Shown piece after piece: positions 1 through 64,000 of a DNA stretch of 64,000 bases. The notes beneath the pieces were generated by a model. It did no database searches and was not told where the DNA came from. It saw only the letters and a program-made list of their open reading frames with translations. The stretch covers positions 1,860,001 to 1,924,000 of the forward strand of contig NZ_CP015093.1 in the NCBI RefSeq assembly GCF_001975705.1, read 5' to 3'. Origin of the DNA: Salipiger abyssi. Lineage in GTDB: Bacteria; Pseudomonadota; Alphaproteobacteria; Rhodobacterales; Rhodobacteraceae. The position numbers were made by a program, and so were the translations under genes. The stretch's first letter is position 1; each line of letters opens with the position of its first letter.

Positions 1-1
1 C

Positions 2-1327
2 CCGTTCACCGCGCCGGGCATGAATCGCACCTGGGCAGCCATTCTCGATGTGCCGGCCGAGGTCTTTACGGCGCCGGTTCGCCGCGAGGTTACCGCCACG
101 GTGGTCAGCGGTGCGCTGACCCTGATCATGGCGCTGGCGACGATCTACATGACTGCGACCGCGCTGGTGCGGCGCCCGCTCGGGCGCATGCTGGCGGCGG
201 TGAACGGACTGGCGGAGGGCGTCTATGACACTCCGGTACAGGGGGCCGACCGCAGCGACGAGATTGGCGCGATGGCGGCCTCGGTGGAATCGCTGCGGAT
301 GAGCCTACTGGAGAAAAAGACGCTCGAACAGGCTCAGGAGCACGCGCAGGCCGAGCAGGCGCGGGTGGTGGAACGGCTTGCCACGGGGCTCAAGGCGCTG
401 GCCGCGGGCAATCTCGATGCCGAGATCCGGCAACGCTTCACCGATGGCTACGAACAGTTGCGCATAGATTTCAACGAAACCCTGGCGCGGCTGGCCGGGC
501 TGATCCGCTCGATCTCCGCCTCGACCGAGGCCATCGCCGGCAGCGTGGGCGAGATCACCGGCGCCTCGACAGACCTGTCGCACCGCACCGAGCGCTCTGC
601 CGCGACGCTGGAACAGACCGCCGCCGCCCTGCGCGAGCTGACCGATGCGGTCCGCGCCGCCGCCGATGGCGCGCGGCAGGCGGACCGGTTGGTGGCGACG
701 GCGAATGACACGGCGCAAACCAGCTCCCGCGTGGTCGATCAGGCGGTGGCGGCAATGGGGGCGATCGAAGTCTCTTCCGGGCAGATCGGCAATATCATCA
801 ATGTGATCGACGACATCGCCTTCCAGACCAACCTGCTGGCGCTGAATGCGGGTGTCGAGGCGGCGCGCGCCGGCGAAAGCGGGCGCGGATTTGCGGTGGT
901 CGCGTCCGAGGTGAGGGCGCTGGCACAGCGCTCCTCCGATGCCGCGCGCGAGATCGGCGCGCTGATTTCCGAGTCGGGCCGGCAGGTCACCCATGGGGTC
1001 GAGCTGGTGGATCAGGCCAATGCGGCGCTCGAGGCGATCATTGCCTCGATTGCCGATATCTCGAGCCATGTCAGCACCATTGCGCAGTCCGCCGACGAGC
1101 AGGCGACCGGCATCGAAGAGATCAACACCGCCGTGGCCGAGCTCGACCGCACCCAGCAGCAGAATGCCGCGATGTTCGAGGAAACCGCCGCGGCCTGCAC
1201 CGCGCTCGACGACGAGGCGAAGGGGCTCGAGGCGTTGGTGGGGCAGTTCCAGCTGACGGATGCCACCAGGCGTCCGTCCGACGGGACCATTCCCTCAACG
1301 CAGTACCGCTCGCCGAACGCCGCCTGA
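2..1327 (+). CDS. methyl-accepting chemotaxis protein (5' truncated by window)
   Basis: This is the C-terminal part of a transmembrane chemoreceptor that would signal to CheA/CheW. The frame is open back to base 2, so the sensory domain start lies outside the window. Counting from the ATG at 20, about 27 residues look like the end of a periplasmic sensor domain, followed by one membrane segment (about 25-50), a HAMP region, a second HAMP-like linker and a methyl-accepting helical hairpin. The conserved hairpin tip ([19 protein letters not shown]) sits near residues 275-295. No C-terminal CheR-docking pentapeptide is visible. The ligand cannot be told from what remains. Confidence 0.93.
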
Positions 1328-1438
1328 GGGCGGAGGCCCAACCCGACCGGCACGCCGGGCCGACGACGCGTCCAACGAAGGGGCGGGCAGGGCATGCGGT
1401 GAGGCGGCCCGCGCATGACGCGATGCCGCCGCGTGGGC

Positions 1439-2449
1439 TCAGAGAATGCCTTCGTAGATCGGGCCGAGCGTGTCGGTCTCGAAGAGCGAGGACACCGACG
1501 TGCCGTTCCAGATGTTCAGGATCGCCTGGGCGAACATCGGCGCGGTGGGCACGATGCGGATATTCGGCGCTGCCGCCACTTCCTCTGTCGCGGCGATGCT
1601 GTCGGTGATCACCAGCGTTTTCATCACCGAGTTCTTGACCCGCTCGACGGCTGGGCCGGACAGCACGCCATGGGTGATATAGGCATGCACCTCGGTGGCG
1701 CCGTGATCCATCAACACCTCGGCGGCCTTGCAGAGCGTGCCGGCAGTGTCGCAGATATCGTCGACGATGATGCATTTCTTGCCGGTCACGTCGCCGATCA
1801 CCGTCATCTCGGCGATCTCGCCGGGCTTTTCGCGGCGCTTGTCGACGATCGACAGCGGCACGTTGATCCGCTTGGCCAGTTCCCGCGCCCGGGACACGCC
1901 GCCGACATCGGGCGACACCACCATGACGTCCTCAAGCTCGCCGGCGAAATGTTTCTGGATGTCGAGGGCAAAGACCGGAGAGGCGTAGAGGTTGTCCACA
2001 GGGATGTCGAAGAAGCCCTGAATCTGCGCCGCGTGCAGATCCATGGTCAGCACCCGTTCGATACCGGCCTCATGGATCATGTTGGCGACCAGCTTGGCGG
2101 TGATCGGAGTGCGCGCCTTGGTGCGGCGGTCCTGACGGGCGTAGCCGAAATAGGGCATCACCGCCGTCACCCGCGCCGCCGAGCTGCGGCGCAGCGCGTC
2201 GGCCATGATCAGCAGTTCCATGAGGTTGTCGTTCGCCGGGCGCGAGGTCGATTGCAGGATGAACATGTCTTCGCCGCGAACGTTCTCGTAGACTTCGACA
2301 AAGATTTCCTGATCGTTGAAACGCTCGACGCGCGCGTCGACCAGACCGACGGACATGCCGCGATAAAGCGACATGCGTTTTGCGATGGCACTGGCGAGCG
2401 GGCGGTTGGCGTTCCCCGCGATCAGTTTGGGTTCGACGACGGTGGGCAT
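1439..2449 (-). CDS. prs: ribose-phosphate pyrophosphokinase (PRPP synthetase)
   Basis: It makes 5-phosphoribosyl-1-pyrophosphate from ribose 5-phosphate and ATP for purine, pyrimidine, histidine and NAD synthesis in the cytoplasm. The 336 residues match the usual length (about 315) plus a short N-terminal extension. Visible hallmarks are the N-terminal region [10 protein letters not shown], the flexible-loop stretch [10 protein letters not shown], and the PRPP-binding loop [10 protein letters not shown] near residue 230. It is monocistronic, convergent with the chemoreceptor and divergent from the gene at 2552, with about 100 bp between the two starts. The identification is secure. Confidence 0.97.
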
Positions 2450-2551
2450 GTGAGCAGGGCTCCGGCAGCGATTTGACAGATTCGTGACGTTGCCGGTCGC
2501 TTAGCATGCGGGTAGCGTGGCGCAAAGACACTGGCCGTAGGCAAGGATGCA

Positions 2552-3151
2552 ATGGCACAAATAGATTACTATTTTACGGTTCTCTCCCCTTACGCTTACC
2601 TCGCGGGGCAGCGGCTGGAAGAGATTGCGGCGCGTCACGGCGCGTCGATCACCTATAAACCGCTCGATATCATGGCGCTTTTCCCGCGCACGGGCGGGCT
2701 CGCGCCAAAGGACCGGCACCCGGCGCGGATGGAGTATCGCGCGCAGGAGCTGCCGCGCCAGGCGAAGAAGATCGGCATGCCGCTGAACCTGCGCCCGGCC
2801 TTCTGGCCGACCAATGCGGCGCCGGCCTCCTACGCGATCATCGCGGCGCAGGAAGCGGGCGGCGGCGATCTCGGCGGGCTTGTGCACAGCGTGCTGCGCG
2901 CGGTCTGGGTGGAGGAAAAGGACATCGCCGAGGATGACGTGGTGCAGGACTGCCTGAAAGCGGCGGGGTTCGATCCGGGCCTGACCTTCAGCGGCATGCT
3001 CGCCGGGGCAGAGACCTATGCGGCCAATCTCGAAGACGCGGTGAATGCGGGCGTGTTCGGCTCGCCCTTCTACGTGGTCGATGACGGGGCGAAGTTCTGG
3101 GGGCAGGACCGGCTCGAGGATCTCGACCTGCATCTCGCGGGCAAGCTCTGA
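2552..3151 (+). CDS. 2-hydroxychromene-2-carboxylate isomerase family (DsbA-like fold)
   Basis: This 199-residue protein belongs to the DsbA-fold HCCA isomerase / kappa-class glutathione S-transferase family. The N-terminus (YYFTVLSPYAYLAG) carries the conserved Ser of the glutathione-binding turn instead of a CxxC. The C-terminal GVFGSPFYVVD...FWGQDRL block is typical of the family. There are no aromatic-degradation genes nearby, so naphthalene-pathway isomerase activity is not supported; a general glutathione-dependent role is more likely. It is a single gene ending at a strong hairpin shared with the convergent ogt. Confidence 0.85.
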   Translation: MAQIDYYFTVLSPYAYLAGQRLEEIAARHGASITYKPLDIMALFPRTGGLAPKDRHPARMEYRAQELPRQAKKIGMPLNLRPAFWPTNAAPASYAIIAAQEAGGGDLGGLVHSVLRAVWVEEKDIAEDDVVQDCLKAAGFDPGLTFSGMLAGAETYAANLEDAVNAGVFGSPFYVVDDGAKFWGQDRLEDLDLHLAGKL

Positions 3152-3174
3152 TCCCGGCGAGGCCGTTGTGCGGC

Positions 3175-3204
3175 GCAGCGGTGGGCAGGGGTGTCCACCG
3201 CTGC
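3175..3204. terminator. hairpin between convergent genes
   Basis: A perfect 10-bp inverted repeat, GCAGCGGTGG / CCACCGCTGC with a 10-nt loop, lies between the stop of the isomerase gene (3151) and the stop of ogt (3209). There is no clear T-tract on either side. A bidirectional terminator is the simplest reading. Confidence 0.6.
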
Positions 3205-3208
3205 ACGC

Positions 3209-3721
3209 TCAGAACAGCGAGAGCTGCGGATCGCCGACGCCGGCGACCTCCGCCTCATGGCGCAGCAGGAATTTCTTTACCGGCAGCCCGCCGCCAAAGC
3301 CCGTGAGCGCGCCGGAGCTGCCGATCACCCGGTGACAGGGCAGGATGACGGGCAACGGGTTGTTGCCATTGGCGGCCCCGACCGCGCGGCTGGCATTGGG
3401 CGTTCCGAGCTGTCGTGCGAGGGCGCCGTAGCTGGTGGTCTCGCCATAGGGGATCGTCGCGAGCAGGCGCCAGACGCGGTTCTGAAACGCGGTGCCCGAC
3501 AGCGTCAGCGGCAGATCGAACTGCCGCAGCGTGCCGGCGAAATAAGCGTCGAGCTGCCGGCGGACCTCGGCAAAAGGTGCTTCGGAAAACGCCCATTCGG
3601 GGCGCGGGCCAAAGGCTTTGTGTCCCTCGGGAAAGCTCAGGAAATGCAGCGAGTCGTGATCCCCGGCGAGCAGCAGCGGCCCGACCGGGCTGTCGGTATG
3701 GCAGTAGTAGAGCGTGCTCAT
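3209..3721 (-). CDS. ogt: methylated-DNA--[protein]-cysteine S-methyltransferase
   Basis: It removes alkyl groups from O6-alkylguanine by suicidal transfer to its own cysteine. The 170 residues contain the active-site PCHRVIG motif and the helix-turn-helix region ending in SRAVGAANGNNP just before it. The start overlaps the stop of the upstream Ada-type regulator (ATGA), so the pair is co-translated. Together they supply the functions of one full-length Ada protein, as in the AdaA/AdaB arrangement. Confidence 0.95.
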   Translation of the reverse strand: MSTLYYCHTDSPVGPLLLAGDHDSLHFLSFPEGHKAFGPRPEWAFSEAPFAEVRRQLDAYFAGTLRQFDLPLTLSGTAFQNRVWRLLATIPYGETTSYGALARQLGTPNASRAVGAANGNNPLPVILPCHRVIGSSGALTGFGGGLPVKKFLLRHEAEVAGVGDPQLSLF

Positions 3722-4278
3722 GGGGCTGCCTTGCGCAGTGCCGAGGGCGGGCGTCCGTAAAGTGCCGAGACCGAAGCGTTGAAGCGCCGCAGGCTGCCGA
3801 ACCCGGCTTCGCGGGCGATCTCTGACATCGGCAGGGAGGTGTCGTTCAGCAGCCGTTTCGCCCGCTGGAGGCGTAGCGTCTGCGCCACCTGCACGGGCGA
3901 GGCGCCGAGCTGCTCGGCGAAGAGCCGCGACAGATGCCGCGCGCCGATCCCCAGCCGCGCGGCCAGCGCCTCGACTCCGCCGCTATCCAGCGCGCCCTCC
4001 TCGATCAGCCGCAGCGCGCGCTCGACCGTGGTGCGGGTGCCGTTCCAGGCGGCGCAGAAGGGCGCGGTTTCCGGGCGGCAGCGCAGGCAGGGGCGGTAGC
4101 CGGCGCGCTCGGCCGCGGCGGCGCTGGGGTAGAAGGAGACGTTTCTGGTCAGCGGCGGCTTCACCGGGCAGACCGGGCGGCAATAGATCCGCGTCGTCTT
4201 CACCGCGGTGAAGAACACCCCGTCATAGGCGGGGTCGCGGCGGAGCCGGGCAGCGTTGCATGTGTCGAAATCCAGCAT
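3718..4278 (-). CDS. adaA: Ada-type regulator: Zn/Cys methyl-phosphotriester sensor plus AraC domain, no MGMT domain
   Basis: This 186-residue protein has the N-terminal Ada zinc domain with Cys33, Cys37, Cys64 and Cys67 (YCRPVCP ... CLRC), where Cys33 corresponds to the methyl-accepting cysteine. An AraC-type DNA-binding domain follows (about 85-183; LAARLGIGARHLSRLFAEQ). The methyltransferase domain of E. coli Ada is absent and is encoded as the next gene. Methylation of the Zn-Cys cluster should switch it into an activator of its own operon. About 75 bp separate its start from the plsY stop. Confidence 0.9.
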   Translation of the reverse strand: MLDFDTCNAARLRRDPAYDGVFFTAVKTTRIYCRPVCPVKPPLTRNVSFYPSAAAAERAGYRPCLRCRPETAPFCAAWNGTRTTVERALRLIEEGALDSGGVEALAARLGIGARHLSRLFAEQLGASPVQVAQTLRLQRAKRLLNDTSLPMSEIAREAGFGSLRRFNASVSALYGRPPSALRKAAP

Positions 4279-4354
4279 GCGCCCAGAGTACCGCGCCGGA
4301 GGGCGCGAGGCGAGCCTGCGTAGAGTATGAGGTCCGAAAACGGCGAGTCCGGGT

Positions 4355-4966
4355 TCAGCCCTTCTGGCCGATGCGGCTTTCGCTACCGTCGCGCAGCCGG
4401 GCGATATTGCTGCGGTGGCGCCAGAAGATCAGCAGCGTGAGCGCCAGTGTCAGCGCCGTCAGGTCGTAGTCGCGCAGCATCACCATCCAGGCGGTGGACA
4501 TCAGCGCCGCCACCAGCGCGCCGACGCTGGAGATCCGCGACAGCGCCGCCGCCGCCAGCCAGGTGGCGCAGCTCATCAGCCCCACCGGCCAGCTCAGCGC
4601 CAGAACCAGACCGAGGAAGGTCGCCACGCCCTTGCCGCCGCGAAAGCGCAGCCAGACCGGATAGCAATGGCCCAGAAACGCCATCAGCCCGGCGAGCTGT
4701 GCGGCATCTTCGCCCGCCAGCCAGCGCGCCAGCAGCACCGCCACCGCGCCCTTGCCGCCATCGAGGATCAGCGTGCCCGCCGCCGCCGCCTTGTTGCCGG
4801 TGCGCAGCACATTGGTGGCGCCGATATTGCCCGAGCCGATACTGCGCAGATCGCCGAGCCCCATCACTTTGCTCAGCAGCATGCCGAAGGGGATCGAGCC
4901 CAGCAGGTAGCCGATCACGGCCCAGAGGACGAGCCCGGCGGGGAGGGTGGTGATTTCGGGAAGCAT
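4355..4966 (-). CDS. plsY: glycerol-3-phosphate acyltransferase PlsY
   Basis: An integral membrane enzyme that acylates glycerol 3-phosphate using acyl-phosphate, the first step of phospholipid synthesis. The 203 residues show several membrane segments and the three cytoplasmic PlsY motifs: GSGNIGATNVLR, the DGGKGA stretch, and GHCYPVWLRFRGGKGVAT. The start codon shares one base with the stop of the dihydroorotase-like gene (TGATG), so it is translationally coupled to the pyr cluster. Confidence 0.95.
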   Translation of the reverse strand: MLPEITTLPAGLVLWAVIGYLLGSIPFGMLLSKVMGLGDLRSIGSGNIGATNVLRTGNKAAAAGTLILDGGKGAVAVLLARWLAGEDAAQLAGLMAFLGHCYPVWLRFRGGKGVATFLGLVLALSWPVGLMSCATWLAAAALSRISSVGALVAALMSTAWMVMLRDYDLTALTLALTLLIFWRHRSNIARLRDGSESRIGQKG

Positions 4967-6249
4967 CAGGCGCTCCGGTAGACTGCGGTTCCGGCGACAA
5001 AGGTCGCGATCACCTTACCCTGAAGCCGCGCGCCGTCGAAGGGGGTATTCTTGGATTTCGACTGAAGCTTGAAGCGGTCGAGAATAAAGGGCTTGTCGGC
5101 GTCGAAGAGCAGCAGGTCGGCGGGGGCGCCCTTGGCCAGCCGTCCGCAGTCGAGCCCCAGCCGTTTCGCCGGGTTCAGCGACAGCGCGCGGAACAGCGTC
5201 GGCAGGTCGAGCTCGCCGGAATGGTAGAGCCGCAGCAGCACCGGCAGCATGGTCTCCAGCCCCACCGCGCCCGAGGCGGCCTCCTCGAAGGGCAGGCGCT
5301 TGGATTCCTCGTCCTGCGGGGTGTGGAAACTGCCGATGATGTCGATAAGCCCGGTGCGCACCGCCTCCAGCACCGCCTGCCGGTCGTCCTCGGAGCGCAG
5401 CGGCGGCTTGACCTTGAAGAAGGTGCGGTAATCGGCGAGGTCCATCTCGTTCAGGGTGAGATGGTGCATCGAGGTGCCGGCGGTCACATCGAAGCCGTTC
5501 GCCTTGGCGCGCTCCAGCGCGGGCAGGGCGCGGGCGGTGGTGATCTGGTCGGCGTGGTAGCGCACGCCGGTCATCTCGACCAGCGCGATATCGCGGTCGA
5601 GCCCCATGCGCTCGGCCATGGGCGAAACCGAGGGCAGGCCGCGCAGCGAGGCGAACTTGCCGGAGGTCGCGGCGCCGCCCTTCGACAGGCCCGGCTCCTG
5701 CGGATGGGCCATGATCAGCGCGCCGAGCGAGCGGGCATAGGTCATGGCGCGCGACAGCACCTTGGTGTCGGTCACCACGCGGTCGCAATCGGTGAAGGCC
5801 ACGGCGCCGGCGTCGAGCAGAAAGCCCAGCTCGGTCATCTCGCGGCCCTCGCGCCCCTTGGTGAGCGCGGCCATGGGCAGCACGTTCACCGGCGAGTCGT
5901 CCTCGGCACGGTCGCGGATGAATTCCAGCACTTCCGGCGTGTCGATGGCGGGCGTGGTGTCGGGGCGGGTGACCATGGTGGTGACCCCGCCCGCCGCCGC
6001 GGCGAGCCCGGCGGTCTTGTAGCTTTCCTTGTGCCGCTCGCCCGGCTCGCCGACCTTGACGCCGATATCGACGATGCCTGGCGCAAGAAAGGCGCCGCCG
6101 GCGTCGATCACCTCGGCGCCGGTGACCTCGGGCGCGGGCGTGTCGAAGCGCTCGGCGATGCGCCCGCCGTCGAGCAGCAGGGCACCGTCGGAGATGCTGC
6201 CGGCGTCGGGGTCGATCAGGCGGGCATGGGTGATGAGCGTTGCGGTCAT
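4966..6249 (-). CDS. pyrC': dihydroorotase-like protein, probably non-catalytic PyrC'
   Basis: It has the amidohydrolase fold and the 427-residue length of dihydroorotase and lies in a cluster with pyrB. The metal-binding HxH after strand 1 is missing: the segment reads GIVDIGVKVGEPGERHKES. The catalytic Asp region, normally DHAPH, reads GSFHTPQ. Bacterial PyrC' proteins with such losses act as structural partners that hold aspartate carbamoyltransferase in a dodecamer. I infer that role here; an active dihydroorotase should then be encoded elsewhere. Annotation pipelines would call this PyrC. Confidence 0.85.
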   Translation of the reverse strand: MTATLITHARLIDPDAGSISDGALLLDGGRIAERFDTPAPEVTGAEVIDAGGAFLAPGIVDIGVKVGEPGERHKESYKTAGLAAAAGGVTTMVTRPDTTPAIDTPEVLEFIRDRAEDDSPVNVLPMAALTKGREGREMTELGFLLDAGAVAFTDCDRVVTDTKVLSRAMTYARSLGALIMAHPQEPGLSKGGAATSGKFASLRGLPSVSPMAERMGLDRDIALVEMTGVRYHADQITTARALPALERAKANGFDVTAGTSMHHLTLNEMDLADYRTFFKVKPPLRSEDDRQAVLEAVRTGLIDIIGSFHTPQDEESKRLPFEEAASGAVGLETMLPVLLRLYHSGELDLPTLFRALSLNPAKRLGLDCGRLAKGAPADLLLFDADKPFILDRFKLQSKSKNTPFDGARLQGKVIATFVAGTAVYRSA

Positions 6250-6309
6250 GGGCGTGGCGGTCCCTGTCGAAGATCTCGGTCGGCGGCGCGGGTCGTCCCT
6301 GCGGGGCTG

Positions 6310-6330
6310 GAGTATTTGAAGAAAGATGAA
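6310..6330 (+). repeat. 21-bp dispersed motif, copy 1
   Basis: The motif GAGTATTTG-A-AGAAAGATGAA lies in the 91-bp gap between the dihydroorotase-like gene and the gene at 6341. It matches the motif at 42890-42910 (opposite strand) at 20 of 21 positions. Confidence 0.6.
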
Positions 6331-6340
6331 AGGGGAAGGG

Positions 6341-6736
6341 TCATTCTCGGGCCGGGCGGGCCGCGTCGATCCTGGCGATGGTGGCCTGCGGGTCGGCCTG
6401 GAACTTGATGAGATGCTTGTCGCCGCCCGTGGTGATGAGCTGCACGGCGGAGCCGATCTTGCGCAGCTTTGCCAGATCGGTGAGCGCCACGTAGCGCATC
6501 GCTGGGCCCTTGAGCCCCTCTGTCGTCAGCTCCCAGACATGGCCGAGCTCTTCATCCATGAGATACCAGCCGCGCAGCGCCACGGCGGCGAGCCCGCCCA
6601 CGGCGCCCGTCCAGACATGTGGCGTGCCGGTGAGCCAGAGCACGATCATCGCCCCAGGCATGGCGAGCAGCGCCAGGGTGATGTGGCTCTGGATATAGAT
6701 GGCGCGGTCGGGGGCGAAGACCGTGGTGGTCGTCAT
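6341..6736 (-). CDS. small membrane protein of the pyr cluster
   Basis: I do not recognise a named family for this 131-residue protein. It has two closely spaced hydrophobic segments (about 18-55: HITLALLAMPGAMIVLWL and an Ala/Gly-rich stretch) followed by a soluble C-terminal half that resembles a small PH-like beta domain. Its start overlaps the stop of the upstream gene by 4 bp, so it is co-translated with the 181-residue protein and pyrB. Lying between pyrB and the dihydroorotase-like gene, it may sit at the membrane next to pyrimidine enzymes, but nothing in the sequence shows a function. Confidence 0.8.
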   Translation of the reverse strand: MTTTTVFAPDRAIYIQSHITLALLAMPGAMIVLWLTGTPHVWTGAVGGLAAVALRGWYLMDEELGHVWELTTEGLKGPAMRYVALTDLAKLRKIGSAVQLITTGGDKHLIKFQADPQATIARIDAARPARE

Positions 6737-7278
6737 GACATGGCCCGCGAGAGTGCCGCCAGCACCAGCAGGACCAGCACCGCGAGCCCGATCAGCGCCA
6801 GCATCAGCAGGCGGCGCCTGGGCGTGGCCCGCGCCGGGGCGCCGCTGATCGTGCCGGCGGCGGATTTGCTGCGCAGCGCCGGGCCGCGCGGGCGGGCGGT
6901 CTCTTCGTGAAAGCTCGCGACCCAGCGCAGCGGGCTGGCGACGCTCAGCTCCTGGCTGACATGGTCGAAGGCCTGGCTCGGCAGGACCACCACATGGCCG
7001 CGCAGCGCGTCGATGCGCGGCGCCATCTGGCGGAAATCCTCGCCCGAGAGCTGATAGGCCTCGGCGAGATAGGCCGAGAGCGACATGCTGCCGAGATCGC
7101 GGATCGCCACCACATCGACAAAGGCCGGGCGCAGGCGGCTGGCGCCGAGCGCGTATTGCAGGGGGTATTCGCCGGTGCCGGCCTGGGTGGTGAAGCGCTC
7201 CACGGCCTCGGGCGGCAGATCGAGGTGGAAGAGCCGCACCACGCCGCTTTCCGAGCCGTTGATCTGCATCGCCGTCAT
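6733..7278 (-). CDS. hypothetical protein with C-terminal membrane anchor, coupled to pyrB
   Basis: A 181-residue protein with a soluble N-terminal domain (about 1-130) and one hydrophobic helix at the C-terminus ([20 protein letters not shown]), i.e. a tail-anchored layout. An Ala/Arg/Pro-rich linker (about 130-155) precedes the anchor. The start overlaps the pyrB stop by 4 bp and its stop overlaps the next start by 4 bp, so three proteins are made from one coupled unit. I recognise no catalytic motif. Conservation with pyrB would suggest a role linked to aspartate carbamoyltransferase. Confidence 0.8.
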
Positions 7279-8225
7279 GCCGAGAGCTCCGTCGGGCGGG
7301 CGCGCAGGTTGCGGGCGAGCAGATCCATCGCCGCCATGCGCACCGCCACGCCCATCTCGACCTGCTCCTGGATCACCGAGCGGTTGATGTCGTCGGCCAG
7401 CGTGCCGTCGATCTCGACACCCCGGTTCATCGGGCCGGGATGCATGACGATGGCGTCGGGCTTGGCGACGCTCAGCTTCTCCGCGTCGAGCCCCCAGCGG
7501 TGGTAATATTCCCGCTCGGAGGGGATGAAGCCGCCATCCATGCGCTCCTTCTGGAGCCGCAGCATCATCACCACGTCGGCGTCTTCGAGCCCTTCGCGCA
7601 TGTCGTCGTAGATCTCGACGCCGAAGGCCTCCATGCCCGGCGGCATCAGCGTGGCGGGGCCGACGAGGCGGATGCGGTTTTCCATCTTGTGCAGCAGCAG
7701 GATGTTGGAGCGGGCCACGCGGGAATGGGCGATGTCGCCGCAGATCGCGATATTGAGCCGGTGCAGCCGGCCCTTGGCACGGCGGATGGTGAGCGCGTCG
7801 AGCAGCGCCTGGGTCGGGTGCTCGTGGCGCCCGTCGCCGGCATTGATCACCGCGCAGTGCACCTTCTGCGCCAGCAGATCGACGGCGCCGGAATGCGGGT
7901 GGCGGACCACCAGAAGATCCGGATGCATGGCATTCAGCGTCAGCGCCGTGTCGATCAGCGTCTCGCCCTTTTTGATCGAGCTGGCCTGCATCGCCATGTT
8001 CATCACATCGGCGCCGAGCCGCTTGCCGGCGATCTCGAAGCTCGACTGGGTGCGGGTCGAGTTTTCGAAGAACATATTGATCTGGGTGAGGCCCGAGAGC
8101 ACGCTGGAATGCTTTTCGCGGCTGCGCGACAGCGTCACGTACTGGTCGGCGAGGTCGAGCAGCGTGGTGATCTCATCGGGGCGCAGAGGCTCGATGCCGA
8201 GCAGGTGGCGCTGATCGAAACGCAT
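7275..8225 (-). CDS. pyrB: aspartate carbamoyltransferase catalytic subunit
   Basis: It condenses carbamoyl phosphate with aspartate, the committed step of pyrimidine synthesis. The 316 residues include the carbamoyl-phosphate loop [12 protein letters not shown] (about 53-64), the [10 protein letters not shown] block near residue 135 and the C-terminal [11 protein letters not shown] motif. It is the first gene of the leftward cluster pyrB - two membrane proteins - pyrC' - plsY. No pyrI regulatory subunit is nearby, as expected for a class whose assembly depends on a dihydroorotase-like partner. Confidence 0.97.
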
Positions 8226-8404
8226 GTGAGGCTCCCTGGAAAACTGCGCCGGTTATAGGGAGCGGGCGGGGGTGGGACAAGTGGCTGCCATGCCCGTCGG
8301 GCGGCGGGCTGCCGCCGGTGGTCTGTCTCTGCTCGCGGGGATTCGAACAAAGAACGCGCGGGCAGGGATTTCCGCGGCGTCGCGGCGGGGGTAGGATGGC
8401 GCTC

Positions 8405-9193
8405 ATGGATTCGGGAATGGACTGGCACTGGGCGCGCGCGGCGCTGGACTGGCAGCTCGAGCTGGGCGCCGACGAGGCGATCGGCGAGCGCCCGGTGGAC
8501 CGTTTTGCCGCCGAGGCGGAGGCGCAGGCGGCGCGGGCCGCCGATCTGCCGGCGACCCCGGCGCGCGCAGCGCCGCCGCCCGTGGCGCAGGAGACCGGCC
8601 CGGACCCGGTCGTCATCGCGCGCAAGGCGGCAGAGGCTGCCAGCTCGCTCGACGAGCTGCGCCACGCGATGGAGGCCTTCGAGCATTGCGAGCTGAAGCG
8701 CGGCGCGCGGCAACTGGTGTTTTCCGACGGCGCGGCGCGCGGGCGGGTGATGATCGTCGGCGAGGCGCCGGGCCGCGACGAGGACCGGCAGGGCAAGCCC
8801 TTTGTCGGGCGCGCCGGGCAGCTGCTCGACCGGATGCTCGGCGCCGTGGGCCTGTCGCGGCAGGACAGCGTCTATATCACCAATGTGCTGCCCTGGCGGC
8901 CACCGCAGAACCGCGATCCCAAGCCCGACGAGATCGCGATGATGAAACCCTTCCTGTCGCGTCATATCGCGCTGGTCGATCCGGATCTGCTGGTGATCAT
9001 GGGCAATATCTCCTGCGACGCGCTGCTGGGCCGGCGCGGCATCACCCGGCTGCGTGGCAACTGGGCGGAGGCCGAGGGTCGTCCGGCGCTGCCGATGTTC
9101 CACCCGGCCTATCTGCTGCGCCAGCCGCGCATGAAGCGCGAGGCCTGGGCGGATATGCTGGAGCTGTCGGCGAAGCTGAAGGCCATCGGCTGA
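8405..9193 (+). CDS. uracil-DNA glycosylase, family 4-like, apparently without Fe-S cluster
   Basis: It would excise uracil from DNA. The two glycosylase motifs are present: GEAPGRDEDRQGKPFVGRAG (about 118-137) and HPAYLLRQP near residue 233. An acidic, Ala-rich N-terminal extension of about 80 residues precedes the domain. Family 4 enzymes usually carry four [4Fe-4S] cysteines. Here only the HCEL cysteine is kept, and the later pair is replaced (VLPWRPPQNR ... EIAMM). The start at 8405 is chosen because AGG lies 9 nt upstream; an in-frame ATG at 8396 is also possible. Confidence 0.9.
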   Translation: MDSGMDWHWARAALDWQLELGADEAIGERPVDRFAAEAEAQAARAADLPATPARAAPPPVAQETGPDPVVIARKAAEAASSLDELRHAMEAFEHCELKRGARQLVFSDGAARGRVMIVGEAPGRDEDRQGKPFVGRAGQLLDRMLGAVGLSRQDSVYITNVLPWRPPQNRDPKPDEIAMMKPFLSRHIALVDPDLLVIMGNISCDALLGRRGITRLRGNWAEAEGRPALPMFHPAYLLRQPRMKREAWADMLELSAKLKAIG

Positions 9194-9311
9194 CGCGACG
9201 CCCGCGACCACGCGCCTCTGGTCTTTGCTGCCGGTATCGCAGAGGATCGGAACGCGCGGCGCGTTGAGCAACCGTGCCTGCCCGTGACCGACCCATCCCC
9301 GTGAGAGGCCC

Positions 9312-9854
9312 ATGTCCCGTATCGACGACAGCAAGGAATTCATCCCCGTCCGCATCGCCGTTCTGACGGTGAGCGACAGCCGCACGCTCGCCGATGACCG
9401 CTCCGGCGACACGCTGGTGCAGCGGCTAACCGATGCCGGCCACACCCTTGCCGCCCGCGCCATCACCACCGACGATCGGGCGCTGATCGCCTCACAATTG
9501 CGTGACTGGATCGCCGACAAAGAGATCGACGTCATTCTGTCGACGGGGGGCACCGGGCTCACCGGCCGCGACGTCACGGTGGAGGCGCATCGCGATGTCT
9601 ATGAAAAGGAGATCGAGGCGTTTGCCACGGTCTTCACCCTGATTTCCATGAAGAAAATCGGCACGAGCGCGGTTCAGAGCCGTGCCACCGGCGGGGTTGC
9701 GGGCGGCACGTATCTGTTTGCGCTGCCCGGCAGCACCGGTGCCTGCAAGGATGCCTGGGACGAAATCCTGTGCTTCCAGCTCGATTATCGCCATGGTCCC
9801 TGCAATTTTGTCGAAATTTTTCCGCGTCTCGACGAACACAAGCGGCGGAAATAG
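9312..9854 (+). CDS. moaB: molybdenum cofactor biosynthesis protein B
   Basis: A MoaB/MogA-type protein that adenylylates molybdopterin in cofactor assembly. The 180 residues show the conserved STGGTGLTGRDVT loop (about 77-89), the SDSRTLADDRSGD N-terminal motif, and the ALPGS turn near residue 138. It stands alone here; mobA and mobB lie some 13 kb away on the same strand. Confidence 0.95.
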   Translation: MSRIDDSKEFIPVRIAVLTVSDSRTLADDRSGDTLVQRLTDAGHTLAARAITTDDRALIASQLRDWIADKEIDVILSTGGTGLTGRDVTVEAHRDVYEKEIEAFATVFTLISMKKIGTSAVQSRATGGVAGGTYLFALPGSTGACKDAWDEILCFQLDYRHGPCNFVEIFPRLDEHKRRK

Positions 9855-9948
9855 CGCCGGCCTGCGTATCATGCCGGTGGAGTTCAGGCTTCGCGGACAC
9901 ATATGCTAAACTGAATTGGGTGCCACCCAGTCTTTCGGGAAGATAGGT

Positions 9949-11412
9949 ATGCGCTTTCTCCGTCAGAGCCTTATGGGGCTCTTTTTGCTTTCCCTGACTT
10001 TGGGGCTGCTGGTCTATGCCGGCACGCTGGTGCGTGACGCGGTGCAGGCGCGTCTGAACGACACGCCGAACATGCCCGAGGCGCGCGAACGGGTGTTTGC
10101 CGTCAATGTCACGCCCGCCGCCTTCGAGACGGTGACCCCGGTGCTGACCGCTTTCGGCGAGGTGCAGAGCAGTCGCACGCTGGAGCTGCGCAGCGCCGTC
10201 GAGGGCACGCTGGTGGATCTGGCGCCGGAGTTCGTCGAGGGCGGAAGGGTGAGCGAAGGCCAGCTTCTGGCGCGGATCGACCCGGCGGATATGCAATCGG
10301 AATTCGACCGTGCCGAAAGCGCGCTGCTCGATGCCGAGGCAGAGCTGCGCGAGGCGCGCCGCGCCGTTGGGCTGGAAGAGGACGCGCTGGGCGCCGCCGA
10401 GGAACAGGCGGCGCTGCGTCAGCGCGCCTTCGAGCGGCAGCAGAACCTCGCGGACCGCAATGTCGGCACCGCTGCGGCGGTCGAAGAGGCGGAGCTTGCC
10501 GCCTCCTCGGCGCGGCAGGCCGTTGTGACGCGGCGCCAGTCAGTGGCGCAGGCGGAGGCGCGGGTGGATCAGGCCGAGACCAGCCTCGCCCGGGCCCGCA
10601 TTGCGCGGGCCGAGGCGCAGCGCCGGCTCGACGAGACCGAGATCCGCGCCGAATTCGCCGCCCAGCTCAGCGATGTGAGCGTGGTGGCCGGGCGCCGGGT
10701 GTCGTCGAACGAACAGCTTGCGGTTCTGGTGGATCCGGATGCGCTCGAGGTGGCCTTTCGCGTCTCCACCCAGCAATACGCGCGTCTTTTGGACGAGCAG
10801 GGCCGGCTGCGCGCCGCGCCGGTGCAGGCCAGTCTCGATCTCTACGGCACCAACCTGACCGCCACCGGTACGCTCTCGCGCGAGGGGGCGTCGGTGGGCG
10901 AGGGGCAGACCGGTCGCCAGCTTTATGCAAGGCTCGACCGTGCGCCGGGGTTCAAGCCGGGCGATTTCGTCACCGTCGAGATCACCGAGGCGCCGCTTGA
11001 GCGGGTGGTGCGCCTGCCCGCCACGGCGCTCGACGCCGCCGGTGCGGTGCTGGTGGTTGATGCCGAGGACCGGCTGGAGAGCATTCCGGTCACGCTGCTG
11101 CGCCGGCAGGGCGATGACGTTCTGGTGCGCGGCGACGCGCTGGAGGGGCGCGAGGTGGTGATGGAGCGCACGCCGCTGCTGGGCGCGGGCATCAAGGTGC
11201 GTCCGCTGCGGCAGGGCGCTGCCGCAGCCGCCCCCGCCGCGCTGCCCGATCTGGTCGAGCTGACCGAGGATCACCGCGCCCGTCTCGTGGCGATGGTCGA
11301 GGGCAACAGCCGCATGCCCGACGATGCCAAGGAGCGCATCCTCGCGCAGCTCTCGCAGGAGCGGGTGCCGGCGCAGGTCATCCAGCGTATCGAAGCCCGG
11401 ATGGGGGGCTGA
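9949..11412 (+). CDS. RND efflux periplasmic adaptor (membrane fusion protein)
   Basis: This 487-residue protein would bridge an inner-membrane RND pump and an outer-membrane channel. It has an N-terminal membrane anchor (about 8-27), a first barrel/lipoyl half, a long alpha-helical hairpin (about 105-235, rich in Ala/Glu/Arg), then the second lipoyl half and beta-barrel. An extra helical tail of about 65 residues (LPDLVELTEDHRARLVAMVE onward) follows the usual end. The ATG at 9949 is preferred over an upstream TTG because of the GGAAGATAGG ribosome site. The RND permease follows 3 nt later. Confidence 0.92.
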   Translation: MRFLRQSLMGLFLLSLTLGLLVYAGTLVRDAVQARLNDTPNMPEARERVFAVNVTPAAFETVTPVLTAFGEVQSSRTLELRSAVEGTLVDLAPEFVEGGRVSEGQLLARIDPADMQSEFDRAESALLDAEAELREARRAVGLEEDALGAAEEQAALRQRAFERQQNLADRNVGTAAAVEEAELAASSARQAVVTRRQSVAQAEARVDQAETSLARARIARAEAQRRLDETEIRAEFAAQLSDVSVVAGRRVSSNEQLAVLVDPDALEVAFRVSTQQYARLLDEQGRLRAAPVQASLDLYGTNLTATGTLSREGASVGEGQTGRQLYARLDRAPGFKPGDFVTVEITEAPLERVVRLPATALDAAGAVLVVDAEDRLESIPVTLLRRQGDDVLVRGDALEGREVVMERTPLLGAGIKVRPLRQGAAAAAPAALPDLVELTEDHRARLVAMVEGNSRMPDDAKERILAQLSQERVPAQVIQRIEARMGG

Positions 11413-11415
11413 TTT

Positions 11416-14400
11416 ATGCGGCAGATCCCCGGCCAGGCCAGCGGCATCCTGAGTTACTTCACCCGCCACCCGACCGTCGCCAACCTGCTGCTGGTCATGC
11501 TTCTGGCCTCCGGCCTGCTGGCGGCGCCGAACATGCGCGCGCAGTTCTTTCCCGATGTCATCGACGACGACGTGACCGTCTCGGTGCGCTGGGACGGCGC
11601 GGGCGCGGGGGATGTGGATTCCGGCATCGTGCAGGTGATGGAGCCCACGCTGCTGGCGGTCGAGGGGGTGGTGAACTCCGAGAGCCGCTCGACCGAGGGC
11701 AGCGCCCGCATCGAGCTCGAATTCGAGCCGGGCTACGACATGATGAAGGCGGTCGATGATGTCGAGTCGGCGGTGGATTCGATCACCACTTTGCCCGAGG
11801 ATGCCGACGATCCGACGATCCGCAGCGGCGGCTGGCGCGACCGGGTCACCGATGTGGTGATCACCGGGCCCGTGGCGCCGGATCAGCTCGGGCGCTTTGC
11901 CGACGAGTTCATCGTCCGGCTCTTTGCCGAGGGCGTCACCCGCACCACGATCCGCGGGCTTGCCGCGCCACAGGTCATCGTCGAGGTGCCTTCGCGCAAT
12001 CTCATCGCCCATGACGTGACCATGCAGGAGATCTCCGAGGCCATCGCCGGCGAGGTCGATGCCAACCCGGCGGGCGATGTCAGCGGCGGCAGCGCGCGCG
12101 TGCGTACCGGGGTGGAAAAGCGCAGCGCCGAGGATATCTCCGCCATCGTGCTGCGTTCCGAGCAGGACGGCACCAAGCTCACCATCGGCGATGTCGCGCT
12201 TGTGCGGCTCGAAGGAATCGACCGCGAGCGGAGCTATTTCGTCGGCGACGACCCGGCGATTTCGATCCGGGTCGACCGTTCGGCCCAGGGCGACGCCATC
12301 GAGATCCAGCACCAGGTCGAGGATGTGGCGCGGGAATTCCAGGCCTCGCTGCCCGAGGGCACGCGGGTTGATCTGATCCGCACCCGGGCCGAGGCGATCA
12401 CCGGGCGGCTCAACATCCTTCTGGACAATGGCGCAACCGGGCTGCTGCTGGTCGTGGTGCTGCTGTTCCTCTTTCTCAATGCGCGCACGGCGCTCTGGGT
12501 GGCGGCGGGCATCCCGACCTCCATGCTGGCGGCGCTGGCGCTGATGTATGCCTCGGGGCTGACGATCAACATGATCTCGCTTTTCGCGCTGATCATCACG
12601 CTGGGCATCGTGGTCGACGACGCCATCGTGGTGGGCGAACATGCCGATCACATGTCGCGCCACGGGCTGGGGCCGGTGGAGGCGGCGGAGACGGCGGCCA
12701 AGCGCATGGCGCTGCCGGTGTTCTCCTCGACCCTGACCACGGTGATCGCGTTTTTCGGCCTCACCGTCATTGGCGGGCGCTTCGGCGACATGATCGCCGA
12801 CATTCCCTTCACGGTGATCGCGGTGCTGATGGCCTCGCTGGTCGAGTGTTTCCTGATCCTGCCCAACCACATGTCGCACGCGATTGCGGCCTCGTCGAAG
12901 CAGCACTGGTACGACATGCCCTCGCGTCTGGTGAACCGTGGCTTCCGCTGGATCCGCGAGCGTCTGTTCCGGCCCTTCATGGCCGGCGTGATCACCGCGC
13001 GCTACGTGGTTCTGGCGGGCGCGGTGCTGGCGCTGGCCAGCCAGGTCTCGCTGCTGATCAATGGCGATGTGCAATGGCGCTTTTTCAACTCGCCCGAACA
13101 GCCTTCGGTCACCGGCAATTTCGCCATGGCGCCCGGCGCCGGGCGCGAGGACACGCTGGCGCAGATGCGGCTCTTGCAGCAGACCACCGAGCAGCTCGGC
13201 GCGGAATATGAAGAGCGCTATGGCCGCAACCCGGTGGACTACGTCATCGCCGAGGTCGGCGGCAATGCCGGTTACGGGCTCGCCGGTGCCGACAGCAAGG
13301 ATGCGGACCAGCTCGGCGGGATCTCCATCGAATTGATCGACGCCGACCTGCGCCCTTATTCCAGCTTTGCCTTTGTCGGCGAGTTGCAGGAGCGGGTGGA
13401 GCGTCATCCGCTGGTCGAGACCATCAGCTTTCGCGGCTGGCGGTCCGGCCCGGGCGGCGACGCGCTCGACGTGCAGTTCTACGGCGCCAGCTCCGAGACG
13501 CTGAAGGGCGCGGCGGAGGATCTCAAGACCGCCGTGTTGCGCTTCCCCGAGGTCTCGGCGGTCGAGGACAACCTCTCCTATGACAAGGAAGAGCTGGTGC
13601 TGGAGCTGACGCCGCAGGGCAAGGCGCTGGGCTTTACCATCGACGCGCTGGGCCGGGTGCTGCGCAACCGGCTGGGCGGGATCGAGGCGGCGACCTATCC
13701 CGACGGGCCACGCAGCGCGGAGATCCGGGTCGAGCTGCCGGAGAGCGAGCTGACGGCGGATTTCATGGAGCGGATGCAGATGCGCACGCCCGACGGCGCC
13801 TATGTGCCGCTCGCCGATATCGTCAGCGTGTCGCGGCAGACCGGCTTTTCCACGGTGCGGCGCGAAAACGGGCTGCGGCTGATCTCGGTCACCGGCGACA
13901 TTTCCGAAGACGATGCGGAACGCGCCACCGAGATCATGCAGGCGCTGGAGCAGGAGATCCTGCCGACCATCGCCGCCGAGCGGCAGGTGGAATGGCGGAT
14001 GTCGGGGCTGTCCGAGCAGGAAGACCGCTTTCTCGGCGAGGCGCGCAGCGGGCTGACGCTGGTGCTGCTGGGGATCTACCTGGTGCTGGCCTGGGTCTTT
14101 GCGAGCTGGACGCGGCCGCTGGTGGTGATGTCGATCATCCCCTTCGGCCTGGTGGGCACGATCTACGGCCACGCGCTCTGGGAGGTGCCGCTGTCGATGT
14201 TCACCGTGGTGGGGCTGCTGGGGATGACCGGGATCATCATCAACGATTCGATCGTGCTGGTGACGCAGATCGACGAATACGCGCCCGACCGGGGCATCTT
14301 CCGGGCGATCATCGACGGCACTGCCGACCGTCTGCGTCCGGTCTTCCTGACCACGGCGACCACGGTGCTGGGGCTGGCCCCGCTGCTCTATGAGCGCTCC

Positions 14401-14805
14401 TCGGACGCGCAGTTCCTCAAGCCGACGGTGATCACGCTGGTCTACGGGCTTGGGTTCGGCATGGTGCTGGTGTTGATCGTGGTGCCGGCGCTGATCGCGG
14501 TGCAGCACGATATCGCTCGCCGTGTCGCAGCGCTCCGGCGCGGCGTGCGGTTCCGGCACGGGCGGGTGCGGGCGCTGATGCTGCTGGCGCTGGCGGCGAT
14601 GCTGGGCTGGCTGGGCGTGACGATGGGCTACACGGCGGTGACCGGCGCGCTGCCGGCGGTGCTGTCGCTGCCGGCGATCGCGGCGCTGCCGCCGCTGCTG
14701 GCAGCCTTCCTGCTGTTCGTCGGCGGAATGGCGCTTGGCGTGCTGGCGATCTGGGCGGTGGCTTCGGTCATCTATGCGATGCAGCGCCGGTCGGGCGCGG
14801 CCTGA
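11416..14805 (+). CDS. RND family efflux permease (AcrB/MexB type) with extra C-terminal membrane helices
   Basis: A proton-driven exporter of 1129 residues with the two-fold RND layout: helix 1 near residue 20, a large periplasmic loop, helices 2-6 (about 335-550), a second loop, and helices 8-12 (about 875-1030). The TM4 proton-relay aspartates are present (GIVVDDAIVVGEH, near residue 400). Unlike classical pumps of about 1030-1050 residues, it continues with about 95 residues holding two or three further hydrophobic helices. It forms an operon with the adaptor; no outer-membrane factor gene is adjacent. Substrate is unknown. Confidence 0.93.
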   Translation: MRQIPGQASGILSYFTRHPTVANLLLVMLLASGLLAAPNMRAQFFPDVIDDDVTVSVRWDGAGAGDVDSGIVQVMEPTLLAVEGVVNSESRSTEGSARIELEFEPGYDMMKAVDDVESAVDSITTLPEDADDPTIRSGGWRDRVTDVVITGPVAPDQLGRFADEFIVRLFAEGVTRTTIRGLAAPQVIVEVPSRNLIAHDVTMQEISEAIAGEVDANPAGDVSGGSARVRTGVEKRSAEDISAIVLRSEQDGTKLTIGDVALVRLEGIDRERSYFVGDDPAISIRVDRSAQGDAIEIQHQVEDVAREFQASLPEGTRVDLIRTRAEAITGRLNILLDNGATGLLLVVVLLFLFLNARTALWVAAGIPTSMLAALALMYASGLTINMISLFALIITLGIVVDDAIVVGEHADHMSRHGLGPVEAAETAAKRMALPVFSSTLTTVIAFFGLTVIGGRFGDMIADIPFTVIAVLMASLVECFLILPNHMSHAIAASSKQHWYDMPSRLVNRGFRWIRERLFRPFMAGVITARYVVLAGAVLALASQVSLLINGDVQWRFFNSPEQPSVTGNFAMAPGAGREDTLAQMRLLQQTTEQLGAEYEERYGRNPVDYVIAEVGGNAGYGLAGADSKDADQLGGISIELIDADLRPYSSFAFVGELQERVERHPLVETISFRGWRSGPGGDALDVQFYGASSETLKGAAEDLKTAVLRFPEVSAVEDNLSYDKEELVLELTPQGKALGFTIDALGRVLRNRLGGIEAATYPDGPRSAEIRVELPESELTADFMERMQMRTPDGAYVPLADIVSVSRQTGFSTVRRENGLRLISVTGDISEDDAERATEIMQALEQEILPTIAAERQVEWRMSGLSEQEDRFLGEARSGLTLVLLGIYLVLAWVFASWTRPLVVMSIIPFGLVGTIYGHALWEVPLSMFTVVGLLGMTGIIINDSIVLVTQIDEYAPDRGIFRAIIDGTADRLRPVFLTTATTVLGLAPLLYERSSDAQFLKPTVITLVYGLGFGMVLVLIVVPALIAVQHDIARRVAALRRGVRFRHGRVRALMLLALAAMLGWLGVTMGYTAVTGALPAVLSLPAIAALPPLLAAFLLFVGGMALGVLAIWAVASVIYAMQRRSGAA

Positions 14806-14863
14806 GGCGCGGGCGGAGGTTTGAAAACCCACCCTACGGGCGATGCGCGGGTCTTCTCAGGGA

Positions 14864-14896
14864 GCATGTGATGGGCAGATTGCCCACCCGACATGC
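14864..14896. repeat. palindromic repeat with GGGCAGATTGCCC core
   Basis: A 33-nt imperfect palindrome, GCATGTGATGGGCAG / ATTGCCCACCCGACATGC, lies between the convergent RND permease and DsbD-like genes. Its core TGGGCAGATTGCCCACCC recurs at 16441-16458. The neighbouring GAAAACCCACCCTACGGG (14823-14840) belongs to the same family. It could act as a bidirectional terminator. Confidence 0.6.
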
Positions 14897-14898
14897 GC

Positions 14899-15702
14899 TT
14901 AGCCATCGCAGCCGTGGATATCGACCGCGTGGCTGGCGCCCAGCACGGTGATGCGCAGGCGCGAGCGGTCGAGCATGAACGGCTTGCCGTCCATATGCAT
15001 GAGCCTTGTCTCTGTCACCAGCGTGCCGCCCTCGCGATGGGTCTTCGGCTCGGCGACCCATAGCGCCGGCTGGCCGCTTTCGATCACGGTTTCCTCGGTG
15101 CCGCCGGCGCCGGGCATGTCTATCTCGGCGCGCAGGGCGATCCCGTTGCCGGCGGGGCTCACCCGGCAGCGCACCTGTTTCACCGAGGCCTCGGATTCGG
15201 TGAAAGGCGCCGAGGCGAGGGCCGAGGCGATCATCGGGTCGGGTTGCGCGGTCGTGGACGGCAGCGTCGCATCGATGCGCAGCGTGTGCGGCAGGCAGAT
15301 CTCGTTGCAGAGCCCGAGCTGCATCTCGGTCTTCAGCCGGATATCGCCATTGCCCTGCGGGGTGATGCGCAGCGGCAGCACCAGCTCTTTCTTGTAGCCG
15401 ACCGAGCGCATGCCCGATTGCCAGAACACATGCGGCGCGGGCCAGAGCACCTCCACCGACCGGGTGTTGCGCGAGCCGCGCCAGTCGAAGACCGGCGGGA
15501 TGCCGGCCTCGCCGGGCGCGCGCCAGTAGGTCTTCCAACCCGGCGCCAGCGTCAGATGCAGCGCCGCCATGTGGTCGCCATCGGGCAGGCGCCAGCCCGG
15601 GCGCAGCTCGGCCTCCACCGGTTCGGCGGCGAGGGCCGGGGCGGCGCAGGCGAGAAGGGCGGCGAAAATCAGGGACAGGGCTCGGATCATGAGGAAACAC
15701 AT
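14899..15702 (-). CDS. periplasmic protein with DsbD N-terminal-like domain
   Basis: A 267-residue secreted protein. The signal peptide ends near residue 25 (ALLACAAPALA-AEP). The mature part resembles the N-terminal domain of the thiol reductase DsbD, with a LGLCNEICLPHTLRI block holding two cysteines four positions apart. The membrane and thioredoxin domains of DsbD are absent. It may accept electrons from a CcdA-type partner encoded elsewhere. The start at 15702 has AGGA six bases upstream; an ATG at 15690 is the alternative. It is a single gene, divergent from yqgE. Confidence 0.82.
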   Translation of the reverse strand: MCFLMIRALSLIFAALLACAAPALAAEPVEAELRPGWRLPDGDHMAALHLTLAPGWKTYWRAPGEAGIPPVFDWRGSRNTRSVEVLWPAPHVFWQSGMRSVGYKKELVLPLRITPQGNGDIRLKTEMQLGLCNEICLPHTLRIDATLPSTTAQPDPMIASALASAPFTESEASVKQVRCRVSPAGNGIALRAEIDMPGAGGTEETVIESGQPALWVAEPKTHREGGTLVTETRLMHMDGKPFMLDRSRLRITVLGASHAVDIHGCDG

Positions 15703-15847
15703 GGTCAATCCTGCATGAAATGCCAAGTCACATTGCGGCGAGAGCGCCGTGCGCCGTGTCCTCCGGGAGACGCCGCGCCTCCTCTCTTGCACCGCGTCCC
15801 GCTGGGGGCCATGTTGGAGGTCGACACCCCGATCGGAAGGTTGCCCC

Positions 15848-16423
15848 ATGGACATCGCCTCTGGCACCACGGACCTCACCGGACACATGCTGATCGCGAT
15901 GCCGGGCATGGGCGATTCGCGATTCGAACAGGCGGTGGTCTTCCTGTGCGCGCATTCCGACGAGGGCGCCATGGGGCTGATCGTCAACAAGCCCTCGGGC
16001 GACGTGACCATGGCCGGGCTTCTGGAACAGCTCTCGATCACCCCGGCGCCGGGGCTCGAACGGCGGCAGGTGCATTTCGGCGGACCGGTGGAGATGGGGC
16101 GCGGCTTCGTTCTGCACTCGCCTGATTATCAGTCGGGGCTGACCACCTTGCAGGTCGATGGCGAGTTCCACATGACCGGCACGCTGGATGTGCTGGAAAC
16201 CATCGCGCGCGGCGACGGCCCGGCGCGCTGGATGGCGATGCTGGGCTATGCCGGCTGGGGGCCGGGGCAGCTCGAGGAGGAGCTGGCGCAGAACGGCTGG
16301 CTGGTCTGCGACGCCTCGCCGGAGCTGGTCTTCGACATCGCCGATGCCTCGAAATGGGAGGCGGCGCTGAACTCGCTGGGAATCCCCGCGCATCTGCTCT
16401 CGGCGGAGGGCGGGACGGCCTGA
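15848..16423 (+). CDS. YqgE/AlgH family protein
   Basis: A 191-residue cytoplasmic protein of the UPF0301 family. It shows the family hallmarks GHMLIAMPGMGDSRFEQAVVFLCAHS near the N-terminus, GLIVNKP, and VHFGGPVEMGRGFVLHS in the middle, and GYAGWGPGQLEEEL. The biochemical role is unsettled; AlgH was linked to alginate regulation in Pseudomonas. Start at 15848 has GGAAGG seven bases upstream. It is monocistronic and followed by a repeat-rich gap. Confidence 0.95.
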   Translation: MDIASGTTDLTGHMLIAMPGMGDSRFEQAVVFLCAHSDEGAMGLIVNKPSGDVTMAGLLEQLSITPAPGLERRQVHFGGPVEMGRGFVLHSPDYQSGLTTLQVDGEFHMTGTLDVLETIARGDGPARWMAMLGYAGWGPGQLEEELAQNGWLVCDASPELVFDIADASKWEAALNSLGIPAHLLSAEGGTA

Positions 16424-16440
16424 GACGGTCTTGGCGGCGG

Positions 16441-16464
16441 TGGGCAGATTGCCCACCCTACGGG
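16441..16464. repeat. CCCACCCTACGGG hairpin repeat
   Basis: TGGGCAGATTGCCCACCC followed by TACGGG. The GGGCA/TGCCC hairpin lies just after yqgE and is identical over 18 nt to the one at 14872-14889. It may terminate yqgE transcription. Confidence 0.6.
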
Positions 16465-16549
16465 TGACAGGGCGACCGCCCCGGACCTGCTCCGGGGCCT
16501 CGGCGGTTGTCATCGTCGCGCTGTTTAGTGGTTTTGTCTGATGTGCAAC

Positions 16550-16757
16550 GGAAGCCGGGCCCGGCGACTGACCGTGGGGTGTCGCGCTATCCTCTGAATC
16601 CCTTGATTTATCCCGGCCAAATCCGAAGGATATCGAAGCTAGGCGCGAGCGTCACCAAAGCGGCAGCCCGCCCGAACGGGCAGCCGCTGGGCCCGGCGGC
16701 GCTACGCGCCTTGTTCCGGGCCAGGGGCGCGGGGAGCTTTTGGAGGGTGTTGTCCAA
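16550..16757. repeat. dispersed palindromic element, copy 1
   Basis: The 360-bp gap between yqgE and the tsaC-type gene contains no convincing gene. It holds a 36-nt core (16592-16627, including GATTTATCCCGGCCA) that matches 23778-23813 at 31 of 36 positions. Shared GTCACCAAA, CAGCCCG and TTGTTCCG blocks follow in the same order. The core is flanked by GC-rich inverted segments around GCCGGGCCCGGC (16554-16565) and CTGGGCCCGGCGG (16687-16699). The outer terminal repeats of copy 2 are not obvious here. Confidence 0.65.
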
Positions 16758-16783
16758 TGGGGCTGATGAACGCGCCGCCCGCG

Positions 16784-17740
16784 CTACTCCCGCGGTGCCG
16801 CCGCGCGGTTCAGCCGGTCGTTGATCGCCACGCCCAGCCCGACATGCGGGATCGGCATGACGGCGATGGCCTCGGCGCCGGAGGCGTCCAGCCGGTGCAG
16901 GTATTCGAAGAGATTGGCCGCCGCCTCGACCAGATCGCCCGTGGGCGACAGGTTGAGATCGCAATCGCCCTCGGTCTTGCCGAATCCCAGCCTCGCCTCG
17001 CCCGCATGCCATTCCGCCGCGTTGAGGCGCACTCGCGCCCGGGGCGCGTAATGCGAGGCGAGCTGCCCCGGCGCCGAGATCGCCTCGCGGTCGCGGCGGG
17101 CCAGCACCGGGCGGCCCAGAGCCTCCGACAGCGCCTCGGTGGTGATCCGGCCCGGGCGCAGCAGCGTCGGCTTGCCCGCAAGGCCGAGGATCGTCGATTC
17201 CAGCCCGACCTCGCAGGCACCGCCGTCCAGCACCGCTTCGATCCGCCCGTCGAGCGTGTCGAGCACATGCGCGGCGCGGGTCGGGCTGATGCGGCCCGAG
17301 CGGTTGGCCGAGGGCGCCGCAACCGGCCCGCCAAAGCCGCGCAGCAGCGCGCGCGCCGCCGGATTGGCGGGCATCCGTACCGCCAGCGACCCGAGCCCCG
17401 CCGTCACCAGCTTCGATACCGGCGCGCCGGCGCGCAGCGGCAAAACCATGGTGAGCGGGCCGGGCCAGAAGGCCGCGGCGGCGGCATCGGCGAGATCGGT
17501 CCACTCGACCAGCGCCTTCACCGCGTCGAGATCGGCCAGATGCACGATCAGCGGGTTGAAGGAGGGCCGGCCCTTGGCCTCGTAGATCCGCGCCACGGCG
17601 CGGTCGTTGCAGGCGTCTCCGCCCAGCCCGTAGACGGTCTCCGTCGGGAAGGCGACCAGCCCGCCCTGTCGCAGGATCTCTGCCGCGCGGGTGATGCCCG
17701 GCTCGTCGGCCGCAAGGCGCTCGGTTGCGATTTCGCTCAT
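16784..17740 (-). CDS. L-threonylcarbamoyladenylate synthase (YrdC/Sua5)
   Basis: It makes threonylcarbamoyl-AMP from threonine, bicarbonate and ATP for the t6A37 tRNA modification. The 318 residues comprise a YrdC domain (about 1-210; GGLVAFPTETVYGLGGDA, KGRPSFNPLIVH, SANRSGRISPT) and a C-terminal Sua5 domain (about 225-318) reached through the SPGQLASHYAPRA linker. That makes it the long Sua5 form rather than the short TsaC. It is divergent from the acyl-CoA dehydrogenase at 17864. Confidence 0.95.
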   Translation of the reverse strand: MSEIATERLAADEPGITRAAEILRQGGLVAFPTETVYGLGGDACNDRAVARIYEAKGRPSFNPLIVHLADLDAVKALVEWTDLADAAAAAFWPGPLTMVLPLRAGAPVSKLVTAGLGSLAVRMPANPAARALLRGFGGPVAAPSANRSGRISPTRAAHVLDTLDGRIEAVLDGGACEVGLESTILGLAGKPTLLRPGRITTEALSEALGRPVLARRDREAISAPGQLASHYAPRARVRLNAAEWHAGEARLGFGKTEGDCDLNLSPTGDLVEAAANLFEYLHRLDASGAEAIAVMPIPHVGLGVAINDRLNRAAAPRE

Positions 17741-17863
17741 GATATTTCGTGACGCCGCGTTTCGATTGGACAGGCGCGCGGGGACCGGTAGGCTCGCGAC
17801 CCGAGAATGACGCTCTTGCTAGCCGAGCGCCTGCCTGTTGCCAACCGGGATTGGACCCAGCTC

Positions 17864-19564
17864 ATGCCTTATCGCGCCCCCGTTTCCGAAACCTGCTTTC
17901 TCCTCGACCATGTGGTGGGCTTTTCCGCCGTTCAGGCCACCGAGCGGTTTGCCGAGGCCACGAGCGACACCGTTCAGGCGGTGCTGACCGAAGCCGGAAA
18001 GATGTGCGAGGAGGTCATGGCTCCGGTGCAGCGCAACGGCGATCTGCATCCCGCGGTGCTGGAAAACGGCGTGGTGCGCTGTTCGCCGGGCTATGCCGAG
18101 GCCTATCGCGCCATTGCCGAGGGCGGCTGGGTGGCGATCACCGCCGATCCGGAATACGGCGGCATGGGCCTGCCGCTGACGGTGGCCACGGCGGTGAACG
18201 AGATGATGTCCGGTGCCTGCCTGGCGCTGCAACTGAACCCGCTGCTGACCCAGGGCCAGATCGAGGCGCTGGAGCATCACGCCGACGAGGAAATGAAGGC
18301 GCTCTACCTGCCCAGGCTCATCTCGGGCGAATGGGCCGGCACGATGAACCTGACCGAGCCGCAGGCCGGCTCCGATGTGGGCGCGCTGAGTTCCAGGGCC
18401 ACCGACAATGGCGACGGCACCTACGCGGTCACCGGGCAGAAGATCTATATCTCCTGGGGCGATAACGATTTCGTCGAGAATATCTGCCACCTGGTGCTTG
18501 CGCGCCTGCCCGACGCGCCCGCCGGCACCAAGGGGATCAGCCTCTTCATGGTGCCGAAATTCATTCCCGACGAAAACGGCAACCCGGGCGTGGCCAACAG
18601 CCTCAAGGTGGTGAGTCTCGAGCACAAGATGGGCCTGCACGGCTCGCCCACCTGCGTGATGTCCTATGAGGGTGCCACCGGCTGGATGGTGGGCGAACCG
18701 GGCGGCGGCATGAAGGCGATGTTCACCATGATGAACAATGCCCGGCTGGGTGTCGGCGGCGAGGGCGTGGGCGCGGCGGAAGGCGCCTATCAGCACGCGC
18801 TGGCCTTTGCCAATGAGCGCAAGCAGGGCAAGAACCCTTACGACACGATCATCGGCCACGCGGATGTGCGCCGCATGCTGGCGACGATGAAGGCCGAGAT
18901 CTTCACCGCCCGCGCCATTGCGCTCGACTGCGCGGTTGCCATCGACATGGGCCGCGCCACCGGCGAGGCGGAGTGGCAGGCCCGCGCGGCGTTTCTGACG
19001 CCGATCGCCAAGGCCTTCGGCACCGATACCGGCTGCGAGGTCTCCTCAATGGGGGTGCAGGTGCATGGCGGCATGGGCTATGTCGAGGAATCCGGCGCCG
19101 CGCAATATTACCGCGACGTGCGGGTGACGGCGATCTATGAGGGCACCAACGGCATCCAGGCGATGGACATGGTGGGCCGCAAGCTGATGGATGGCGGCGA
19201 GGTCGCCGGCCGTCTGCTCGACGAGATCGAGGCCGAGGCGGAGGCCGCCAAGGCCGCGCTGCCGGATCTGGCCGAGGCGGTCTGGCAGGCCGCCGAGACG
19301 CTGCGCGAAACCACCGAATGGCTGGTGGCGCGCCCGATGCCGGAGCGCTTCGGCACCGCGGTGCCCTATCTGCGCGCCTTCGCGCGGGTGTTGGGCGGGC
19401 ATTACCACCTGCGCGCGGCGATGGCCGACCGCGACGGCGCGCATGGCCGGCTGGCGCGGTTCTACATCACCCGGCTGCTGCCCGAGCATACCGGCCTGCT
19501 GGCACATGTGCGCGCCGAGGATGCGGCGCTGATGGCGATCAGCCCCGACGATCTGGCAGCGTGA
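17864..19564 (+). CDS. dmdC: acyl-CoA dehydrogenase, DmdC-type (3-methylmercaptopropionyl-CoA dehydrogenase)
   Basis: A 566-residue FAD enzyme. DmdC oxidises methylmercaptopropionyl-CoA to methylthioacryloyl-CoA in the DMSP demethylation pathway of roseobacters. The whole sequence resembles DmdC as I remember it: N-terminus MPYRAPVSETCFLLDHVVG, EYGGMGLPL, NLTEPQAGSDVGAL, VVSLEHKMGLHGSPT and YEGTNGIQ with the catalytic Glu near residue 425. The first stretch of the longer open frame is left out because the family starts at MPYRAP. DmdC-like paralogues are common, so substrate is inferred. No dmdA, dmdB or dmdD is adjacent. Confidence 0.8.
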   Translation: MPYRAPVSETCFLLDHVVGFSAVQATERFAEATSDTVQAVLTEAGKMCEEVMAPVQRNGDLHPAVLENGVVRCSPGYAEAYRAIAEGGWVAITADPEYGGMGLPLTVATAVNEMMSGACLALQLNPLLTQGQIEALEHHADEEMKALYLPRLISGEWAGTMNLTEPQAGSDVGALSSRATDNGDGTYAVTGQKIYISWGDNDFVENICHLVLARLPDAPAGTKGISLFMVPKFIPDENGNPGVANSLKVVSLEHKMGLHGSPTCVMSYEGATGWMVGEPGGGMKAMFTMMNNARLGVGGEGVGAAEGAYQHALAFANERKQGKNPYDTIIGHADVRRMLATMKAEIFTARAIALDCAVAIDMGRATGEAEWQARAAFLTPIAKAFGTDTGCEVSSMGVQVHGGMGYVEESGAAQYYRDVRVTAIYEGTNGIQAMDMVGRKLMDGGEVAGRLLDEIEAEAEAAKAALPDLAEAVWQAAETLRETTEWLVARPMPERFGTAVPYLRAFARVLGGHYHLRAAMADRDGAHGRLARFYITRLLPEHTGLLAHVRAEDAALMAISPDDLAA

Positions 19565-20592
19565 TGACCTCCGGCATCCGTTACCCGCACGAGGTGCCGC
19601 CGGAGGAAGGCACGGCGCTGGAACTGGCCGAGGGCGTGCTCTGGATGCGCCTGCCGCTGCCGATGGCGCTGGACCATGTGAATGTCTACGCGCTCGACGA
19701 TGGCGACGGCTGGACCATTGTCGATACCGGCTTTTCCTCGCGCCATACCCGCGCGATCTGGGAGACGCTGCTGAGCGGCCCGCTCGGCGGCAAGCCGGTG
19801 CGCCGGGTGCTGGTCACCCATCACCACCCCGATCATATCGGGCTCGCGGGCTGGTTCCAGGAGCGCGGCGCCGAGCTGATCACCACCCGCACCGCCTGGC
19901 TGTTCTCGCGGATGTTGCAGCTCGACACGCAGGACCGCCCGACCGAGGCGCAGCTCGCCTATTGGCGCCATTGCGGCATGGACCCGGAGATCCTGCGCCA
20001 GCGTGCCGGTGAGCGGCCCTTCAACTCGGCGGATGTGGTCTGGCCGCTGCCGCTGGGCTTCACCCGCATCCGGCAGGACGACACGATCCGCATCGGCGGG
20101 CGGGTCTGGGACGTGCATATCGGCAACGGCCACGCGCCCGAACACGCGACGCTCTGGTCGCAGGACGACAATCTGGTGCTGTCGGGCGATCAGATCCTCT
20201 CCACCATCAGCTCCAATATCGGTGTCTATGCCACCGAGCCAGAGGCTGACCCGGTGGGCGACTGGCTGGAGGCCTGCGAACGGCTGATGACGCTGGCGCG
20301 GCCCGAACATCTGGTGCTGGGCGGGCACAAGCTGCCCTTTACCGGGCTGCCCTTCCGCATGGCGCAGCTCATCGAGAATCACCACTCCGCGCTCGACCGG
20401 CTGCACGCCTATCTGACCGAACCCAAATCGGCCGGCGCCTGTTTCGCGCCGCTCTTCAAGCGCAATATCGACGGCGGCACCTACGGGCTGGCGCTGGTCG
20501 AGGCGATGGCCCATTGCCTGCACCTGTGGCACGAGGGCCGCGCGGTGCGGACGGTGGGGCCGGACGATGCCTGGCTCTGGCAGGCGATCTGA
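19564..20592 (+). CDS. metallo-beta-lactamase-fold hydrolase coupled to dmdC
   Basis: A 342-residue MBL-fold enzyme with the metal motif THHHPDH (about 83-89), a GNGHAPEH second-shell block (about 180-188), and GDQIL carrying the bridging Asp. The C-terminal part (about 250-342) is a winged-helix-like extension typical of the group with thioesterase or glyoxalase-like members. Its ATG shares one base with the dmdC stop (TGATG), so it is translationally coupled to the dehydrogenase. A thioester-hydrolysis role in the same pathway is plausible but unproven. Confidence 0.9.
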   Translation: MTSGIRYPHEVPPEEGTALELAEGVLWMRLPLPMALDHVNVYALDDGDGWTIVDTGFSSRHTRAIWETLLSGPLGGKPVRRVLVTHHHPDHIGLAGWFQERGAELITTRTAWLFSRMLQLDTQDRPTEAQLAYWRHCGMDPEILRQRAGERPFNSADVVWPLPLGFTRIRQDDTIRIGGRVWDVHIGNGHAPEHATLWSQDDNLVLSGDQILSTISSNIGVYATEPEADPVGDWLEACERLMTLARPEHLVLGGHKLPFTGLPFRMAQLIENHHSALDRLHAYLTEPKSAGACFAPLFKRNIDGGTYGLALVEAMAHCLHLWHEGRAVRTVGPDDAWLWQAI

Positions 20593-20709
20593 ACCGGCGG
20601 GCGGGGAAAAGATACCTGGACCCTGCGTCTTTTGTGCTGGTGACAGGGCTTTGGAAATCGGCTAACCAAAATGCCGAGAAAAGGCATTCCAAAGGGACGG
20701 ACGTCGCAG

Positions 20710-20844
20710 ATGGCTGAACACAAGCACGGCACCATGGACATCACCGCGCAGGAGAAAACCTTCAACGGGTTCGTCAAGTTCACGATCCGCACGGTCGGCG
20801 TGATCATCTTCATCCTGCTGTTCCTGGCGGTCTTCAACACCTGA
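20710..20844 (+). CDS. aa3-type cytochrome c oxidase subunit IV
   Basis: This 44-residue protein starts MAEHKHGTMDITAQEKTF, followed by a single membrane helix (TVGVIIFILLFLAVFNT). That matches the short bacterial subunit IV found in aa3-type cytochrome c oxidases of Rhodobacter and Paracoccus. The gene is isolated from other oxidase genes, as is usual in the family. It starts about 118 bp after the hydrolase gene and may have its own promoter. Confidence 0.9.
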   Translation: MAEHKHGTMDITAQEKTFNGFVKFTIRTVGVIIFILLFLAVFNT

Positions 20845-20877
20845 CGCCAGCGCGATCCCACCGGGAGCATTTCAGAT

Positions 20878-21507
20878 ATGTTGTTTCGAGCCGCGGTATT
20901 CGCCGGTCTGGCAGCGCTCGCGCTTGCGGGATGTACCACGCCGGGCGCAAGAATTCCCAATGCCACGCCTGAAGAGATCGCCGCGGCGGCCTATCGCCAC
21001 CCTGGCCCGCCGGCGATCACCCTCTATACGATGATCAACAACCGCACCGATGCCGGCGCGCATTCCAGCATGATGATCAACGCACCGTCGCAGCGGGTGG
21101 TCTTCGACCCCGCCGGCTCGGTGCGGGCGGATTATCTGGTCGAGGCCGACGATGTGCTCTACGGCATCACGCCGCGCATCGAGGGCTTCTACGAGCGTGC
21201 CCATGCCCGCGAGACCTATCGCGTGCGCATCCAGCGCATCGAGGTGCCGCCGGAAGTGGCCGAGCAGGCGCTGCGTCTGGTGCAGGGCTATGGTTCGGTG
21301 CCGCATGCGCAATGCACCGTCGCGACCTCGGGCGTGCTGTCTCAGCTTCCGGGTTTCGAAGGGATCAAGAACACCTGGTTCCCGGTGAAACTTGCCGATC
21401 AGCTGGCAGAAATGCCCGGCGTGACCGAGCGCGTGTTGCGCGAGGACGATGCCGACGACAAGGCGCTGGCGATTGCCGCCGGGCCGGGCGATCAGCCGAA
21501 CCAGTAG
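20878..21507 (+). CDS. conserved outer-membrane-type lipoprotein
   Basis: A 209-residue protein with a lipoprotein signal peptide (LAALALAGC, lipobox Cys at residue 19). I recognise no named domain. The mature part opens with a proline-rich stretch (GPPAITLYTMINNRT) and is hydrophilic and basic-acidic mixed. Such proteins are widespread in Rhodobacteraceae without known role. Its 3' end overlaps the convergent azlD by 16 bp. Confidence 0.85.
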   Translation: MLFRAAVFAGLAALALAGCTTPGARIPNATPEEIAAAAYRHPGPPAITLYTMINNRTDAGAHSSMMINAPSQRVVFDPAGSVRADYLVEADDVLYGITPRIEGFYERAHARETYRVRIQRIEVPPEVAEQALRLVQGYGSVPHAQCTVATSGVLSQLPGFEGIKNTWFPVKLADQLAEMPGVTERVLREDDADDKALAIAAGPGDQPNQ

Positions 21508-21818
21508 GCGCCGCCGGCGAGCACCAGCCCGCCGAGCAGCATCGACAGGATCACGTTCTTGATGAAATAGGCCGCCGCCAGCGTCACGCCGGCGGCGGTG
21601 AGCCGTACCGGATCGGTCTCGCCTTCGGTTGCGCTGGGCCAGACGACCAGCGGCATGACCAGCGCCGGCAGCACCGCCACGGCGGTATAGCGCAGATGCC
21701 GGGTCAGCCATTCCGGCAGCGGTCGGTCGCCCACCAGGCCCAGAAACACGAAGCGCAGGCCGAAGCTTCCCAGCCCCAGTGCCACGATCACGATCCAAAG
21801 TTCGGTTCTGTCGATCAT
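21492..21818 (-). CDS. azlD: AzlD-type small subunit of branched-chain amino acid exporter
   Basis: A 108-residue membrane protein with about four hydrophobic helices and the AzlD pattern LRFVFLGLVGDRPLPEWLTRHLRY. AzlC and AzlD together export branched-chain amino acids or their analogues (BrnFE/YgaZH type). The ATG at 21818 overlaps the azlC stop (ATGA), which settles the start against a longer upstream frame. Confidence 0.92.
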   Translation of the reverse strand: MIDRTELWIVIVALGLGSFGLRFVFLGLVGDRPLPEWLTRHLRYTAVAVLPALVMPLVVWPSATEGETDPVRLTAAGVTLAAAYFIKNVILSMLLGGLVLAGGAYWFG

Positions 21819-22519
21819 TTTGCACCCACCCTGCGTTCCACTTCGGCCCCTGCCGCCATGCCCAGGCCCGCCGCGACCAGCAGGCCGAGATTGAAGGGCA
21901 GGAAGGCGAATGTCAGTGCCGCCACCGAGGCGACCAGCGCCGCCGTGCGATGCGCGCCGGTGCGCAGCGCCGGGCCGATCATCGCGATAAAGGCCAGCGG
22001 CATGGCGAAATCCAGCCCCCATTCCGTCGGGATCGCCGAGCCCACCAGCGCGCCGACCACCGTGAAGGCATACCAGAACGGGCAGAGCGGCATGGTGGCG
22101 CCGAGGAAATAGGCGAATTTCTCGGCCAGCGAGAGGTCGCGCTCCTTCTCGAACTTGACCACCGACAGGGCGTAGTTCTGATCCACCAGGAAATAGGCGC
22201 AGACCGCGCGTTTCCAGAGCGGCAGCTTGCCCAGGGCCGGCGTCAGCGAGGCGGAATACATCGCCATGCGCAGATTGACCGCCAGCGCCGAGGCCAGCAC
22301 CACCACCAGCGGCACGTTTTCCTGCAAGAGCTGAAGCGCGGTGAACTGCGACGCCCCGGCGATCACCGCGAGGGAAAAGGCCAGCGCCTCACCGGCGTTC
22401 AGCCCGGCATCCGAGGCCACAACGCCGAACAGCGTGGCAAAGGGCAGGATGACAAGCAGGAAGGGCAGTCCGTCGCGGACGCCGGTCCAAAAGCTTGACT
22501 TCACGCCGGGGCCCGCCAT
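21815..22519 (-). CDS. azlC: AzlC-type branched-chain amino acid exporter, large subunit
   Basis: A 234-residue protein with five or more membrane helices and the AzlC/YgaZ pattern GVRDGLPFLLVILPFATLFG near the N-terminus, FTALQLLQENVP and YFLVDQNYALS in the middle. It is translated with azlD by overlap. The start faces mobA; about 100 bp between them must hold both promoters. Confidence 0.94.
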   Translation of the reverse strand: MAGPGVKSSFWTGVRDGLPFLLVILPFATLFGVVASDAGLNAGEALAFSLAVIAGASQFTALQLLQENVPLVVVLASALAVNLRMAMYSASLTPALGKLPLWKRAVCAYFLVDQNYALSVVKFEKERDLSLAEKFAYFLGATMPLCPFWYAFTVVGALVGSAIPTEWGLDFAMPLAFIAMIGPALRTGAHRTAALVASVAALTFAFLPFNLGLLVAAGLGMAAGAEVERRVGAK

Positions 22520-22619
22520 GGTGCATCTCCGAATTCAGGGTGTGGTCAAGCCGTACCGAAGCGCCGGGGGAGATGCAATTGCCACAACTGTGTGTGTACG
22601 CACGAAAGAGTCTCTTGCC

Positions 22620-23216
22620 GTGAAGCAACCTTTCGGTGTGATCCTCGCCGGCGGGCTGGCGACGCGGATGGGCGGCGGCGACAAGGCATCGCTCATGCTG
22701 GGCGGGCAGAGCCTGCTGTCCCATGCGGTGGAGCGTCTGGAGCCGCAGGTGGCGGGGCTGGCGCTCAACGCCAATGGCGATCCCGCGCGCTTTGCGGCGA
22801 CGGGCCTGCCGCTGCTGCCCGATCCGCTGTCCGGCCATCCCGGGCCGCTGGCGGGCATTCTCGCGGGGCTCGACTGGGCGGCGGCTGAGGGTGGCGACAC
22901 GGTGGTGAGCGTGGCCTGCGACACGCCGTTCTTTCCCTGCGATCTGGTGCCGCAGCTTCTGCTTGCCGCCGAAGGGATGGAGGCGCCGCTGGCGCTGGCC
23001 GCCAGCCAGGGGCGCCGGCATCCGGTCTTCGGGCTCTGGCCGGTATCGCTTCGCGGCGCGCTGCGCGCCGCGCTGGATCGGGGCGAGCGCAAGGTGGCAG
23101 CATTTGCCGACGCCCATGGCGGGCGCGAGGCGGCGTTTCCGGCGCCGGGGCTCGATCCGTTCTTCAACATCAACACGCCCGCCGATCTGGCGGAGGCCGA
23201 GGCGGTGCTGGCATGA
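22620..23216 (+). CDS. mobA: molybdenum cofactor guanylyltransferase
   Basis: It attaches GMP to molybdopterin to form the MGD cofactor of DMSO-reductase-family enzymes. The 198-residue product has the GTP-binding loop LAGGLATRMGGGDKA (about 9-23), DPLSGHPGPLAGI and the CDTPFFP Mg-binding region near residue 100. The GTG at 22620 is taken as start because the family begins right before the loop and an AAAGAG lies 9 bases upstream. It overlaps mobB by 4 bp. Confidence 0.93.
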   Translation: MKQPFGVILAGGLATRMGGGDKASLMLGGQSLLSHAVERLEPQVAGLALNANGDPARFAATGLPLLPDPLSGHPGPLAGILAGLDWAAAEGGDTVVSVACDTPFFPCDLVPQLLLAAEGMEAPLALAASQGRRHPVFGLWPVSLRGALRAALDRGERKVAAFADAHGGREAAFPAPGLDPFFNINTPADLAEAEAVLA

Positions 23217-23692
23217 AGGTCTTTGGCGTCACCGGCTGGAAGAATGCCGGCAAGACCACCCTGGTCGAGCGTCTGATCGCCGAGTTCCGCGCGCGTGGCT
23301 TGCGGGTCAGCACGCTGAAACACGCCCATCACGGCTTTGACATCGACCATGAGGGCAAGGACAGCTACCGCCACCGCGCGGCGGGAGCGGGCGAGGTGAT
23401 CGTTGCCTCCGGGCGCCGTGTGGCGCAGCTCACCGAGCTTGACGAGGAGATGCCGCTGGCGGCGCTGCTGGCGCGGCTGGGGCCCTGCGATATCGTGTTG
23501 ATCGAGGGCTGGAAGCGCGACGATCACCCGAAGATCGAGGTGCATCGCGCGGAAAATGGCGGTGCGCTGATCGCCGAAGGGGATCCGACGATCCGGGCGG
23601 TGGCGAGCGATTATGCGGTGACGGTAGATTGTCCGGTGCTCGATCTGGAAGATGTGGCCGGGATCGCCGATTTCATCCTGGCGGAAGTTTGA
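23213..23692 (+). CDS. mobB: molybdopterin-guanine dinucleotide biosynthesis protein MobB
   Basis: A 159-residue GTP-binding accessory protein for MGD synthesis. Its Walker A motif GWKNAGKTT sits at residues 8-16, and the family blocks KHAHHGFDIDHEGKDSYRH and IVLIEGWKRDDHPKIEVHR follow. It overlaps mobA by 4 bp. Its stop codon (23690-23692) lies inside the terminal inverted repeat of the palindromic element that follows. Confidence 0.94.
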   Translation: MKVFGVTGWKNAGKTTLVERLIAEFRARGLRVSTLKHAHHGFDIDHEGKDSYRHRAAGAGEVIVASGRRVAQLTELDEEMPLAALLARLGPCDIVLIEGWKRDDHPKIEVHRAENGGALIAEGDPTIRAVASDYAVTVDCPVLDLEDVAGIADFILAEV

Positions 23693-23955
23693 GGGGCGTG
23701 GCGGGTTGGAAACCCTCCCTACCGTGCCACGCATTGGTGAGCCGCGCCATCGCCGGCCCGTGGGTTGGCGACCTCAGCTCTGAACCTCTCGATTTATCCC
23801 GGCCATGTCCGAAAGACCTCGACACGTTGTACTGACGTCACCAAATCGCCAGCCCGGGGGACGGGCCGGCGATGGCGCGGCGCCCTTCGGGCTTGTTCCG
23901 CGCCCGAGCAACGCTCAACCGTAGGGTAAGTTTCCAACCCACCGCGCCCCTCAAA
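23688..23955. repeat. MITE-like palindromic element, copy 2
   Basis: The whole gap after mobB is one inverted-repeat structure. Outer arms 23688-23722 and 23921-23955 are complementary at 30 of 35 positions (left arm begins TTTGAGGGGCG). Inner arms 23741-23760 and 23862-23881 are a perfect 20-bp inverted repeat (GCCGCGCCATCG...). The centre carries the 36-nt core shared with 16592-16627. There is no credible gene inside. The left arm supplies the mobB stop codon and the right arm ends at the stop of the convergent gene. Confidence 0.75.
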
Positions 23956-24960
23956 TCAATCGAACGTCCCCGCCACGCGGCCGAGCAGCATGAAGGCCCG
24001 TGCCGAGCGGGTGTTTGCCAGTTCGCTCACCTCGGAATCGCTGGCCTCGGGGGCGAAACGCGCCACCCCCTTGTCGAAGAGCCGCAGGAAGTGATGCGCC
24101 GCGTCGCGGAAGATCGGATCCTGCTTCATCCGTCCGGCGGTCAGTGCCAGCGAGGAGCGGTCGCGCACGCCGCCAAGCGCCGCGATGGCGCGGCCCCGTG
24201 CGCCGTCGGCGAAGGCGCGCCAGATCTCCGGACGCGCCATGTCCGGGCGCAGGTCGTCCATATAGATGCCGTCCTGCGACAGCAGCGTCAGCACATCCTG
24301 TGCTGCCTGGATCAACTGCGCGGTCGGGCGGTCCTTCAGCGCGCGGCGCAGCGCGGCAAAGCCCTGCTCGTCCTCGGCGGTCTCGGGGAAGTTCAGCGCG
24401 CGGATGAAATCGGCATTGGCCAGCGGCGGTTGCAATGCCTCGGCAGGCGTGCCCAGCGACAGCACGGGCTGATCCTCGGTCATCTCGGCGGCGGGCGCCG
24501 GCACCGGCGCCTGCGCGCTCGCGGCGGTGCGGGTCGAGGTGAAGATCGCCAGCGCCGTCTCAGTCTTGCGCTGGGCGGCGGCGATCTCGTCGAGCTTCTT
24601 GGAAATGGAGCCCGCGCCCGCGTCTTTCCGCCCGGCCTGAGCCTGCGCCAGATAGGCGTTGCGGATCGCGTCGATGGCGGTTTGCAGCCGCGCGCTCTCC
24701 TCGCGCATCACCCGGCTGGCCCGTGCAGCGGTGGCCGCCACCCAGATCAGTGCCACCGGCATGAACACCACCATGAGCGTCAGGACAAACCGCAGCCCGT
24801 CGGTGCCCTCGCCGCCCCACATCAGGAAAAACGCGCCCGACAGCACCAGCCAGCCGATGCTGAGCGCCATCGCGGCGATTTCGATGCCGGAGATGCCGCC
24901 TTTCGGGGACCGCTCGTAGATGCCCAGCGGGGTGGGCTGGCTGTCGTTGCTATCGGCCAT
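23956..24960 (-). CDS. conserved membrane protein with coiled coil
   Basis: A 334-residue protein I cannot assign to a named family. Two membrane helices lie near residues 25-49 and 56-80, followed by a probable coiled coil (about 85-140; RVMREESARLQTAIDAI), an Ala/Pro-rich linker and a mainly helical soluble domain (about 180-334). The layout suggests a membrane-tethered structural or regulatory protein. Its stop lies directly against the repeat element, and it is followed upstream by greA on the same strand with a 12-bp gap, so they may be co-transcribed. Confidence 0.82.
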   Translation of the reverse strand: MADSNDSQPTPLGIYERSPKGGISGIEIAAMALSIGWLVLSGAFFLMWGGEGTDGLRFVLTLMVVFMPVALIWVAATAARASRVMREESARLQTAIDAIRNAYLAQAQAGRKDAGAGSISKKLDEIAAAQRKTETALAIFTSTRTAASAQAPVPAPAAEMTEDQPVLSLGTPAEALQPPLANADFIRALNFPETAEDEQGFAALRRALKDRPTAQLIQAAQDVLTLLSQDGIYMDDLRPDMARPEIWRAFADGARGRAIAALGGVRDRSSLALTAGRMKQDPIFRDAAHHFLRLFDKGVARFAPEASDSEVSELANTRSARAFMLLGRVAGTFD

Positions 24961-24972
24961 CTGGCGCGGACC

Positions 24973-25443
24973 TTACTTGTAAGCGATGCTCAGAATCTCG
25001 TAGCTCTTTTCGCCGCCCGGGGTGCGGACTTCAACGCTGTCGCCCTCTTCCTTGCCGATCAGGGCGCGGGCGATGGGCGATTTGATGTTGAGCAGGCCCT
25101 TCTCGATATTGGCCTCATGCTCGCCGACGATCTGCCAGGTCTTTTCCTCGTCGGTATCCTCGTCGACCACGGTGACCGTGGCGCCGAACTTCACCGCGCC
25201 GGTCAGCTTGGCAGGGTCGATCACCTCGGCCAGCCCCATCACCGACTCGATCTCCTTGATGCGGCCCTCGATGAAACCCTGCTTTTCGCGGGCGGAATGA
25301 TACTCGGCGTTTTCCTTAAGATCGCCCAGCTCGCGCGCCTCTGCGATCGCCTGGATGATCGCGGGGCGCTCTTCGCTCTTGAGCGTTTTCAATTCGGTCT
25401 CGAGCGCGGAGAACCCCGCGCGGGTCATTAGGATCTTTTCCAA
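24973..25443 (-). CDS. greA: transcription elongation factor GreA
   Basis: It rescues backtracked RNA polymerase by stimulating transcript cleavage. The 156 residues match the normal GreA length, with the N-terminal coiled coil carrying the acidic tip ([20 protein letters not shown], about 37-56) and the C-terminal FKBP-like domain ([16 protein letters not shown]). About 300 bp without a gene separates it from the divergent ETF-QO gene; I see no convincing promoter motif or other feature in that gap. Confidence 0.97.
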
Positions 25444-25740
25444 GGAGAGGGCTCCTGAACGTACGGTTCGTGCATTTCAGTCTGAGTATGGCACATAACG
25501 TGTCTTCCCGCCCCTTCGTCAAGTGGGCAAGCCGGCGTCTTTAGGCGCATTGACCGGATGGGTAAGAGAAATCGACGCATTTCCGCCGTGCGGCGGAGCT
25601 CGCCGGCGGTGCGGGGCCCGAATCTGGCGAGAAAGACGCTTTCAAGCGGCATCCTGCCGTGTTTCGATTGACCTTTGCTGCGCTGCCGCGCTACCCCGGG
25701 CCGCAAGATTATTTCTTGAGAAGCCAGCGGAGGAGTCGGC

Positions 25741-27387
25741 ATGGCCGAAATCGAGCGCGAGTCGATGGAATACGATGTTGTGATCGTGGGGGCGGGGCCG
25801 GCCGGGCTCTCCGCTGCGATCCGGCTGAAACAGCTTGATGCCGACCTGAATGTCGTCGTCCTGGAAAAAGGCTCCGAAGTCGGCGCGCATATCCTGTCGG
25901 GCGCGGTGCTCGATCCCTGCGGCCTGAACGCGCTCATTCCCGACTGGAAGGAAAAAGGCGCGCCGGTCACCGTGCCGGTGAAGGAAGACAAGTTCTACCT
26001 GCTGGGCGAGGCCGGCAAGGTCGGCATCCCGCACTGGCCGATGCCGCCCTTCATGTCGAACCACGGCAACTACATCGTCTCGATGGGCAATGTCTGCCGC
26101 TGGATGGCCGAGCAGGCCGAGGCGATGGGCGTCGAGATCTTCCCCGGCATGGCCTGCTCCGAGCTGGTCTATGGCGACAATGGCGAGGTCAAGGGCGTGG
26201 TCGCGGGCGAGTTCGGCAAGGAGGCCGACGGCACCCCCGGCCCGGCCTACGAGCCCGGCATGGAGCTGCACGGCAAATATGTCTTCTTGTCGGAGGGCGT
26301 GCGCGGATCGCTGGCCAAGGAAGTGATCGCGAAATACGACCTCTCCGCCGGCAAGTGCCCGCAGAAATTCGGCCTCGGCATGAAGGAGATCTGGGAGATC
26401 GACCCCGCCAAGCACCGCGAGGGCCGGGTCGAGCACACGATGGGCTGGCCGCTGGGCAAGAATGCCGGCGGCGGGGCGTTCATCTACCATATCGAGAACA
26501 ACCAGGTTTATGTCGGCTTCGTGGTTCACCTGAACTACAAGAACCCGCATCTCTTCCCCTATATGGAGTTCCAGCGCTTCAAGCATCACCCGCATGTGGC
26601 GGAGCTGCTCGAAGGCGGCAAGCGCGTGGCCTATGGCGCGCGGGCGATCTCCGAGGGCGGCTATCAGTCGATGCCCAAGATGGTGGCGCCGGGCGTGGCG
26701 CTGCTGGGCTGCTCGGTGGGCATGGTCAACGTGCCGCGCATCAAGGGCAACCACAACGCCATGCTCTCGGGCAAGGCGGCGGCCGAGGCGGCCTATGAGG
26801 CGATCCAGGCGGGCCGCGGCTCGGACGAGCTGACCGCCTACGAGACCGAGGTGCGCGACGGTGCCATCGGCAAGGATCTGTGGAAGGTGCGCAACGTCAA
26901 GCCGATCTGGTCGAAATACGGCCTGATGGGCTCGCTCAGCCTCGGTGGCTTCGACATGTGGACCAACCAGCTGGGCTTTTCGCTTTTCGGTACGGTCAAG
27001 CACGGCAAATCCGACGCCGCGATGACCGAGCCCGCCGAGAACCACAAGCCGATCGACTATCCCAAGCCCGATGGCAAGATCAGCTTCGACCGCCTGACCA
27101 ATGTGTCCTTCTCCTTCACCAACCACGAAGAGAGCCAGCCGGCGCATCTCAAGCTCAAGGACGCTTCGGTGCCGGTCTCGGTGGATCTGGCGAAATTCGC
27201 GGGCCCGTCGCAGCGCTACTGCCCGGCGGGGGTGTACGAATTCGTCGAGAAGGAGAACGGGCCGGAGTTCGTGATCAACTTCCAGAACTGCGTGCATTGC
27301 AAGACCTGCGACATCAAGGATCCTGCGCAGAACATCAACTGGACGGTGCCGCAGGGCGGCGACGGGCCGAACTATCCGAATATGTGA
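25741..27387 (+). CDS. electron transfer flavoprotein-ubiquinone oxidoreductase
   Basis: A 548-residue inner-membrane-associated enzyme that passes electrons from ETF, reduced by acyl-CoA and N-methyl-amine dehydrogenases, to ubiquinone. The N-terminal FAD motif VIVGAGPAGLSAAIRL is at about 14-29. The C-terminal ferredoxin-like part holds four [4Fe-4S] cysteines: RYCPAGVYE near 493 and CVHCKTCDIKDP near 517-528. It fits a genome with the dmdC-type dehydrogenase here. A strong terminator follows. Confidence 0.97.
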   Translation: MAEIERESMEYDVVIVGAGPAGLSAAIRLKQLDADLNVVVLEKGSEVGAHILSGAVLDPCGLNALIPDWKEKGAPVTVPVKEDKFYLLGEAGKVGIPHWPMPPFMSNHGNYIVSMGNVCRWMAEQAEAMGVEIFPGMACSELVYGDNGEVKGVVAGEFGKEADGTPGPAYEPGMELHGKYVFLSEGVRGSLAKEVIAKYDLSAGKCPQKFGLGMKEIWEIDPAKHREGRVEHTMGWPLGKNAGGGAFIYHIENNQVYVGFVVHLNYKNPHLFPYMEFQRFKHHPHVAELLEGGKRVAYGARAISEGGYQSMPKMVAPGVALLGCSVGMVNVPRIKGNHNAMLSGKAAAEAAYEAIQAGRGSDELTAYETEVRDGAIGKDLWKVRNVKPIWSKYGLMGSLSLGGFDMWTNQLGFSLFGTVKHGKSDAAMTEPAENHKPIDYPKPDGKISFDRLTNVSFSFTNHEESQPAHLKLKDASVPVSVDLAKFAGPSQRYCPAGVYEFVEKENGPEFVINFQNCVHCKTCDIKDPAQNINWTVPQGGDGPNYPNM

Positions 27388-27411
27388 GGCCGGCTTTCCG
27401 GTTTCGCGCTG

Positions 27412-27441
27412 CAAAGCCCCGGCCTCTGGTCCGGGGCTTTG
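27412..27441 (+). terminator. rho-independent terminator after ETF-QO
   Basis: An 11-bp perfect stem, CAAAGCCCCGG / CCGGGGCTTTG, with an 8-nt loop, followed by TTTTG. It ends the ETF-QO transcript 25 bp after its stop and insulates the tRNA gene. Confidence 0.85.
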
Positions 27442-27460
27442 TTTTGTGGGCGGATTCGGC

Positions 27461-27489
27461 CTTGCAACCGGTTGCGCAGTTCCGCTAAA
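27461..27489 (+). promoter_or_regulatory. possible sigma70-type promoter of tRNA-Ser
   Basis: TTGCAA (-35-like) and GCTAAA (-10-like) are spaced by 16 bp and would start transcription a few bases before the tRNA. The -10 match is weak. Confidence 0.35.
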
Positions 27490-27498
27490 GGGGTCGGC

Positions 27499-27588
27499 GG
27501 AGAGGTGGCCGAGTGGTCGAAGGCGCACGCCTGGAAAGTGTGTAGGCGGGTAACCGTCTCGAGGGTTCGAATCCCTTCCTCTCCGCCA
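27499..27588 (+). tRNA. tRNA-Ser (GGA)
   Basis: A 90-nt gene that folds as a class II tRNA: acceptor stem GGAGAGG / CCTCTCC, anticodon loop CTGGAAA with GGA at 27533-27535, a long variable arm (TAGGCGGGTAACCGTCTC), TpsiC loop GGTTCGAATCC and an encoded CCA end. It reads UCC and UCU serine codons. Confidence 0.97.
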
Positions 27589-27748
27589 TAAAGCCCGTAT
27601 CGAGAATGCGGCCTCTCCCCCTCCTGAAATCTTCCGCGACGTCCAGACGGCCTGCGCCGGCAATGTCGCGTCCGGGCTGGCATCGCTGCGCGAGACCTGC
27701 TTAGACAGGACCGACCCCACCGGCCCGAGCCAGAAGGAGATGCCCTCC

Positions 27749-28360
27749 ATGACCGACGATCCGAACACCCGTCACACCGAGAAGATGCGCAAGATCAAGG
27801 CGGCGCGCGACCGCATGATGGAGAGCAAGACCGGCGAGAAGGGGCTGGTCATCGTGCATACCGGTTCGGGCAAGGGCAAATCTTCCTCTGGCTTCGGCAT
27901 GATCATGCGCTGCATCGCGCATGGCATGCCCTGCGCGGTGGTGCAGTTCATCAAGGGCACCTGGGAGACCGGCGAGCGGCGCCTGCTCGAAGAACGCTTC
28001 TCCGATCTCTGCACCTTTGTCGTCTCCGGCGAGGGGTTCACCTGGGAGACCCAGGACCGCGAGCGCGACATTGCCGCCGCCTGTGCCGGCTGGGAGCGCG
28101 CCAAGGCGCTGATCCGTGATCCGGAAATCCGCTTCGTGCTGCTCGACGAGATCAATATCGCGCTGCGCAACGATTATCTGGAGATCGGCGAAGTGGTGGA
28201 TTTCCTGCGCGCCGAAAAGCCCGAGATGACCCATGTCTGTCTCACTGGGCGCAACGCCAAATCCGAACTGATCGAGCTTGCCGATCTGGTGACCGAGATG
28301 ACGCTGGTCAAGCACCCGTTCCGCGCCGGGGTGAAGGCGCAGGCCGGGGTGGAGTTCTGA
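27749..28360 (+). CDS. cobO: cob(I)yrinic acid a,c-diamide adenosyltransferase
   Basis: It adenosylates corrinoids in cobalamin synthesis or salvage (CobA/CobO/BtuR family). The 203-residue product has the modified P-loop HTGSGKGKSSSGFG (about 36-49), VQFIKGTWETGE and the LLDEINIALR Walker B-like region. The ATG at 27749 is used because AGGAG lies 9 bases upstream; an ATG at 27740 would touch the ribosome site. It is the only cobalamin gene in the window, and no cobalamin riboswitch is visible upstream. Confidence 0.94.
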   Translation: MTDDPNTRHTEKMRKIKAARDRMMESKTGEKGLVIVHTGSGKGKSSSGFGMIMRCIAHGMPCAVVQFIKGTWETGERRLLEERFSDLCTFVVSGEGFTWETQDRERDIAAACAGWERAKALIRDPEIRFVLLDEINIALRNDYLEIGEVVDFLRAEKPEMTHVCLTGRNAKSELIELADLVTEMTLVKHPFRAGVKAQAGVEF

Positions 28361-28370
28361 GTAAGGGTGC

Positions 28371-29030
28371 TCAGCCCTGTGCGGGCTGCCAGCCTTCGCC
28401 CGCGCGCGTGAGCAGTGGCGTGTCGAAAACGCCCTCCACCGGTATGCCATGAAGCACCTGCTGCCAGCGAAGCGTCTGGCGCATGGCAACGCCCGTGACG
28501 ACCGGCGCCCGACCGATCATCTCCAGCAGATCGCGCCCGGCCCGCATCGAGACGCCGGAGCTGACCACATCGTCGATGAGCGCAATCCGCGCACCGTCGA
28601 GCAGCGGCAGCATGCGCGGGTCGATATAGAGCCGTTTGGCAGCGCCCGGGCTGGTGATCGAGCTGAGCGGCACCGACAGCGCCTCGTCGTACCAGAACTT
28701 GCGCGAGGTGCCGAGCGGCACCATCCGCGCATGGCCCAGATGCGCCGCCACCGCCCGGGCAAGGCCCAGCCCCAGCGTCGGCAGGCCGATCACCACATCC
28801 GGCGCATAGGGTTTGAGCCGCGCGGCGAGGTGATCCGCCAGCGCCGCCTCGACCGTGAAACTCGCCTGGTTGAGGATCAGCGAGGCGATGCCGTTGCCGC
28901 TTTCTCCCAGCGGACGGATGGGCAGCCAGAGCAGCCGTCCGTCGGGCATCTGCGCCGGGAACCTGTGCTGCCAGGGAGGCGGCGGGGGTGGGCCGGGTTC
29001 GAAATCCTGCCAGAATTCGTGGGGCTGCAT
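28371..29030 (-). CDS. phosphoribosyltransferase family protein
   Basis: A 219-residue type I phosphoribosyltransferase with the PRPP-binding motif ALIDDVVSSGVSM (about 150-162) and a preceding VVIGLPTLGLGLA loop. The N-terminus is a proline-rich segment (GPPPPPPW) before the fold. Base specificity cannot be read from the sequence; purine or xanthine-type salvage is possible. It converges with cobO, 10 bp apart, and faces the amidohydrolase gene across 45 bp. Confidence 0.85.
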   Translation of the reverse strand: MQPHEFWQDFEPGPPPPPPWQHRFPAQMPDGRLLWLPIRPLGESGNGIASLILNQASFTVEAALADHLAARLKPYAPDVVIGLPTLGLGLARAVAAHLGHARMVPLGTSRKFWYDEALSVPLSSITSPGAAKRLYIDPRMLPLLDGARIALIDDVVSSGVSMRAGRDLLEMIGRAPVVTGVAMRQTLRWQQVLHGIPVEGVFDTPLLTRAGEGWQPAQG

Positions 29031-29075
29031 TCTTGCGCCTTTTCAGGGGGGTAGTCAGAGGCTAGCATCGCACCC

Positions 29076-30233
29076 ATGACGATGCCACCGGATTTCGACC
29101 TTGCCGCCCTGACCGCGCTGCGCCGCGATCTGCATGCCCATCCCGAGCTGGGGTTCGAGGAACACCGCACCGCCGCGCTGGTGGCCGAGCGCCTGCGCGC
29201 GCTGGGCTACGAGACCGAGACCGGCATTGCCGGCACCGGCGTGGTCGGTACGCTGCGCGGCGGCGGCAAGGCGGTGGGGCTGCGCGCCGATATGGACGCG
29301 CTGGCGATGCCCGAGACCTCGGGGCGCGACTGGGCCTCGACCGTGCCGGGCAAGATGCATGCCTGCGGCCATGACGGCCACACTTCGATGCTTCTCGGTG
29401 CGGCGGAGGTGCTGGCTAAGGCGCCGCCCGAGGGGGTGACAGTGCATCTGATCTTCCAGCCCGCCGAAGAGGGGCGCGGCGGAGCGAAGGCCATGGTCGA
29501 GGCGGGGCTTTTCGAGCGCTACCCCTGCGACATGGTTTTCGGGCTGCACAATATGCCGGGGCTGACGGTCGACGAGATGGCGGTGGTGGCCGGGCCGCAG
29601 CTTGCCAGTTCCGATAGCTGGACGCTGCGGCTGGTGGGCGAGGGCACCCATGGTGCCAAACCGCATCTGGGCCGCGACCCGCTGCCGGCGGCGGGGCAGT
29701 TCCTCGCGAGCCTGCAAACGGTGACCGGGCGCATCGTCGATCCGTTGCAGCCGGCGGTGGTCAGCGCCTGTTCTGTGCAGGCGGGCGATCCGCGCGCGCT
29801 GAACGTGATCCCGGATGTCGTCGAGATCGGCGGTACCGCGCGCGCCTATACCGAAGAGGTGCGCGGCCAGCTCGAGGCGGGGATCGGACGGCTGGCACGC
29901 GGCATCGCCGAGGCGCACGGGCTGGAGGCGGAGTATACCTTTATCCGCCGCATCCCGCCGGTGGTGAACGACCCGGCGGCGACGGATGTGGCGCTGGCCG
30001 CCGCGCGGCAGGTGTCGGGCAATGTGCGCACGGCGTTTCCGCCCTCCACGGCGGGCGACGATTTCGCCTTTTTCGGTCAGGCGGCGCCGGGGGCCTATGT
30101 CTGGCTCGGCAACGGGCCGGCGCAAGACGGCGCGCTGCACCACAATACCGGCTACGATTTCAACGACGCAGCGCTGCCCACCGGCGTGGCGTTCTGGGTG
30201 GAGCTGGTGCGCGAGGCGGCACGGCGCGGCTGA
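29076..30233 (+). CDS. M20-family amidohydrolase (hippurate hydrolase-like)
   Basis: A 385-residue zinc-dependent peptidase-fold enzyme that would cleave N-acyl amino acids. Metal and catalytic motifs are in order: GLRADMDALAMPE (about 68-80), HACGHDGHTSMLLG (about 93-106) and IFQPAEEGRGGAKAM (about 127-141), plus HNMPG and the dimerisation domain in the middle. It matches HipO/AbgB/ILR1-type enzymes in length. The natural substrate is not determined. It ends 4 bp before the convergent adenine deaminase stop. Confidence 0.92.
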   Translation: MTMPPDFDLAALTALRRDLHAHPELGFEEHRTAALVAERLRALGYETETGIAGTGVVGTLRGGGKAVGLRADMDALAMPETSGRDWASTVPGKMHACGHDGHTSMLLGAAEVLAKAPPEGVTVHLIFQPAEEGRGGAKAMVEAGLFERYPCDMVFGLHNMPGLTVDEMAVVAGPQLASSDSWTLRLVGEGTHGAKPHLGRDPLPAAGQFLASLQTVTGRIVDPLQPAVVSACSVQAGDPRALNVIPDVVEIGGTARAYTEEVRGQLEAGIGRLARGIAEAHGLEAEYTFIRRIPPVVNDPAATDVALAAARQVSGNVRTAFPPSTAGDDFAFFGQAAPGAYVWLGNGPAQDGALHHNTGYDFNDAALPTGVAFWVELVREAARRG

Positions 30234-30237
30234 GCGC

Positions 30238-31992
30238 TCAGCCCAGCACCGGCGAGGTCAGGAGCTTGCCCGCCTGCGGATCGGCAATGCCGAGATCGGT
30301 CTGATGCGGGCCCTTGTTGCAGGCCAGCGTCGCGCCCACCAGCGCCTTGAAGACCAGATAGGGCGGCTGCCAGTCGACCACGCTCTCCATCGCGGTACGC
30401 AGCGTCACCAGCCCTTCGGCCACTTCGTCCAGCGGCGCGTCGGAGACCAGCCCCGCCACCGGCAGCGGCAGCAGCGCCGTGACCGCGCCGCCCTGCGCCA
30501 CGGCCATGCCGCCGCCGCAGGCGATGAGCGCATTGGCGGCGGTGGCCATGTCGCGCGGATCTGCGCCGAAGACCGTGAGGTTGTGGCTGTCATGGCTGAC
30601 CGTGGTGGCAAAGGCGCCGCGCCAGTCGCCCCAGCCGGTCAGTATCCCGACCTTGGGCGCGGGTTCGGCAGTCCCGTGGCGATGCAGCACGGCGATCCGT
30701 GTGGCGCCCTGCGGCAGCACGACCTTGCAGTCGTTGACCGGGGCTGCGATCTCGCCCCACTGGGTGAAGCGTGGCCGGTCGATGGTGGCAAGCCGTACCT
30801 CAGGGCCCTTCGCCGCAATTTCGAACGCTTCCTGCGTGACCGGCGACAGGCGCATGCTGCCGCGCAGCCGTTCGGGCAGTGGCAACGGTGTGGTCGGGGC
30901 GGGGGCGGCGCCGTTGAACAGCACATGCTCGGCGCCGAACGCCTCCAGCGAACGGGTCAGCACCAGATCGGCGCGTTTCCCCGGCGCCACGCGACCCAGG
31001 TCATGCCTCCCCAGCCGCAGTGCCGCGTTCAGGGTCGCGGCCTGAAGCGCCCGCATCGGCGGCAGGCCATAGCGGATCATCCGGCGCAGCATATCGTCGA
31101 GCCCGCCGTCCCGCGCCAGATCGTCGGGAAAGGTATCGTCGGTGCAGAGCGTCAGGGTGGGTGGGCAGTGCGGGAGGCCCGCCAGACGCTGTGCAATCTC
31201 CGGCAGCAGGTGATCGTGCGAGCCGCGCAGCTCGATCCAGAGCCCGGCGCGCAGCTTTTCCATCAGATCCTCGGCGGATGTGAGCTCGTGATCCGAGGTG
31301 ATCCCCGCCGCGGTGAAGGCCTGAAGCTCGGCCCCGGTCAGCCCGCGCGCATGGCCGCAGAGCGGTTTGCCCGAGGCCAGCGCCGCCTGAAGGATGCCGC
31401 GCATCCGGGGCGCGCGCGCGATCACCGCGCCCATATCCATGACCTCCGCCAGCCCGTGCATGTCGGGCCGCTCGATCAGCGTGGCGATGGTGGCGCCGTC
31501 GAAATCCGCCCCCGCCGTCTCGTAGCCGGGCGCCGAGGGTACGCAGGAGGGCACCAGCGGCAGGATGCGGGCGCAGGCATTGGCGGCGCCGCGCGCAGCA
31601 TAGTCGAGCCCCTCGACGCCGGCCACATTGGCGAATTCATGCGGATCCCAGACCAACGTCGTCACCCCGCGCGGCAGCACATGGGCGGCATAGGTCTCGG
31701 GCGTGATCATGGAGCTTTCCACATGCATATGCGTGTCGATCAGCCCCGGCGTGACGATCATGCCGGTCGCGTCGAGCGTCTCCGCCGCATCCGCCCGCGT
31801 GCCCGGCGCGTGGACCGAGGCGATGAGTGGCCCCACGATGCCGATATCGGCCGCGCGGATCTCTCCCAGCGCGGTGTCGGCCACTTGCCCGCCGAGGATC
31901 AGCAGATCGAAGGGCGCGTCTCCGCGCGCGGCGGCAATGGCGCGGTCGCGCAACGCGGCATCGTCGAGATCCTGCGGTTCGGAAAGGCTCAT
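30238..31992 (-). CDS. ade: adenine deaminase
   Basis: It deaminates adenine to hypoxanthine. The 584 residues match Ade length, with GLIDTHMHVESSMITP (metal site, near residue 90), WDPHEFANV, GHARGLTG and CTDDTFPDDL. The start at 31992 (MSLSEPQDLDD) overlaps the nucleoside hydrolase stop as ATGA, which rules out a longer frame running on into the upstream genes. Last gene of the LacI-ABC-nucleoside operon, it would process adenine released from adenosine. Confidence 0.95.
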   Translation of the reverse strand: MSLSEPQDLDDAALRDRAIAAARGDAPFDLLILGGQVADTALGEIRAADIGIVGPLIASVHAPGTRADAAETLDATGMIVTPGLIDTHMHVESSMITPETYAAHVLPRGVTTLVWDPHEFANVAGVEGLDYAARGAANACARILPLVPSCVPSAPGYETAGADFDGATIATLIERPDMHGLAEVMDMGAVIARAPRMRGILQAALASGKPLCGHARGLTGAELQAFTAAGITSDHELTSAEDLMEKLRAGLWIELRGSHDHLLPEIAQRLAGLPHCPPTLTLCTDDTFPDDLARDGGLDDMLRRMIRYGLPPMRALQAATLNAALRLGRHDLGRVAPGKRADLVLTRSLEAFGAEHVLFNGAAPAPTTPLPLPERLRGSMRLSPVTQEAFEIAAKGPEVRLATIDRPRFTQWGEIAAPVNDCKVVLPQGATRIAVLHRHGTAEPAPKVGILTGWGDWRGAFATTVSHDSHNLTVFGADPRDMATAANALIACGGGMAVAQGGAVTALLPLPVAGLVSDAPLDEVAEGLVTLRTAMESVVDWQPPYLVFKALVGATLACNKGPHQTDLGIADPQAGKLLTSPVLG

Positions 31993-32870
31993 GACGGATC
32001 CCTCAGGGCGGAGAGGCAGAGCCCGCGCACCGCATCCGCGTCGAGATCGGAGACGATCTGCCAGGGCGTGGCGGTGGCGGGGGTGACGCGGGTCTGGCCC
32101 CGGCGCTCCGGATCGGCGAGCTCGGTCACCAGTTCGACATGGCTCAGGGTGAAGAGCTCGGGCGCGCGCAGCAGCGCCGCGGCGACCGGATCGTAAAGCG
32201 CCATGCCGGGGCGGCCCCGGCTGAGGCCGATATCGAGATAGCCGCCCATCAGGTCGTGCATGATCGGCGGCAGGGGGGCGAGGTCGGGCTCGGTCACCTG
32301 CACCTTGCGGCAGGCTTCGAGATCGACCATCACCAGCGGCACCTCGCGGGCGAGCAGCAGCGCCAGTGCCTCCGGGTCGGCGATGGCGTTGAACTCGGCA
32401 TAAGGCGTGTGGTTGCCGCGCCCGACCGAGCCGCCCATCCAGACGATGCGGCGGATGCGCGGCAGCAGGTCGGGCCGGGCCAGCGCCAGATAGGCGAGGT
32501 TGGTGAGCGGCCCCATGGCCAGAATCTCTGCCTGCTCGTGCCATTCCAGCCAGGTCATCAGCCCGGTCAGCGCGCGGGTCAGCGGCCGGTCCACCGCGCG
32601 GGGCAGGCGCAGCCCACGGCTCGGCTGTCCGGCGGGCCCGAGGATGCGTGCGGCGGTCTCCAGCCCCCCGCGAAGCGCGCGGTCGGCGCCCTCGGTCACC
32701 GGGAAGGTCCAGCCATAGGCGTTGGCCGCGTCGAGCGCATTGGCCCGCACCGAGGCCAGCTCGGCACAACCAAAGACCAGCGACATGCCGTCGATGGGCA
32801 GTGCGCCGTCGAGCATCAGCACCGCAAAGAGGTCGTCGACCCCCATATCGGTGTCGATCCAGATCCCCAT
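31989..32870 (-). CDS. inosine-uridine-type nucleoside hydrolase
   Basis: It hydrolyses the N-glycosidic bond of ribonucleosides. The 293-residue protein opens with the calcium-binding DTDMGVDD motif (about 6-13) and has AMGPLTNLAYLA and GGSVGRGNHTPYAEFN, the last with the substrate-binding Asn. It overlaps both neighbours (ATG shared with the ABC ATPase stop region, ATGA with ade). Placement after an importer and before adenine deaminase points to purine nucleosides as substrate. Confidence 0.93.
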   Translation of the reverse strand: MGIWIDTDMGVDDLFAVLMLDGALPIDGMSLVFGCAELASVRANALDAANAYGWTFPVTEGADRALRGGLETAARILGPAGQPSRGLRLPRAVDRPLTRALTGLMTWLEWHEQAEILAMGPLTNLAYLALARPDLLPRIRRIVWMGGSVGRGNHTPYAEFNAIADPEALALLLAREVPLVMVDLEACRKVQVTEPDLAPLPPIMHDLMGGYLDIGLSRGRPGMALYDPVAAALLRAPELFTLSHVELVTELADPERRGQTRVTPATATPWQIVSDLDADAVRGLCLSALRDPS

Positions 32871-33829
32871 CAGTCGAGCCGCGCCAGATGCGCGGCGCGC
32901 TCGCGCGGCAGGTCGAAGGCGACGCTCTGGCCGATCTCCAGCGGCGCGGCGCCGGCGGGGGTGTCGGCCTTGATCGTGCCAAGCGGGCTGTCGAGGATGT
33001 ATTCCCGGCGTTCGCCGGCAAAGGCGGTGCCGCGCACCGTGCCCTGGTTGGGGCCGCTGCCCAGCACCACCGCGCCGGGACGCCAGGCCAGCCCGCCGCC
33101 CGCGCCGTCGGGCAGGATCGTCTCGAAGCCGATAAAATCGGCGGCAAAGCCCGAGACCGGCGCGGAATAGATCTCTTCCGGCGTGCCCATCTGCTCGATG
33201 GCGCCATCGCGCATCAGCACTATGCGGTCGGCCAGTGCCAGCGCCTCGGCCTGATCGTGGGTGACAAAGACCATGGTGATGCCCGTCTCCTTCTGCACCC
33301 GTTGCAGCTCCATCCGCATTTCCAGGCGCAGCCGCGCGTCGAGATTGGAGAGCGGTTCGTCGAGCAGCAACACCTTGGGTTCCATCACCAGACTGCGGGC
33401 CAGCGCCACCCGCTGCTGCTGCCCGCCCGACAGATCGCGCGGCGCGCGATCCGCGAACTCGGTCAGCCCGACGGTCGCGAGCCCGTCGCGCACCTTGGCG
33501 TCGAGATCGGGTGCCGATTTCAGCCGCAGCCCAAAGGCCACGTTTTCGTAAACCGTCAGATGCGGAAACAGCGCATAGCTCTGAAACACCAGCCCGACCT
33601 CCCGCTTGGACGGCGGCAGGCGGGTCACGTCGCGCCCGTCGATCACGATACGCCCGGCGCTGGGCGTCATCAGCCCGGCGATGGCGCGCATGGTGGTGGA
33701 TTTGCCGCAGCCCGAGGGCCCCAGCAGGGTGATCAGCTCGCCCTTGGCGATGGAGAGGTCGAGCCCCTCCACGGCGACGGTCTTGCCATAGGCGAGCGTG
33801 AGCCCGTCGAGCGCAACGTAGTCAGACAT
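32870..33829 (-). CDS. ABC transporter ATP-binding protein (PotA type)
   Basis: A 319-residue ATPase for import. Walker A GPSGCGKST (about 37-45), signature LSGGQQQRVALARS (about 137-150), Walker B VLLLDEP and switch His in FVTHDQAEA are present, followed by a C-terminal TOBE domain. The start at 33829 (MSDYVALDGLTLAYG) is chosen over a longer frame because it overlaps the permease stop by 8 bp and matches the family. Confidence 0.93.
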   Translation of the reverse strand: MSDYVALDGLTLAYGKTVAVEGLDLSIAKGELITLLGPSGCGKSTTMRAIAGLMTPSAGRIVIDGRDVTRLPPSKREVGLVFQSYALFPHLTVYENVAFGLRLKSAPDLDAKVRDGLATVGLTEFADRAPRDLSGGQQQRVALARSLVMEPKVLLLDEPLSNLDARLRLEMRMELQRVQKETGITMVFVTHDQAEALALADRIVLMRDGAIEQMGTPEEIYSAPVSGFAADFIGFETILPDGAGGGLAWRPGAVVLGSGPNQGTVRGTAFAGERREYILDSPLGTIKADTPAGAAPLEIGQSVAFDLPRERAAHLARLD

Positions 33830-34598
33830 ATTTCGAGAACCCCAGGAACCGTTCCGCGGCGAGGATGATGCCGATGGAGAGGAAGGCGAGCAGCGCTGAA
33901 AGCGCCGCCACGGATGGATCATAGTTGATTTCCATATAGGCGATCATGTCGATGGGCAGGGTGCGGATCCCCGGCCCCGACAGGAACAGTGAGACCGGCA
34001 CCTGATTGAACGAGGTGACAAAGCCCAGGATGAAGGCGGCGAGGATGCCGCCGCGAATATTCGGCAGCACCACCTTGGTCACCGCCTGAAACCGCGTGCA
34101 GCCGAGGATCAGCGCCGCCTCTTCCATGTCGGTGCGCAGGTTCTCCATTGAGGCGGAGACCACGCGTACCGCATAGGGCAGCACCAGTGCCGTATGGGCG
34201 AGGAACAGCGCGGTGAGCATGCCGATGCCGGTGGGCAGCACCAGATAGCGCAACAGTGCGAGGCCGACGATGATGCCCGGCACGATGATCGGCGAGGAGA
34301 CGATCAGCCGCACCGCCTCGGCCCCCGGCACGCGGTAGCGGGTCATCGCGTAGCTGGCGGGAATCCCCAGCGCCAGCGCCGTCAGCGTGCCGCCCACCGC
34401 GAGAAACATCGACACGCCGAAAGAGGCGCGGAAGCTCTCGATGGTAAAGACCTTGATGAACCACTTGAGCGACAGGCCCTGCGGCGGGAAGGCCAGCGAA
34501 TTGCCCGCCGAGAGCGCGGCGGCGATGATGATCAGGAACGGGCCGATCAGAAAGGCGAGGGTCAGGGTCAGGATGACCCAGCTCGGCAGACGGTTCAT
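33822..34598 (-). CDS. ABC transporter permease (PotC type)
   Basis: A 258-residue membrane protein with about six helices and the ABC-permease EAA-type loop (MEEAALILGCTRFQAVTKVVLP, around 165-186) that docks the ATPase. It overlaps the upstream permease by 4 bp. The family otherwise carries polyamines, iron or thiamine, but the neighbours point to nucleosides. Confidence 0.92.
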   Translation of the reverse strand: MNRLPSWVILTLTLAFLIGPFLIIIAAALSAGNSLAFPPQGLSLKWFIKVFTIESFRASFGVSMFLAVGGTLTALALGIPASYAMTRYRVPGAEAVRLIVSSPIIVPGIIVGLALLRYLVLPTGIGMLTALFLAHTALVLPYAVRVVSASMENLRTDMEEAALILGCTRFQAVTKVVLPNIRGGILAAFILGFVTSFNQVPVSLFLSGPGIRTLPIDMIAYMEINYDPSVAALSALLAFLSIGIILAAERFLGFSKYV

Positions 34599-35422
34599 CG
34601 CGCCCTCCTTGCGGTGGCGAGACGCTTGAGCAGCAGGTTGGCGGAGAAGGCCATGACCATGAGGATCATGGCGATCACGCTCGCCGAGGCGAAATCATTG
34701 GCCACCGTGACCCGCTGATAGAGCAGCGTCTCCAGCATCAGTACCTTGGCGCCGCCGAGGATGGCGGGTGTGATATAGGCGGTCATCGAACCGGTGAAGA
34801 CCAGCGTGCCTCCGATCACCAGCCCCTCGCGGGTGAGCGGCAGGATGACCCGGGCAAAGACCTGAAACCAGTTGGCGCCGAGTACTCGCGCGGCGGGCAC
34901 CGCATCGCGCGGCATGTTCTCCATCGCCGAGACCAGGCTGATGATCATTAGCGGCAGGAAGAGTTGCAGCAGGCCGATAAAGACGGCGGTCTCGGTGAAA
35001 AGCAGCCGCAGCGGCGTGTCGAGCAGCCCGCTTCCCACCAGCACCTGGTTGACGAAGCCGGTGCGCCCGAGGATCACCAGCCATGCATAGGTGCGCGCCA
35101 CGGGCGAGATCATCAACGGCAGGGTGACCAGCGCAAAGACCCGTCCGCGCGAGGCGGGCGGCAGGCTGACGATGGCGAAGGCGGTGGCATAGCCAATCAC
35201 CGCCGAGACCCCGGCCACAAGCGCCGCCAGTTTCAGCGTGCGCAGGAACACCACGCGGTTGCGGCCGCTGGCGAAGAACTCGACATAAGGCGCCAGCGAC
35301 CAGCCGTCGGCATTGCGAAAGCCTTCGGAAAGCAGGATGCCCACCGGCAGCAGAAACAGCGCCGCGGCGAAGACCGCCGCAGGCAAGGCCAGGGCGAGAC
35401 CTGTGCGTTTGTCCTCGAACAT
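34595..35422 (-). CDS. ABC transporter permease (PotB type)
   Basis: A 275-residue inner-membrane permease with about six helices and the coupling loop RDAVPAARVLGANWFQVFARVILP. It is the partner of the permease encoded next and starts 4 bp after the binding-protein stop. Together with the ATPase and binding protein it makes a complete import system. Confidence 0.92.
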   Translation of the reverse strand: MFEDKRTGLALALPAAVFAAALFLLPVGILLSEGFRNADGWSLAPYVEFFASGRNRVVFLRTLKLAALVAGVSAVIGYATAFAIVSLPPASRGRVFALVTLPLMISPVARTYAWLVILGRTGFVNQVLVGSGLLDTPLRLLFTETAVFIGLLQLFLPLMIISLVSAMENMPRDAVPAARVLGANWFQVFARVILPLTREGLVIGGTLVFTGSMTAYITPAILGGAKVLMLETLLYQRVTVANDFASASVIAMILMVMAFSANLLLKRLATARRAR

Positions 35423-35426
35423 GAGC

Positions 35427-36467
35427 TTACTTCAGCACCTTGGCGTTCCATTCCTCCAGCCAGCTTTCGCGGCTGTCGAGGATCACGTCGGGCGGCAGCA
35501 GCTTGAGCGAGGCCACGGTCTCGGCACCATAGGTCAGGTTCTCGGCCACCTCGTCGGAGACCTCCACCTCGGCATTGGCGGGGCTGTCGACCAGCGCCTC
35601 GGCCAGCGCGGTCTGGATGTCGGTCGAGAGCCAGAAATCCATGAATTGCAGCGCCAGATCCTCGTTGCCGTTATTGGCGGTCATCACCATGACGTTCATG
35701 CCGCCGGTCTGGCCCTCTTTCGGTCTCGCCCATTCCATCGGCAGCCCATTGTCCTTGAACCGGCCCCAGGCAAAGCGGCCCACCGGCGCGGCCCAGATCT
35801 CCTCCTGCTGCATGAGCTGAGCGAGCTGCGAGGAGCGCACGTAATAGGTCACGATATCGTCCGCATGCGCGGCGACCTCTTCGATGGCGGGGGAGAGGTC
35901 ATAGCCCTCCGATCCCATCGCCTGGCCGAGCATGTAGAGCGCCGGCGGGCCCTGGTTGGTGGTGACATCGGGAAAGGCCACGTTGCCTGCCAGCTCGGGC
36001 GACATCAGGTCGGCCCAGCTCTCCACCGTCACCTTGTCGGAGCGGTACACGATGGAGGTGGCGTAGAAAGTGTAGCCAATGCCCAGATGGTCGCCCAGCG
36101 GATCCTTGGCGATGTCGTAGAGCTTGTCGTAATTCGACAGTTTCGACACATCGACCGGTTGCAGCAGATCCTTGCGGGCGGCGCCCATGGCGTCATGGGT
36201 GGAGAGCACCGCCATGTCGATCACCGGGTCGTCCTTGTTGGCTTCGATCTTGGCCAGCCGCTCGACGGAATTGCCGGTCTCGACGACGATATCGCAGTCG
36301 CAGATCTCCTCGAACGGGTCGTAGACGATCTCTTTGAATTCATCCTGGGCAAAGCTGTAGACCGAGATGGTCAGCGTCTTGTCGGCGGCATGGGCCGCGG
36401 GTGCGAGGGCGAGCGCGCTCAGGCTCGCCGCCGCCAGCAGGCGGGTCTTGGCGGGACGTCGGGTCAT
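35427..36467 (-). CDS. extracellular substrate-binding protein (PotD/PotF type)
   Basis: A 346-residue periplasmic protein. The Sec signal peptide ends at about residue 27 (LAPAAHA-AD) and the mature part is the two-lobed bacterial extracellular binding fold of family 1 (SVYSFAQDEFKEIVYDPFEE, YTFYATSIVYRSDKV, ANNGNEDLALQFMDF). The ATG at 36467 overlaps the regulator stop (ATGA). Ligand is inferred to be a purine nucleoside or related compound from the operon, although the fold family usually binds polyamines. Confidence 0.9.
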   Translation of the reverse strand: MTRRPAKTRLLAAASLSALALAPAAHAADKTLTISVYSFAQDEFKEIVYDPFEEICDCDIVVETGNSVERLAKIEANKDDPVIDMAVLSTHDAMGAARKDLLQPVDVSKLSNYDKLYDIAKDPLGDHLGIGYTFYATSIVYRSDKVTVESWADLMSPELAGNVAFPDVTTNQGPPALYMLGQAMGSEGYDLSPAIEEVAAHADDIVTYYVRSSQLAQLMQQEEIWAAPVGRFAWGRFKDNGLPMEWARPKEGQTGGMNVMVMTANNGNEDLALQFMDFWLSTDIQTALAEALVDSPANAEVEVSDEVAENLTYGAETVASLKLLPPDVILDSRESWLEEWNAKVLK

Positions 36468-37435
36468 GGGCAGGTCTCCGTGTTGGGTTGGTTTATGGTT
36501 GTGCCGCGTGGCAGCAGCGTCACCGGAACGGTGCGCGGCGGCGGTGCGGGTTGGGCGTCGAGCTGCGCCAGCACGCTGGCCAGCGCGCCCTCGGCGATGG
36601 TGCCCAGATTCTGGGCGACGGTGGTCAGGCCCGGCGCCACAAGCGCCGAGAAGGCGTGATTGTCGAAGCCGGTCACCGCGATCTCTTGCGGCACCTTCAG
36701 CCCGGCCGCCTGCAAGCGCGTCAGCAGCGGCAGCGCGATCAGGTCGGAAGTGGCGGCAAGCGCGGTGAAGCCCTGGGCCAGGATGTCGCGCGGCGCGGGG
36801 AGGGGGGCTTCCTCCAGCCAAAGCACCCTTGCGCGCATGTCGCTGTCGAGTGCCGCTCGCATGCCGGCCACCCGGTCGGTCTGTACCCGGGACGAGCGGC
36901 TTTGCCCGACGATAAGGATGTTCTTGTGCCCGAAGCTGCGCAGATGCTCGGCGATCAGCGCGCCGCCCTGCCGGTGATCGGCAGAGATGGTGTTGCCCGG
37001 GGTAGAGGCGGCGTCGATGACCGCGACCGGCACCGCGAGCTCTGGCAGTTTTGTACCGCGTCTCGGCACCACGACCAGCCCGTCGGCCCCTTGCCGCAGC
37101 AGCCGGCGCAGCGCCTTGTCCTGTGCCTCGCGGGTGCCCCGGCTGTCGGCGATGAGCACGCCGAGCCCGCGCGCCTGCGCTGCCGCTTCGATGGATTGGG
37201 CCAGAGCGGGAAAGAGCGGATTCGCGATGTCGGGCAGTACCAGCCCGATCACGCCGCTGCGCCCGGTGCGCAGCGCCCGCGCCTGCACCGAAGGGGCATA
37301 GCCCAGTCGCGCAGCCTCGTCGCGGATGCGGGCCTTCAACGCCTCCGAGACCCGCCCCTTGCCAGAGAGCGCGTTGGACACGGTGGCCTTGGAGACCCCC
37401 ATGGCGCGCGCGATGTCTTCCAGCTTGGGTGTCAT
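36464..37435 (-). CDS. LacI-family transcriptional regulator of the nucleoside operon
   Basis: A 323-residue repressor with an N-terminal helix-turn-helix and hinge (LEDIARAMGVSKATVSNALSG, about 5-25) and a periplasmic-binding-fold effector domain (VIGLVLPDIANPLFPALAQS). It is first in the leftward operon with the PotABCD-type importer, nucleoside hydrolase and adenine deaminase. A palindrome of LacI type lies 24 bp upstream of its start, so autoregulation is likely. Confidence 0.93.
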   Translation of the reverse strand: MTPKLEDIARAMGVSKATVSNALSGKGRVSEALKARIRDEAARLGYAPSVQARALRTGRSGVIGLVLPDIANPLFPALAQSIEAAAQARGLGVLIADSRGTREAQDKALRRLLRQGADGLVVVPRRGTKLPELAVPVAVIDAASTPGNTISADHRQGGALIAEHLRSFGHKNILIVGQSRSSRVQTDRVAGMRAALDSDMRARVLWLEEAPLPAPRDILAQGFTALAATSDLIALPLLTRLQAAGLKVPQEIAVTGFDNHAFSALVAPGLTTVAQNLGTIAEGALASVLAQLDAQPAPPPRTVPVTLLPRGTTINQPNTETCP

Positions 37436-37992
37436 GCCCCGACTCGGCTCCTGGCAGATTAAACGATTAAGCAAATTCAGCGCGACCGATGCGTTCCGCG
37501 TCAAGTGGCGACATCGGAAATTCCGGTCAGACAGGCATTTCCCGGAGGTGGTTGCATGCGAATTGATCGCACGCGCATCGGGCTGGTGGCGCGGGCTCCG
37601 GAATTGCGGCAGCGCCTCTTTCGGGAGGACTATGCCGAACCACGGTCGATCCAGATCGGGTGCGCGGCTCGAAATCTCGCGTGCTCCGGCGTTCCGACGG
37701 AACGCTTTTCCATATGGAATCGTCCGGTTACCGGCGGCGCTGCGCCGCCGCTGGGAGAGAAAGCTGCCTAAAAGGTATGCATTCGGCATCTTTAGCGGCG
37801 CGCGACGCGCACGAGAGAGTGAAAACCGCTCAACTATCTGTGAGATAATCGGAATTCTTCCGGCGCATGTCGATTTGTCGCAGCGATGTGCGCCGGCGTG
37901 AGGTCTAGGCCCTTGCCTGCGAACCAACGTTCCGGACTGCCCGTGCCCTTCGTCGACACCCGCAGCCTGTCGGACACGAAAGAGGCATACGC
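37436..37992. other. gene-free gap between LacI-type regulator and cyoA
   Basis: About 557 bp with no convincing gene. It holds the LacI-type operator, a perfect small palindrome TATCT-GTG-AGATA (37835-37847), and a GATAAT that could be a -10 element (37844-37849). The remaining open frames lack ribosome sites and recognisable proteins. Confidence 0.5.
37459..37470. promoter_or_regulatory. predicted LacI-family operator
   Basis: TTAAACGATTAA is a palindrome around a central CG (TTAA-N-CG-N-TTAA), the usual shape of LacI/PurR-family sites. It sits 24 bp upstream of the regulator start, and the surrounding bases are AT-rich compared with the local average. Confidence 0.6.
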
Positions 37993-39087
37993 TTGATATA
38001 TCTAAGAAAACCGCTGCTGGCAGCGGGGTGTGCACTTGCGCTCTCCGGATGCCGCTACGATGTTCTGTCGCCGCAGGGCTGGGTCGGCGGGCAGGAACGC
38101 AACCTGCTGATCATCTCGACCCTTCTCATGCTGATCGTCATTCTTCCGGTCCTGTTCATGGCCGTCTATTTCCCGCTGAGATACCGCGCCGACCGCAGCG
38201 ATACCTCCGATTACGACCCGAGTTTCGAGCATTCCAACAAGCTCGAAGCGGTGGTCTGGGGCGTTCCGGTGCTGATCGTCGCGGCGCTGGGCTGGTACAC
38301 CTATGTCTATACCCACCGGCTCGACCCCTATCGCCCGCTCGATCATCTCGAAGCCGGCGCGCCCGTTGAGGTGCAGGCGGTCTCGCTCGACTGGAAATGG
38401 CTCTTTATCTACCCCGAACTGGGCGTGGCCTCGGTCAACGAACTGGCGATCCCGGCCGGGCGTCCGGTGAATTTCAGCCTGACCTCGTCGACCGTGATGA
38501 ACACGCTGTCGATCCCGGCGCTGGGCGGCATGGTCTATTCCATGGCGGGGATGGAGACCAAGCTGCACCTGATCGCCGACAGCGAGGGCACGTTCCAGGG
38601 CCGGTCTGCGCATTACTCCGGTCCCGGGTTCTCGGACATGGTGTTCGAGACAAAGGCGCTCGGCGAGGACGATTTCGAAGCCTGGGTCGCCGGGCTGCGC
38701 GAGACGGGTACGCCGCTTGACCGCGACAGCTATCTGGCGCTGGAAAAGCCCTCCATCGACGCGCCGGTGAGCTATTTCGCCTCCGTCGAGGACGGGCTTT
38801 TCGACCGCATCGTCAATCTCTGTGTCGAGGCCGGCAAGGTCTGCATGAAGGACATGATGATGTCCGACAGCATGGGCGGCGGCGGGCTGGAGGGCATCGG
38901 CGATGCAGCCGCCTACAGCCATGACCGCGCCCGCGCCATCGACGGGTTCGGCGCCCCCATCACCCTGCCGGAACCGGCAGCGACTTCCCATCACGAGAGC
39001 GCCCGCGAAGAGGCGCTGCTGACCGTGCCCGGCCTGATCTGCGGCCCCGGCGTGGACGGCCAGGAGGACAGCATCCATGTTAACTGA
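37993..39087 (+). CDS. cyoA: cytochrome bo3-type ubiquinol oxidase subunit II
   Basis: A 364-residue lipoprotein subunit with lipobox LSGC (Cys20), two membrane helices (about 38-60 and 82-104) and a periplasmic cupredoxin domain. The CuA ligands of cytochrome c oxidases are absent: the loop reads [15 protein letters not shown], as in quinol oxidases. The start codon is TTG, supported by GAAAGAGG about seven bases upstream and by correct spacing to the lipobox. It overlaps cyoB by 11 bp. Confidence 0.95.
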
Positions 39088-41065
39088 GACCGCACAACCG
39101 AGCCCGTCGCCGATCTTCGGGCGCCTGACGCTCGACTGGATCCCCTATCACGAGCCGATCCTTGTCGGCACCTTTGCCGGCGTTGCGCTGGGCGGGCTGC
39201 TGGTGCTGGCGCTGATGAGCTATTTCCGCCTCTGGGGGCCGCTCTGGCGGAACTGGGTGACCACCGTCGATCACAAGAAGATCGGCATCATGTACATGAT
39301 CCTGGGCTTCATCATGATGGTGCGCGGCTTTGCCGACGCGCTGATGATGCGGCTTCAGCAGGCCATGGCCGCCGGCGGGGTCGAGGGCTATCTGCCGTCG
39401 CACCACTACGACCAGGTCTTTACCGCCCATGGCGTGATCATGATCTTTTTCGTCGCCATGGCCTTTGTCACCGGGCTGATGAACTATGTCATGCCGCTCC
39501 AGATCGGCGCGCGTGACGTGGCCTTTCCCTTCCTCAACAACTTCTCGTTCTGGATGACCGTCGCGGGCGCGCTGCTGGTCAATATCTCGCTTTTCATCGG
39601 TGAGTTCGCGCGGGTCGGCTGGCTGGCCTTTCCACCCTTGTCGGGGGCGAGTTACAGCACCGGGCCGGGGATGGACTACTATCTCTGGGCGTTGCAGATC
39701 GCCGGCGTGGGCACCACGCTTTCCGGCATCAACATGATCGCCACGGTGCTCAAGATGCGCGCGCCGGGCATGAAGCTCATGGACATGCCGATCTTTGCCT
39801 GGACCTCGCTGATCACCAACGTGCTGATCGTCGCCGCCTTCCCGGTGCTGACCGCCACGCTCGCGCTGCTGACGCTCGACCGCTATCTCGGGTTCCACTT
39901 CTTCACCAATGATTTCGGTGGGAACGCGATGATGTATATCAACCTGATCTGGGTCTGGGGTCACCCGGAGGTCTATATCCTCATCATCCCCTGTTTCGGC
40001 GTCATCTCCGAGGTCGTGGCGACCTTCTCGGGCAAGCCGATCTTTGGGTATCGCACGATGGTCTGGGCCACCGCCTGCATCATGGTGCTGAGCTTTGTCG
40101 TCTGGCTGCACCACTTCTTCACCATGGGTTCGGGTGCCAGCGTGAACACCTTCTTCGGCATCACTACGATGATCATCGCGGTGCCCACGGGGGTGAAGAT
40201 CTTCAACTGGCTCTTCACCATGTACAAGGGCCGGGTGCGGCTCGAAGTGCCGATGCTCTGGGTGATCGGCTTTCTCGTGACCTTCACCATCGGCGGCATG
40301 TCCGGGGTTCTGCTGGCGGTGCCGCCGGTCGATTTCCAACTGCACAACACGCTGTTCCTGATCGCGCATTTCCACAATGTGATCATCGGCGGGGTGGTCT
40401 TTGCGGTCTATGCCGCCGTCACCTACTGGTGGCCCAAGGCCTTCGGCTTCCGGCTCGACGACACATGGGGGCGGCGCAGCTTCTGGTTCTGGTTCGTAGG
40501 CTTCTACTTTGCCTTCATGCCGCTCTACGCGCTGGGGCTGATGGGGGTCACGCGCCGGATGAACGCCTATCCCGATGCCGGCTGGCAGCCCTATTTCATC
40601 GTCGCGGCCTTTGGCGCGGTGCTGATCCTGCTGGGCATCCTGTCGACCTTCGCCGGATTCTACGTCTCGATCCGTGACCGCAAGCGGCTGGCCTGCGGCC
40701 GCGATCCCTGGGACGCGCGCACGCTGGAATGGGCCACGCAATCGCCGCCGGCGCCCTATAACTTCCCCGAAGACATCCGGATCGTCGGGCGCGAAGCCTT
40801 CTGGCACATGAAGCAGACCGGCTTCACATGGTCCGGGCATTACCGCCCGATCCATATGCCCAAAAACACCGCGACCGGCGCGCTGATCTCCGCCGCCGCG
40901 CTGGTCTTCGGCTTTGCCATGGTCTGGTACATCTGGTGGCTCGCGCTCCTGAGCTTTGCCGCGATGCTGGCTTTGGGCATCGCCCACACCTTCAACTACA
41001 ACCGCGATTACCACATTCCCAGCGATGAGGTGACCGCCACCGAACTGAAAGGAGCGGCCGCATGA
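39077..41065 (+). CDS. cyoB: cytochrome bo3-type ubiquinol oxidase subunit I
   Basis: The catalytic proton-pumping subunit (662 residues, about 15 helices). Haem and copper ligands are in place: His near 117 ([10 protein letters not shown]), the [11 protein letters not shown]is-Tyr pair (about 295 and 299), the His pair near 344-345 (WLHHFFTMG) and HFHNVIIGG near 430. Numbers run about 11 ahead of E. coli CyoB. Second gene of cyoABCD-surf1. Confidence 0.98.
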
Positions 41066-41703
41066 CCCCGCGCGACGCCGAGCTTGCTCTGCCCGACGGG
41101 CCCGCGCCCCACGCCCATGCGGTGGGCCATGACGGGGCCGAGCATCACCACGCCAGCCCGACCCCCATCGGGTTCTGGATCTACCTGATGAGCGACTGCA
41201 TCATCTTCGGGGCGCTCTTTGCCACCTATGCGGTGCTCGGCGGCAGCTATGCCGGCGGGCCCGCGCCCAAGGATCTGTTCGAGCCGGGCTTCGTCGCCAT
41301 CGAAACCGCGCTGCTGCTGATCTCCTCCGTCACCTTCGGCGTGGCGATGTTGCAGGCGGAAAAGCGCAAGCGCGACACAACGCTGATGTGGCTGGCGGTG
41401 ACCGGGCTCTTTGGCGCGGGCTTCATCGGCATGGAGCTTTACGAGTTCCGCCACCTGATCCATATCGGCGCCGGGCCGGACCGCTCGGCCTTCCTGTCGT
41501 CCTTCTTCGCGCTGGTGGCCACGCACGGGCTGCACGTCACGGGCGGGATCATCTGGCTGGTGACGCTGATGGCGCAGATCCGCATGCACGGGCTCATCGA
41601 GGCCAATATGCGCCGCCTCTCGACGCTCTCGATGTTCTGGCACTTCCTCGATCTCGTCTGGATCGGCGTGTTTTCCTTTGTCTATCTGGTGAGGCTGGTC
41701 TGA
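41062..41703 (+). CDS. cyoC: cytochrome bo3-type ubiquinol oxidase subunit III
   Basis: A 213-residue membrane protein with five helices, preceded by a His-rich N-terminus ([15 protein letters not shown]). The family pattern [20 protein letters not shown] and [12 protein letters not shown] is clear. It overlaps cyoB by 4 bp and touches cyoD (TGATG). Confidence 0.97.
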
Positions 41704-42083
41704 TGTCGTCACACACGCATACCGCATCGCATGGCACCATGGGGCAGCTGATGATCGGCTTCGGCCTCGCGGCGCTGCTGACCATCATTCCCTTCGGCCT
41801 CGTCATGGGCGAGGTCGAAATGAGCCGCAGCACGCTTGTGGGCATCATCATGGGGCTGGGCGCGGTGCAGATCCTCGTGCATCTGGTCTATTTCCTGCAT
41901 CTCAGCCGCTCCTCCGAGGAAGGCTGGACGCTGTCCGCCAGCATCTTCGCGGTGATCATCCTCGCCATCGTGCTCGCCGGCTCGCTCTGGGTCATGCACA
42001 ATATGAACGAGAACATGATGCCGATGCCCGAGATGCATCGGCAGATCGAGCAGATGAAGAGCCTTCAGGCGCAGGAGGGATGA
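41703..42083 (+). CDS. cyoD: cytochrome bo3-type ubiquinol oxidase subunit IV
   Basis: A 126-residue small subunit with three hydrophobic helices (about 18-38, 44-64, 78-98) and a Met-rich C-terminal tail (NMNENMMPMPEM). The start shares one base with the cyoC stop. It stabilises the quinol oxidase and overlaps the SURF1 gene by 4 bp. Confidence 0.95.
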   Translation: MSSHTHTASHGTMGQLMIGFGLAALLTIIPFGLVMGEVEMSRSTLVGIIMGLGAVQILVHLVYFLHLSRSSEEGWTLSASIFAVIILAIVLAGSLWVMHNMNENMMPMPEMHRQIEQMKSLQAQEG

Positions 42084-42847
42084 ACATCCCCCTCTCCGGA
42101 ACGGGGCCCTCCGGGGCCCCGGCACGCGCCCGGGTCGGGATGCGCCTGATCCTCGCCGGGCTGGTCGCCGCGCTGCTCTTCGCGGGGTTCTCGGGGCTCG
42201 GTCTCTGGCAGATCCGCCGCCTGCACTGGAAGCGCGACCTGATCGCGCGGGTCGACGCCCGTGTCCATGCCGCCCCGGTGGCGGCGCCCGGCGCCGCCGA
42301 CTGGCTGGGTATCACGGCGGCGCGCGACGAATACCGGCGCGTCGCCCTCTCCGGGCGCTTTCTCAACGATGAGGAGGTGCTGATCTACACCCCCTCCGAT
42401 TACGGCCCCGCCGACTGGGTGCTGACGCCGCTGCGGCGCGACGATGACAGCATCGTCATGGTCAATCGCGGGCTGGTGCCGCAGGCGCTCGCCGAGGCCG
42501 GGCAGTTCGACCGCGATGCGGGCCGCGTGACCGTCACCGGCCTGCTGCGGATCTCCGAGGATGAGGGCTGGCTCTTCTCGCGCGCCAACGATCCCGAGAA
42601 CCAGCGCTGGTATCGCCGCGATATCGGCTCGATCACCCAGGCGAAGGGGTTCGCGACCGCCGCCCCCTATTTCGTCGATGCCGAGGGGGTCGACCCGCAG
42701 GGCTGGCCGCGCGGCGGGCAGACGGTCGTGCGCTTTCGCAACGCCCATCTCAGCTACGCGCTGACCTGGTTCGCCCTCGCCGCACTGACGCTCGCCGGCT
42801 TCGCCCTGCTGCTCCGCCAGGAGCTGCGGCGCCCGCCCGACACCTGA
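42080..42847 (+). CDS. SURF1-family oxidase assembly protein
   Basis: A 255-residue assembly factor for haem-copper oxidases with the two-helix SURF1 layout: helix 1 near 21-42 (ending GLGLWQIRRLHWK) and helix 2 near 225-245, with a periplasmic domain between carrying GRFLND, VNRGLVP and the SYALTWF motif. Linked to cyoABCD, so its likely client is the bo3 oxidase. Confidence 0.94.
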   Translation: MNIPLSGTGPSGAPARARVGMRLILAGLVAALLFAGFSGLGLWQIRRLHWKRDLIARVDARVHAAPVAAPGAADWLGITAARDEYRRVALSGRFLNDEEVLIYTPSDYGPADWVLTPLRRDDDSIVMVNRGLVPQALAEAGQFDRDAGRVTVTGLLRISEDEGWLFSRANDPENQRWYRRDIGSITQAKGFATAAPYFVDAEGVDPQGWPRGGQTVVRFRNAHLSYALTWFALAALTLAGFALLLRQELRRPPDT

Positions 42848-42856
42848 CCAAACAAA

Positions 42857-42883
42857 GGCGCGGCCCCTTATGAGTGCCGCGCC
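42857..42883 (-). terminator. terminator of sox-purU operon (and possibly cyo)
   Basis: An 8-bp stem GGCGCGGC / GCCGCGCC with an 11-nt loop. On the minus strand it is followed by TTTGTTTGG, giving a T-rich tail after purU. It lies between the convergent SURF1 and purU stops. Confidence 0.7.
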
Positions 42884-42889
42884 CGCATC

Positions 42890-42910
42890 TTCATCTTTCT
42901 GCAAATACTC
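42890..42910 (-). repeat. 21-bp dispersed motif, copy 2
   Basis: GAGTATTTG-C-AGAAAGATGAA on the minus strand, between purU and its terminator hairpin. It differs from the copy at 6310-6330 by one base. Confidence 0.6.
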
Positions 42911-42935
42911 AACCCCGGCGCCGCAGGCGCCGCGC

Positions 42936-43820
42936 TCAGCCCATACGCTCGGAGGCGTAGCTGCCCGGCGAGGCCGGGAACACCACCGTCTTGTTGCCAT
43001 TGAGGAAAACCCGCCGGTGGATATGCGCGTGGATCGCGCGGGCCAGCACCGAGGCTTCCACATCGCGGCCCAGCGACACGTAGTCTTCCGGCGATTGCGC
43101 ATGCGTCACCCGCACCGTGTCCTGCTCGATGATCGGGCCTTCGTCGAGATCGGCGGTCACGTAATGCGAGGTCGCCCCGATCAGCTTCACGCCACGCTCG
43201 AACGCCTGCTTGTACGGGTTCGCCCCCTTGAAGCTCGGCAGGAAGGAGTGGTGGATATTGATGATCCGCCCCGACATCTTCTGACACATCTCGTCCGAGA
43301 GGATCTGCATGTAGCGCGCCAGCACCACCAGCTCGGCGCCGGTTTCCTCGACCACCTCCATGATGCGGCGCTCGGCCTGCGGCTTGTTCTCCTTGGTGAC
43401 CTTGATGCAGTGGAACGGGATGTCGTGGTTCACCACGACTTTCTGGTAATCCATATGGTTCGAGATCACCGCCACGATGTCGATCGGCAGCGCGCCGATG
43501 CGCCAGCGATAGAGCAGGTCGTTGAGACAATGGCCGAAGCGCGAGACCATGATGATGACTTTCATCTTCTGGCTCTCGTCGTGGAAGGCATAGTCCATGC
43601 CGAAGCCCTTCGCGGTCTCGGCAAAGCGCGCCTCAAGCTCTGCCCGCGTCGCGCCGGTTTCCGGGGTCATGCTGACCCGCATAAAGAAATTGCCGGTCTC
43701 GAAATCGTCGAACTGGGCGCTGTCGGTGATATTGCAGCCCTGTTCGGCAAGGAAACTGGCGATGGCGGCCACGATGCCGCGGGTCGAGCGGCAGGTCACG
43801 GTGAGGGCGATCTTGGTCAT
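42936..43820 (-). CDS. purU: formyltetrahydrofolate deformylase
   Basis: It hydrolyses 10-formyl-THF to formate and THF. The 294-residue protein has an N-terminal ACT domain (about 1-85) and a formyltransferase-like catalytic domain with NIHHSFLPSFKGANPY and the DEGPIIEQD motif. The ATG at 43820 overlaps the soxG stop, so it belongs to soxBDAG-purU. There it recycles THF and removes one-carbon units created when sarcosine is oxidised. Confidence 0.95.
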   Translation of the reverse strand: MTKIALTVTCRSTRGIVAAIASFLAEQGCNITDSAQFDDFETGNFFMRVSMTPETGATRAELEARFAETAKGFGMDYAFHDESQKMKVIIMVSRFGHCLNDLLYRWRIGALPIDIVAVISNHMDYQKVVVNHDIPFHCIKVTKENKPQAERRIMEVVEETGAELVVLARYMQILSDEMCQKMSGRIINIHHSFLPSFKGANPYKQAFERGVKLIGATSHYVTADLDEGPIIEQDTVRVTHAQSPEDYVSLGRDVEASVLARAIHAHIHRRVFLNGNKTVVFPASPGSYASERMG

Positions 43821-44380
43821 TCCGGTGTCTCCAGTCGGTGTGCGGCCTGCGTCAGCGCGTGCCAGAGCGATCCCGCCGCCGAGCGCATGCCCAGCACACT
43901 CAGCCGGTCTTCGCTGCGGCGCAGGACAAAGACGCTCATGTGATGCAGCCCGGTGCGGGTGGCGCGGCCCGGGGCCAGCGCGTCCGGCGGCAGGTTGACG
44001 AGTTTCTCTGCCAGCCGCAGGAGCGGTGCCGCGCCTTGGGACGAGGCGATCTCGAACGCGGCCCAGCCATCGGTCTGCTCGGTCACCGACGCGCCCGGCG
44101 CCTCGGCGGCCAGCGCTGCGGTGAAATCCTCCTCCGCCCGGCCCGGCGCCTCGATCATCCATTGCCCAGGGCCTGTCCAGAACGCCGCCACGCCGGTGCC
44201 GGCGCGCCAGGCGCCGGGGCCGGGCAGGGTCAGCCCGAAGGGGCTGGGCTCGCGCTGACCCCGGCGCAGCGCCAGCGAGGCCAGCGCGAGCCCGGGGTCT
44301 TCGCTCAGGGTCAGCGCGCCATGGCGGATGCGGCGCGGTGCCGGGGCGCCGAGCGCGGTGAGGGGGGCGAGATCATGCAC
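43817..44380 (-). CDS. soxG: sarcosine oxidase gamma subunit
   Basis: The 187-residue gamma subunit of heterotetrameric sarcosine oxidase, a GcvT-like accessory chain. It has the family block TGPGQWMIEAP and QTDGWAAFEI. The start is taken as GTG at 44380 (VHDLAPLTALG), overlapping soxA by 8 bp; no ATG fits. It overlaps purU by 4 bp. Confidence 0.9.
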   Translation of the reverse strand: MHDLAPLTALGAPAPRRIRHGALTLSEDPGLALASLALRRGQREPSPFGLTLPGPGAWRAGTGVAAFWTGPGQWMIEAPGRAEEDFTAALAAEAPGASVTEQTDGWAAFEIASSQGAAPLLRLAEKLVNLPPDALAPGRATRTGLHHMSVFVLRRSEDRLSVLGMRSAAGSLWHALTQAAHRLETPE

Positions 44381-47315
44381 GGAGACGCTCTCCTTCGGGA
44401 TCGACGAAATGGGCCGAGACGACGCGCAGCGCCACCTCCTGGCCTTCCAGCGGGTTGGCCGCGACAAGCGCGCTGCCCATGCGTGCCTCGCCCTCCGCGA
44501 CAAAGCCGAGCGCGATGTGGCTGCCGAGATGCGGCGACCAGCAGGCCGAGGTGATCCAGCCGAGATCGCTTTCGGTGGTCCGCTCGGCGCCGGGCTCGAA
44601 GAGATGCGCACCGGCGGGCAGCTTCTGCGCCGGGTCCAGCGGCATCAGCCCGACGAGCCGGCGGCTGTCCGAGACCAGCCCCTCGCGGCGTGACATCACC
44701 GCGCCGATGGAGTCCTTCTTGGCCGAAACCATCCGTCCCAGCCCGAGCATCTGCGCGCTGGTCTGGCCGTTGAGCTCCGCACCCGCCGCGTGGCCCTTTT
44801 CGATGCGCAGCACCGCCAGCGCCTCGGTGCCGTAGGGCGTGGCGCCGAGATCCCGGCCCAGCTCCATCAGCCGTGCCATCAGCGCGTTGCCGTAGCGCGC
44901 GGGCACGGCGATCTCATAGGCCAGTTCGCCGGAGAAGGAGATCCGGAAGAGCCGTGCGCGCAGCCCGCCGCAGATGCTGAGCGCCGCGCAGGCCATGAAG
45001 GGAAACGCTTTGTTCGAGAGGTCGAAGTCGTCCACCACCCGCTCCAGCAGCGTCCGCGACTGCGGCCCGGCCACCGCGATCTGTGCCCAGGCGTCGGTGG
45101 TGGAGATGAGCTGCACGTCGAGATCGGGCCAGAGGCATTGCCGGGCAAACTCCATCTGGCGATAGACGAGCCCGGCATTGGCGGTGGTGGTGGTGACCAC
45201 GTAGTGATCCTCGGCCAGCCGTGCGCAGGTGCCGTCGTCATAGGCGACCCCGTCCTCGCGCAGCATCAGCCCATAGCGCACGCGGCCCACCTTCAGCGTG
45301 GCCATCGTGTTGGCATAGATCCGGTTGAGGAAGTCGCCCGCATCCGCGCCCTGCACATCCACCTTGCCCAGCGTCGTCACATCGCAGAGCCCGACGCCCG
45401 CGCGCACCGCCTTTACCTCGCGGTCGACGCTCTCGCGCCAGTGGGTTTCGCCCGGCCGCGGGAAATACTGCGCCCGCATCCATTGCCCGACCTCGACGAA
45501 TTCGGCGCCCTGTGACTCGGCCCACGGATGGGTCGGCGTCAGGCGGCGGGGGCGGAACGTCTCGCCGGTATCGCCGCCGCCCAGCACCGAAAGCGCCACC
45601 GGCGTGTAGGGCGGGCGGAACACGGTGGTGCCGGTCTGGGGCACGGTCCTGCCGGTGAGTTCGGCCATGACCGCAAGCGCGGTGACATTGGCGGTCTTGC
45701 CCTGATCGGTGGCCATGCCGAGCGTCGTCCAGCGTTTCAGATGCTCGACGCTGCGCATGTTCTCGCGATGGGCGAGCGCGATATCCTTCACCGTCACGTC
45801 GTTCTGGAAATCCACCCAGGCGCGGCCCTTGCCGGGCACATGCCAGAGCGGTGCGGCGCCGGCGGGGCGGTCTTCGGCCCCGGGCAGCGCGGGCAGCGGT
45901 GCCGCGATGTCCAGCGCGGCGAGCGCCTGTTGCGCGGCCTCGGCGCCCGAGCGCAGCGCCGCATGGGGCGTGCCATGGCCGGCAGCGGCCCCGGCGACGG
46001 TCATGCCGGGCGGCAGGTCGGCGCCGGGCAGGAAGGTGAGTTGCTCATCGCTCCAGACCGGCTTGCCCCTGTGATGGGCGGTCAGGTGCAGGTTCGGGTT
46101 CCAGCCGCCCGAGACCCCCAGCACCGCGCATTCGAGCCACTCGGCGCGGCCCTCGCGGGTCACCTGAATGGAGGACAGTCCAAGCCGCCCCTTGCTGCCG
46201 GTGACGCTGGCGCCGGCATAGAGCTGATAGTCGCCGAGGCGGGGTGCGGTCTCGCGCGGGTCGATCACCGCGAGGACGGGCACGCCCTTCTCCAGCAGAT
46301 CGCGCGCGGTGCGGTGGCCATCGTCGTTATTGGTGAAGATCGCCACGCGGTCGCTCTCGCGCGTCTGCGGTGTCACGCCCCAGCGGTTGGCATAGGCGCG
46401 CAGCGCGCCGGCCAGCATCACGCCGGGGCGGTCGTTGCCGGCAAAGGGGATGTGGCGCTCGGTGGCGCCGGCGGCCAGCACAGTGCGTTTCGCGGTGATC
46501 CGCCAGAGCGTCTGGCGGATGGAGGCCGGTGTGGCGAGGTGATCGCCCAGCCGCTCCACCGCGCCATATATGCCGTGATCATAGGCACCGAACACCGTGG
46601 TGCGGCGCATCAGCCGCAGGTTCGGCAGGCTGTCCAGCTCGGCCTCGACACCGGCCACCCAGTCGGTCGCGGGCGCGCCGTCCAGCCTGTGGCTTTCCAT
46701 CAGCAACCGCCCGCCGAGGCGGAAATCCTCGTCGGCGAGGATCACCTGCGCGCCGCTGCGCGCTGCCGTCAGCGCGGCAGCCAGGCCCGCCGCACCGCCG
46801 CCGATCACCAGCAGGTCGCAATGCAGGAACCCCTTGTCATAGGCATCCGGGTCGGGCGCATCGGCGAGCTTGCCCAGCCCCGCCGCGCGGCGAATGAGCG
46901 GCTCGTAGAGCTTTTCCCAGAAATGCGCGGGGTACATGAAGGTCTTGTAATAGAACCCGGCGGCAAAGAACGGCGCGAAGAGATCGTTCACCGCGAGCGC
47001 GTCGAAGCCGAGCGAGGGCCAGCGGTTCTGGCTGGTGGCTTCGAGCCCGTCATAGAGCTCGACGCAGGTGGCGCGGGTGTTGGGCTCGGCCCGGGCGCCG
47101 CTGCGCAGGGTGACCAGCGCGTTGGGCTCTTCGGAGCCCGCCGAGATCACGCCGCGCGGGCGGTGGTATTTGAAGCTGCGGCCCATCAGTCGCACGCCAT
47201 TGGCCAGCAGTGCCGAGGCCAGCGTGTCGCCGGGGTGGCCGCGATAGCGCTTGCCGTCGAAGGTGAAGCTGAGCGTCTTGCTGCGGTCGATGAGTCCGCC
47301 GGGGATCCGGGTCAT
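44373..47315 (-). CDS. soxA: sarcosine oxidase alpha subunit
   Basis: A 980-residue subunit. The N-terminal part holds a ferredoxin-like fold and an NAD-binding Rossmann motif (VIGGGAAGLAAALTAARSG, about 170-188). The C-terminal half (about 600-980) is a GcvT-like THF-binding domain that makes 5,10-methylene-THF from the carbon removed from sarcosine. It overlaps soxD by 4 bp and soxG by 8 bp. Confidence 0.97.
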   Translation of the reverse strand: MTRIPGGLIDRSKTLSFTFDGKRYRGHPGDTLASALLANGVRLMGRSFKYHRPRGVISAGSEEPNALVTLRSGARAEPNTRATCVELYDGLEATSQNRWPSLGFDALAVNDLFAPFFAAGFYYKTFMYPAHFWEKLYEPLIRRAAGLGKLADAPDPDAYDKGFLHCDLLVIGGGAAGLAAALTAARSGAQVILADEDFRLGGRLLMESHRLDGAPATDWVAGVEAELDSLPNLRLMRRTTVFGAYDHGIYGAVERLGDHLATPASIRQTLWRITAKRTVLAAGATERHIPFAGNDRPGVMLAGALRAYANRWGVTPQTRESDRVAIFTNNDDGHRTARDLLEKGVPVLAVIDPRETAPRLGDYQLYAGASVTGSKGRLGLSSIQVTREGRAEWLECAVLGVSGGWNPNLHLTAHHRGKPVWSDEQLTFLPGADLPPGMTVAGAAAGHGTPHAALRSGAEAAQQALAALDIAAPLPALPGAEDRPAGAAPLWHVPGKGRAWVDFQNDVTVKDIALAHRENMRSVEHLKRWTTLGMATDQGKTANVTALAVMAELTGRTVPQTGTTVFRPPYTPVALSVLGGGDTGETFRPRRLTPTHPWAESQGAEFVEVGQWMRAQYFPRPGETHWRESVDREVKAVRAGVGLCDVTTLGKVDVQGADAGDFLNRIYANTMATLKVGRVRYGLMLREDGVAYDDGTCARLAEDHYVVTTTTANAGLVYRQMEFARQCLWPDLDVQLISTTDAWAQIAVAGPQSRTLLERVVDDFDLSNKAFPFMACAALSICGGLRARLFRISFSGELAYEIAVPARYGNALMARLMELGRDLGATPYGTEALAVLRIEKGHAAGAELNGQTSAQMLGLGRMVSAKKDSIGAVMSRREGLVSDSRRLVGLMPLDPAQKLPAGAHLFEPGAERTTESDLGWITSACWSPHLGSHIALGFVAEGEARMGSALVAANPLEGQEVALRVVSAHFVDPEGERLRA

Positions 47316-47584
47316 GCGCCGCCCCTCCGTTTCACGTCCGAGGCGAGCTCTGCCGAGACGATCTCATGCGTGCGGGTGTCGCGGGTGACCACCAGCCAGG
47401 AGCGGTCGCCCTGCTCGTGAAACCACAGCTCGCGATGTTGTCCAGCGGGGTTGTCTCGCAGATAGGTGTAGTCGAAAAACGCCGCCTCATCGCCGCCGTC
47501 CGGGCGGTCGAGCAGCGCGGCGTCGCCGAGATAGGTGAATTCCTGCGCGTCGCGGAGGCCGAGAAGGGGGTGGGGGATCAGCAT
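47312..47584 (-). CDS. soxD: sarcosine oxidase delta subunit, zinc ligands replaced
   Basis: The 90-residue delta subunit. Classical SoxD binds zinc through an N-terminal CPYCG-type motif plus a His and Cys near residue 60. Here the N-terminus reads MLIPHPLLGLRDAQEF, and the later Cys is Asp (FHEQGDRSWLV). The rest, including RDTRTHEIVSAEL, is normal. The zinc site appears lost while the fold is kept. It overlaps soxA by 4 bp. Confidence 0.9.
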   Translation of the reverse strand: MLIPHPLLGLRDAQEFTYLGDAALLDRPDGGDEAAFFDYTYLRDNPAGQHRELWFHEQGDRSWLVVTRDTRTHEIVSAELASDVKRRGGA

Positions 47585-47593
47585 GTCAGCGCC

Positions 47594-48844
47594 TCAATGA
47601 AGGTTCGGCTGGGCGCCAACGCCCTTTTCGTCGATGACATGACCGCGCGCGAAGCGGTCGAGACGGAAGGCGGTGGCGGTGGGGTGCGGGCGACCGGTGG
47701 CAAGCAGATGGGCAAAGGCATAGCCCGAGGCCGGCGTCGCCTTGAAGCCGCCATAGCACCAGCCGGCATTGAGATAGAGCCCGTCGATATGGGTGGCGTC
47801 GATGATCGGCGAGCCGTCCATCGACATATCCATGATGCCGCCCCAGCTGCGCAGCAGCCGCGCCCGCCCGATGCGCGGCATCAGCGCCATGCCGCCCTCG
47901 ATCACATCCTCGACCACCGGCAGGTTGCCGCGCTGGGCGTAGGAATTGTAGCCGTCGATATCGCCGCCAAAGACCAGCCCGCCCTTGTCGGACTGGCTGA
48001 CATAGAAATGCCCGGCGCCAAAGGTGATCACCCCGTCGATACAGGGCTTCAGCCCTTCCGAGACAAAGGCCTGCAACACATGGCTTTCGATGGGCAGGCG
48101 CATGCCCGCCTTCGCCATGACCAGCCCCGAAGAGCCCGCCACCGCCACGCCGACCTTCCTGGCGCGGATGGCGCCGCGCGTCGTCTCCAGCCCGCGCACC
48201 GCGCCGCCCTCGATGCGAAAGCCGGTCACTTCGCAGTTCTGGATGATGTCGACCCCCTTGCGGTCGGCGCCGCGCGCATAGCCCCAGGCGACACCGTCGT
48301 GGCGCGCGGTGCCGGCGCGGCGTTGCAGCAGCCCGCCCTTGATGGGAAAGCGGGCGTTGTCGAAATTGAGGAAGGGATACATGGCGCGCACGCCGTCGCG
48401 GTCGAGCAGCTCGGCATCGGCGCCGGCCAGCAGCATGGCATTGCCGCGCCGGCGGAAGGCATCGCGCTGCCCGTCGCTGTGGCAGAGGTTGAGAATGCCG
48501 CGCTGGCTGACCATGGCGTTGAAGTTGAATTCTTGCTCCAGCCCTTCCCAGAGCTTCATCGAGAATTCATAGAACGGCTCGTTGCCGGGCAGCAGATAGT
48601 TCGAGCGGATGATCGTGGTGTTGCGCCCGATATTGCCGGAGCCGAGCCAGCCCTTCTCCAGCACCGCCACACGCGCCTCGCCGAAGGTATTGGCGAGGTA
48701 ATAGGCGGTGGCGAGCCCGTGGCCGCCGCCACCGACGATGACGATATCGTATTCCGGCTGCGGTTCGGGATCGCGCCAGAGCGGTTTCCAGCCCTTATGG
48801 CCGGTCAGCGCCTCCTTGATGACCCTGAAACCCGAGAAATGCAT
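47594..48844 (-). CDS. soxB: sarcosine oxidase beta subunit
   Basis: A 416-residue flavoprotein carrying the catalytic site for sarcosine oxidation (covalent FMN and FAD in the family). The dinucleotide motif DIVIVGGGGHGLATAYYLA is at about 31-49. It is the first gene of the leftward soxBDAG-purU operon; soxD follows after 9 bp. A divergent GlxA-type regulator starts 95 bp away. Confidence 0.96.
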   Translation of the reverse strand: MHFSGFRVIKEALTGHKGWKPLWRDPEPQPEYDIVIVGGGGHGLATAYYLANTFGEARVAVLEKGWLGSGNIGRNTTIIRSNYLLPGNEPFYEFSMKLWEGLEQEFNFNAMVSQRGILNLCHSDGQRDAFRRRGNAMLLAGADAELLDRDGVRAMYPFLNFDNARFPIKGGLLQRRAGTARHDGVAWGYARGADRKGVDIIQNCEVTGFRIEGGAVRGLETTRGAIRARKVGVAVAGSSGLVMAKAGMRLPIESHVLQAFVSEGLKPCIDGVITFGAGHFYVSQSDKGGLVFGGDIDGYNSYAQRGNLPVVEDVIEGGMALMPRIGRARLLRSWGGIMDMSMDGSPIIDATHIDGLYLNAGWCYGGFKATPASGYAFAHLLATGRPHPTATAFRLDRFARGHVIDEKGVGAQPNLH

Positions 48845-48938
48845 CGCGGAACTCCCTTCTGCTCCTCTTGTCTTAGCAGGGCGTCATCGCGCATATCTTT
48901 CGTACAAGAGACGTAAATTTTCGAAAAAGGGTCACGCC

Positions 48939-49886
48939 ATGGCTGCGCGCCGGATCGGGTTCTGCCTTGTCGAGGGCTATGCGATGATGAGCACCGCCGC
49001 CGCGATGGAGCCGCTGCGCGCGGCCAACCTGTTCTCCGACCGACCGCTCTACGAGATCCTGCCGCTTTCGGTCGCCGGCGGGCCGGTGCGCTCTTCGTTA
49101 CCGGCGGCGATCGAGACCCGCGCGCTGGAGGCGGCGGGCAGCGATTTCGACATGGTCTTTGTCGTGGCGGGAGGCGAGCCGCTGCGCATCCGCGACCGGG
49201 CGCTCTATGCCTGGCTGCGGCGGATGGACCGGCTGGGCGTGACGCTCGGCGGGATCTCGGGCGGCTCGGCGGTGCTGGCGCGGGCGGGGCTGATGGACAA
49301 CCGCCGTTTCACCGTGCACTGGCACCATCTGGACGAGCTGCGCGCCATGTCCGACGGTTTCGCGCTGGAGCGCAGGCTCTATGTGATCGACCGCGACCGC
49401 TATACCTGCGCCGGTGGCACGGCGCCGCTCGACATGATGCATGCGATGATCTCTGCCGAGCATGGCGCAGGCTTTGCCCGGCGGATCAGCGACTGGTTCA
49501 TCCAGACCGAGATCCGCGTCGCCGAGGCGCCGCAGCAGGCGAGCATCGCGGCGCGCTATGGCCCCTTGCCGCGCGCGGTGTCCGAGGCGCTGGAGCTGAT
49601 GGAATCGCATATCGCCGATCCGTTGGAGCTGGGGCAGATCGCGGCGCTGGTCGGGCTCTCGCCGCGCCAGCTACAGCGCCAGTTCGCGGGCGCGGTGGGG
49701 ATGTCGGTGATCCGCGCCTATCGCGATATCCGCCTCGGCACTGCGCGGGAGCTGCTGCGCACCTCGCGCATCCGCATCGGCGAGATCGCCCAGATGACCG
49801 GCTTTGCCACCCAGGCCGCGTTTTCCGAGGCCTATCGGCAGCGCTATGACGAGGCGCCGCGACAGGCGCGCGACGCCGGGCTCTGA
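48939..49886 (+). CDS. GlxA/GbdR-type AraC-family regulator of sarcosine catabolism
   Basis: A 315-residue regulator with an N-terminal DJ-1/PfpI-like domain (about 1-175) and a C-terminal AraC helix-turn-helix pair (about 215-312; LVGLSPRQLQRQFAGAVGMS). GbdR of Pseudomonas, which activates glycine betaine, dimethylglycine and sarcosine catabolism, has this design. Its divergent position to soxB supports activation of sox genes. The ATG at 48939 has AAGGG about eight bases upstream. Confidence 0.9.
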   Translation: MAARRIGFCLVEGYAMMSTAAAMEPLRAANLFSDRPLYEILPLSVAGGPVRSSLPAAIETRALEAAGSDFDMVFVVAGGEPLRIRDRALYAWLRRMDRLGVTLGGISGGSAVLARAGLMDNRRFTVHWHHLDELRAMSDGFALERRLYVIDRDRYTCAGGTAPLDMMHAMISAEHGAGFARRISDWFIQTEIRVAEAPQQASIAARYGPLPRAVSEALELMESHIADPLELGQIAALVGLSPRQLQRQFAGAVGMSVIRAYRDIRLGTARELLRTSRIRIGEIAQMTGFATQAAFSEAYRQRYDEAPRQARDAGL

Positions 49887-49897
49887 AGGGGCGCGCC

Positions 49898-50197
49898 TCA
49901 GCAGGTCAGAAAGACGACCCTCGCGGTGCTCCGCCTCTGCCGCTCTGCCAGACGCCGCTTGGCGACCTCCAGCTTGTCGCGCGCCGCCTGGAGTTGCAGG
50001 ATCGCGCGTGCGCGGTTTTCATAGAGCTGCCGGATGCGCGAGCCGGGATTGCCCATCGAGGCACGGTAGGGGCGGGCGGATGCGGGAAACCACCGGGTCA
50101 TCTCGCCGAGTGCCAGCGTCCAGGCCCTGTCGGCCTCCAGATACCGGCGATAGGTCAGCCGCAGCAGGCGCCGCCGCGTTTTCAGTTCAGACTGCAT
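49898..50197 (-). CDS. small basic hypothetical protein
   Basis: A 99-residue protein, strongly basic and mostly helical with heptad-like Leu/Arg spacing (residues 55-90: RAILQLQAARDKLEVAKRR), so a coiled coil is likely. No family recognised. The ATG at 50197 follows GGAGGAG, which supports a real gene; longer upstream starts lack a ribosome site. Confidence 0.65.
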   Translation of the reverse strand: MQSELKTRRRLLRLTYRRYLEADRAWTLALGEMTRWFPASARPYRASMGNPGSRIRQLYENRARAILQLQAARDKLEVAKRRLAERQRRSTARVVFLTC

Positions 50198-50269
50198 CTT
50201 CTCCTCCGCAGAAACAGGTCTGTGGGCCAAGAATAGCAGGATTTCGGCACTCGTTCAAAGGCGCGGCCG

Positions 50270-50848
50270 CTAGTGCGGGATTGTTCTGTCCAGAAGCTGC
50301 TCGGCCAGAACCCGCGCGGTGCGGGCAAAGCTGGGGTCGCGTGTGTGCTGCGCGGCGACGATGGCACCGTCGATCAGTACCGCAAAGGAGCGCGCGACTT
50401 CCTTGACGTCGGGCAGCTCCAGCTCGATCGCCTGAGCGGTCAGCCAGGTCATCAGATGCGCCTTGTGCTTTTCCGCCGCCTGCCGCACCGCGTCATTGCC
50501 GGTTTCGAACTCCGCCACCGCGTTGATGAAGGGACAGCCGTAAAAGCCCGGATCGGCGAACCACTCCTCGAGCACGTCGAATACCGCCAGCATGCGCTTG
50601 TCCGCCGGCGCCTGAATCCTGGCCAGCTTGCCAAAGAACCAGGAGCGCCAGGCCGCGCCCTCGGCTTCCAGGACGGCCTCGATCAGATCCTGTTTCGATG
50701 CGAAATGCTTGTAGAGCGTCGCCTTGGCGGTGCCGGCCCGCTCGATCACCGTGTCGACCCCGGTGGAGGAAAAGCCATGGCGGCAGAACAGCGTCGAGGC
50801 GGCAACGAGAATGCGGTCGCGGGCGCTGTGAGGTTCCGACTGCGACAT
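50270..50848 (-). CDS. TetR-family regulator next to the cyanase cluster
   Basis: A 192-residue repressor: N-terminal helix-turn-helix (about 10-55; GVDTVIERAGTAKATLYKHF) and a C-terminal ligand domain with YGCPFINAVAEF. It is divergent from the ABC transporter at 51204. Two similar 18-bp sites in the gap between them are candidate operators. Ligand unknown. Confidence 0.9.
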   Translation of the reverse strand: MSQSEPHSARDRILVAASTLFCRHGFSSTGVDTVIERAGTAKATLYKHFASKQDLIEAVLEAEGAAWRSWFFGKLARIQAPADKRMLAVFDVLEEWFADPGFYGCPFINAVAEFETGNDAVRQAAEKHKAHLMTWLTAQAIELELPDVKEVARSFAVLIDGAIVAAQHTRDPSFARTARVLAEQLLDRTIPH

Positions 50849-50967
50849 GCTCCACGTCCCGGTCGGCGGGGTGGGGCATGCTGGATCGACGGTCTTTAGC
50901 ATGAGAAAAATCCTGGCGACTGACCCGCGCAACTATTGCAGGAGTTGGGCTCCGAGGCAAGTAAAGG

Positions 50968-50985
50968 AGACAGATTCGTTCATCT
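50968..50985. promoter_or_regulatory. candidate TetR operator, site 1
   Basis: AGACAGATTCGTTCATCT shares 14 of 18 positions with site 2 at 51164-51181 in the same gap. It lies about 120 bp upstream of the TetR gene start. Confidence 0.45.
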
Positions 50986-50995
50986 TTGCGAGGCC

Positions 50996-51013
50996 TGATG
51001 CAGAGTCGCATCA
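50996..51013. promoter_or_regulatory. 18-bp palindrome in the TetR-ABC gap
   Basis: TGATGC-AGAGTC-GCATCA is a perfect 6-bp inverted repeat with a 6-nt spacer and could be a regulator-binding site independent of the TetR-like repeats. Confidence 0.4.
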
Positions 51014-51163
51014 ATTTGGCCTTTCGGCGCAAAGGCCGGCGAAGTTGCGATGAAAATGCAGATTATCAGCTAAAAATAGCGCTCAAAATGTAGGCCGGGA
51101 ATAAATCTCTCTGGTTTGTCGGGCGGAAGGCTTGACGAGAATCGGTATTCGTCACCGAAATGT

Positions 51164-51181
51164 AGACAGACCTGTTCGTCT
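51164..51181. promoter_or_regulatory. candidate TetR operator, site 2
   Basis: AGACAGACCTGTTCGTCT is a partial palindrome (AGAC..AC..GT..GTCT) 22 bp upstream of the ABC gene start and similar to site 1. Binding here would block transcription of the importer. Confidence 0.5.
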
Positions 51182-51203
51182 TGTTTCGGAGTGAAACGCT
51201 GAT

Positions 51204-52064
51204 ATGACTTCGCACGCCGCCATCGCGACATCCGCCGCCACGAAGGCCGGGGCCGAGATCCGCAAAACCGCCCCGCGCGGGGCGCATCTCGCCGTCATGG
51301 GGCTGAGTCACGCCTATAGAAAGAGCGACGGGCTGGTGCTGGACGACATCAGTTTCGACGTGCGGCCCGGCGATGTTCTCGCGCTTCTCGGGCGTTCGGG
51401 CTGTGGCAAGTCGACGCTTTTGCACATGCTCTCGGGGCTGGCCATGCCGAGCGGCGGCGAGGTCGTGATCAACGGCAACACCGTCACCGAGCCCTCGCCG
51501 AAATGGGTCATGATGTTTCAGGCGCCATCGCTCTATCCTTGGATGACCGTGGCGCAGAACGCGGCACTCGGACTGCGGTTTTCGCGGCGGGGCCACGAGA
51601 TCGCGCGCCGCGTGCCCGAGGTGCTGGACCTGGTCGACCTCAAGAGCTTTGCCGGTCGCAATGTGCAGGAGCTGTCCGGTGGCCAGCAACAGCGTGTCGC
51701 CCTGGCCCGCTCGCTGGCGACCAATCCCGAGGTGCTGCTGCTCGACGAGCCGTTCTCGGCGCTCGATGCCTTTACCCGCCGGTCGCTCCAGCGCGATGTC
51801 CGCGCCATCGCGCGCGATCTCGGACTGACGCTGGTGATCGTCACGCATGACGTGTCCGAGGCGGTGCGCATGGCCGACCGCGTGCTTGTGCTCGACGCCA
51901 ATCCTGGACGCATTGCCGAGGACACCGGTGTGGCGCTGGACGAGGTGCAGCGCGAAGGCGGCTGCGACCGGTTCAATGCCGAGCATATGCGCCTGATGGA
52001 TCTCTATACCCGCGTCGCCCATGGCGACCCTGCGGATGCCAGCGACGACAACGAAAAATACTGA
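51204..52064 (+). CDS. ABC transporter ATP-binding protein (SsuB/NrtD/TauB type)
   Basis: A 286-residue ATPase with Walker A LLGRSGCGKST (about 61-71), signature LSGGQQQRVALARS (about 158-171), Walker B VLLLDEPFSALDA and the His switch VTHDVSEA. An unusual 30-residue basic N-terminus precedes the domain. The closest transporter class takes up nitrate, sulfonates, taurine or cyanate. It starts the cluster importer - osmC - flavoprotein - cynS. Confidence 0.92.
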   Translation: MTSHAAIATSAATKAGAEIRKTAPRGAHLAVMGLSHAYRKSDGLVLDDISFDVRPGDVLALLGRSGCGKSTLLHMLSGLAMPSGGEVVINGNTVTEPSPKWVMMFQAPSLYPWMTVAQNAALGLRFSRRGHEIARRVPEVLDLVDLKSFAGRNVQELSGGQQQRVALARSLATNPEVLLLDEPFSALDAFTRRSLQRDVRAIARDLGLTLVIVTHDVSEAVRMADRVLVLDANPGRIAEDTGVALDEVQREGGCDRFNAEHMRLMDLYTRVAHGDPADASDDNEKY

Positions 52065-52077
52065 CAGCGAGGAACGG

Positions 52078-53355
52078 ATGACCGATTGCAAGAAACACGC
52101 GCAGCACGATCTGCACGCCGCCTGCTGCGGCCATGACGGGACCGATGAGGGCTTTGACCGTGGTCGCCGCATGACGCTGGACATGCTGGCCGGCGGCGGG
52201 CTGGCCGCGATGATGGGGGCGCTGACCGGCGGTCTGCCGATGCCGGCCATGGCGCAGGAGGATGACGTGGTGCGCATCGGTTATCTGCCGATCACCGATG
52301 CCACGCCGCTGCTCGTCGCCCATGCCAAGGGGTTCTACGCGGACGAGGGGCTCGAGGCCGAGCGCCCGACGCTGATCCGTGGCTGGTCGCCGCTGATCGA
52401 GGCGTTCGTCGCGGGCAAGTTCAACCTCGTGCATTTCCTCAAGCCGATCCCGGTCTGGATGCGCTACAACAACGATTTTCCGGTCAAGGTCATGGCCTGG
52501 GCGCATACCAACGGCTCGGCGCTGGTGGTCGGTCGCCACACGGATGTCGAGGATTTCGCGGGCCTTGGCGGCAAGCAGGTCGCGGTGCCGTTCTGGTATT
52601 CGATGCACAATATCGTGCTGCAATACGCGCTGCGCGCCAATGGCATCAAGCCGGTGATCAAGGCGCAGGGCGAGCCGCTAGCTGCCGACGAATGCAACCT
52701 TCAGGTTCTGCCGCCGCCGGAAATGCCTCCGGCGCTCGCCGCGCGCAAGATCGACGCCTATATCGTGGCCGAACCCTTCAACGCGCTGGGCGAGCTGAAA
52801 GCGGGCGCGCGGATGCTGCGCTTCACCGGCGACATCTGGAAGAACCACCCCTGCTGCGTGGTCTGCATGAACGAGCAGGTCACCACGGCCAAGCCGGAAT
52901 GGACGCAGAAGGTGATGAACGCGGTGGTTCGCGCCTCGGTCTATGCCAGCCAGAACAAGGAAGAGGTCGCCGAGCTGCTGTCGAAGGATGGCGAGGGCTA
53001 TCTGCCGGCACCCGCGCCGGTGGTGAAGCGTGCGATGACGCTTTACGCCGATGACAGCACCTATCTGGAAACCGGCGCGATCAAGAACGAGGCCGAATAC
53101 AAGAACGGCCGCATCGACTTCCAGCCCTGGCCCTATCCTTCGGCAACCAAGCTGATCGTCGAAGAGATGAACCAGACCGTGGTTTCGGGCGACGCCACCT
53201 TCCTCAGCGGGCTCGATCCCGAGTTCGTGGCGCAGGATCTGGTGAATTATGACTACGTGAAAGCGGCGCTTCAGAAATACCCCGAATGGCAGAACGACCC
53301 ATCGGTCGATACCGGCGGCGACCCGTTCGTGCGTGAAGAGGTGCTGAAGCTGTGA
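52078..53355 (+). CDS. substrate-binding protein of NrtA/CmpA/SsuA type with Cys/His-rich leader
   Basis: A 425-residue periplasmic protein with the NMT1/CmpA-like two-lobe fold (RIGYLPITDATPLLVAHAKGF, KFNLVHFLKPIPVWMRY). Its N-terminus before the signal helix is odd: about 20 residues rich in Cys and His (MTDCKKHAQH...AACCGHDG), then a twin-arginine-like RGRRMTLDMLAGG segment and cleavage near PAMA-QE. The ATG at 52078 is preceded by GAGGAAC. A Tat signal would mean export in folded state. Confidence 0.9.
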   Translation: MTDCKKHAQHDLHAACCGHDGTDEGFDRGRRMTLDMLAGGGLAAMMGALTGGLPMPAMAQEDDVVRIGYLPITDATPLLVAHAKGFYADEGLEAERPTLIRGWSPLIEAFVAGKFNLVHFLKPIPVWMRYNNDFPVKVMAWAHTNGSALVVGRHTDVEDFAGLGGKQVAVPFWYSMHNIVLQYALRANGIKPVIKAQGEPLAADECNLQVLPPPEMPPALAARKIDAYIVAEPFNALGELKAGARMLRFTGDIWKNHPCCVVCMNEQVTTAKPEWTQKVMNAVVRASVYASQNKEEVAELLSKDGEGYLPAPAPVVKRAMTLYADDSTYLETGAIKNEAEYKNGRIDFQPWPYPSATKLIVEEMNQTVVSGDATFLSGLDPEFVAQDLVNYDYVKAALQKYPEWQNDPSVDTGGDPFVREEVLKL

Positions 53356-54173
53356 CCTCGATGGCGGACACTCCGAGCGTGCGGCTTGCGCTGCCGAAGC
53401 TTACCCGCCTGCGCGGTCTCGCCTTCGGGCTGCTGGGTATTGCGGGCCTGCTGGCGCTGTGGTGGCTGGGCGGCTGGGCGGTGGCGAACGATCCCGACAT
53501 GTTCGCCTTTGCCGATTTCGCGCCGGCGCCGACGCTGGCGGCGCTCTGGGATATCCTGCGCTCGGGTGAGGTGTTGGGGATGTCCGGCCCGTCGCTCTAC
53601 CGTGTCGGCGCGGGGCTGGTGATCGCCTGCGCCATCGGGGTGCCGGTGGGGATCGCCATCGGTCGTATCGCGTGGCTGCGCGAGCTGACCAATGTGCCGT
53701 TCCAGTTCCTGCGGATGATCTCTCCGCTGAGCTGGATGCCCATCGCGGTCATGGTCTACGAGACCTGGGACGGCGCGATCATCTTTCTGATCGGTGTGGC
53801 GGCGATCTGGCCGATCCTGTTCAGTACCGCCGCCGGCGTGCGCCGCATCGATCCGAGCTGGCTGAAGGTTGCGCGCAACCTGGGCGCCAATCCGTTCCAC
53901 ATGCTTTTCGTGGTGATCCTGCCTGCCATCGCGGTCGATGTGCTCACCGGCATCCGGCTGGCGCTGGGTGTGGCATGGGTGGTGCTGGTGCCCGCCGAAT
54001 ATCTCGGCGTCACCTCGGGCCTCGGCTACGCGATCAACGATGCCCGCGACACGCTCGATTACTCGCGCCTGGCCGCCGTTGTGGTGGTGATCGGAGTGAT
54101 CGGTTTCGCCCTCGACTATGCCTGCGCGGCTCTCATCAAACGATTCAACTGGGTGCGCGACAGCGCGCACTGA
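53352..54173 (+). CDS. ABC transporter permease (SsuC/NrtB type)
   Basis: A 273-residue permease with about six helices and the coupling loop near WLKVARNLGANPFHMLFVVILP. The start is GTG at 53352, overlapping the upstream stop (GTGA); an in-frame ATG at 53361 is the alternative. It completes the importer. Confidence 0.91.
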   Translation: MTSMADTPSVRLALPKLTRLRGLAFGLLGIAGLLALWWLGGWAVANDPDMFAFADFAPAPTLAALWDILRSGEVLGMSGPSLYRVGAGLVIACAIGVPVGIAIGRIAWLRELTNVPFQFLRMISPLSWMPIAVMVYETWDGAIIFLIGVAAIWPILFSTAAGVRRIDPSWLKVARNLGANPFHMLFVVILPAIAVDVLTGIRLALGVAWVVLVPAEYLGVTSGLGYAINDARDTLDYSRLAAVVVVIGVIGFALDYACAALIKRFNWVRDSAH

Positions 54174-54210
54174 TCTCGCAACCAGACGATATTCCAAGAA
54201 GGAGGAAACC

Positions 54211-54747
54211 ATGTCTGAACCCGCAACCGCTCTGACCGGCTGCCTTGCGCCGATCGACAAGACCGGGCTCGACGGCCTGATCGAGCAGGGCAAGGCCAAC
54301 CCCAATGCCGTCAAGACACTCAAATGCAAGACCGTTGCCGAGGGCCGCTTCCGTCACGCCAACTATATCCGCGATCTGGAACCCTATATCGTCGATGAGC
54401 CGCCGGGGCTGCTGGGCGACGACACTGCGCCGAATCCGTCCGAGGCCTCGCTGGCCGCGCTGGGCTCCTGTGTTGCCGTCGGCCTGCACGCCAATGCCAT
54501 CGCCCGCGGCATCACCATCCAGTCGCTGGAGCTGGCACTCGAGGGCGATCTGAACATTACCGCCGTGTGGGGCACGGGCGATGTGTCGGAAAAGCCGGTG
54601 GGCTTCACCGATGTGCGCATCAAGGTCGATATGAAGGCCGACTGCCCGCAGGAAGAAATCGACGCGCTGATCGCTCATGTGATCCAGTGGTCGCCGGTGT
54701 TCAATACCTTCTCGCGGCCCGTGAACATGGTCGCCGAGGCGGTCTGA
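54211..54747 (+). CDS. OsmC/Ohr-family protein
   Basis: A 178-residue OsmC-fold protein with two conserved cysteines (ALGSCVAVGLHANA near residue 87, KADCPQEEID near 143), the pattern of thiol peroxidases acting on organic hydroperoxides. An AAGGAGG ribosome site precedes the ATG. Following an importer and preceding a flavoprotein, it may handle a peroxide or a sulfur intermediate of the pathway. Confidence 0.9.
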   Translation: MSEPATALTGCLAPIDKTGLDGLIEQGKANPNAVKTLKCKTVAEGRFRHANYIRDLEPYIVDEPPGLLGDDTAPNPSEASLAALGSCVAVGLHANAIARGITIQSLELALEGDLNITAVWGTGDVSEKPVGFTDVRIKVDMKADCPQEEIDALIAHVIQWSPVFNTFSRPVNMVAEAV

Positions 54748-54756
54748 CCCGCTTTT

Positions 54757-54786
54757 CCGCCCCCGCCCCGCGCGGCGCGGGGGCGG
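54757..54786 (+). terminator. strong intercistronic hairpin
   Basis: A 10-bp stem CCGCCCCCGC / GCGGGGGCGG followed by CCTTTCCC, placed between the osmC stop and the flavoprotein gene. It may attenuate downstream expression. Confidence 0.6.
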
Positions 54787-54830
54787 CCTTTCCCACCCGT
54801 CCCGCCATGCCCGCCCCAGGAGCCCCCGAC

Positions 54831-55934
54831 ATGAACATCGCGACCCCCCTGAACGTGGTCGATTTCGAGGCCATCGAACGGATTTCCAAATCCGAACTCG
54901 CGCCCATCGCCCGCAAGATCGACGAAGAGCGGATCTATCCCGAAGAGATCATGCGCGCCATGGGTGCGGCCGGCGCCTACGGCACGCATCTGGGCGGCAG
55001 CGACGCGGCGACCGATCTGTCTGAGGCGATCCTCGCCATGGCCAAAGCCTCGGAAACCTGCCTTTCGACCGGTTTCTGCATGTGGTGCCAGGATGCGCTG
55101 GCCTGGTACATCGCCTCTTCGGGCAATGACTGGTTGAAAGCCAACATCCTTCCCGGCGTGGCCAGGGGGGAGATCCTCGGTGGCACCGGCATGTCGAACC
55201 CGATGAAATCCATCGCCGAGATCGAGCCCCTGCGCCTCAAGGGCAAGCGGGTCGAGGGCGGCTATCAGGTCAAGGGCCTGCTGCCCTGGGTCTCGAACCT
55301 GTCGGAAGGCGGCTATTTCGGCGTGATGTTCTCGGTCGAGGAGGGCGATACGGCCAAGACCGTGATGGCCATCGCCGAGGCTGACGAGGCCAAGGGCGTG
55401 AAGCTGAAGCTCGACCACGATTTCGTTGCCATGGGCGGCACGGCGACCGTCAACGTGCAGTTCCGCGACGTCTTTATCCCCGACGAGCAGGTCATCGGCG
55501 ACCCGGCGCCCGCCTTTATCAAGCGTATCCGCGGCGGCTTTGTGCTGATGCAATGCGGCATGGCTGCGGGCATGATCAAGAGCGCCATCGAGCTGATGGA
55601 GCAGGTCGAGAAGCCGCTGGGCCATGTAAACAGGTATCTCGACAAGCAGCCTGCCGATTTCCGGCAAGCGTATGACGCGCTTGTGGCCGAGGTGCTGGCG
55701 CTTGCGAAAACGCCGTATGACGACGGCCCCGACTACTGGAGGCGGGTGCTACAGGCCCGTCTGACCGGTGGCGAGCTGTCCGTCGAGGCGGCGCATTATG
55801 CCATGCTGCATTGCGGCGCGCGCGGCTATGTCAGCCAGGGCGCGGCGCAGCGGCGCCTGCGCGAAGCCTATTTCGTGGCCATCGTGACACCGGCGACCAA
55901 GCACCTGCGCAAGATGCTGGCCGAACTCGGCTGA
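54831..55934 (+). CDS. acyl-CoA dehydrogenase-fold flavoprotein of the cyanase cluster
   Basis: A 367-residue protein with the three-part ACAD fold: an N-terminal helical domain (about 1-115), a beta domain (about 120-210; YQVKGLLPWVSNLSEGG, FVAMGGTATVNVQFRDVFIP) and C-terminal helices. The usual catalytic-Glu region of acyl-CoA dehydrogenases is not evident. Related flavin-dependent monooxygenases (DszC/SfnB type) use this fold to cleave sulfur or nitrogen compounds, and an oxidative role fits the cyanase neighbour. The ATG at 54831 has AGGAG about eight bases upstream. Confidence 0.85.
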   Translation: MNIATPLNVVDFEAIERISKSELAPIARKIDEERIYPEEIMRAMGAAGAYGTHLGGSDAATDLSEAILAMAKASETCLSTGFCMWCQDALAWYIASSGNDWLKANILPGVARGEILGGTGMSNPMKSIAEIEPLRLKGKRVEGGYQVKGLLPWVSNLSEGGYFGVMFSVEEGDTAKTVMAIAEADEAKGVKLKLDHDFVAMGGTATVNVQFRDVFIPDEQVIGDPAPAFIKRIRGGFVLMQCGMAAGMIKSAIELMEQVEKPLGHVNRYLDKQPADFRQAYDALVAEVLALAKTPYDDGPDYWRRVLQARLTGGELSVEAAHYAMLHCGARGYVSQGAAQRRLREAYFVAIVTPATKHLRKMLAELG

Positions 55935-56020
55935 GATGTGCGCGCACCCGCCGGGTCATGCGCCGGGAGGGCGCAGCCGGCATTCGTGATCTATCAACAA
56001 CCTGAATGGAGACCATCGCA

Positions 56021-56473
56021 ATGACCACCCGTGCCGAGCTGACCGAGAAAATCGTCGCGCACAAGACCTTCAACGACATCAAATGGGCCGATGTGGCCGC
56101 TGCTGTCGGCCAGTCGAAGGAATGGACGACCGCCGCATTGATGGGTCAGATCTCGCTCACCAAGGAGCAGATCGAGAAGGCCGGCAACGCCATGGGGCTG
56201 AACTTCTCGGACGAGGAAACCGCGCTGTTGATGACCGTGCCATATCGCGGGTCGCTGCCCAGTGCGGTGCCCACCGATCCGCTGATCTACCGCCTGTATG
56301 AGGTGGTGAATGTCTATGGCACCACCATGAAGGCGCTGATCGAGGAGGAGTTCGGCGACGGCATCATGTCGGCCATCGACTTCACCATGGACATCTCGCG
56401 TACCGAAGACCCCAAGGGCGATCGGGTAAAGATCGTGCTCGATGGCAAGTTCCTTCCCTACAAAATGTACTGA
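56021..56473 (+). CDS. cynS: cyanate hydratase (cyanase)
   Basis: A 150-residue enzyme that converts cyanate and bicarbonate to carbamate, which gives ammonia and CO2. The active-site residues align with E. coli CynS at a constant offset of five: Arg91, Glu94 (YRLYEVVNVYG) and Ser117 (GIMSAIDF). An N-terminal helix-turn-helix-like domain precedes them. The start at 56021 has GGAG eight bases upstream. Last gene of the cluster, with a terminator after it. Confidence 0.97.
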   Translation: MTTRAELTEKIVAHKTFNDIKWADVAAAVGQSKEWTTAALMGQISLTKEQIEKAGNAMGLNFSDEETALLMTVPYRGSLPSAVPTDPLIYRLYEVVNVYGTTMKALIEEEFGDGIMSAIDFTMDISRTEDPKGDRVKIVLDGKFLPYKMY

Positions 56474-56483
56474 GCCACGATAC

Positions 56484-56513
56484 GGGGCGGCGCGGGCCGC
56501 CCCTGTCTCTTGT
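56484..56513 (+). terminator. rho-independent terminator after cynS
   Basis: Stem GGGGCGGC / GCCGCCCC with a 4-nt loop followed by TGTCTCTTGT, 10 bp after the cynS stop. Confidence 0.8.
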
Positions 56514-56656
56514 AGCGGAGCGCGAATCCCTGCGCGCAGAGTGGGCACCCAGAGTTAATCTGAGGGCCACACAGGGCATGCCGCACCGCAGAATCACCCG
56601 GTGATTCTATCTGGGGTTGAGTTCTGTCGGTTCGGCGAAAAGATAATGACCGAAAA

Positions 56657-56674
56657 TGTGGCACAAGAATGGCG
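56657..56674 (+). promoter_or_regulatory. TGTGGCACAA motif, copy 1
   Basis: TGTGGCACAAGAATGGCG, matched at 14 of 18 positions by TGTGGCACAATCGTGACG upstream of the RTX gene. GG and GC are spaced ten bases apart, as in sigma-54 sites, but the -12 part is poor. Confidence 0.35.
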
Positions 56675-56690
56675 AAATCTTCTGGATTGT

Positions 56691-56726
56691 CGCAAAGTTG
56701 TGTTTCACATTTGACTAAACTTTGCG
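56691..56726. promoter_or_regulatory. 9-bp inverted repeat upstream of EPS genes
   Basis: CGCAAAGTT and AACTTTGCG separated by 18 nt, perfect over 9 bp. It could be a regulator site or an RNA hairpin in the leader. Confidence 0.4.
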
Positions 56727-57036
56727 CAGGGCGGTACGACCTGAATTAGAATTATGCTACGCCGCAGAAATTTTCCGGTTCAATCATGCCGGGGTAAGCT
56801 GGGAGTTTCAATAGAAGCTTCTGAAAGGTAACGATTAATTTTAAGAGCCAGTCAATCTTTGGAGGAAGCTGGATTTTATTAATGGCTGTGTCTGGATGCT
56901 CATCGCCCTGTAAGGTGAGGGTAAGACGTCGCGCTTCTGTTTGTGCGGGCCATTTCAAAAAGATTTCAGGGCAGGATAAACCTGCCGGTCCCTACGAGCA
57001 GTCGAAGTTTGGATGTTAAGTAATTGGGATATCGTC

Positions 57037-57717
57037 ATGTCAGATACTTCGACGAATTCGACCAATCTAGAACCCTACGAGATCGCCGCCGGCGTCAAGA
57101 GTGAGCGCTTCTATCACGGTTTCGCAAAGCGACCGTTCGATTTGTTCCTCGCGGCGCTGATGCTGCCGATTCTCGTGCCGGTGATCGCCCTGCTCTATGT
57201 GGCGGTCCGTCTTGAGGGCGGGCCGGGCTTTTTCGGACACCACCGGGTCGGGCGCAACGGGCAGGTGTTCCGCTGCTGGAAGATCCGCACCATGGTGCCG
57301 GACGCGAAGGAGCGGCTGGAGCATTTGTTGGCCAATGACCCGCAGGCACGCGCCGAGTGGGAAAGCGACCGCAAGTTGCGCAATGACCCGCGTGTCACCC
57401 GCCTGGGTGCGTTCCTGCGCAAGAGCTCGCTCGACGAGCTGCCGCAGATCTGGAACGTTCTGAAGGGCGAAATGAGCCTTATCGGACCGCGTCCGGTGAC
57501 CGCGCCGGAGCTGGAGCGCTACGGCGGTCACAAGTGGATTTACCAGTCCATGCGTCCGGGGATCACCGGGCTCTGGCAGGTCTCGGGCCGCAACGAGGTC
57601 AGCTATGACGAGCGGGTCCAGCTTGATGCGAATTACTTCCGGGAGCTTTCGCTCGTGTCGGATGTTCGTATTCTCCTCCAGACCGTCGGCGCCGTGCTGA
57701 ACCGTACCGGGTGCTGA
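57037..57717 (+). CDS. exopolysaccharide-initiating sugar transferase (ExoY/WbaP type)
   Basis: A 226-residue membrane enzyme that transfers a sugar-1-phosphate to undecaprenyl phosphate to begin polysaccharide assembly. It has one membrane segment (about 30-58) and the catalytic motifs GRNGQVFRCWKIRTM, DELPQIWNVLKGEMSLIGPRP and RPGITGLWQVSGRN. ExoY of Sinorhizobium has the same length. The start is taken at 57037 (MSDTST); an ATG at 57013 is possible. Confidence 0.94.
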   Translation: MSDTSTNSTNLEPYEIAAGVKSERFYHGFAKRPFDLFLAALMLPILVPVIALLYVAVRLEGGPGFFGHHRVGRNGQVFRCWKIRTMVPDAKERLEHLLANDPQARAEWESDRKLRNDPRVTRLGAFLRKSSLDELPQIWNVLKGEMSLIGPRPVTAPELERYGGHKWIYQSMRPGITGLWQVSGRNEVSYDERVQLDANYFRELSLVSDVRILLQTVGAVLNRTGC

Positions 57718-57729
57718 GACGGCGCCCAT

Positions 57730-57759
57730 CACCCGCCGGGCGTTCGTGGCCGGCGGGTG
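57730..57759 (+). terminator. hairpin after sugar transferase
   Basis: Perfect 10-bp stem CACCCGCCGG / CCGGCGGGTG with a 10-nt loop, 13 bp after the sugar transferase stop. No T-tract, so it may attenuate rather than end transcription. Confidence 0.55.
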
Positions 57760-57894
57760 GCACGGGAAGGCTGAGCGGTCTTCCGGAATGACAACGCGAC
57801 GCGGGCGGCCTATCCGCCCGGTCTGTCCGCGACGGTGTTTTGCGGGCTATCAGTCCGCCGACAGAGGCGGCAAAGACAGGACGGAAGAAGCGTG

Positions 57895-59139
57895 ATGACG
57901 GCATCGGGTGCTGGGCTGGGTATCGCAAGACAGGTGCTGGCCGCTCTGATCTTGTCTCTGATGATTTCGGTGGCCGCGATGACGGTCGCCAGCGCCGAAC
58001 CCTATCGCCTCGTGGCCGGGGATCGCCTGACCGTGGGCTTTGTGGCCCAGGGGCTGACCGAAGAGATCCCGATCGATATCGACGGCCAAATCCGGCTTTC
58101 GGAGCTGGGTGGCCTGACGGTCACCGGGCTGACTCTGGACGAGGCGGAAACGCGGATCGCGGAAAGCGTCGAAGAGGCCGGCCTTTACATCAATGCGCGG
58201 GTCTCGCTCGCGGTGGAGAGCTATGCTCCGATCATCGTCGCCGGCGATGTCACGCGGCCCGGAAGCTTTTCCTATATCCCCGGAATGACCGTGAGCGCGG
58301 CACTGGCACTGTCCGGCGGCAGCCAGGCCGCCGGGGTCAGCCGTTTCGAGATCGACCGGGCGCGCACCGAGGTCGAGGGCTCGCTGAAGCGGCTGAATCT
58401 CCAGATCGCCGCCTCCGTGGCCCGTGTGGCGCGGTTCGAGGCGCTGATTGAAGGGTCGTCGGACTATGTTCTGTCGGAGAGCCTGCGCTCGGTGATCCCG
58501 GCGCCCGGCGCGGTCGATCTCGATGCGCTGACCAGCGCCGAAGCGGAGTTGCTGACCAACGCGATTGAGCGCGGAGAAGAGCTGCTCGGGTTCTGGGAGG
58601 AGGAGATCTCCTCCATCGAAACGCAGCAGGCGCTGTTCGATCAGCGGATCGAGGTGCAGAACGAGATCGTGGCGAGCGTGGCTGCGGATCTCGACACGGC
58701 CCAGGATCTGCGCGACCGCGGATTGCAGACCGCCTCACGGCTTTCGACGGTGGAGCAGCGCGACGCCGATGCAAGGGCGCGGGCGCTGGAGTTGGAATCC
58801 GCGCAGATCCGTGCCGCCCAGGCGATTTCCGATGCCAGGCGCGCCAGGTCTCAATTCCTGTCGAGTCGGCGCAGCGATGCGCTGGCGGCCTTGCAGGAGG
58901 TCAGGATCGGTCTGGACGAGGCGCAATTGCGCTATGCCCAAGGGCTGGAGCAGCTGGCGCTGTTGACGGGTGGCAATATGGGCACGCTGCTGTTTTCGGA
59001 TGCCATCGAGACCCGTTTCCAGATCCAGAGCCTGCGCGAGGGTCGCGAAAACCTGACGCAAATCACCCCGCAGACCCGGTTGCTGCCCGGCGACACGCTG
59101 TTTGTGGTGCTCGAGCCGGTTGGTGCCGCCGCGAACTGA
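57895..59139 (+). CDS. polysaccharide export protein (Wza/ExoF type)
   Basis: A 414-residue periplasmic/outer-membrane export protein. Signal peptide near residues 1-36 (ending TVASA-EPY), a polysaccharide-export domain (YRLVAGDRLTVGFVAQG), an SLBB-type domain (IIVAGDVTRPGSFSYIPG), and a long coiled coil (about 220-330). The coiled-coil insertion is the ExoF/OpxA layout. The ATG at 57895 follows GGAAGAAG. Together with the sugar transferase it belongs to a cluster for a secreted polysaccharide. Confidence 0.9.
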   Translation: MTASGAGLGIARQVLAALILSLMISVAAMTVASAEPYRLVAGDRLTVGFVAQGLTEEIPIDIDGQIRLSELGGLTVTGLTLDEAETRIAESVEEAGLYINARVSLAVESYAPIIVAGDVTRPGSFSYIPGMTVSAALALSGGSQAAGVSRFEIDRARTEVEGSLKRLNLQIAASVARVARFEALIEGSSDYVLSESLRSVIPAPGAVDLDALTSAEAELLTNAIERGEELLGFWEEEISSIETQQALFDQRIEVQNEIVASVAADLDTAQDLRDRGLQTASRLSTVEQRDADARARALELESAQIRAAQAISDARRARSQFLSSRRSDALAALQEVRIGLDEAQLRYAQGLEQLALLTGGNMGTLLFSDAIETRFQIQSLREGRENLTQITPQTRLLPGDTLFVVLEPVGAAAN

Positions 59140-59333
59140 CATCGCGGACCCGGCGCTTGCGGGCTGCGGTACGACGAAGGAGACCCCGTTGCGGAGCCTC
59201 ACGCCGCCGGCGCATGCGATGACCGGCATTCTTGATTGTCTCACGGGCAGTGTCGGGGTCTGCGCAGGATGCAATCCCGCCCGGAATGCCGGCGGCTCTG
59301 TTTGCTGCCCGCCGGCAAGCGGAGAGGCCTGAC

Positions 59334-60545
59334 ATGGTGCGCGAGCAGAGCCCGGCCATCCGCTGCATGAACGTCAAATACAGTCCCAATCTGGGCGACG
59401 GCTTGCTGTCGGAATGTCTCGAAGCGGCCCTGGTCGGCCACGGGGCGGATCGCGAGGGGACATGGTCGGTCGATCTCGCGGCGCGGGGCGCCTATGGGGA
59501 AAGCATGGCGGGGCGTGGCACGGTCATGACGGTGCTGGACGCGCTGCCGGGACCGCTGCGTCAGTTGGCCGTGAGGCTGCCGCTGGCGGTGCAGAGCCGG
59601 CGGAAATGGCAACCGCATTACGAAACCGGACTGAGCGGAGCGCAGGCCGTCGCGATCGGTGGCGGCAATCTGTTGTCGGATCAGGATCTGAATTTTCCCA
59701 CGAAGCTGGCCCTGGCGCTGCGCTGTGCCCGGGCAGGGGATCTGCCGGCGGCGTTTTATGCCTGCGGCATGGCCGGGCACTGGACCCGCGAGGGTGACCG
59801 CCGCCTGCGCCGGGCCATCGCGGAGCACGCGCCCGCCGCGGTGTTCCTGCGCGATGCGGCATCGAAGGCGCGCTGGGACTCGCGGTTTGCGTCGGAGGCC
59901 GGCTGCGACGCGGTGGTGGTGCGCGATCCGGGGCTGATGGCGTGCGATCTCTACGGGCCGGTGCAGAAAACGGCGGGCGAGGGGCCGCGCATTGGGCTCG
60001 GGCTGATGAGCCATGTCGCGATACGCTACCACGCCGAGGCCCGCATCGGCAGCGACGAGCTGATGCGCTGGTATGTCGATCTGGCGCGGGCGCTGCTGGC
60101 GCGTGGCGCGCGGGTCGTCGCCTTCACCAACGGCGCGCCGGAGGATGTGGCGACCGCGAATGCGCTGGCGCCGCAACTGGGTGCTATGGGGGTCGAAATG
60201 GCCCGGCCACAGGTGCCTGCGGATCTGTCGGCAATTGTCGGAGGCTGCGACGCGATTGTCGCCTATCGGATGCATGCGGTTATCGCGGCCTATTCCCACG
60301 CGGTGCCGGCACTCGCGCTCAGCTGGGACGACAAGCTCGATGCGTTCATGGACTCGGTGGATCGCGCTGACTGGCTCGCCGATCCGTCGGATCTTTCGGC
60401 AGAAGCGGCTGCGGACAGGGCCTTGACGGCGGCACAGGAGGGGGTCGATCCCGCCCGGCATGCCCAGGTGCTCGCGGAGGCGCGCGCCGATGTCAGCAGG
60501 CTTTATGCGACGCTGGCCGGGCGCGCTCCGGTCGCGCGGGCATAA
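59334..60545 (+). CDS. polysaccharide pyruvyl transferase family protein
   Basis: A 403-residue enzyme that would add a pyruvyl ketal to polysaccharide sugars. The family pattern is visible: VKYSPNLGDGLLSECL (about 14-29), AIGGGNLLSDQD and YRMHAVIAAYSHAVPALALSWDDK. It starts 194 bp after the export gene with GGAGAGG before the ATG. Its 3' end overlaps the convergent glycosyltransferase by 43 bp. Confidence 0.88.
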   Translation: MVREQSPAIRCMNVKYSPNLGDGLLSECLEAALVGHGADREGTWSVDLAARGAYGESMAGRGTVMTVLDALPGPLRQLAVRLPLAVQSRRKWQPHYETGLSGAQAVAIGGGNLLSDQDLNFPTKLALALRCARAGDLPAAFYACGMAGHWTREGDRRLRRAIAEHAPAAVFLRDAASKARWDSRFASEAGCDAVVVRDPGLMACDLYGPVQKTAGEGPRIGLGLMSHVAIRYHAEARIGSDELMRWYVDLARALLARGARVVAFTNGAPEDVATANALAPQLGAMGVEMARPQVPADLSAIVGGCDAIVAYRMHAVIAAYSHAVPALALSWDDKLDAFMDSVDRADWLADPSDLSAEAAADRALTAAQEGVDPARHAQVLAEARADVSRLYATLAGRAPVARA

Positions 60546-61738
60546 AGCGCCAGCTGTGCGTCGATCCAGGCGTCGGGTGTCATCGACAGCCCCGCCGTGC
60601 CCGCGTGGCCGAGTCGGCTCATCTCGGCGAGCTGCGCGTCCGGCAGGGCGGCGACCCGTTTCAAAAGCCCTGAAAAGGCCTCGGGGTTGCGGGTGTCGCA
60701 GGCCCAGCCGATGCCTCCGCTGTCGATTTCGTCCGCTAGAAGCGCGCTTTCGGAAAGGATCACGGGCAGGCCGGAGAGCGAGGCTTCCGCCGCCACGAGG
60801 CCGAACGGTTCGGGATAGCGCGACGGCATCACCAGGGCGCGTGCGGTCCGGGCCTCGCGCAGGATCGCGTCCCGCTCCAGCCAGCCGGTAAAGCGAATGC
60901 CCGGATAGCGCGCCGCCAGCGGCTCGCGCAGCGGGCCTTCGCCGACAACGGTGAGCGGCACATCGGCCGCCGCCGCTGCGGCAATCAGCTCCTCGACACC
61001 TTTTTCCGCCTCGACCCGACCGATGAACAGGAACCTGCGGTTCTGCTCTGCCGCGATGCGTGTTTCGGAGAGCGTGCTGGCCGGGTTGCGCAGCGGTATC
61101 AGCCGCTCGTCCGGATATCCCGATGCGGAAAGCCGTGGCGCCATGGCGGGATGAATCATCAGGATTCCCGCCCAAGGCGCCCGGCGCGGCAGGGCGCGCC
61201 GCAGAACGAGCTGGCGTGAAACGCGCCACATCTTCTGGGCATAGCTGCGTTTGTCACAATGGGTCGTCAGGCAGGAGGCTGAAAGCGGCAGGCGGGCGCA
61301 AGGCCGCATGGCCTGATAGTCCATGAAACCGCCATTGGGGCAGGCGAGAAAGAAATCGTGGGCATGGATAAAGACGCGCGGCGCCACCGTCGAGAGCGCG
61401 GCGAACACTGCCGGCGTCAGCGTCTTCGACCAGGAATGCACATGATAGACGGTATCGGGTCCGTCTTCGCGAGCGATGACATCCTCCAGCATCGCCTTGA
61501 CCGCGCTGTTGTAGAGCCCGCGCGTCGCGGCGACATGGGGTGGCGCCTTCATCAGCGGATCGCTGCCGGCGGTGTAGATCCGAACGCCCAGCGCCGCGAG
61601 ATCCTCATTGCCACCGCGATCGGCTGCGGCGAATACCGTGTCGATGCCCCGATCGCGCAGCATGCGGGCCTGCAACAGAGAAAGCCCGGTAGCGCCGCCG
61701 CGCGCAATGCTGGCGTCGTTGACGATGACGGTCTTCAT
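60503..61738 (-). CDS. glycosyltransferase family 4 (GT-B)
   Basis: A 411-residue glycosyltransferase with the donor-binding block RFLFIGRVEAEKGVEELIAA (about 225-245), and PSRYPEPFGLVAAEASLSGLP with the E(X7)E-type catalytic motif. It is encoded opposite to the flanking polysaccharide genes, so it has its own promoter in the gap 61739-62069. Confidence 0.92.
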   Translation of the reverse strand: MKTVIVNDASIARGGATGLSLLQARMLRDRGIDTVFAAADRGGNEDLAALGVRIYTAGSDPLMKAPPHVAATRGLYNSAVKAMLEDVIAREDGPDTVYHVHSWSKTLTPAVFAALSTVAPRVFIHAHDFFLACPNGGFMDYQAMRPCARLPLSASCLTTHCDKRSYAQKMWRVSRQLVLRRALPRRAPWAGILMIHPAMAPRLSASGYPDERLIPLRNPASTLSETRIAAEQNRRFLFIGRVEAEKGVEELIAAAAAADVPLTVVGEGPLREPLAARYPGIRFTGWLERDAILREARTARALVMPSRYPEPFGLVAAEASLSGLPVILSESALLADEIDSGGIGWACDTRNPEAFSGLLKRVAALPDAQLAEMSRLGHAGTAGLSMTPDAWIDAQLALYARATGARPASVA

Positions 61739-62069
61739 GGCGTTGCGCCCCCGTTGCTGCGTCGCAGCGTTGTCTTTCAAGGCATACGGTCCGCCCGGTA
61801 TCAATGCAAGTCGCAACCCGGAAGCCGGTTTTGTCGTCAGGCGAATCGCTTAATCGAAAGGCAGATGTGAATCTCGTTTAAATTGACTCGTGGTGAGCCT
61901 GTTTTTCCCTGAATTGATTAATGGCCGTTTTTGGGCGGTTATTCCGAAACAGTGTCAGTGATTGTTTTCTATTGGCTGCCATTTTTGGGATAAATCCACC
62001 ATTTCCAGAAAATTCTCCGCCAATTGTGGCACAATCGTGACGCTGTATCGTGGGTTTTAGGGGAATGGG
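61739..62069. other. AT-rich gap between glycosyltransferase and RTX gene
   Basis: About 331 bp with low GC and no convincing gene. It holds the TGTGGCACAA motif just before the RTX gene and must carry the promoters of both divergent genes. Confidence 0.5.
62025..62042 (+). promoter_or_regulatory. TGTGGCACAA motif, copy 2
   Basis: TGTGGCACAATCGTGACG, 27 bp upstream of the RTX gene start and related to the site at 56657-56674 upstream of the sugar transferase. Confidence 0.4.
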
Positions 62070-62774
62070 ATGTTCTTTAGATTCATAAAATTGTCCGGCT
62101 GGTTCGGGGATACGCCATTTTGGGGGAGCGGGCCGTTTGGCGACCATGGTCCGGGCAGATCTCATGACGCGCCGGGGCATCATCATGGACACGGCGCTGG
62201 TCATCACCACCACGGCCGTGGCCATGGCTGGGGGCATGGCTGCGAGGAGAACGAGCCGCTCGGCACGCAGCAATACAATGCCGACGCCGGTAGCAACCTG
62301 ATCAAGGTGCCGGAAGGATATGCTGCCATTATCGCTGGCAATGAAGGTGACGACACCATGAAGGGCGGCGAATTCGACGACCTTCTGTTCGGCAATCGCG
62401 ATGACGACCTCATCTACGGCAACGATGGCGACGACACGCTTTATGGCGGGTTGGGCAGCGACACGCTTGACGGCGGCAGGGGCAACGATGTGATCAGCGG
62501 CGACGCGGGACTCGATTTCCTGTCGGGCGGCGCGGGTGAAGATCGCTTTGAGTTCCGGGCCAGCGCGATTGGTGACGGGCTGGTCGATACCATTATGGAT
62601 TTCGATGCGGACGCCGATACGATCCTGTTCCTGAACGAAGCAGCCGCCGATGTCAGCTTTGCCCAGAACGGTGCCGATGTGGAAATCCTGGTTGACGGTG
62701 TGACCGAGGTGCTTGTGACCGATGCCGATGCGGGTGATGTGGCATCCCTCACGGACTACGGCGTCACCGTCTGA
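62070..62774 (+). CDS. His-rich RTX calcium-binding protein
   Basis: A 234-residue protein. An aromatic, Gly-rich N-terminus is followed by a His/Gly tract (about 31-57; GHHHGHGAGHHHHGRGHGWG) and then about six RTX nonapeptides of GGxGxDxL type (about 90-155; GNEGDDTMKGG, YGNDGDDTLYGG, GGRGNDVISGD). The C-terminus resembles the type I secretion region of serralysin-like proteins. No Sec signal is seen, so type I secretion is likely. The His tract could bind metal. It sits among polysaccharide genes and may bind the matrix. Confidence 0.88.
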   Translation: MFFRFIKLSGWFGDTPFWGSGPFGDHGPGRSHDAPGHHHGHGAGHHHHGRGHGWGHGCEENEPLGTQQYNADAGSNLIKVPEGYAAIIAGNEGDDTMKGGEFDDLLFGNRDDDLIYGNDGDDTLYGGLGSDTLDGGRGNDVISGDAGLDFLSGGAGEDRFEFRASAIGDGLVDTIMDFDADADTILFLNEAAADVSFAQNGADVEILVDGVTEVLVTDADAGDVASLTDYGVTV

Positions 62775-62791
62775 TTTGGTCGCCGGCTTGG

Positions 62792-64000
62792 CTAAGGGCG
62801 GGTCAGCCGGATGCGGTATTCGGTCAGGTCGCTTTTGCGATTGCCGTTCGGGCCGACCGCGATATCGAGATGGTCGCCCGCTGAAAGGGCCAAATCCACC
62901 AGATCGGCCTCTATCGGGGTCTTTCCGCTGTTCTCGAAAAGCGGCGCACCGTTTTTTGTAATCGTGACGGCGATGCCGTCGTCGCTTCGATCGGTCACGG
63001 CGAAGCGGGCGGAGAGAGACACCGTCTGGTCCTCGGGCGCGGTGTAACGATGGACGATGTCTACCGGGCTGTCGCCGCGTCCGCCGGGCAGCAGCATCTC
63101 GGCGGTGAGGCGGATCGGGCCGAAATCGGGATTGCCGCGATAGGGAAACCACGGTGTCCCGCGCGCTTCCTGTCCGGGTAGCGTGTGCAGGGAGATGTCG
63201 CGATTGCCTCGCCGGGCGAACCGGGCGAACCCGTCGCCTTTGGCCAGGGCTTCATCGCCTTCCGGATAGGCGAATTGATGGTAACTGTCCGCAATCAGGG
63301 CGCTCTTGCCCATCGTGACCCGGTTGCCAATGCCGCCCTGTGCCGCGACGAAGACAAGCGGCTCGGTTTCAGACAGGCCGAGGGGCCCGGTGACGGTGTT
63401 GCCCTCGGCGTCGAGAACGGTGACGCCCTCGTCCGGCACAACCTCGCGCGGGGCGCCCCAGAGGACCAGCACGCTATCGCCGAACCGGCAGCCATAGGCA
63501 AAGGGGTCGTCCGGTGCGGCATCGGCGACCGGCTGCCCCTCCATATGTTCTGCAATCAGCCGAAAGGCGCGGCCCGCCGGGGTGATCCGCCCCATCGGCG
63601 TATAGAGCGGCACATGTTTTTCGCCGCGCAGATTCATCGGATACCAGACCGCGCGGCTGACACCGCCCAGAGCGAACTGGCAGTAGTTGCGCAGGAAATG
63701 CCCGGCAGCGCGCGCCGGATCGGCATGGGCGAACTCGGTGATCTCAATTGGAAGTCCGGCGGCCTCGGGATGCCGGCGCAGAACCGCGATCTGCCGGGTG
63801 AACTGTTCCGCGGGCGTTGTGTAGGGGTGGATCGCGAGCGCATCCATATACGCGGCGCCGCCTGCGTCGAGGATTTCCCAGAGATAGGCGACCGGAAGCG
63901 AGTGGGTGGCGCCGCCCGAGATCCGGATATCGGGCCTGGCGGCGCGCGCCGCCTTGGCCGCGCTTTCGAGCAGCGGCACATAGGCGCGCGCGCGCTCCAG
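62792..64000 (-). CDS. glycoside hydrolase-like protein (5' end outside window)
   Basis: The frame is open to base 64000, so the start is missing; at least 402 residues are encoded. The first part is the end of a TIM barrel of clan A type with IEITEFAH holding a likely nucleophile Glu and the preceding DALAIHPYTTPAEQ strand. A C-terminal beta-rich region follows (about 250-395). GH5 and GH39-like enzymes are candidates. With the EPS genes it may trim the polysaccharide. Confidence 0.8.
   Translation of the reverse strand: MERARAYVPLLESAAKAARAARPDIRISGGATHSLPVAYLWEILDAGGAAYMDALAIHPYTTPAEQFTRQIAVLRRHPEAAGLPIEITEFAHADPARAAGHFLRNYCQFALGGVSRAVWYPMNLRGEKHVPLYTPMGRITPAGRAFRLIAEHMEGQPVADAAPDDPFAYGCRFGDSVLVLWGAPREVVPDEGVTVLDAEGNTVTGPLGLSETEPLVFVAAQGGIGNRVTMGKSALIADSYHQFAYPEGDEALAKGDGFARFARRGNRDISLHTLPGQEARGTPWFPYRGNPDFGPIRLTAEMLLPGGRGDSPVDIVHRYTAPEDQTVSLSARFAVTDRSDDGIAVTITKNGAPLFENSGKTPIEADLVDLALSAGDHLDIAVGPNGNRKSDLTEYRIRLTRP

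Follow-up and report, generated by a model that had tools for sequence, protein, structure and literature searches.

Gene content of the locus

The window analysed here is a 64,000-nucleotide stretch of the Salipiger abyssi genome (contig NZ_CP015093.1, positions 1,860,001 to 1,924,000). It contains a TetR-family regulator gene and, divergent from it, genes for an ABC ATPase, a substrate-binding protein, a permease, an OsmC-related protein, a protein of the acyl-CoA dehydrogenase (ACAD) fold and a cyanase, in that order (Table 1). All seven are intact open reading frames with clear family matches, as determined by an ORF check and profile searches, which confirms the gene set, the order and the complete cyanase described in the first-pass annotation. 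The likely start of the regulator, judged by eye, is the ATG at 50848. The full-length cyanase model TIGR00673 is matched above its cut-off of 113.3 bits, with PF02560 and PF21291 also matching. Cyanase translation probably starts at the second ATG, 56021, as in a sister Salipiger, and stops at 56473, while the region had been drawn to 56513. Neither a sulfur gene nor a reductase gene is found among the window's own cluster genes.

Table 1. Features of the cluster, with positions in the window
Feature	Position	Strand	Remarks
TetR-family regulator	50270..50932	-	divergent; PF00440 56 bits, PF16925 38.3 bits
Second operator-like site AGACAGATTCGTTCATCT	50968..50985	+	degenerate, 2 mismatches; genome pattern search; weak
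Candidate TetR operator AGACAGACCTGTTCGTCT	51164..51181	+	imperfect palindrome upstream of ATPase gene
ABC transporter ATPase	51204..52064	+	PF00005 125.9 bits
Substrate-binding protein, NMT1_2 (NrtA/CmpA/CynA-like)	52078..53355	+	PF13379 158.6 bits
ABC permease	53352..54173	+	PF00528 74 bits
OsmC-related protein	54211..54747	+	PF02566 62.3 bits
ACAD-fold protein, likely flavoprotein, without catalytic Glu	54831..55934	+	family motifs SNxxK, RRxRE ... TP
86-base gap at the rhodanese position of sister Salipiger	55935..56020	.	BLAST, window against L013
Cyanase (CynS)	56021..56473	+	TIGR00673 169.2 bits, PF02560 124.9 bits

The importer had initially been called SsuBAC-type, a label that profile scores and PDB matches do not bear out. 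The binding protein exceeds the cut-off of PF13379, whereas its match to TIGR01728 (SsuA), at 103.3 bits, falls below the cut-off of 163.5, and its best PDB sequence matches are Nrt/Cmp proteins. By these comparisons the importer is nearer to the NrtA/CmpA small-anion family than to SsuA, and an NMT1_2 binding protein encoded with a permease and an ATPase is the composition of a small-anion ABC importer. The protein carries RR ahead of a hydrophobic stretch. An H-x-C-C motif (H257, C259, C260), invariant in 13 aligned binding proteins, is common to CynA-type proteins, whereas the aligned CmpC-type domains read HPGKV there.

The palindrome AGACAGACCTGTTCGTCT matches once in the window (0.03 matches expected) and nowhere else exactly in the genome. 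Operator-like sites with zero to two mismatches were found in 23 of 65 divergent-promoter regions against 1.15 expected from base shuffling, a figure uncorrected for relatedness. A TetR gene lies near the core in 68 of the 80 related loci described below (tblastn), on the opposite strand in 65/65 clustered loci. We propose that a TetR repressor would act on AGACAGACCTGTTCGTCT to control the divergent promoter. A wider TetR regulon is unsupported, given the single exact match and two-mismatch sites in the genome (7 forward, 6 reverse) that are no commoner than those of a reversed control (12 and 9).

Conservation of the cluster and its variable partners

Conserved linkage of the cluster families in other genomes was among the checks named in the first-pass annotation, and comparison of 80 loci with 20 controls provided it. 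Counts are from tblastn because codon-scored gene calls, used for clustering, miss some genes, such as the ACAD in 5 of the 80 loci. The loci carrying an ACAD ortholog encode OsmC in 78/80, a two-domain rhodanese in 66/80 and cyanase in 53/80 cases. Each of these was absent (0/20) from the control loci around paralogous ACADs, whose flanks extend about 7 kb against up to 10 kb for the ortholog loci; an ABC ATPase was present in three of the 20. Thus, linkage of OsmC, rhodanese and cyanase with the ACAD is far above chance. Among 15 more distant loci of about 15 kb each, OsmC was found in eight, rhodanese in four and cyanase in two.

Cyanase also follows the ACAD at the level of whole genomes. 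A class-wide sample was too sparse for statistics (2/289 positive, including the genome studied here), so 295 Rhodobacteraceae genomes were sampled instead. All 11 ACAD-positive genomes encode cyanase, compared with 39/295 overall (P=5.5e-11, phylogeny ignored) and 28 of the 284 without the ACAD. In two of the 11 (G458 and G486) the cyanase lies on a different contig from the ACAD. Additionally, 22 of 27 genomes without linked cynS carry the gene elsewhere; in the other five, one of them an isolate, no cyanase was detected anywhere. Four deep cyanase clades adjoin the same ACAD-OsmC core in a cyanase tree whose long-branch warning leaves the deep branching order among clades uncertain. The core is constant while cyanase type and importer vary between loci. 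An SBP5- or CynA-type importer is present in 69/80 loci, and both types occur together in six, hinting that the SBP5-type importer may take an anion other than cyanate.

Of the 75 loci with a called ACAD gene, 60 have a rhodanese directly after it and five have cynS there. In the sister Salipiger, a two-domain rhodanese gene occupies the position of the window's 86-base gap, and no rhodanese ortholog was found elsewhere in the window's genome (best match 31%). The rhodanese was probably lost in this lineage. A ferredoxin reductase lies near the core in 42/80 loci by tblastn (35 by clustering). Rubredoxin-reductase fusions were found in L134, L135 and L166-L168; homology adds L133 and L171.

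Some relatives also encode proteins that handle sulfane sulfur. Locus L134 has a Blh-type sulfur dioxygenase whose 383 bits lie below the model's full-length cut-off of 625 bits, and whose MBL fold also matches glyoxalase II models, though more weakly; L135 has a homolog of it (58%). In L171, an ETHE1-type persulfide dioxygenase (193.6 bits to ETHE1) directly follows cynS, while L132 encodes a type 2A, sulfur-storage encapsulin and a cysteine-desulfurase-like protein. Persulfide dioxygenases were found only in the distant loci (2/15, against 0/80 closer loci), as is the encapsulin (1/15 against 0/80). One Caballeronia operon unites OsmC, ACAD, rubredoxin reductase, importer, cyanase and persulfide dioxygenase.

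The ACAD-fold protein and its putative thiol partner

Fold comparison places the ACAD fold across the whole length of the 54831..55934 product, with family motifs SNxxK at residues 122-126 and RRxRE ... TP at 341-354. T353-P354 is kept in 101/101 loci, W153 in 88/101 and S155 in 96/101, and C77, W85 and C86 are nearly invariant; the protein presumably binds FAD. The C-terminal YEGTSE segment, which holds the catalytic Glu of acyl-CoA dehydrogenases, is replaced: residues 346-361 read AYFVAIVTPATKHLRK, without an acidic residue. We rejected a plain acyl-CoA dehydrogenase because this catalytic Glu is absent.

In group D flavin monooxygenases the ACAD fold is used for oxygenase chemistry, and such chemistry may apply here. 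The cluster protein shares its whole fold with acyl-CoA dehydrogenases and with group D enzymes such as DszC, but differs from them in lacking the catalytic Glu and in having its own SNxxK and TP motifs. Dehydrogenases are its nearest folds and sequences among the matches listed. VIA-align gave no group D monooxygenase among the best 50 rows, an absence that excludes nothing, and the ACAD homolog of L171 has a weak match to the HsaA monooxygenase (18.9 bits). The distant members L139-L143 have Ser at the position of C77 and neither a linked cyanase nor a linked rhodanese.

Classical OsmC/Ohr hydroperoxide reductases carry a second catalytic Cys towards the C-terminus. The OsmC-related protein has the PF02566 domain and the first Cys, C87, which falls in the 97%-conserved list of 71 aligned sequences; C11 and C39 are conserved as well. 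No Cys after C87 is conserved in these sequences, including the window's C144. W160-S161-P162 is conserved where the second Cys would be expected, and two paralogs read SP/SA there. The lack of a conserved second Cys led us to drop the thiol peroxidase role assigned in the first-pass annotation. In seven loci (L137-L141, L143, L167) a CMD/AhpD-like CxxC protein stands in OsmC's place, a replacement that suggests a thiol-redox role for the OsmC partner.

A proposed route from thiocyanate to cyanate

Natural and industrial processes alike generate thiocyanate (SCN-) as a toxic by-product, and it is a common pollutant. Given the sulfane-sulfur genes and reductases in relatives, cyanate and sulfane sulfur are likely products of the cluster, and thiocyanate is likely the simplest substrate that would yield both. 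With somewhat better than even confidence, we propose a thiocyanate assimilation operon that works through the ACAD-fold flavoprotein, cyanate and cyanase. The importer, with its NrtA/CmpA/CynA-type binding protein, would take up SCN-. The flavoprotein would receive electrons from a ferredoxin or rubredoxin reductase, for which many relatives have a gene within the cluster and which the window's genome presumably supplies from another locus. It would then oxygenate the sulfur, forming a hypothiocyanite-like species (SCN- + O2 + 2e-). One of the conserved cysteines, C77 or C86, may next accept the sulfane sulfur as a persulfide, aided by the OsmC partner, with release of cyanate. The sulfane sulfur would pass to a rhodanese, a persulfide dioxygenase or a store, the dedicated rhodanese being the part probably lost in the window's lineage, and cyanase would convert cyanate and bicarbonate to NH3 and CO2. 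The earlier idea that the flavoprotein releases cyanate from an imported N- or S-containing compound such as thiocyanate is strengthened by the conserved linkage, by the sulfane-sulfur and ferredoxin/rubredoxin reductase genes of relatives and by cyanase in 11/11 ACAD-positive Rhodobacteraceae genomes; we still infer the substrate and the oxidation.

Rhodanese is also the textbook cyanide sulfurtransferase, and the reductases of related clusters could supply electrons to a cyanide monooxygenase (HCN + O2 -> cyanate). Any cyanide left over would be detoxified by the rhodanese, yielding thiocyanate, and the importer would recover cyanate or thiocyanate. We consider this cyanide route unlikely. 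HCN needs no ABC importer, yet one is found in 69/80 loci, and the persulfide dioxygenase and sulfur-storage encapsulin are left unexplained. A cytochrome bd-like oxidase pair, recognised by eye, adjoins cluster L136, but such a gene was found in that locus only among 117 scanned, including the 20 controls. Slightly less probable again is another S-C-N anion or organic compound, such as an isothiocyanate-derived dithiocarbamate or a thiocarbamate, imported and oxidised to cyanate and sulfane sulfur. Sulfur handling with cyanase would suit any S-C-N unit, and L139-L143, which mostly keep the importer family without a nearby cyanase, indicate that substrate range may vary. Against this, the binding protein belongs with the Nrt/Cmp/Cyn proteins for small anions, and clustering found no recurrent family for an organic remainder in the 80 loci, with 28 extra same-strand neighbours outside the family search. 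Plain cyanate uptake and detoxification, with OsmC and the ACAD-fold protein as an unrelated stress module carried along, is highly improbable: CynABD-type importers with cyanase are known and cyanase occurs without the ACAD, but all 11 ACAD-positive Rhodobacteraceae genomes had cyanase, twice on another contig, and the core persists while cyanase type and importer differ.

The thiocyanate reading resembles several known systems. With CynABD-CynS the cluster shares cyanase and an NMT1_2-type ABC importer; it differs in its OsmC and ACAD-fold core and in the six loci that hold a CynA-type plus an SBP5-type importer. Passages of PMC5328954 name two primary SCN- routes, by a hydrolase and by a copper dehydrogenase. 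Like thiocyanate dehydrogenase (TcDH), the cluster is proposed to convert SCN- to cyanate, leave sulfur at the sulfane level and then use cyanase. TcDH is a copper enzyme (PMC5328954, PMC8061750), whereas the cluster pairs an ACAD-fold protein with an importer and, in related operons, with a ferredoxin/rubredoxin reductase. The carbonyl sulfide pathway (ScnABC) likewise degrades SCN-, and in the same passages NitT/TauT-type ABC genes, SQR and cyanase can adjoin thiocyanate hydrolase genes (PMC5328954). It differs in that the cluster's families include no nitrile-hydratase-type gene and the predicted product is cyanate, not COS. A search with PF02979, the nitrile-hydratase-type alpha subunit, found no match in the window's genome and none in the control genomes either.

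Those passages also warn that cyanase alone is no proof of a cyanate pathway, and list heterotrophs using thiocyanate nitrogen without naming the enzyme (PMC5328954). No paper recognisably on the cluster was found in the open-licence PMC literature, judged by titles and abstract starts, and passages of PMC13021748 contain nothing on it. With a probability just under even, the cluster represents a further SCN- route, undescribed in the literature searched: an ACAD-fold enzyme that draws electrons from a reductase and acts on thiocyanate as a monooxygenase/desulfurase, with OsmC (or an AhpD-like protein) as its thiol partner. Such a route may explain SCN- as a nitrogen source for aerobic heterotrophs. 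If true, this would give a common toxic pollutant a new breakdown route, the acyl-CoA dehydrogenase fold a new reaction, and many genes annotated simply as acyl-CoA dehydrogenase a function. Because the operon is compact and conserved and offers an obvious candidate enzyme, the question of how heterotrophs obtain nitrogen from SCN- can be tested directly in marine and soil species that grow in culture.

Both chromosomes and plasmids carry the cluster, which spans Alpha-, Beta- and Gammaproteobacteria. A search by name for Methylobacterium returned M. nodulans and M. nonmethylotrophicum, but not M. thiocyanatum, among the 120 of 4554 homologue matches listed. Carriers include Thioclava pacifica (L037), T. 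marina (L033), Martelella alba (L078) and Xanthobacter aminoxidans (L091). In line with the proposed route, an SCN--degrading consortium is described in PMC6440457 as O2-dependent and NH4-inhibited, with Thioclava-like, Martelella and Xanthobacter members. The match between consortium and cluster is at genus level only, and the largest consortium family in that text is Phyllobacteriaceae, at 27.8% (PMC6440457).

Conserved linkage of the cluster

Within the window, genes for an ABC ATPase, an NMT1_2 binding protein, a permease, OsmC, an ACAD-fold protein (ACAD) and cyanase form a six-gene unit with a divergent TetR gene, and every reading frame of the cluster is open. Among the matches listed, the ACAD of Salipiger sp. 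P9 is closest, at 92% identity. Genome contigs were scanned with a 21-sequence ACAD profile; at least 574 stretches encode a relative, and we kept the best 80 (52–92% identity) with flanks of up to 10 kb. By tblastn, these loci contained OsmC (78), TetR (68), rhodanese (66), cyanase (53), ferredoxin reductase (42), 2Fe-2S ferredoxin (10) and a DsbA/HCCA-isomerase-like protein (10), counts that are lower bounds as the cluster runs off the contig end in some. Gene clustering gave 63 loci with rhodanese, 50 with cyanase and 35 with ferredoxin reductase. None of the tblastn partners was found in 20 control loci of ~15 kb around paralogous ACADs from sampled relatives, three of which had an ABC ATPase. 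Thus, the cluster described in the first-pass annotation stands, as an open six-gene unit with linkage conserved in the 80 loci versus the controls.

In the 75 loci with ACAD called, the next gene is rhodanese (60), cyanase (5), ferredoxin reductase (2), another gene (5) or the contig end (3). None of 28 extra same-strand neighbours listed came from a recurrent cluster. Fifteen more distant loci contained OsmC (8), CMD (6), rhodanese (4), cyanase (2), sulfur dioxygenase (2), a rubredoxin-reductase fusion (3) and encapsulin (1) by tblastn.

A candidate operator, AGACAGACCTGTTCGTCT, has its sole exact genomic match in the window. With up to two mismatches it occurs in 23 of 65 divergent-promoter regions versus 1.15 expected after base shuffling, with related regions counted as independent. 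An AraC/DJ-1-type (GlxA-like) regulator lies beside the sarcosine-oxidase-like genes of the window, for which we saw no tie to the cyanase cluster.

Features located in the window and in related loci
Feature	Location	Remarks
Sarcosine-oxidase-like genes	window 44373-49886	minus strand; 980 aa and 416 aa, 90-aa ORF between
Candidate operator AGACAGACCTGTTCGTCT	window 51164-51181	recurrent site at divergent promoter
Cys/His-rich leader of binding protein, CKKHAQHDLHAACCGHDG	window 52078-52170	precedes RR-hydrophobic stretch
Exopolysaccharide genes (sugar transferase, polysaccharide export)	window 57013-59139	after cynS, where the sister species has ferredoxin reductase
Type 2A encapsulin (SrpI-like) and 748-aa cysteine-desulfurase-like protein	L132:3531-6805	directly after ACAD gene
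Cytochrome bd-like oxidase pair	L136:4191-6648	identified by eye; adjoins ACAD operon
ANTAR-domain regulator	L087:12517-13113 (Actibacterium)	between DsbA-like gene and CynA-type importer with cyanase

Cyanase and sulfur partners

In a Rhodobacteraceae sample of 295 genomes from 294 genera, with ACAD called at E below 1e-60, ACAD was found in 11 genomes and cyanase in 39, including all 11 with ACAD (hypergeometric P 5.5e-11, counting genomes as independent despite shared phylogeny). Two of the 11 (G458, G486) carry cyanase on a different contig from ACAD. Additionally, 22 of 27 genomes without linked cynS at the locus have cyanase elsewhere; it was not detected in the other five, one isolate (L045) and four MAGs.

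In a tree of cyanase sequences, 54 from 53 loci and one from the window, four deep clades were supported: 24 copies are of the window type, 13 of a second Rhodobacteraceae type, and 9 each of a Stappiaceae/Ahrensiaceae type and a Hyphomicrobiales type. Three of these are represented in Roseibium/Labrenzia loci, and the L056 copy lies 7.8 kb away on the opposite strand. Because four deep clades occur beside the ACAD-OsmC core, the tree suggests that the core keeps cyanase as a partner although the cyanase gene has been exchanged. Old vertical divergence could also account for the clades. The tool gives a long-branch warning for this tree.

In the sister species S. pentaromativorans (L013), ACAD and cynS are separated by a rhodanese gene of 855 bases, and a ferredoxin reductase follows cynS. 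The ACAD-to-cynS gap in the window is 86 bases, the rhodanese has no ortholog in the window genome (best match 31%), and the reductase is missing from its place; the window cluster is probably a reduced member. Judging from gene content, the sulfur side is taken by different genes in distant loci. L134 encodes a Blh-type sulfur dioxygenase, with a 58% homolog in L135, and L132 a type 2A encapsulin shell, of a kind that serves in sulfur storage, with a class-V aminotransferase (cysteine-desulfurase-like) protein bearing a long Pro/Ala-rich N-terminus. The unannotated Caballeronia record L171, read from ORFs and homology, has the order sigma-54 activator, OsmC, ACAD, rubredoxin-reductase fusion, CynA-type binding protein, permease, ATPase, cynS and, directly after it, an ETHE1-type persulfide dioxygenase. 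By this reading, the operon joins predicted cyanate and sulfane-sulfur disposal in a single unit.

The cluster or its core was also seen in 26 plasmid-borne records, 18 from Pseudosulfitobacter and others including Marinobacter, Acetobacter, Moraxella, Methylocystis and Caballeronia (L166-L171); three of the 26 were typed as conjugative.

Electron supply, thiol partner and importer

The ferredoxin reductase of cluster relatives is putidaredoxin-reductase-like, with a 2Fe-2S ferredoxin beside it in some loci, and the window genome encodes a ferredoxin-reductase homolog (65%) outside the cluster. A rubredoxin and NorW-type reductase fusion occupies the reductase place in L134, L135, Marinobacter L166, Moraxella L167 and Acetobacter L168, and was assigned by homology in L133 and L171. 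That two different electron-delivery modules occupy this one place argues for a flavoprotein in need of electrons, as an oxygenase would be; family membership points to NADH as the reductase substrate. Electrons could also run the opposite way, from flavoprotein to reductase. The cytochrome bd-like pair of L136 was found in none of 116 other scanned loci.

OsmC keeps C87 as well as C11 and C39; across 71 sequences, no cysteine C-terminal to C87 is conserved. An AhpD-like CMD protein stands in place of OsmC in L137-L141, L143 and the Moraxella plasmid; all six of its sequences that were inspected have a C-x-F-C motif. The most distant ACADs (L139-L143, about 30% identity) have Ser at the C77 position and neither cyanase nor rhodanese linked; four of them (not L142) have the same importer family and the AhpD-like partner. 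These ACADs may act on another compound than their closer relatives.

With identity thresholds of 60% and 50%, the importer in the 80 loci was of SBP5 type only in 49, CynA type only in 14, both in six and neither in 11. By sequence, PDB kin of the binding protein are mainly nitrate/bicarbonate transport proteins. Its N-terminus has a Cys/His-rich leader and then an RR-hydrophobic stretch; similar leaders occur in several homologs and are absent from others. An H-x-C-C motif is invariant across 13 aligned SBP5- and CynA-type proteins, where aligned CmpC-type domains have HPGKV.

Candidate substrate and known thiocyanate degraders

The first-pass annotation had guessed that cyanate is released from an imported N- or S-containing compound. 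This is much strengthened by the cyanase, sulfur and electron links, while the substrate and reaction are ones we infer. As the smallest anion giving both cyanate and sulfane sulfur, thiocyanate would fit best. The parts of PMC5328954 consulted describe thiocyanate routes to COS via thiocyanate hydrolase and to cyanate via TcDH, name heterotrophs with thiocyanate as nitrogen source, and caution that cyanase is no proof of a cyanate pathway. In the consulted part of PMC8061750, a TcDH-like desulfurase is assigned in Afipia. Excerpts of PMC6440457 describe an oxic, NH4-inhibited thiocyanate-degrading consortium with few recognised degraders, including Phyllobacteriaceae (27.8%), ahead of Rhodobacteraceae (12.8%, a Thioclava-pacifica-like OTU), Xanthobacter (5.4%) and Martelella (4.0%). 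At genus level, the cluster matches this consortium: T. pacifica, T. marina, Martelella alba and Xanthobacter aminoxidans carry it.
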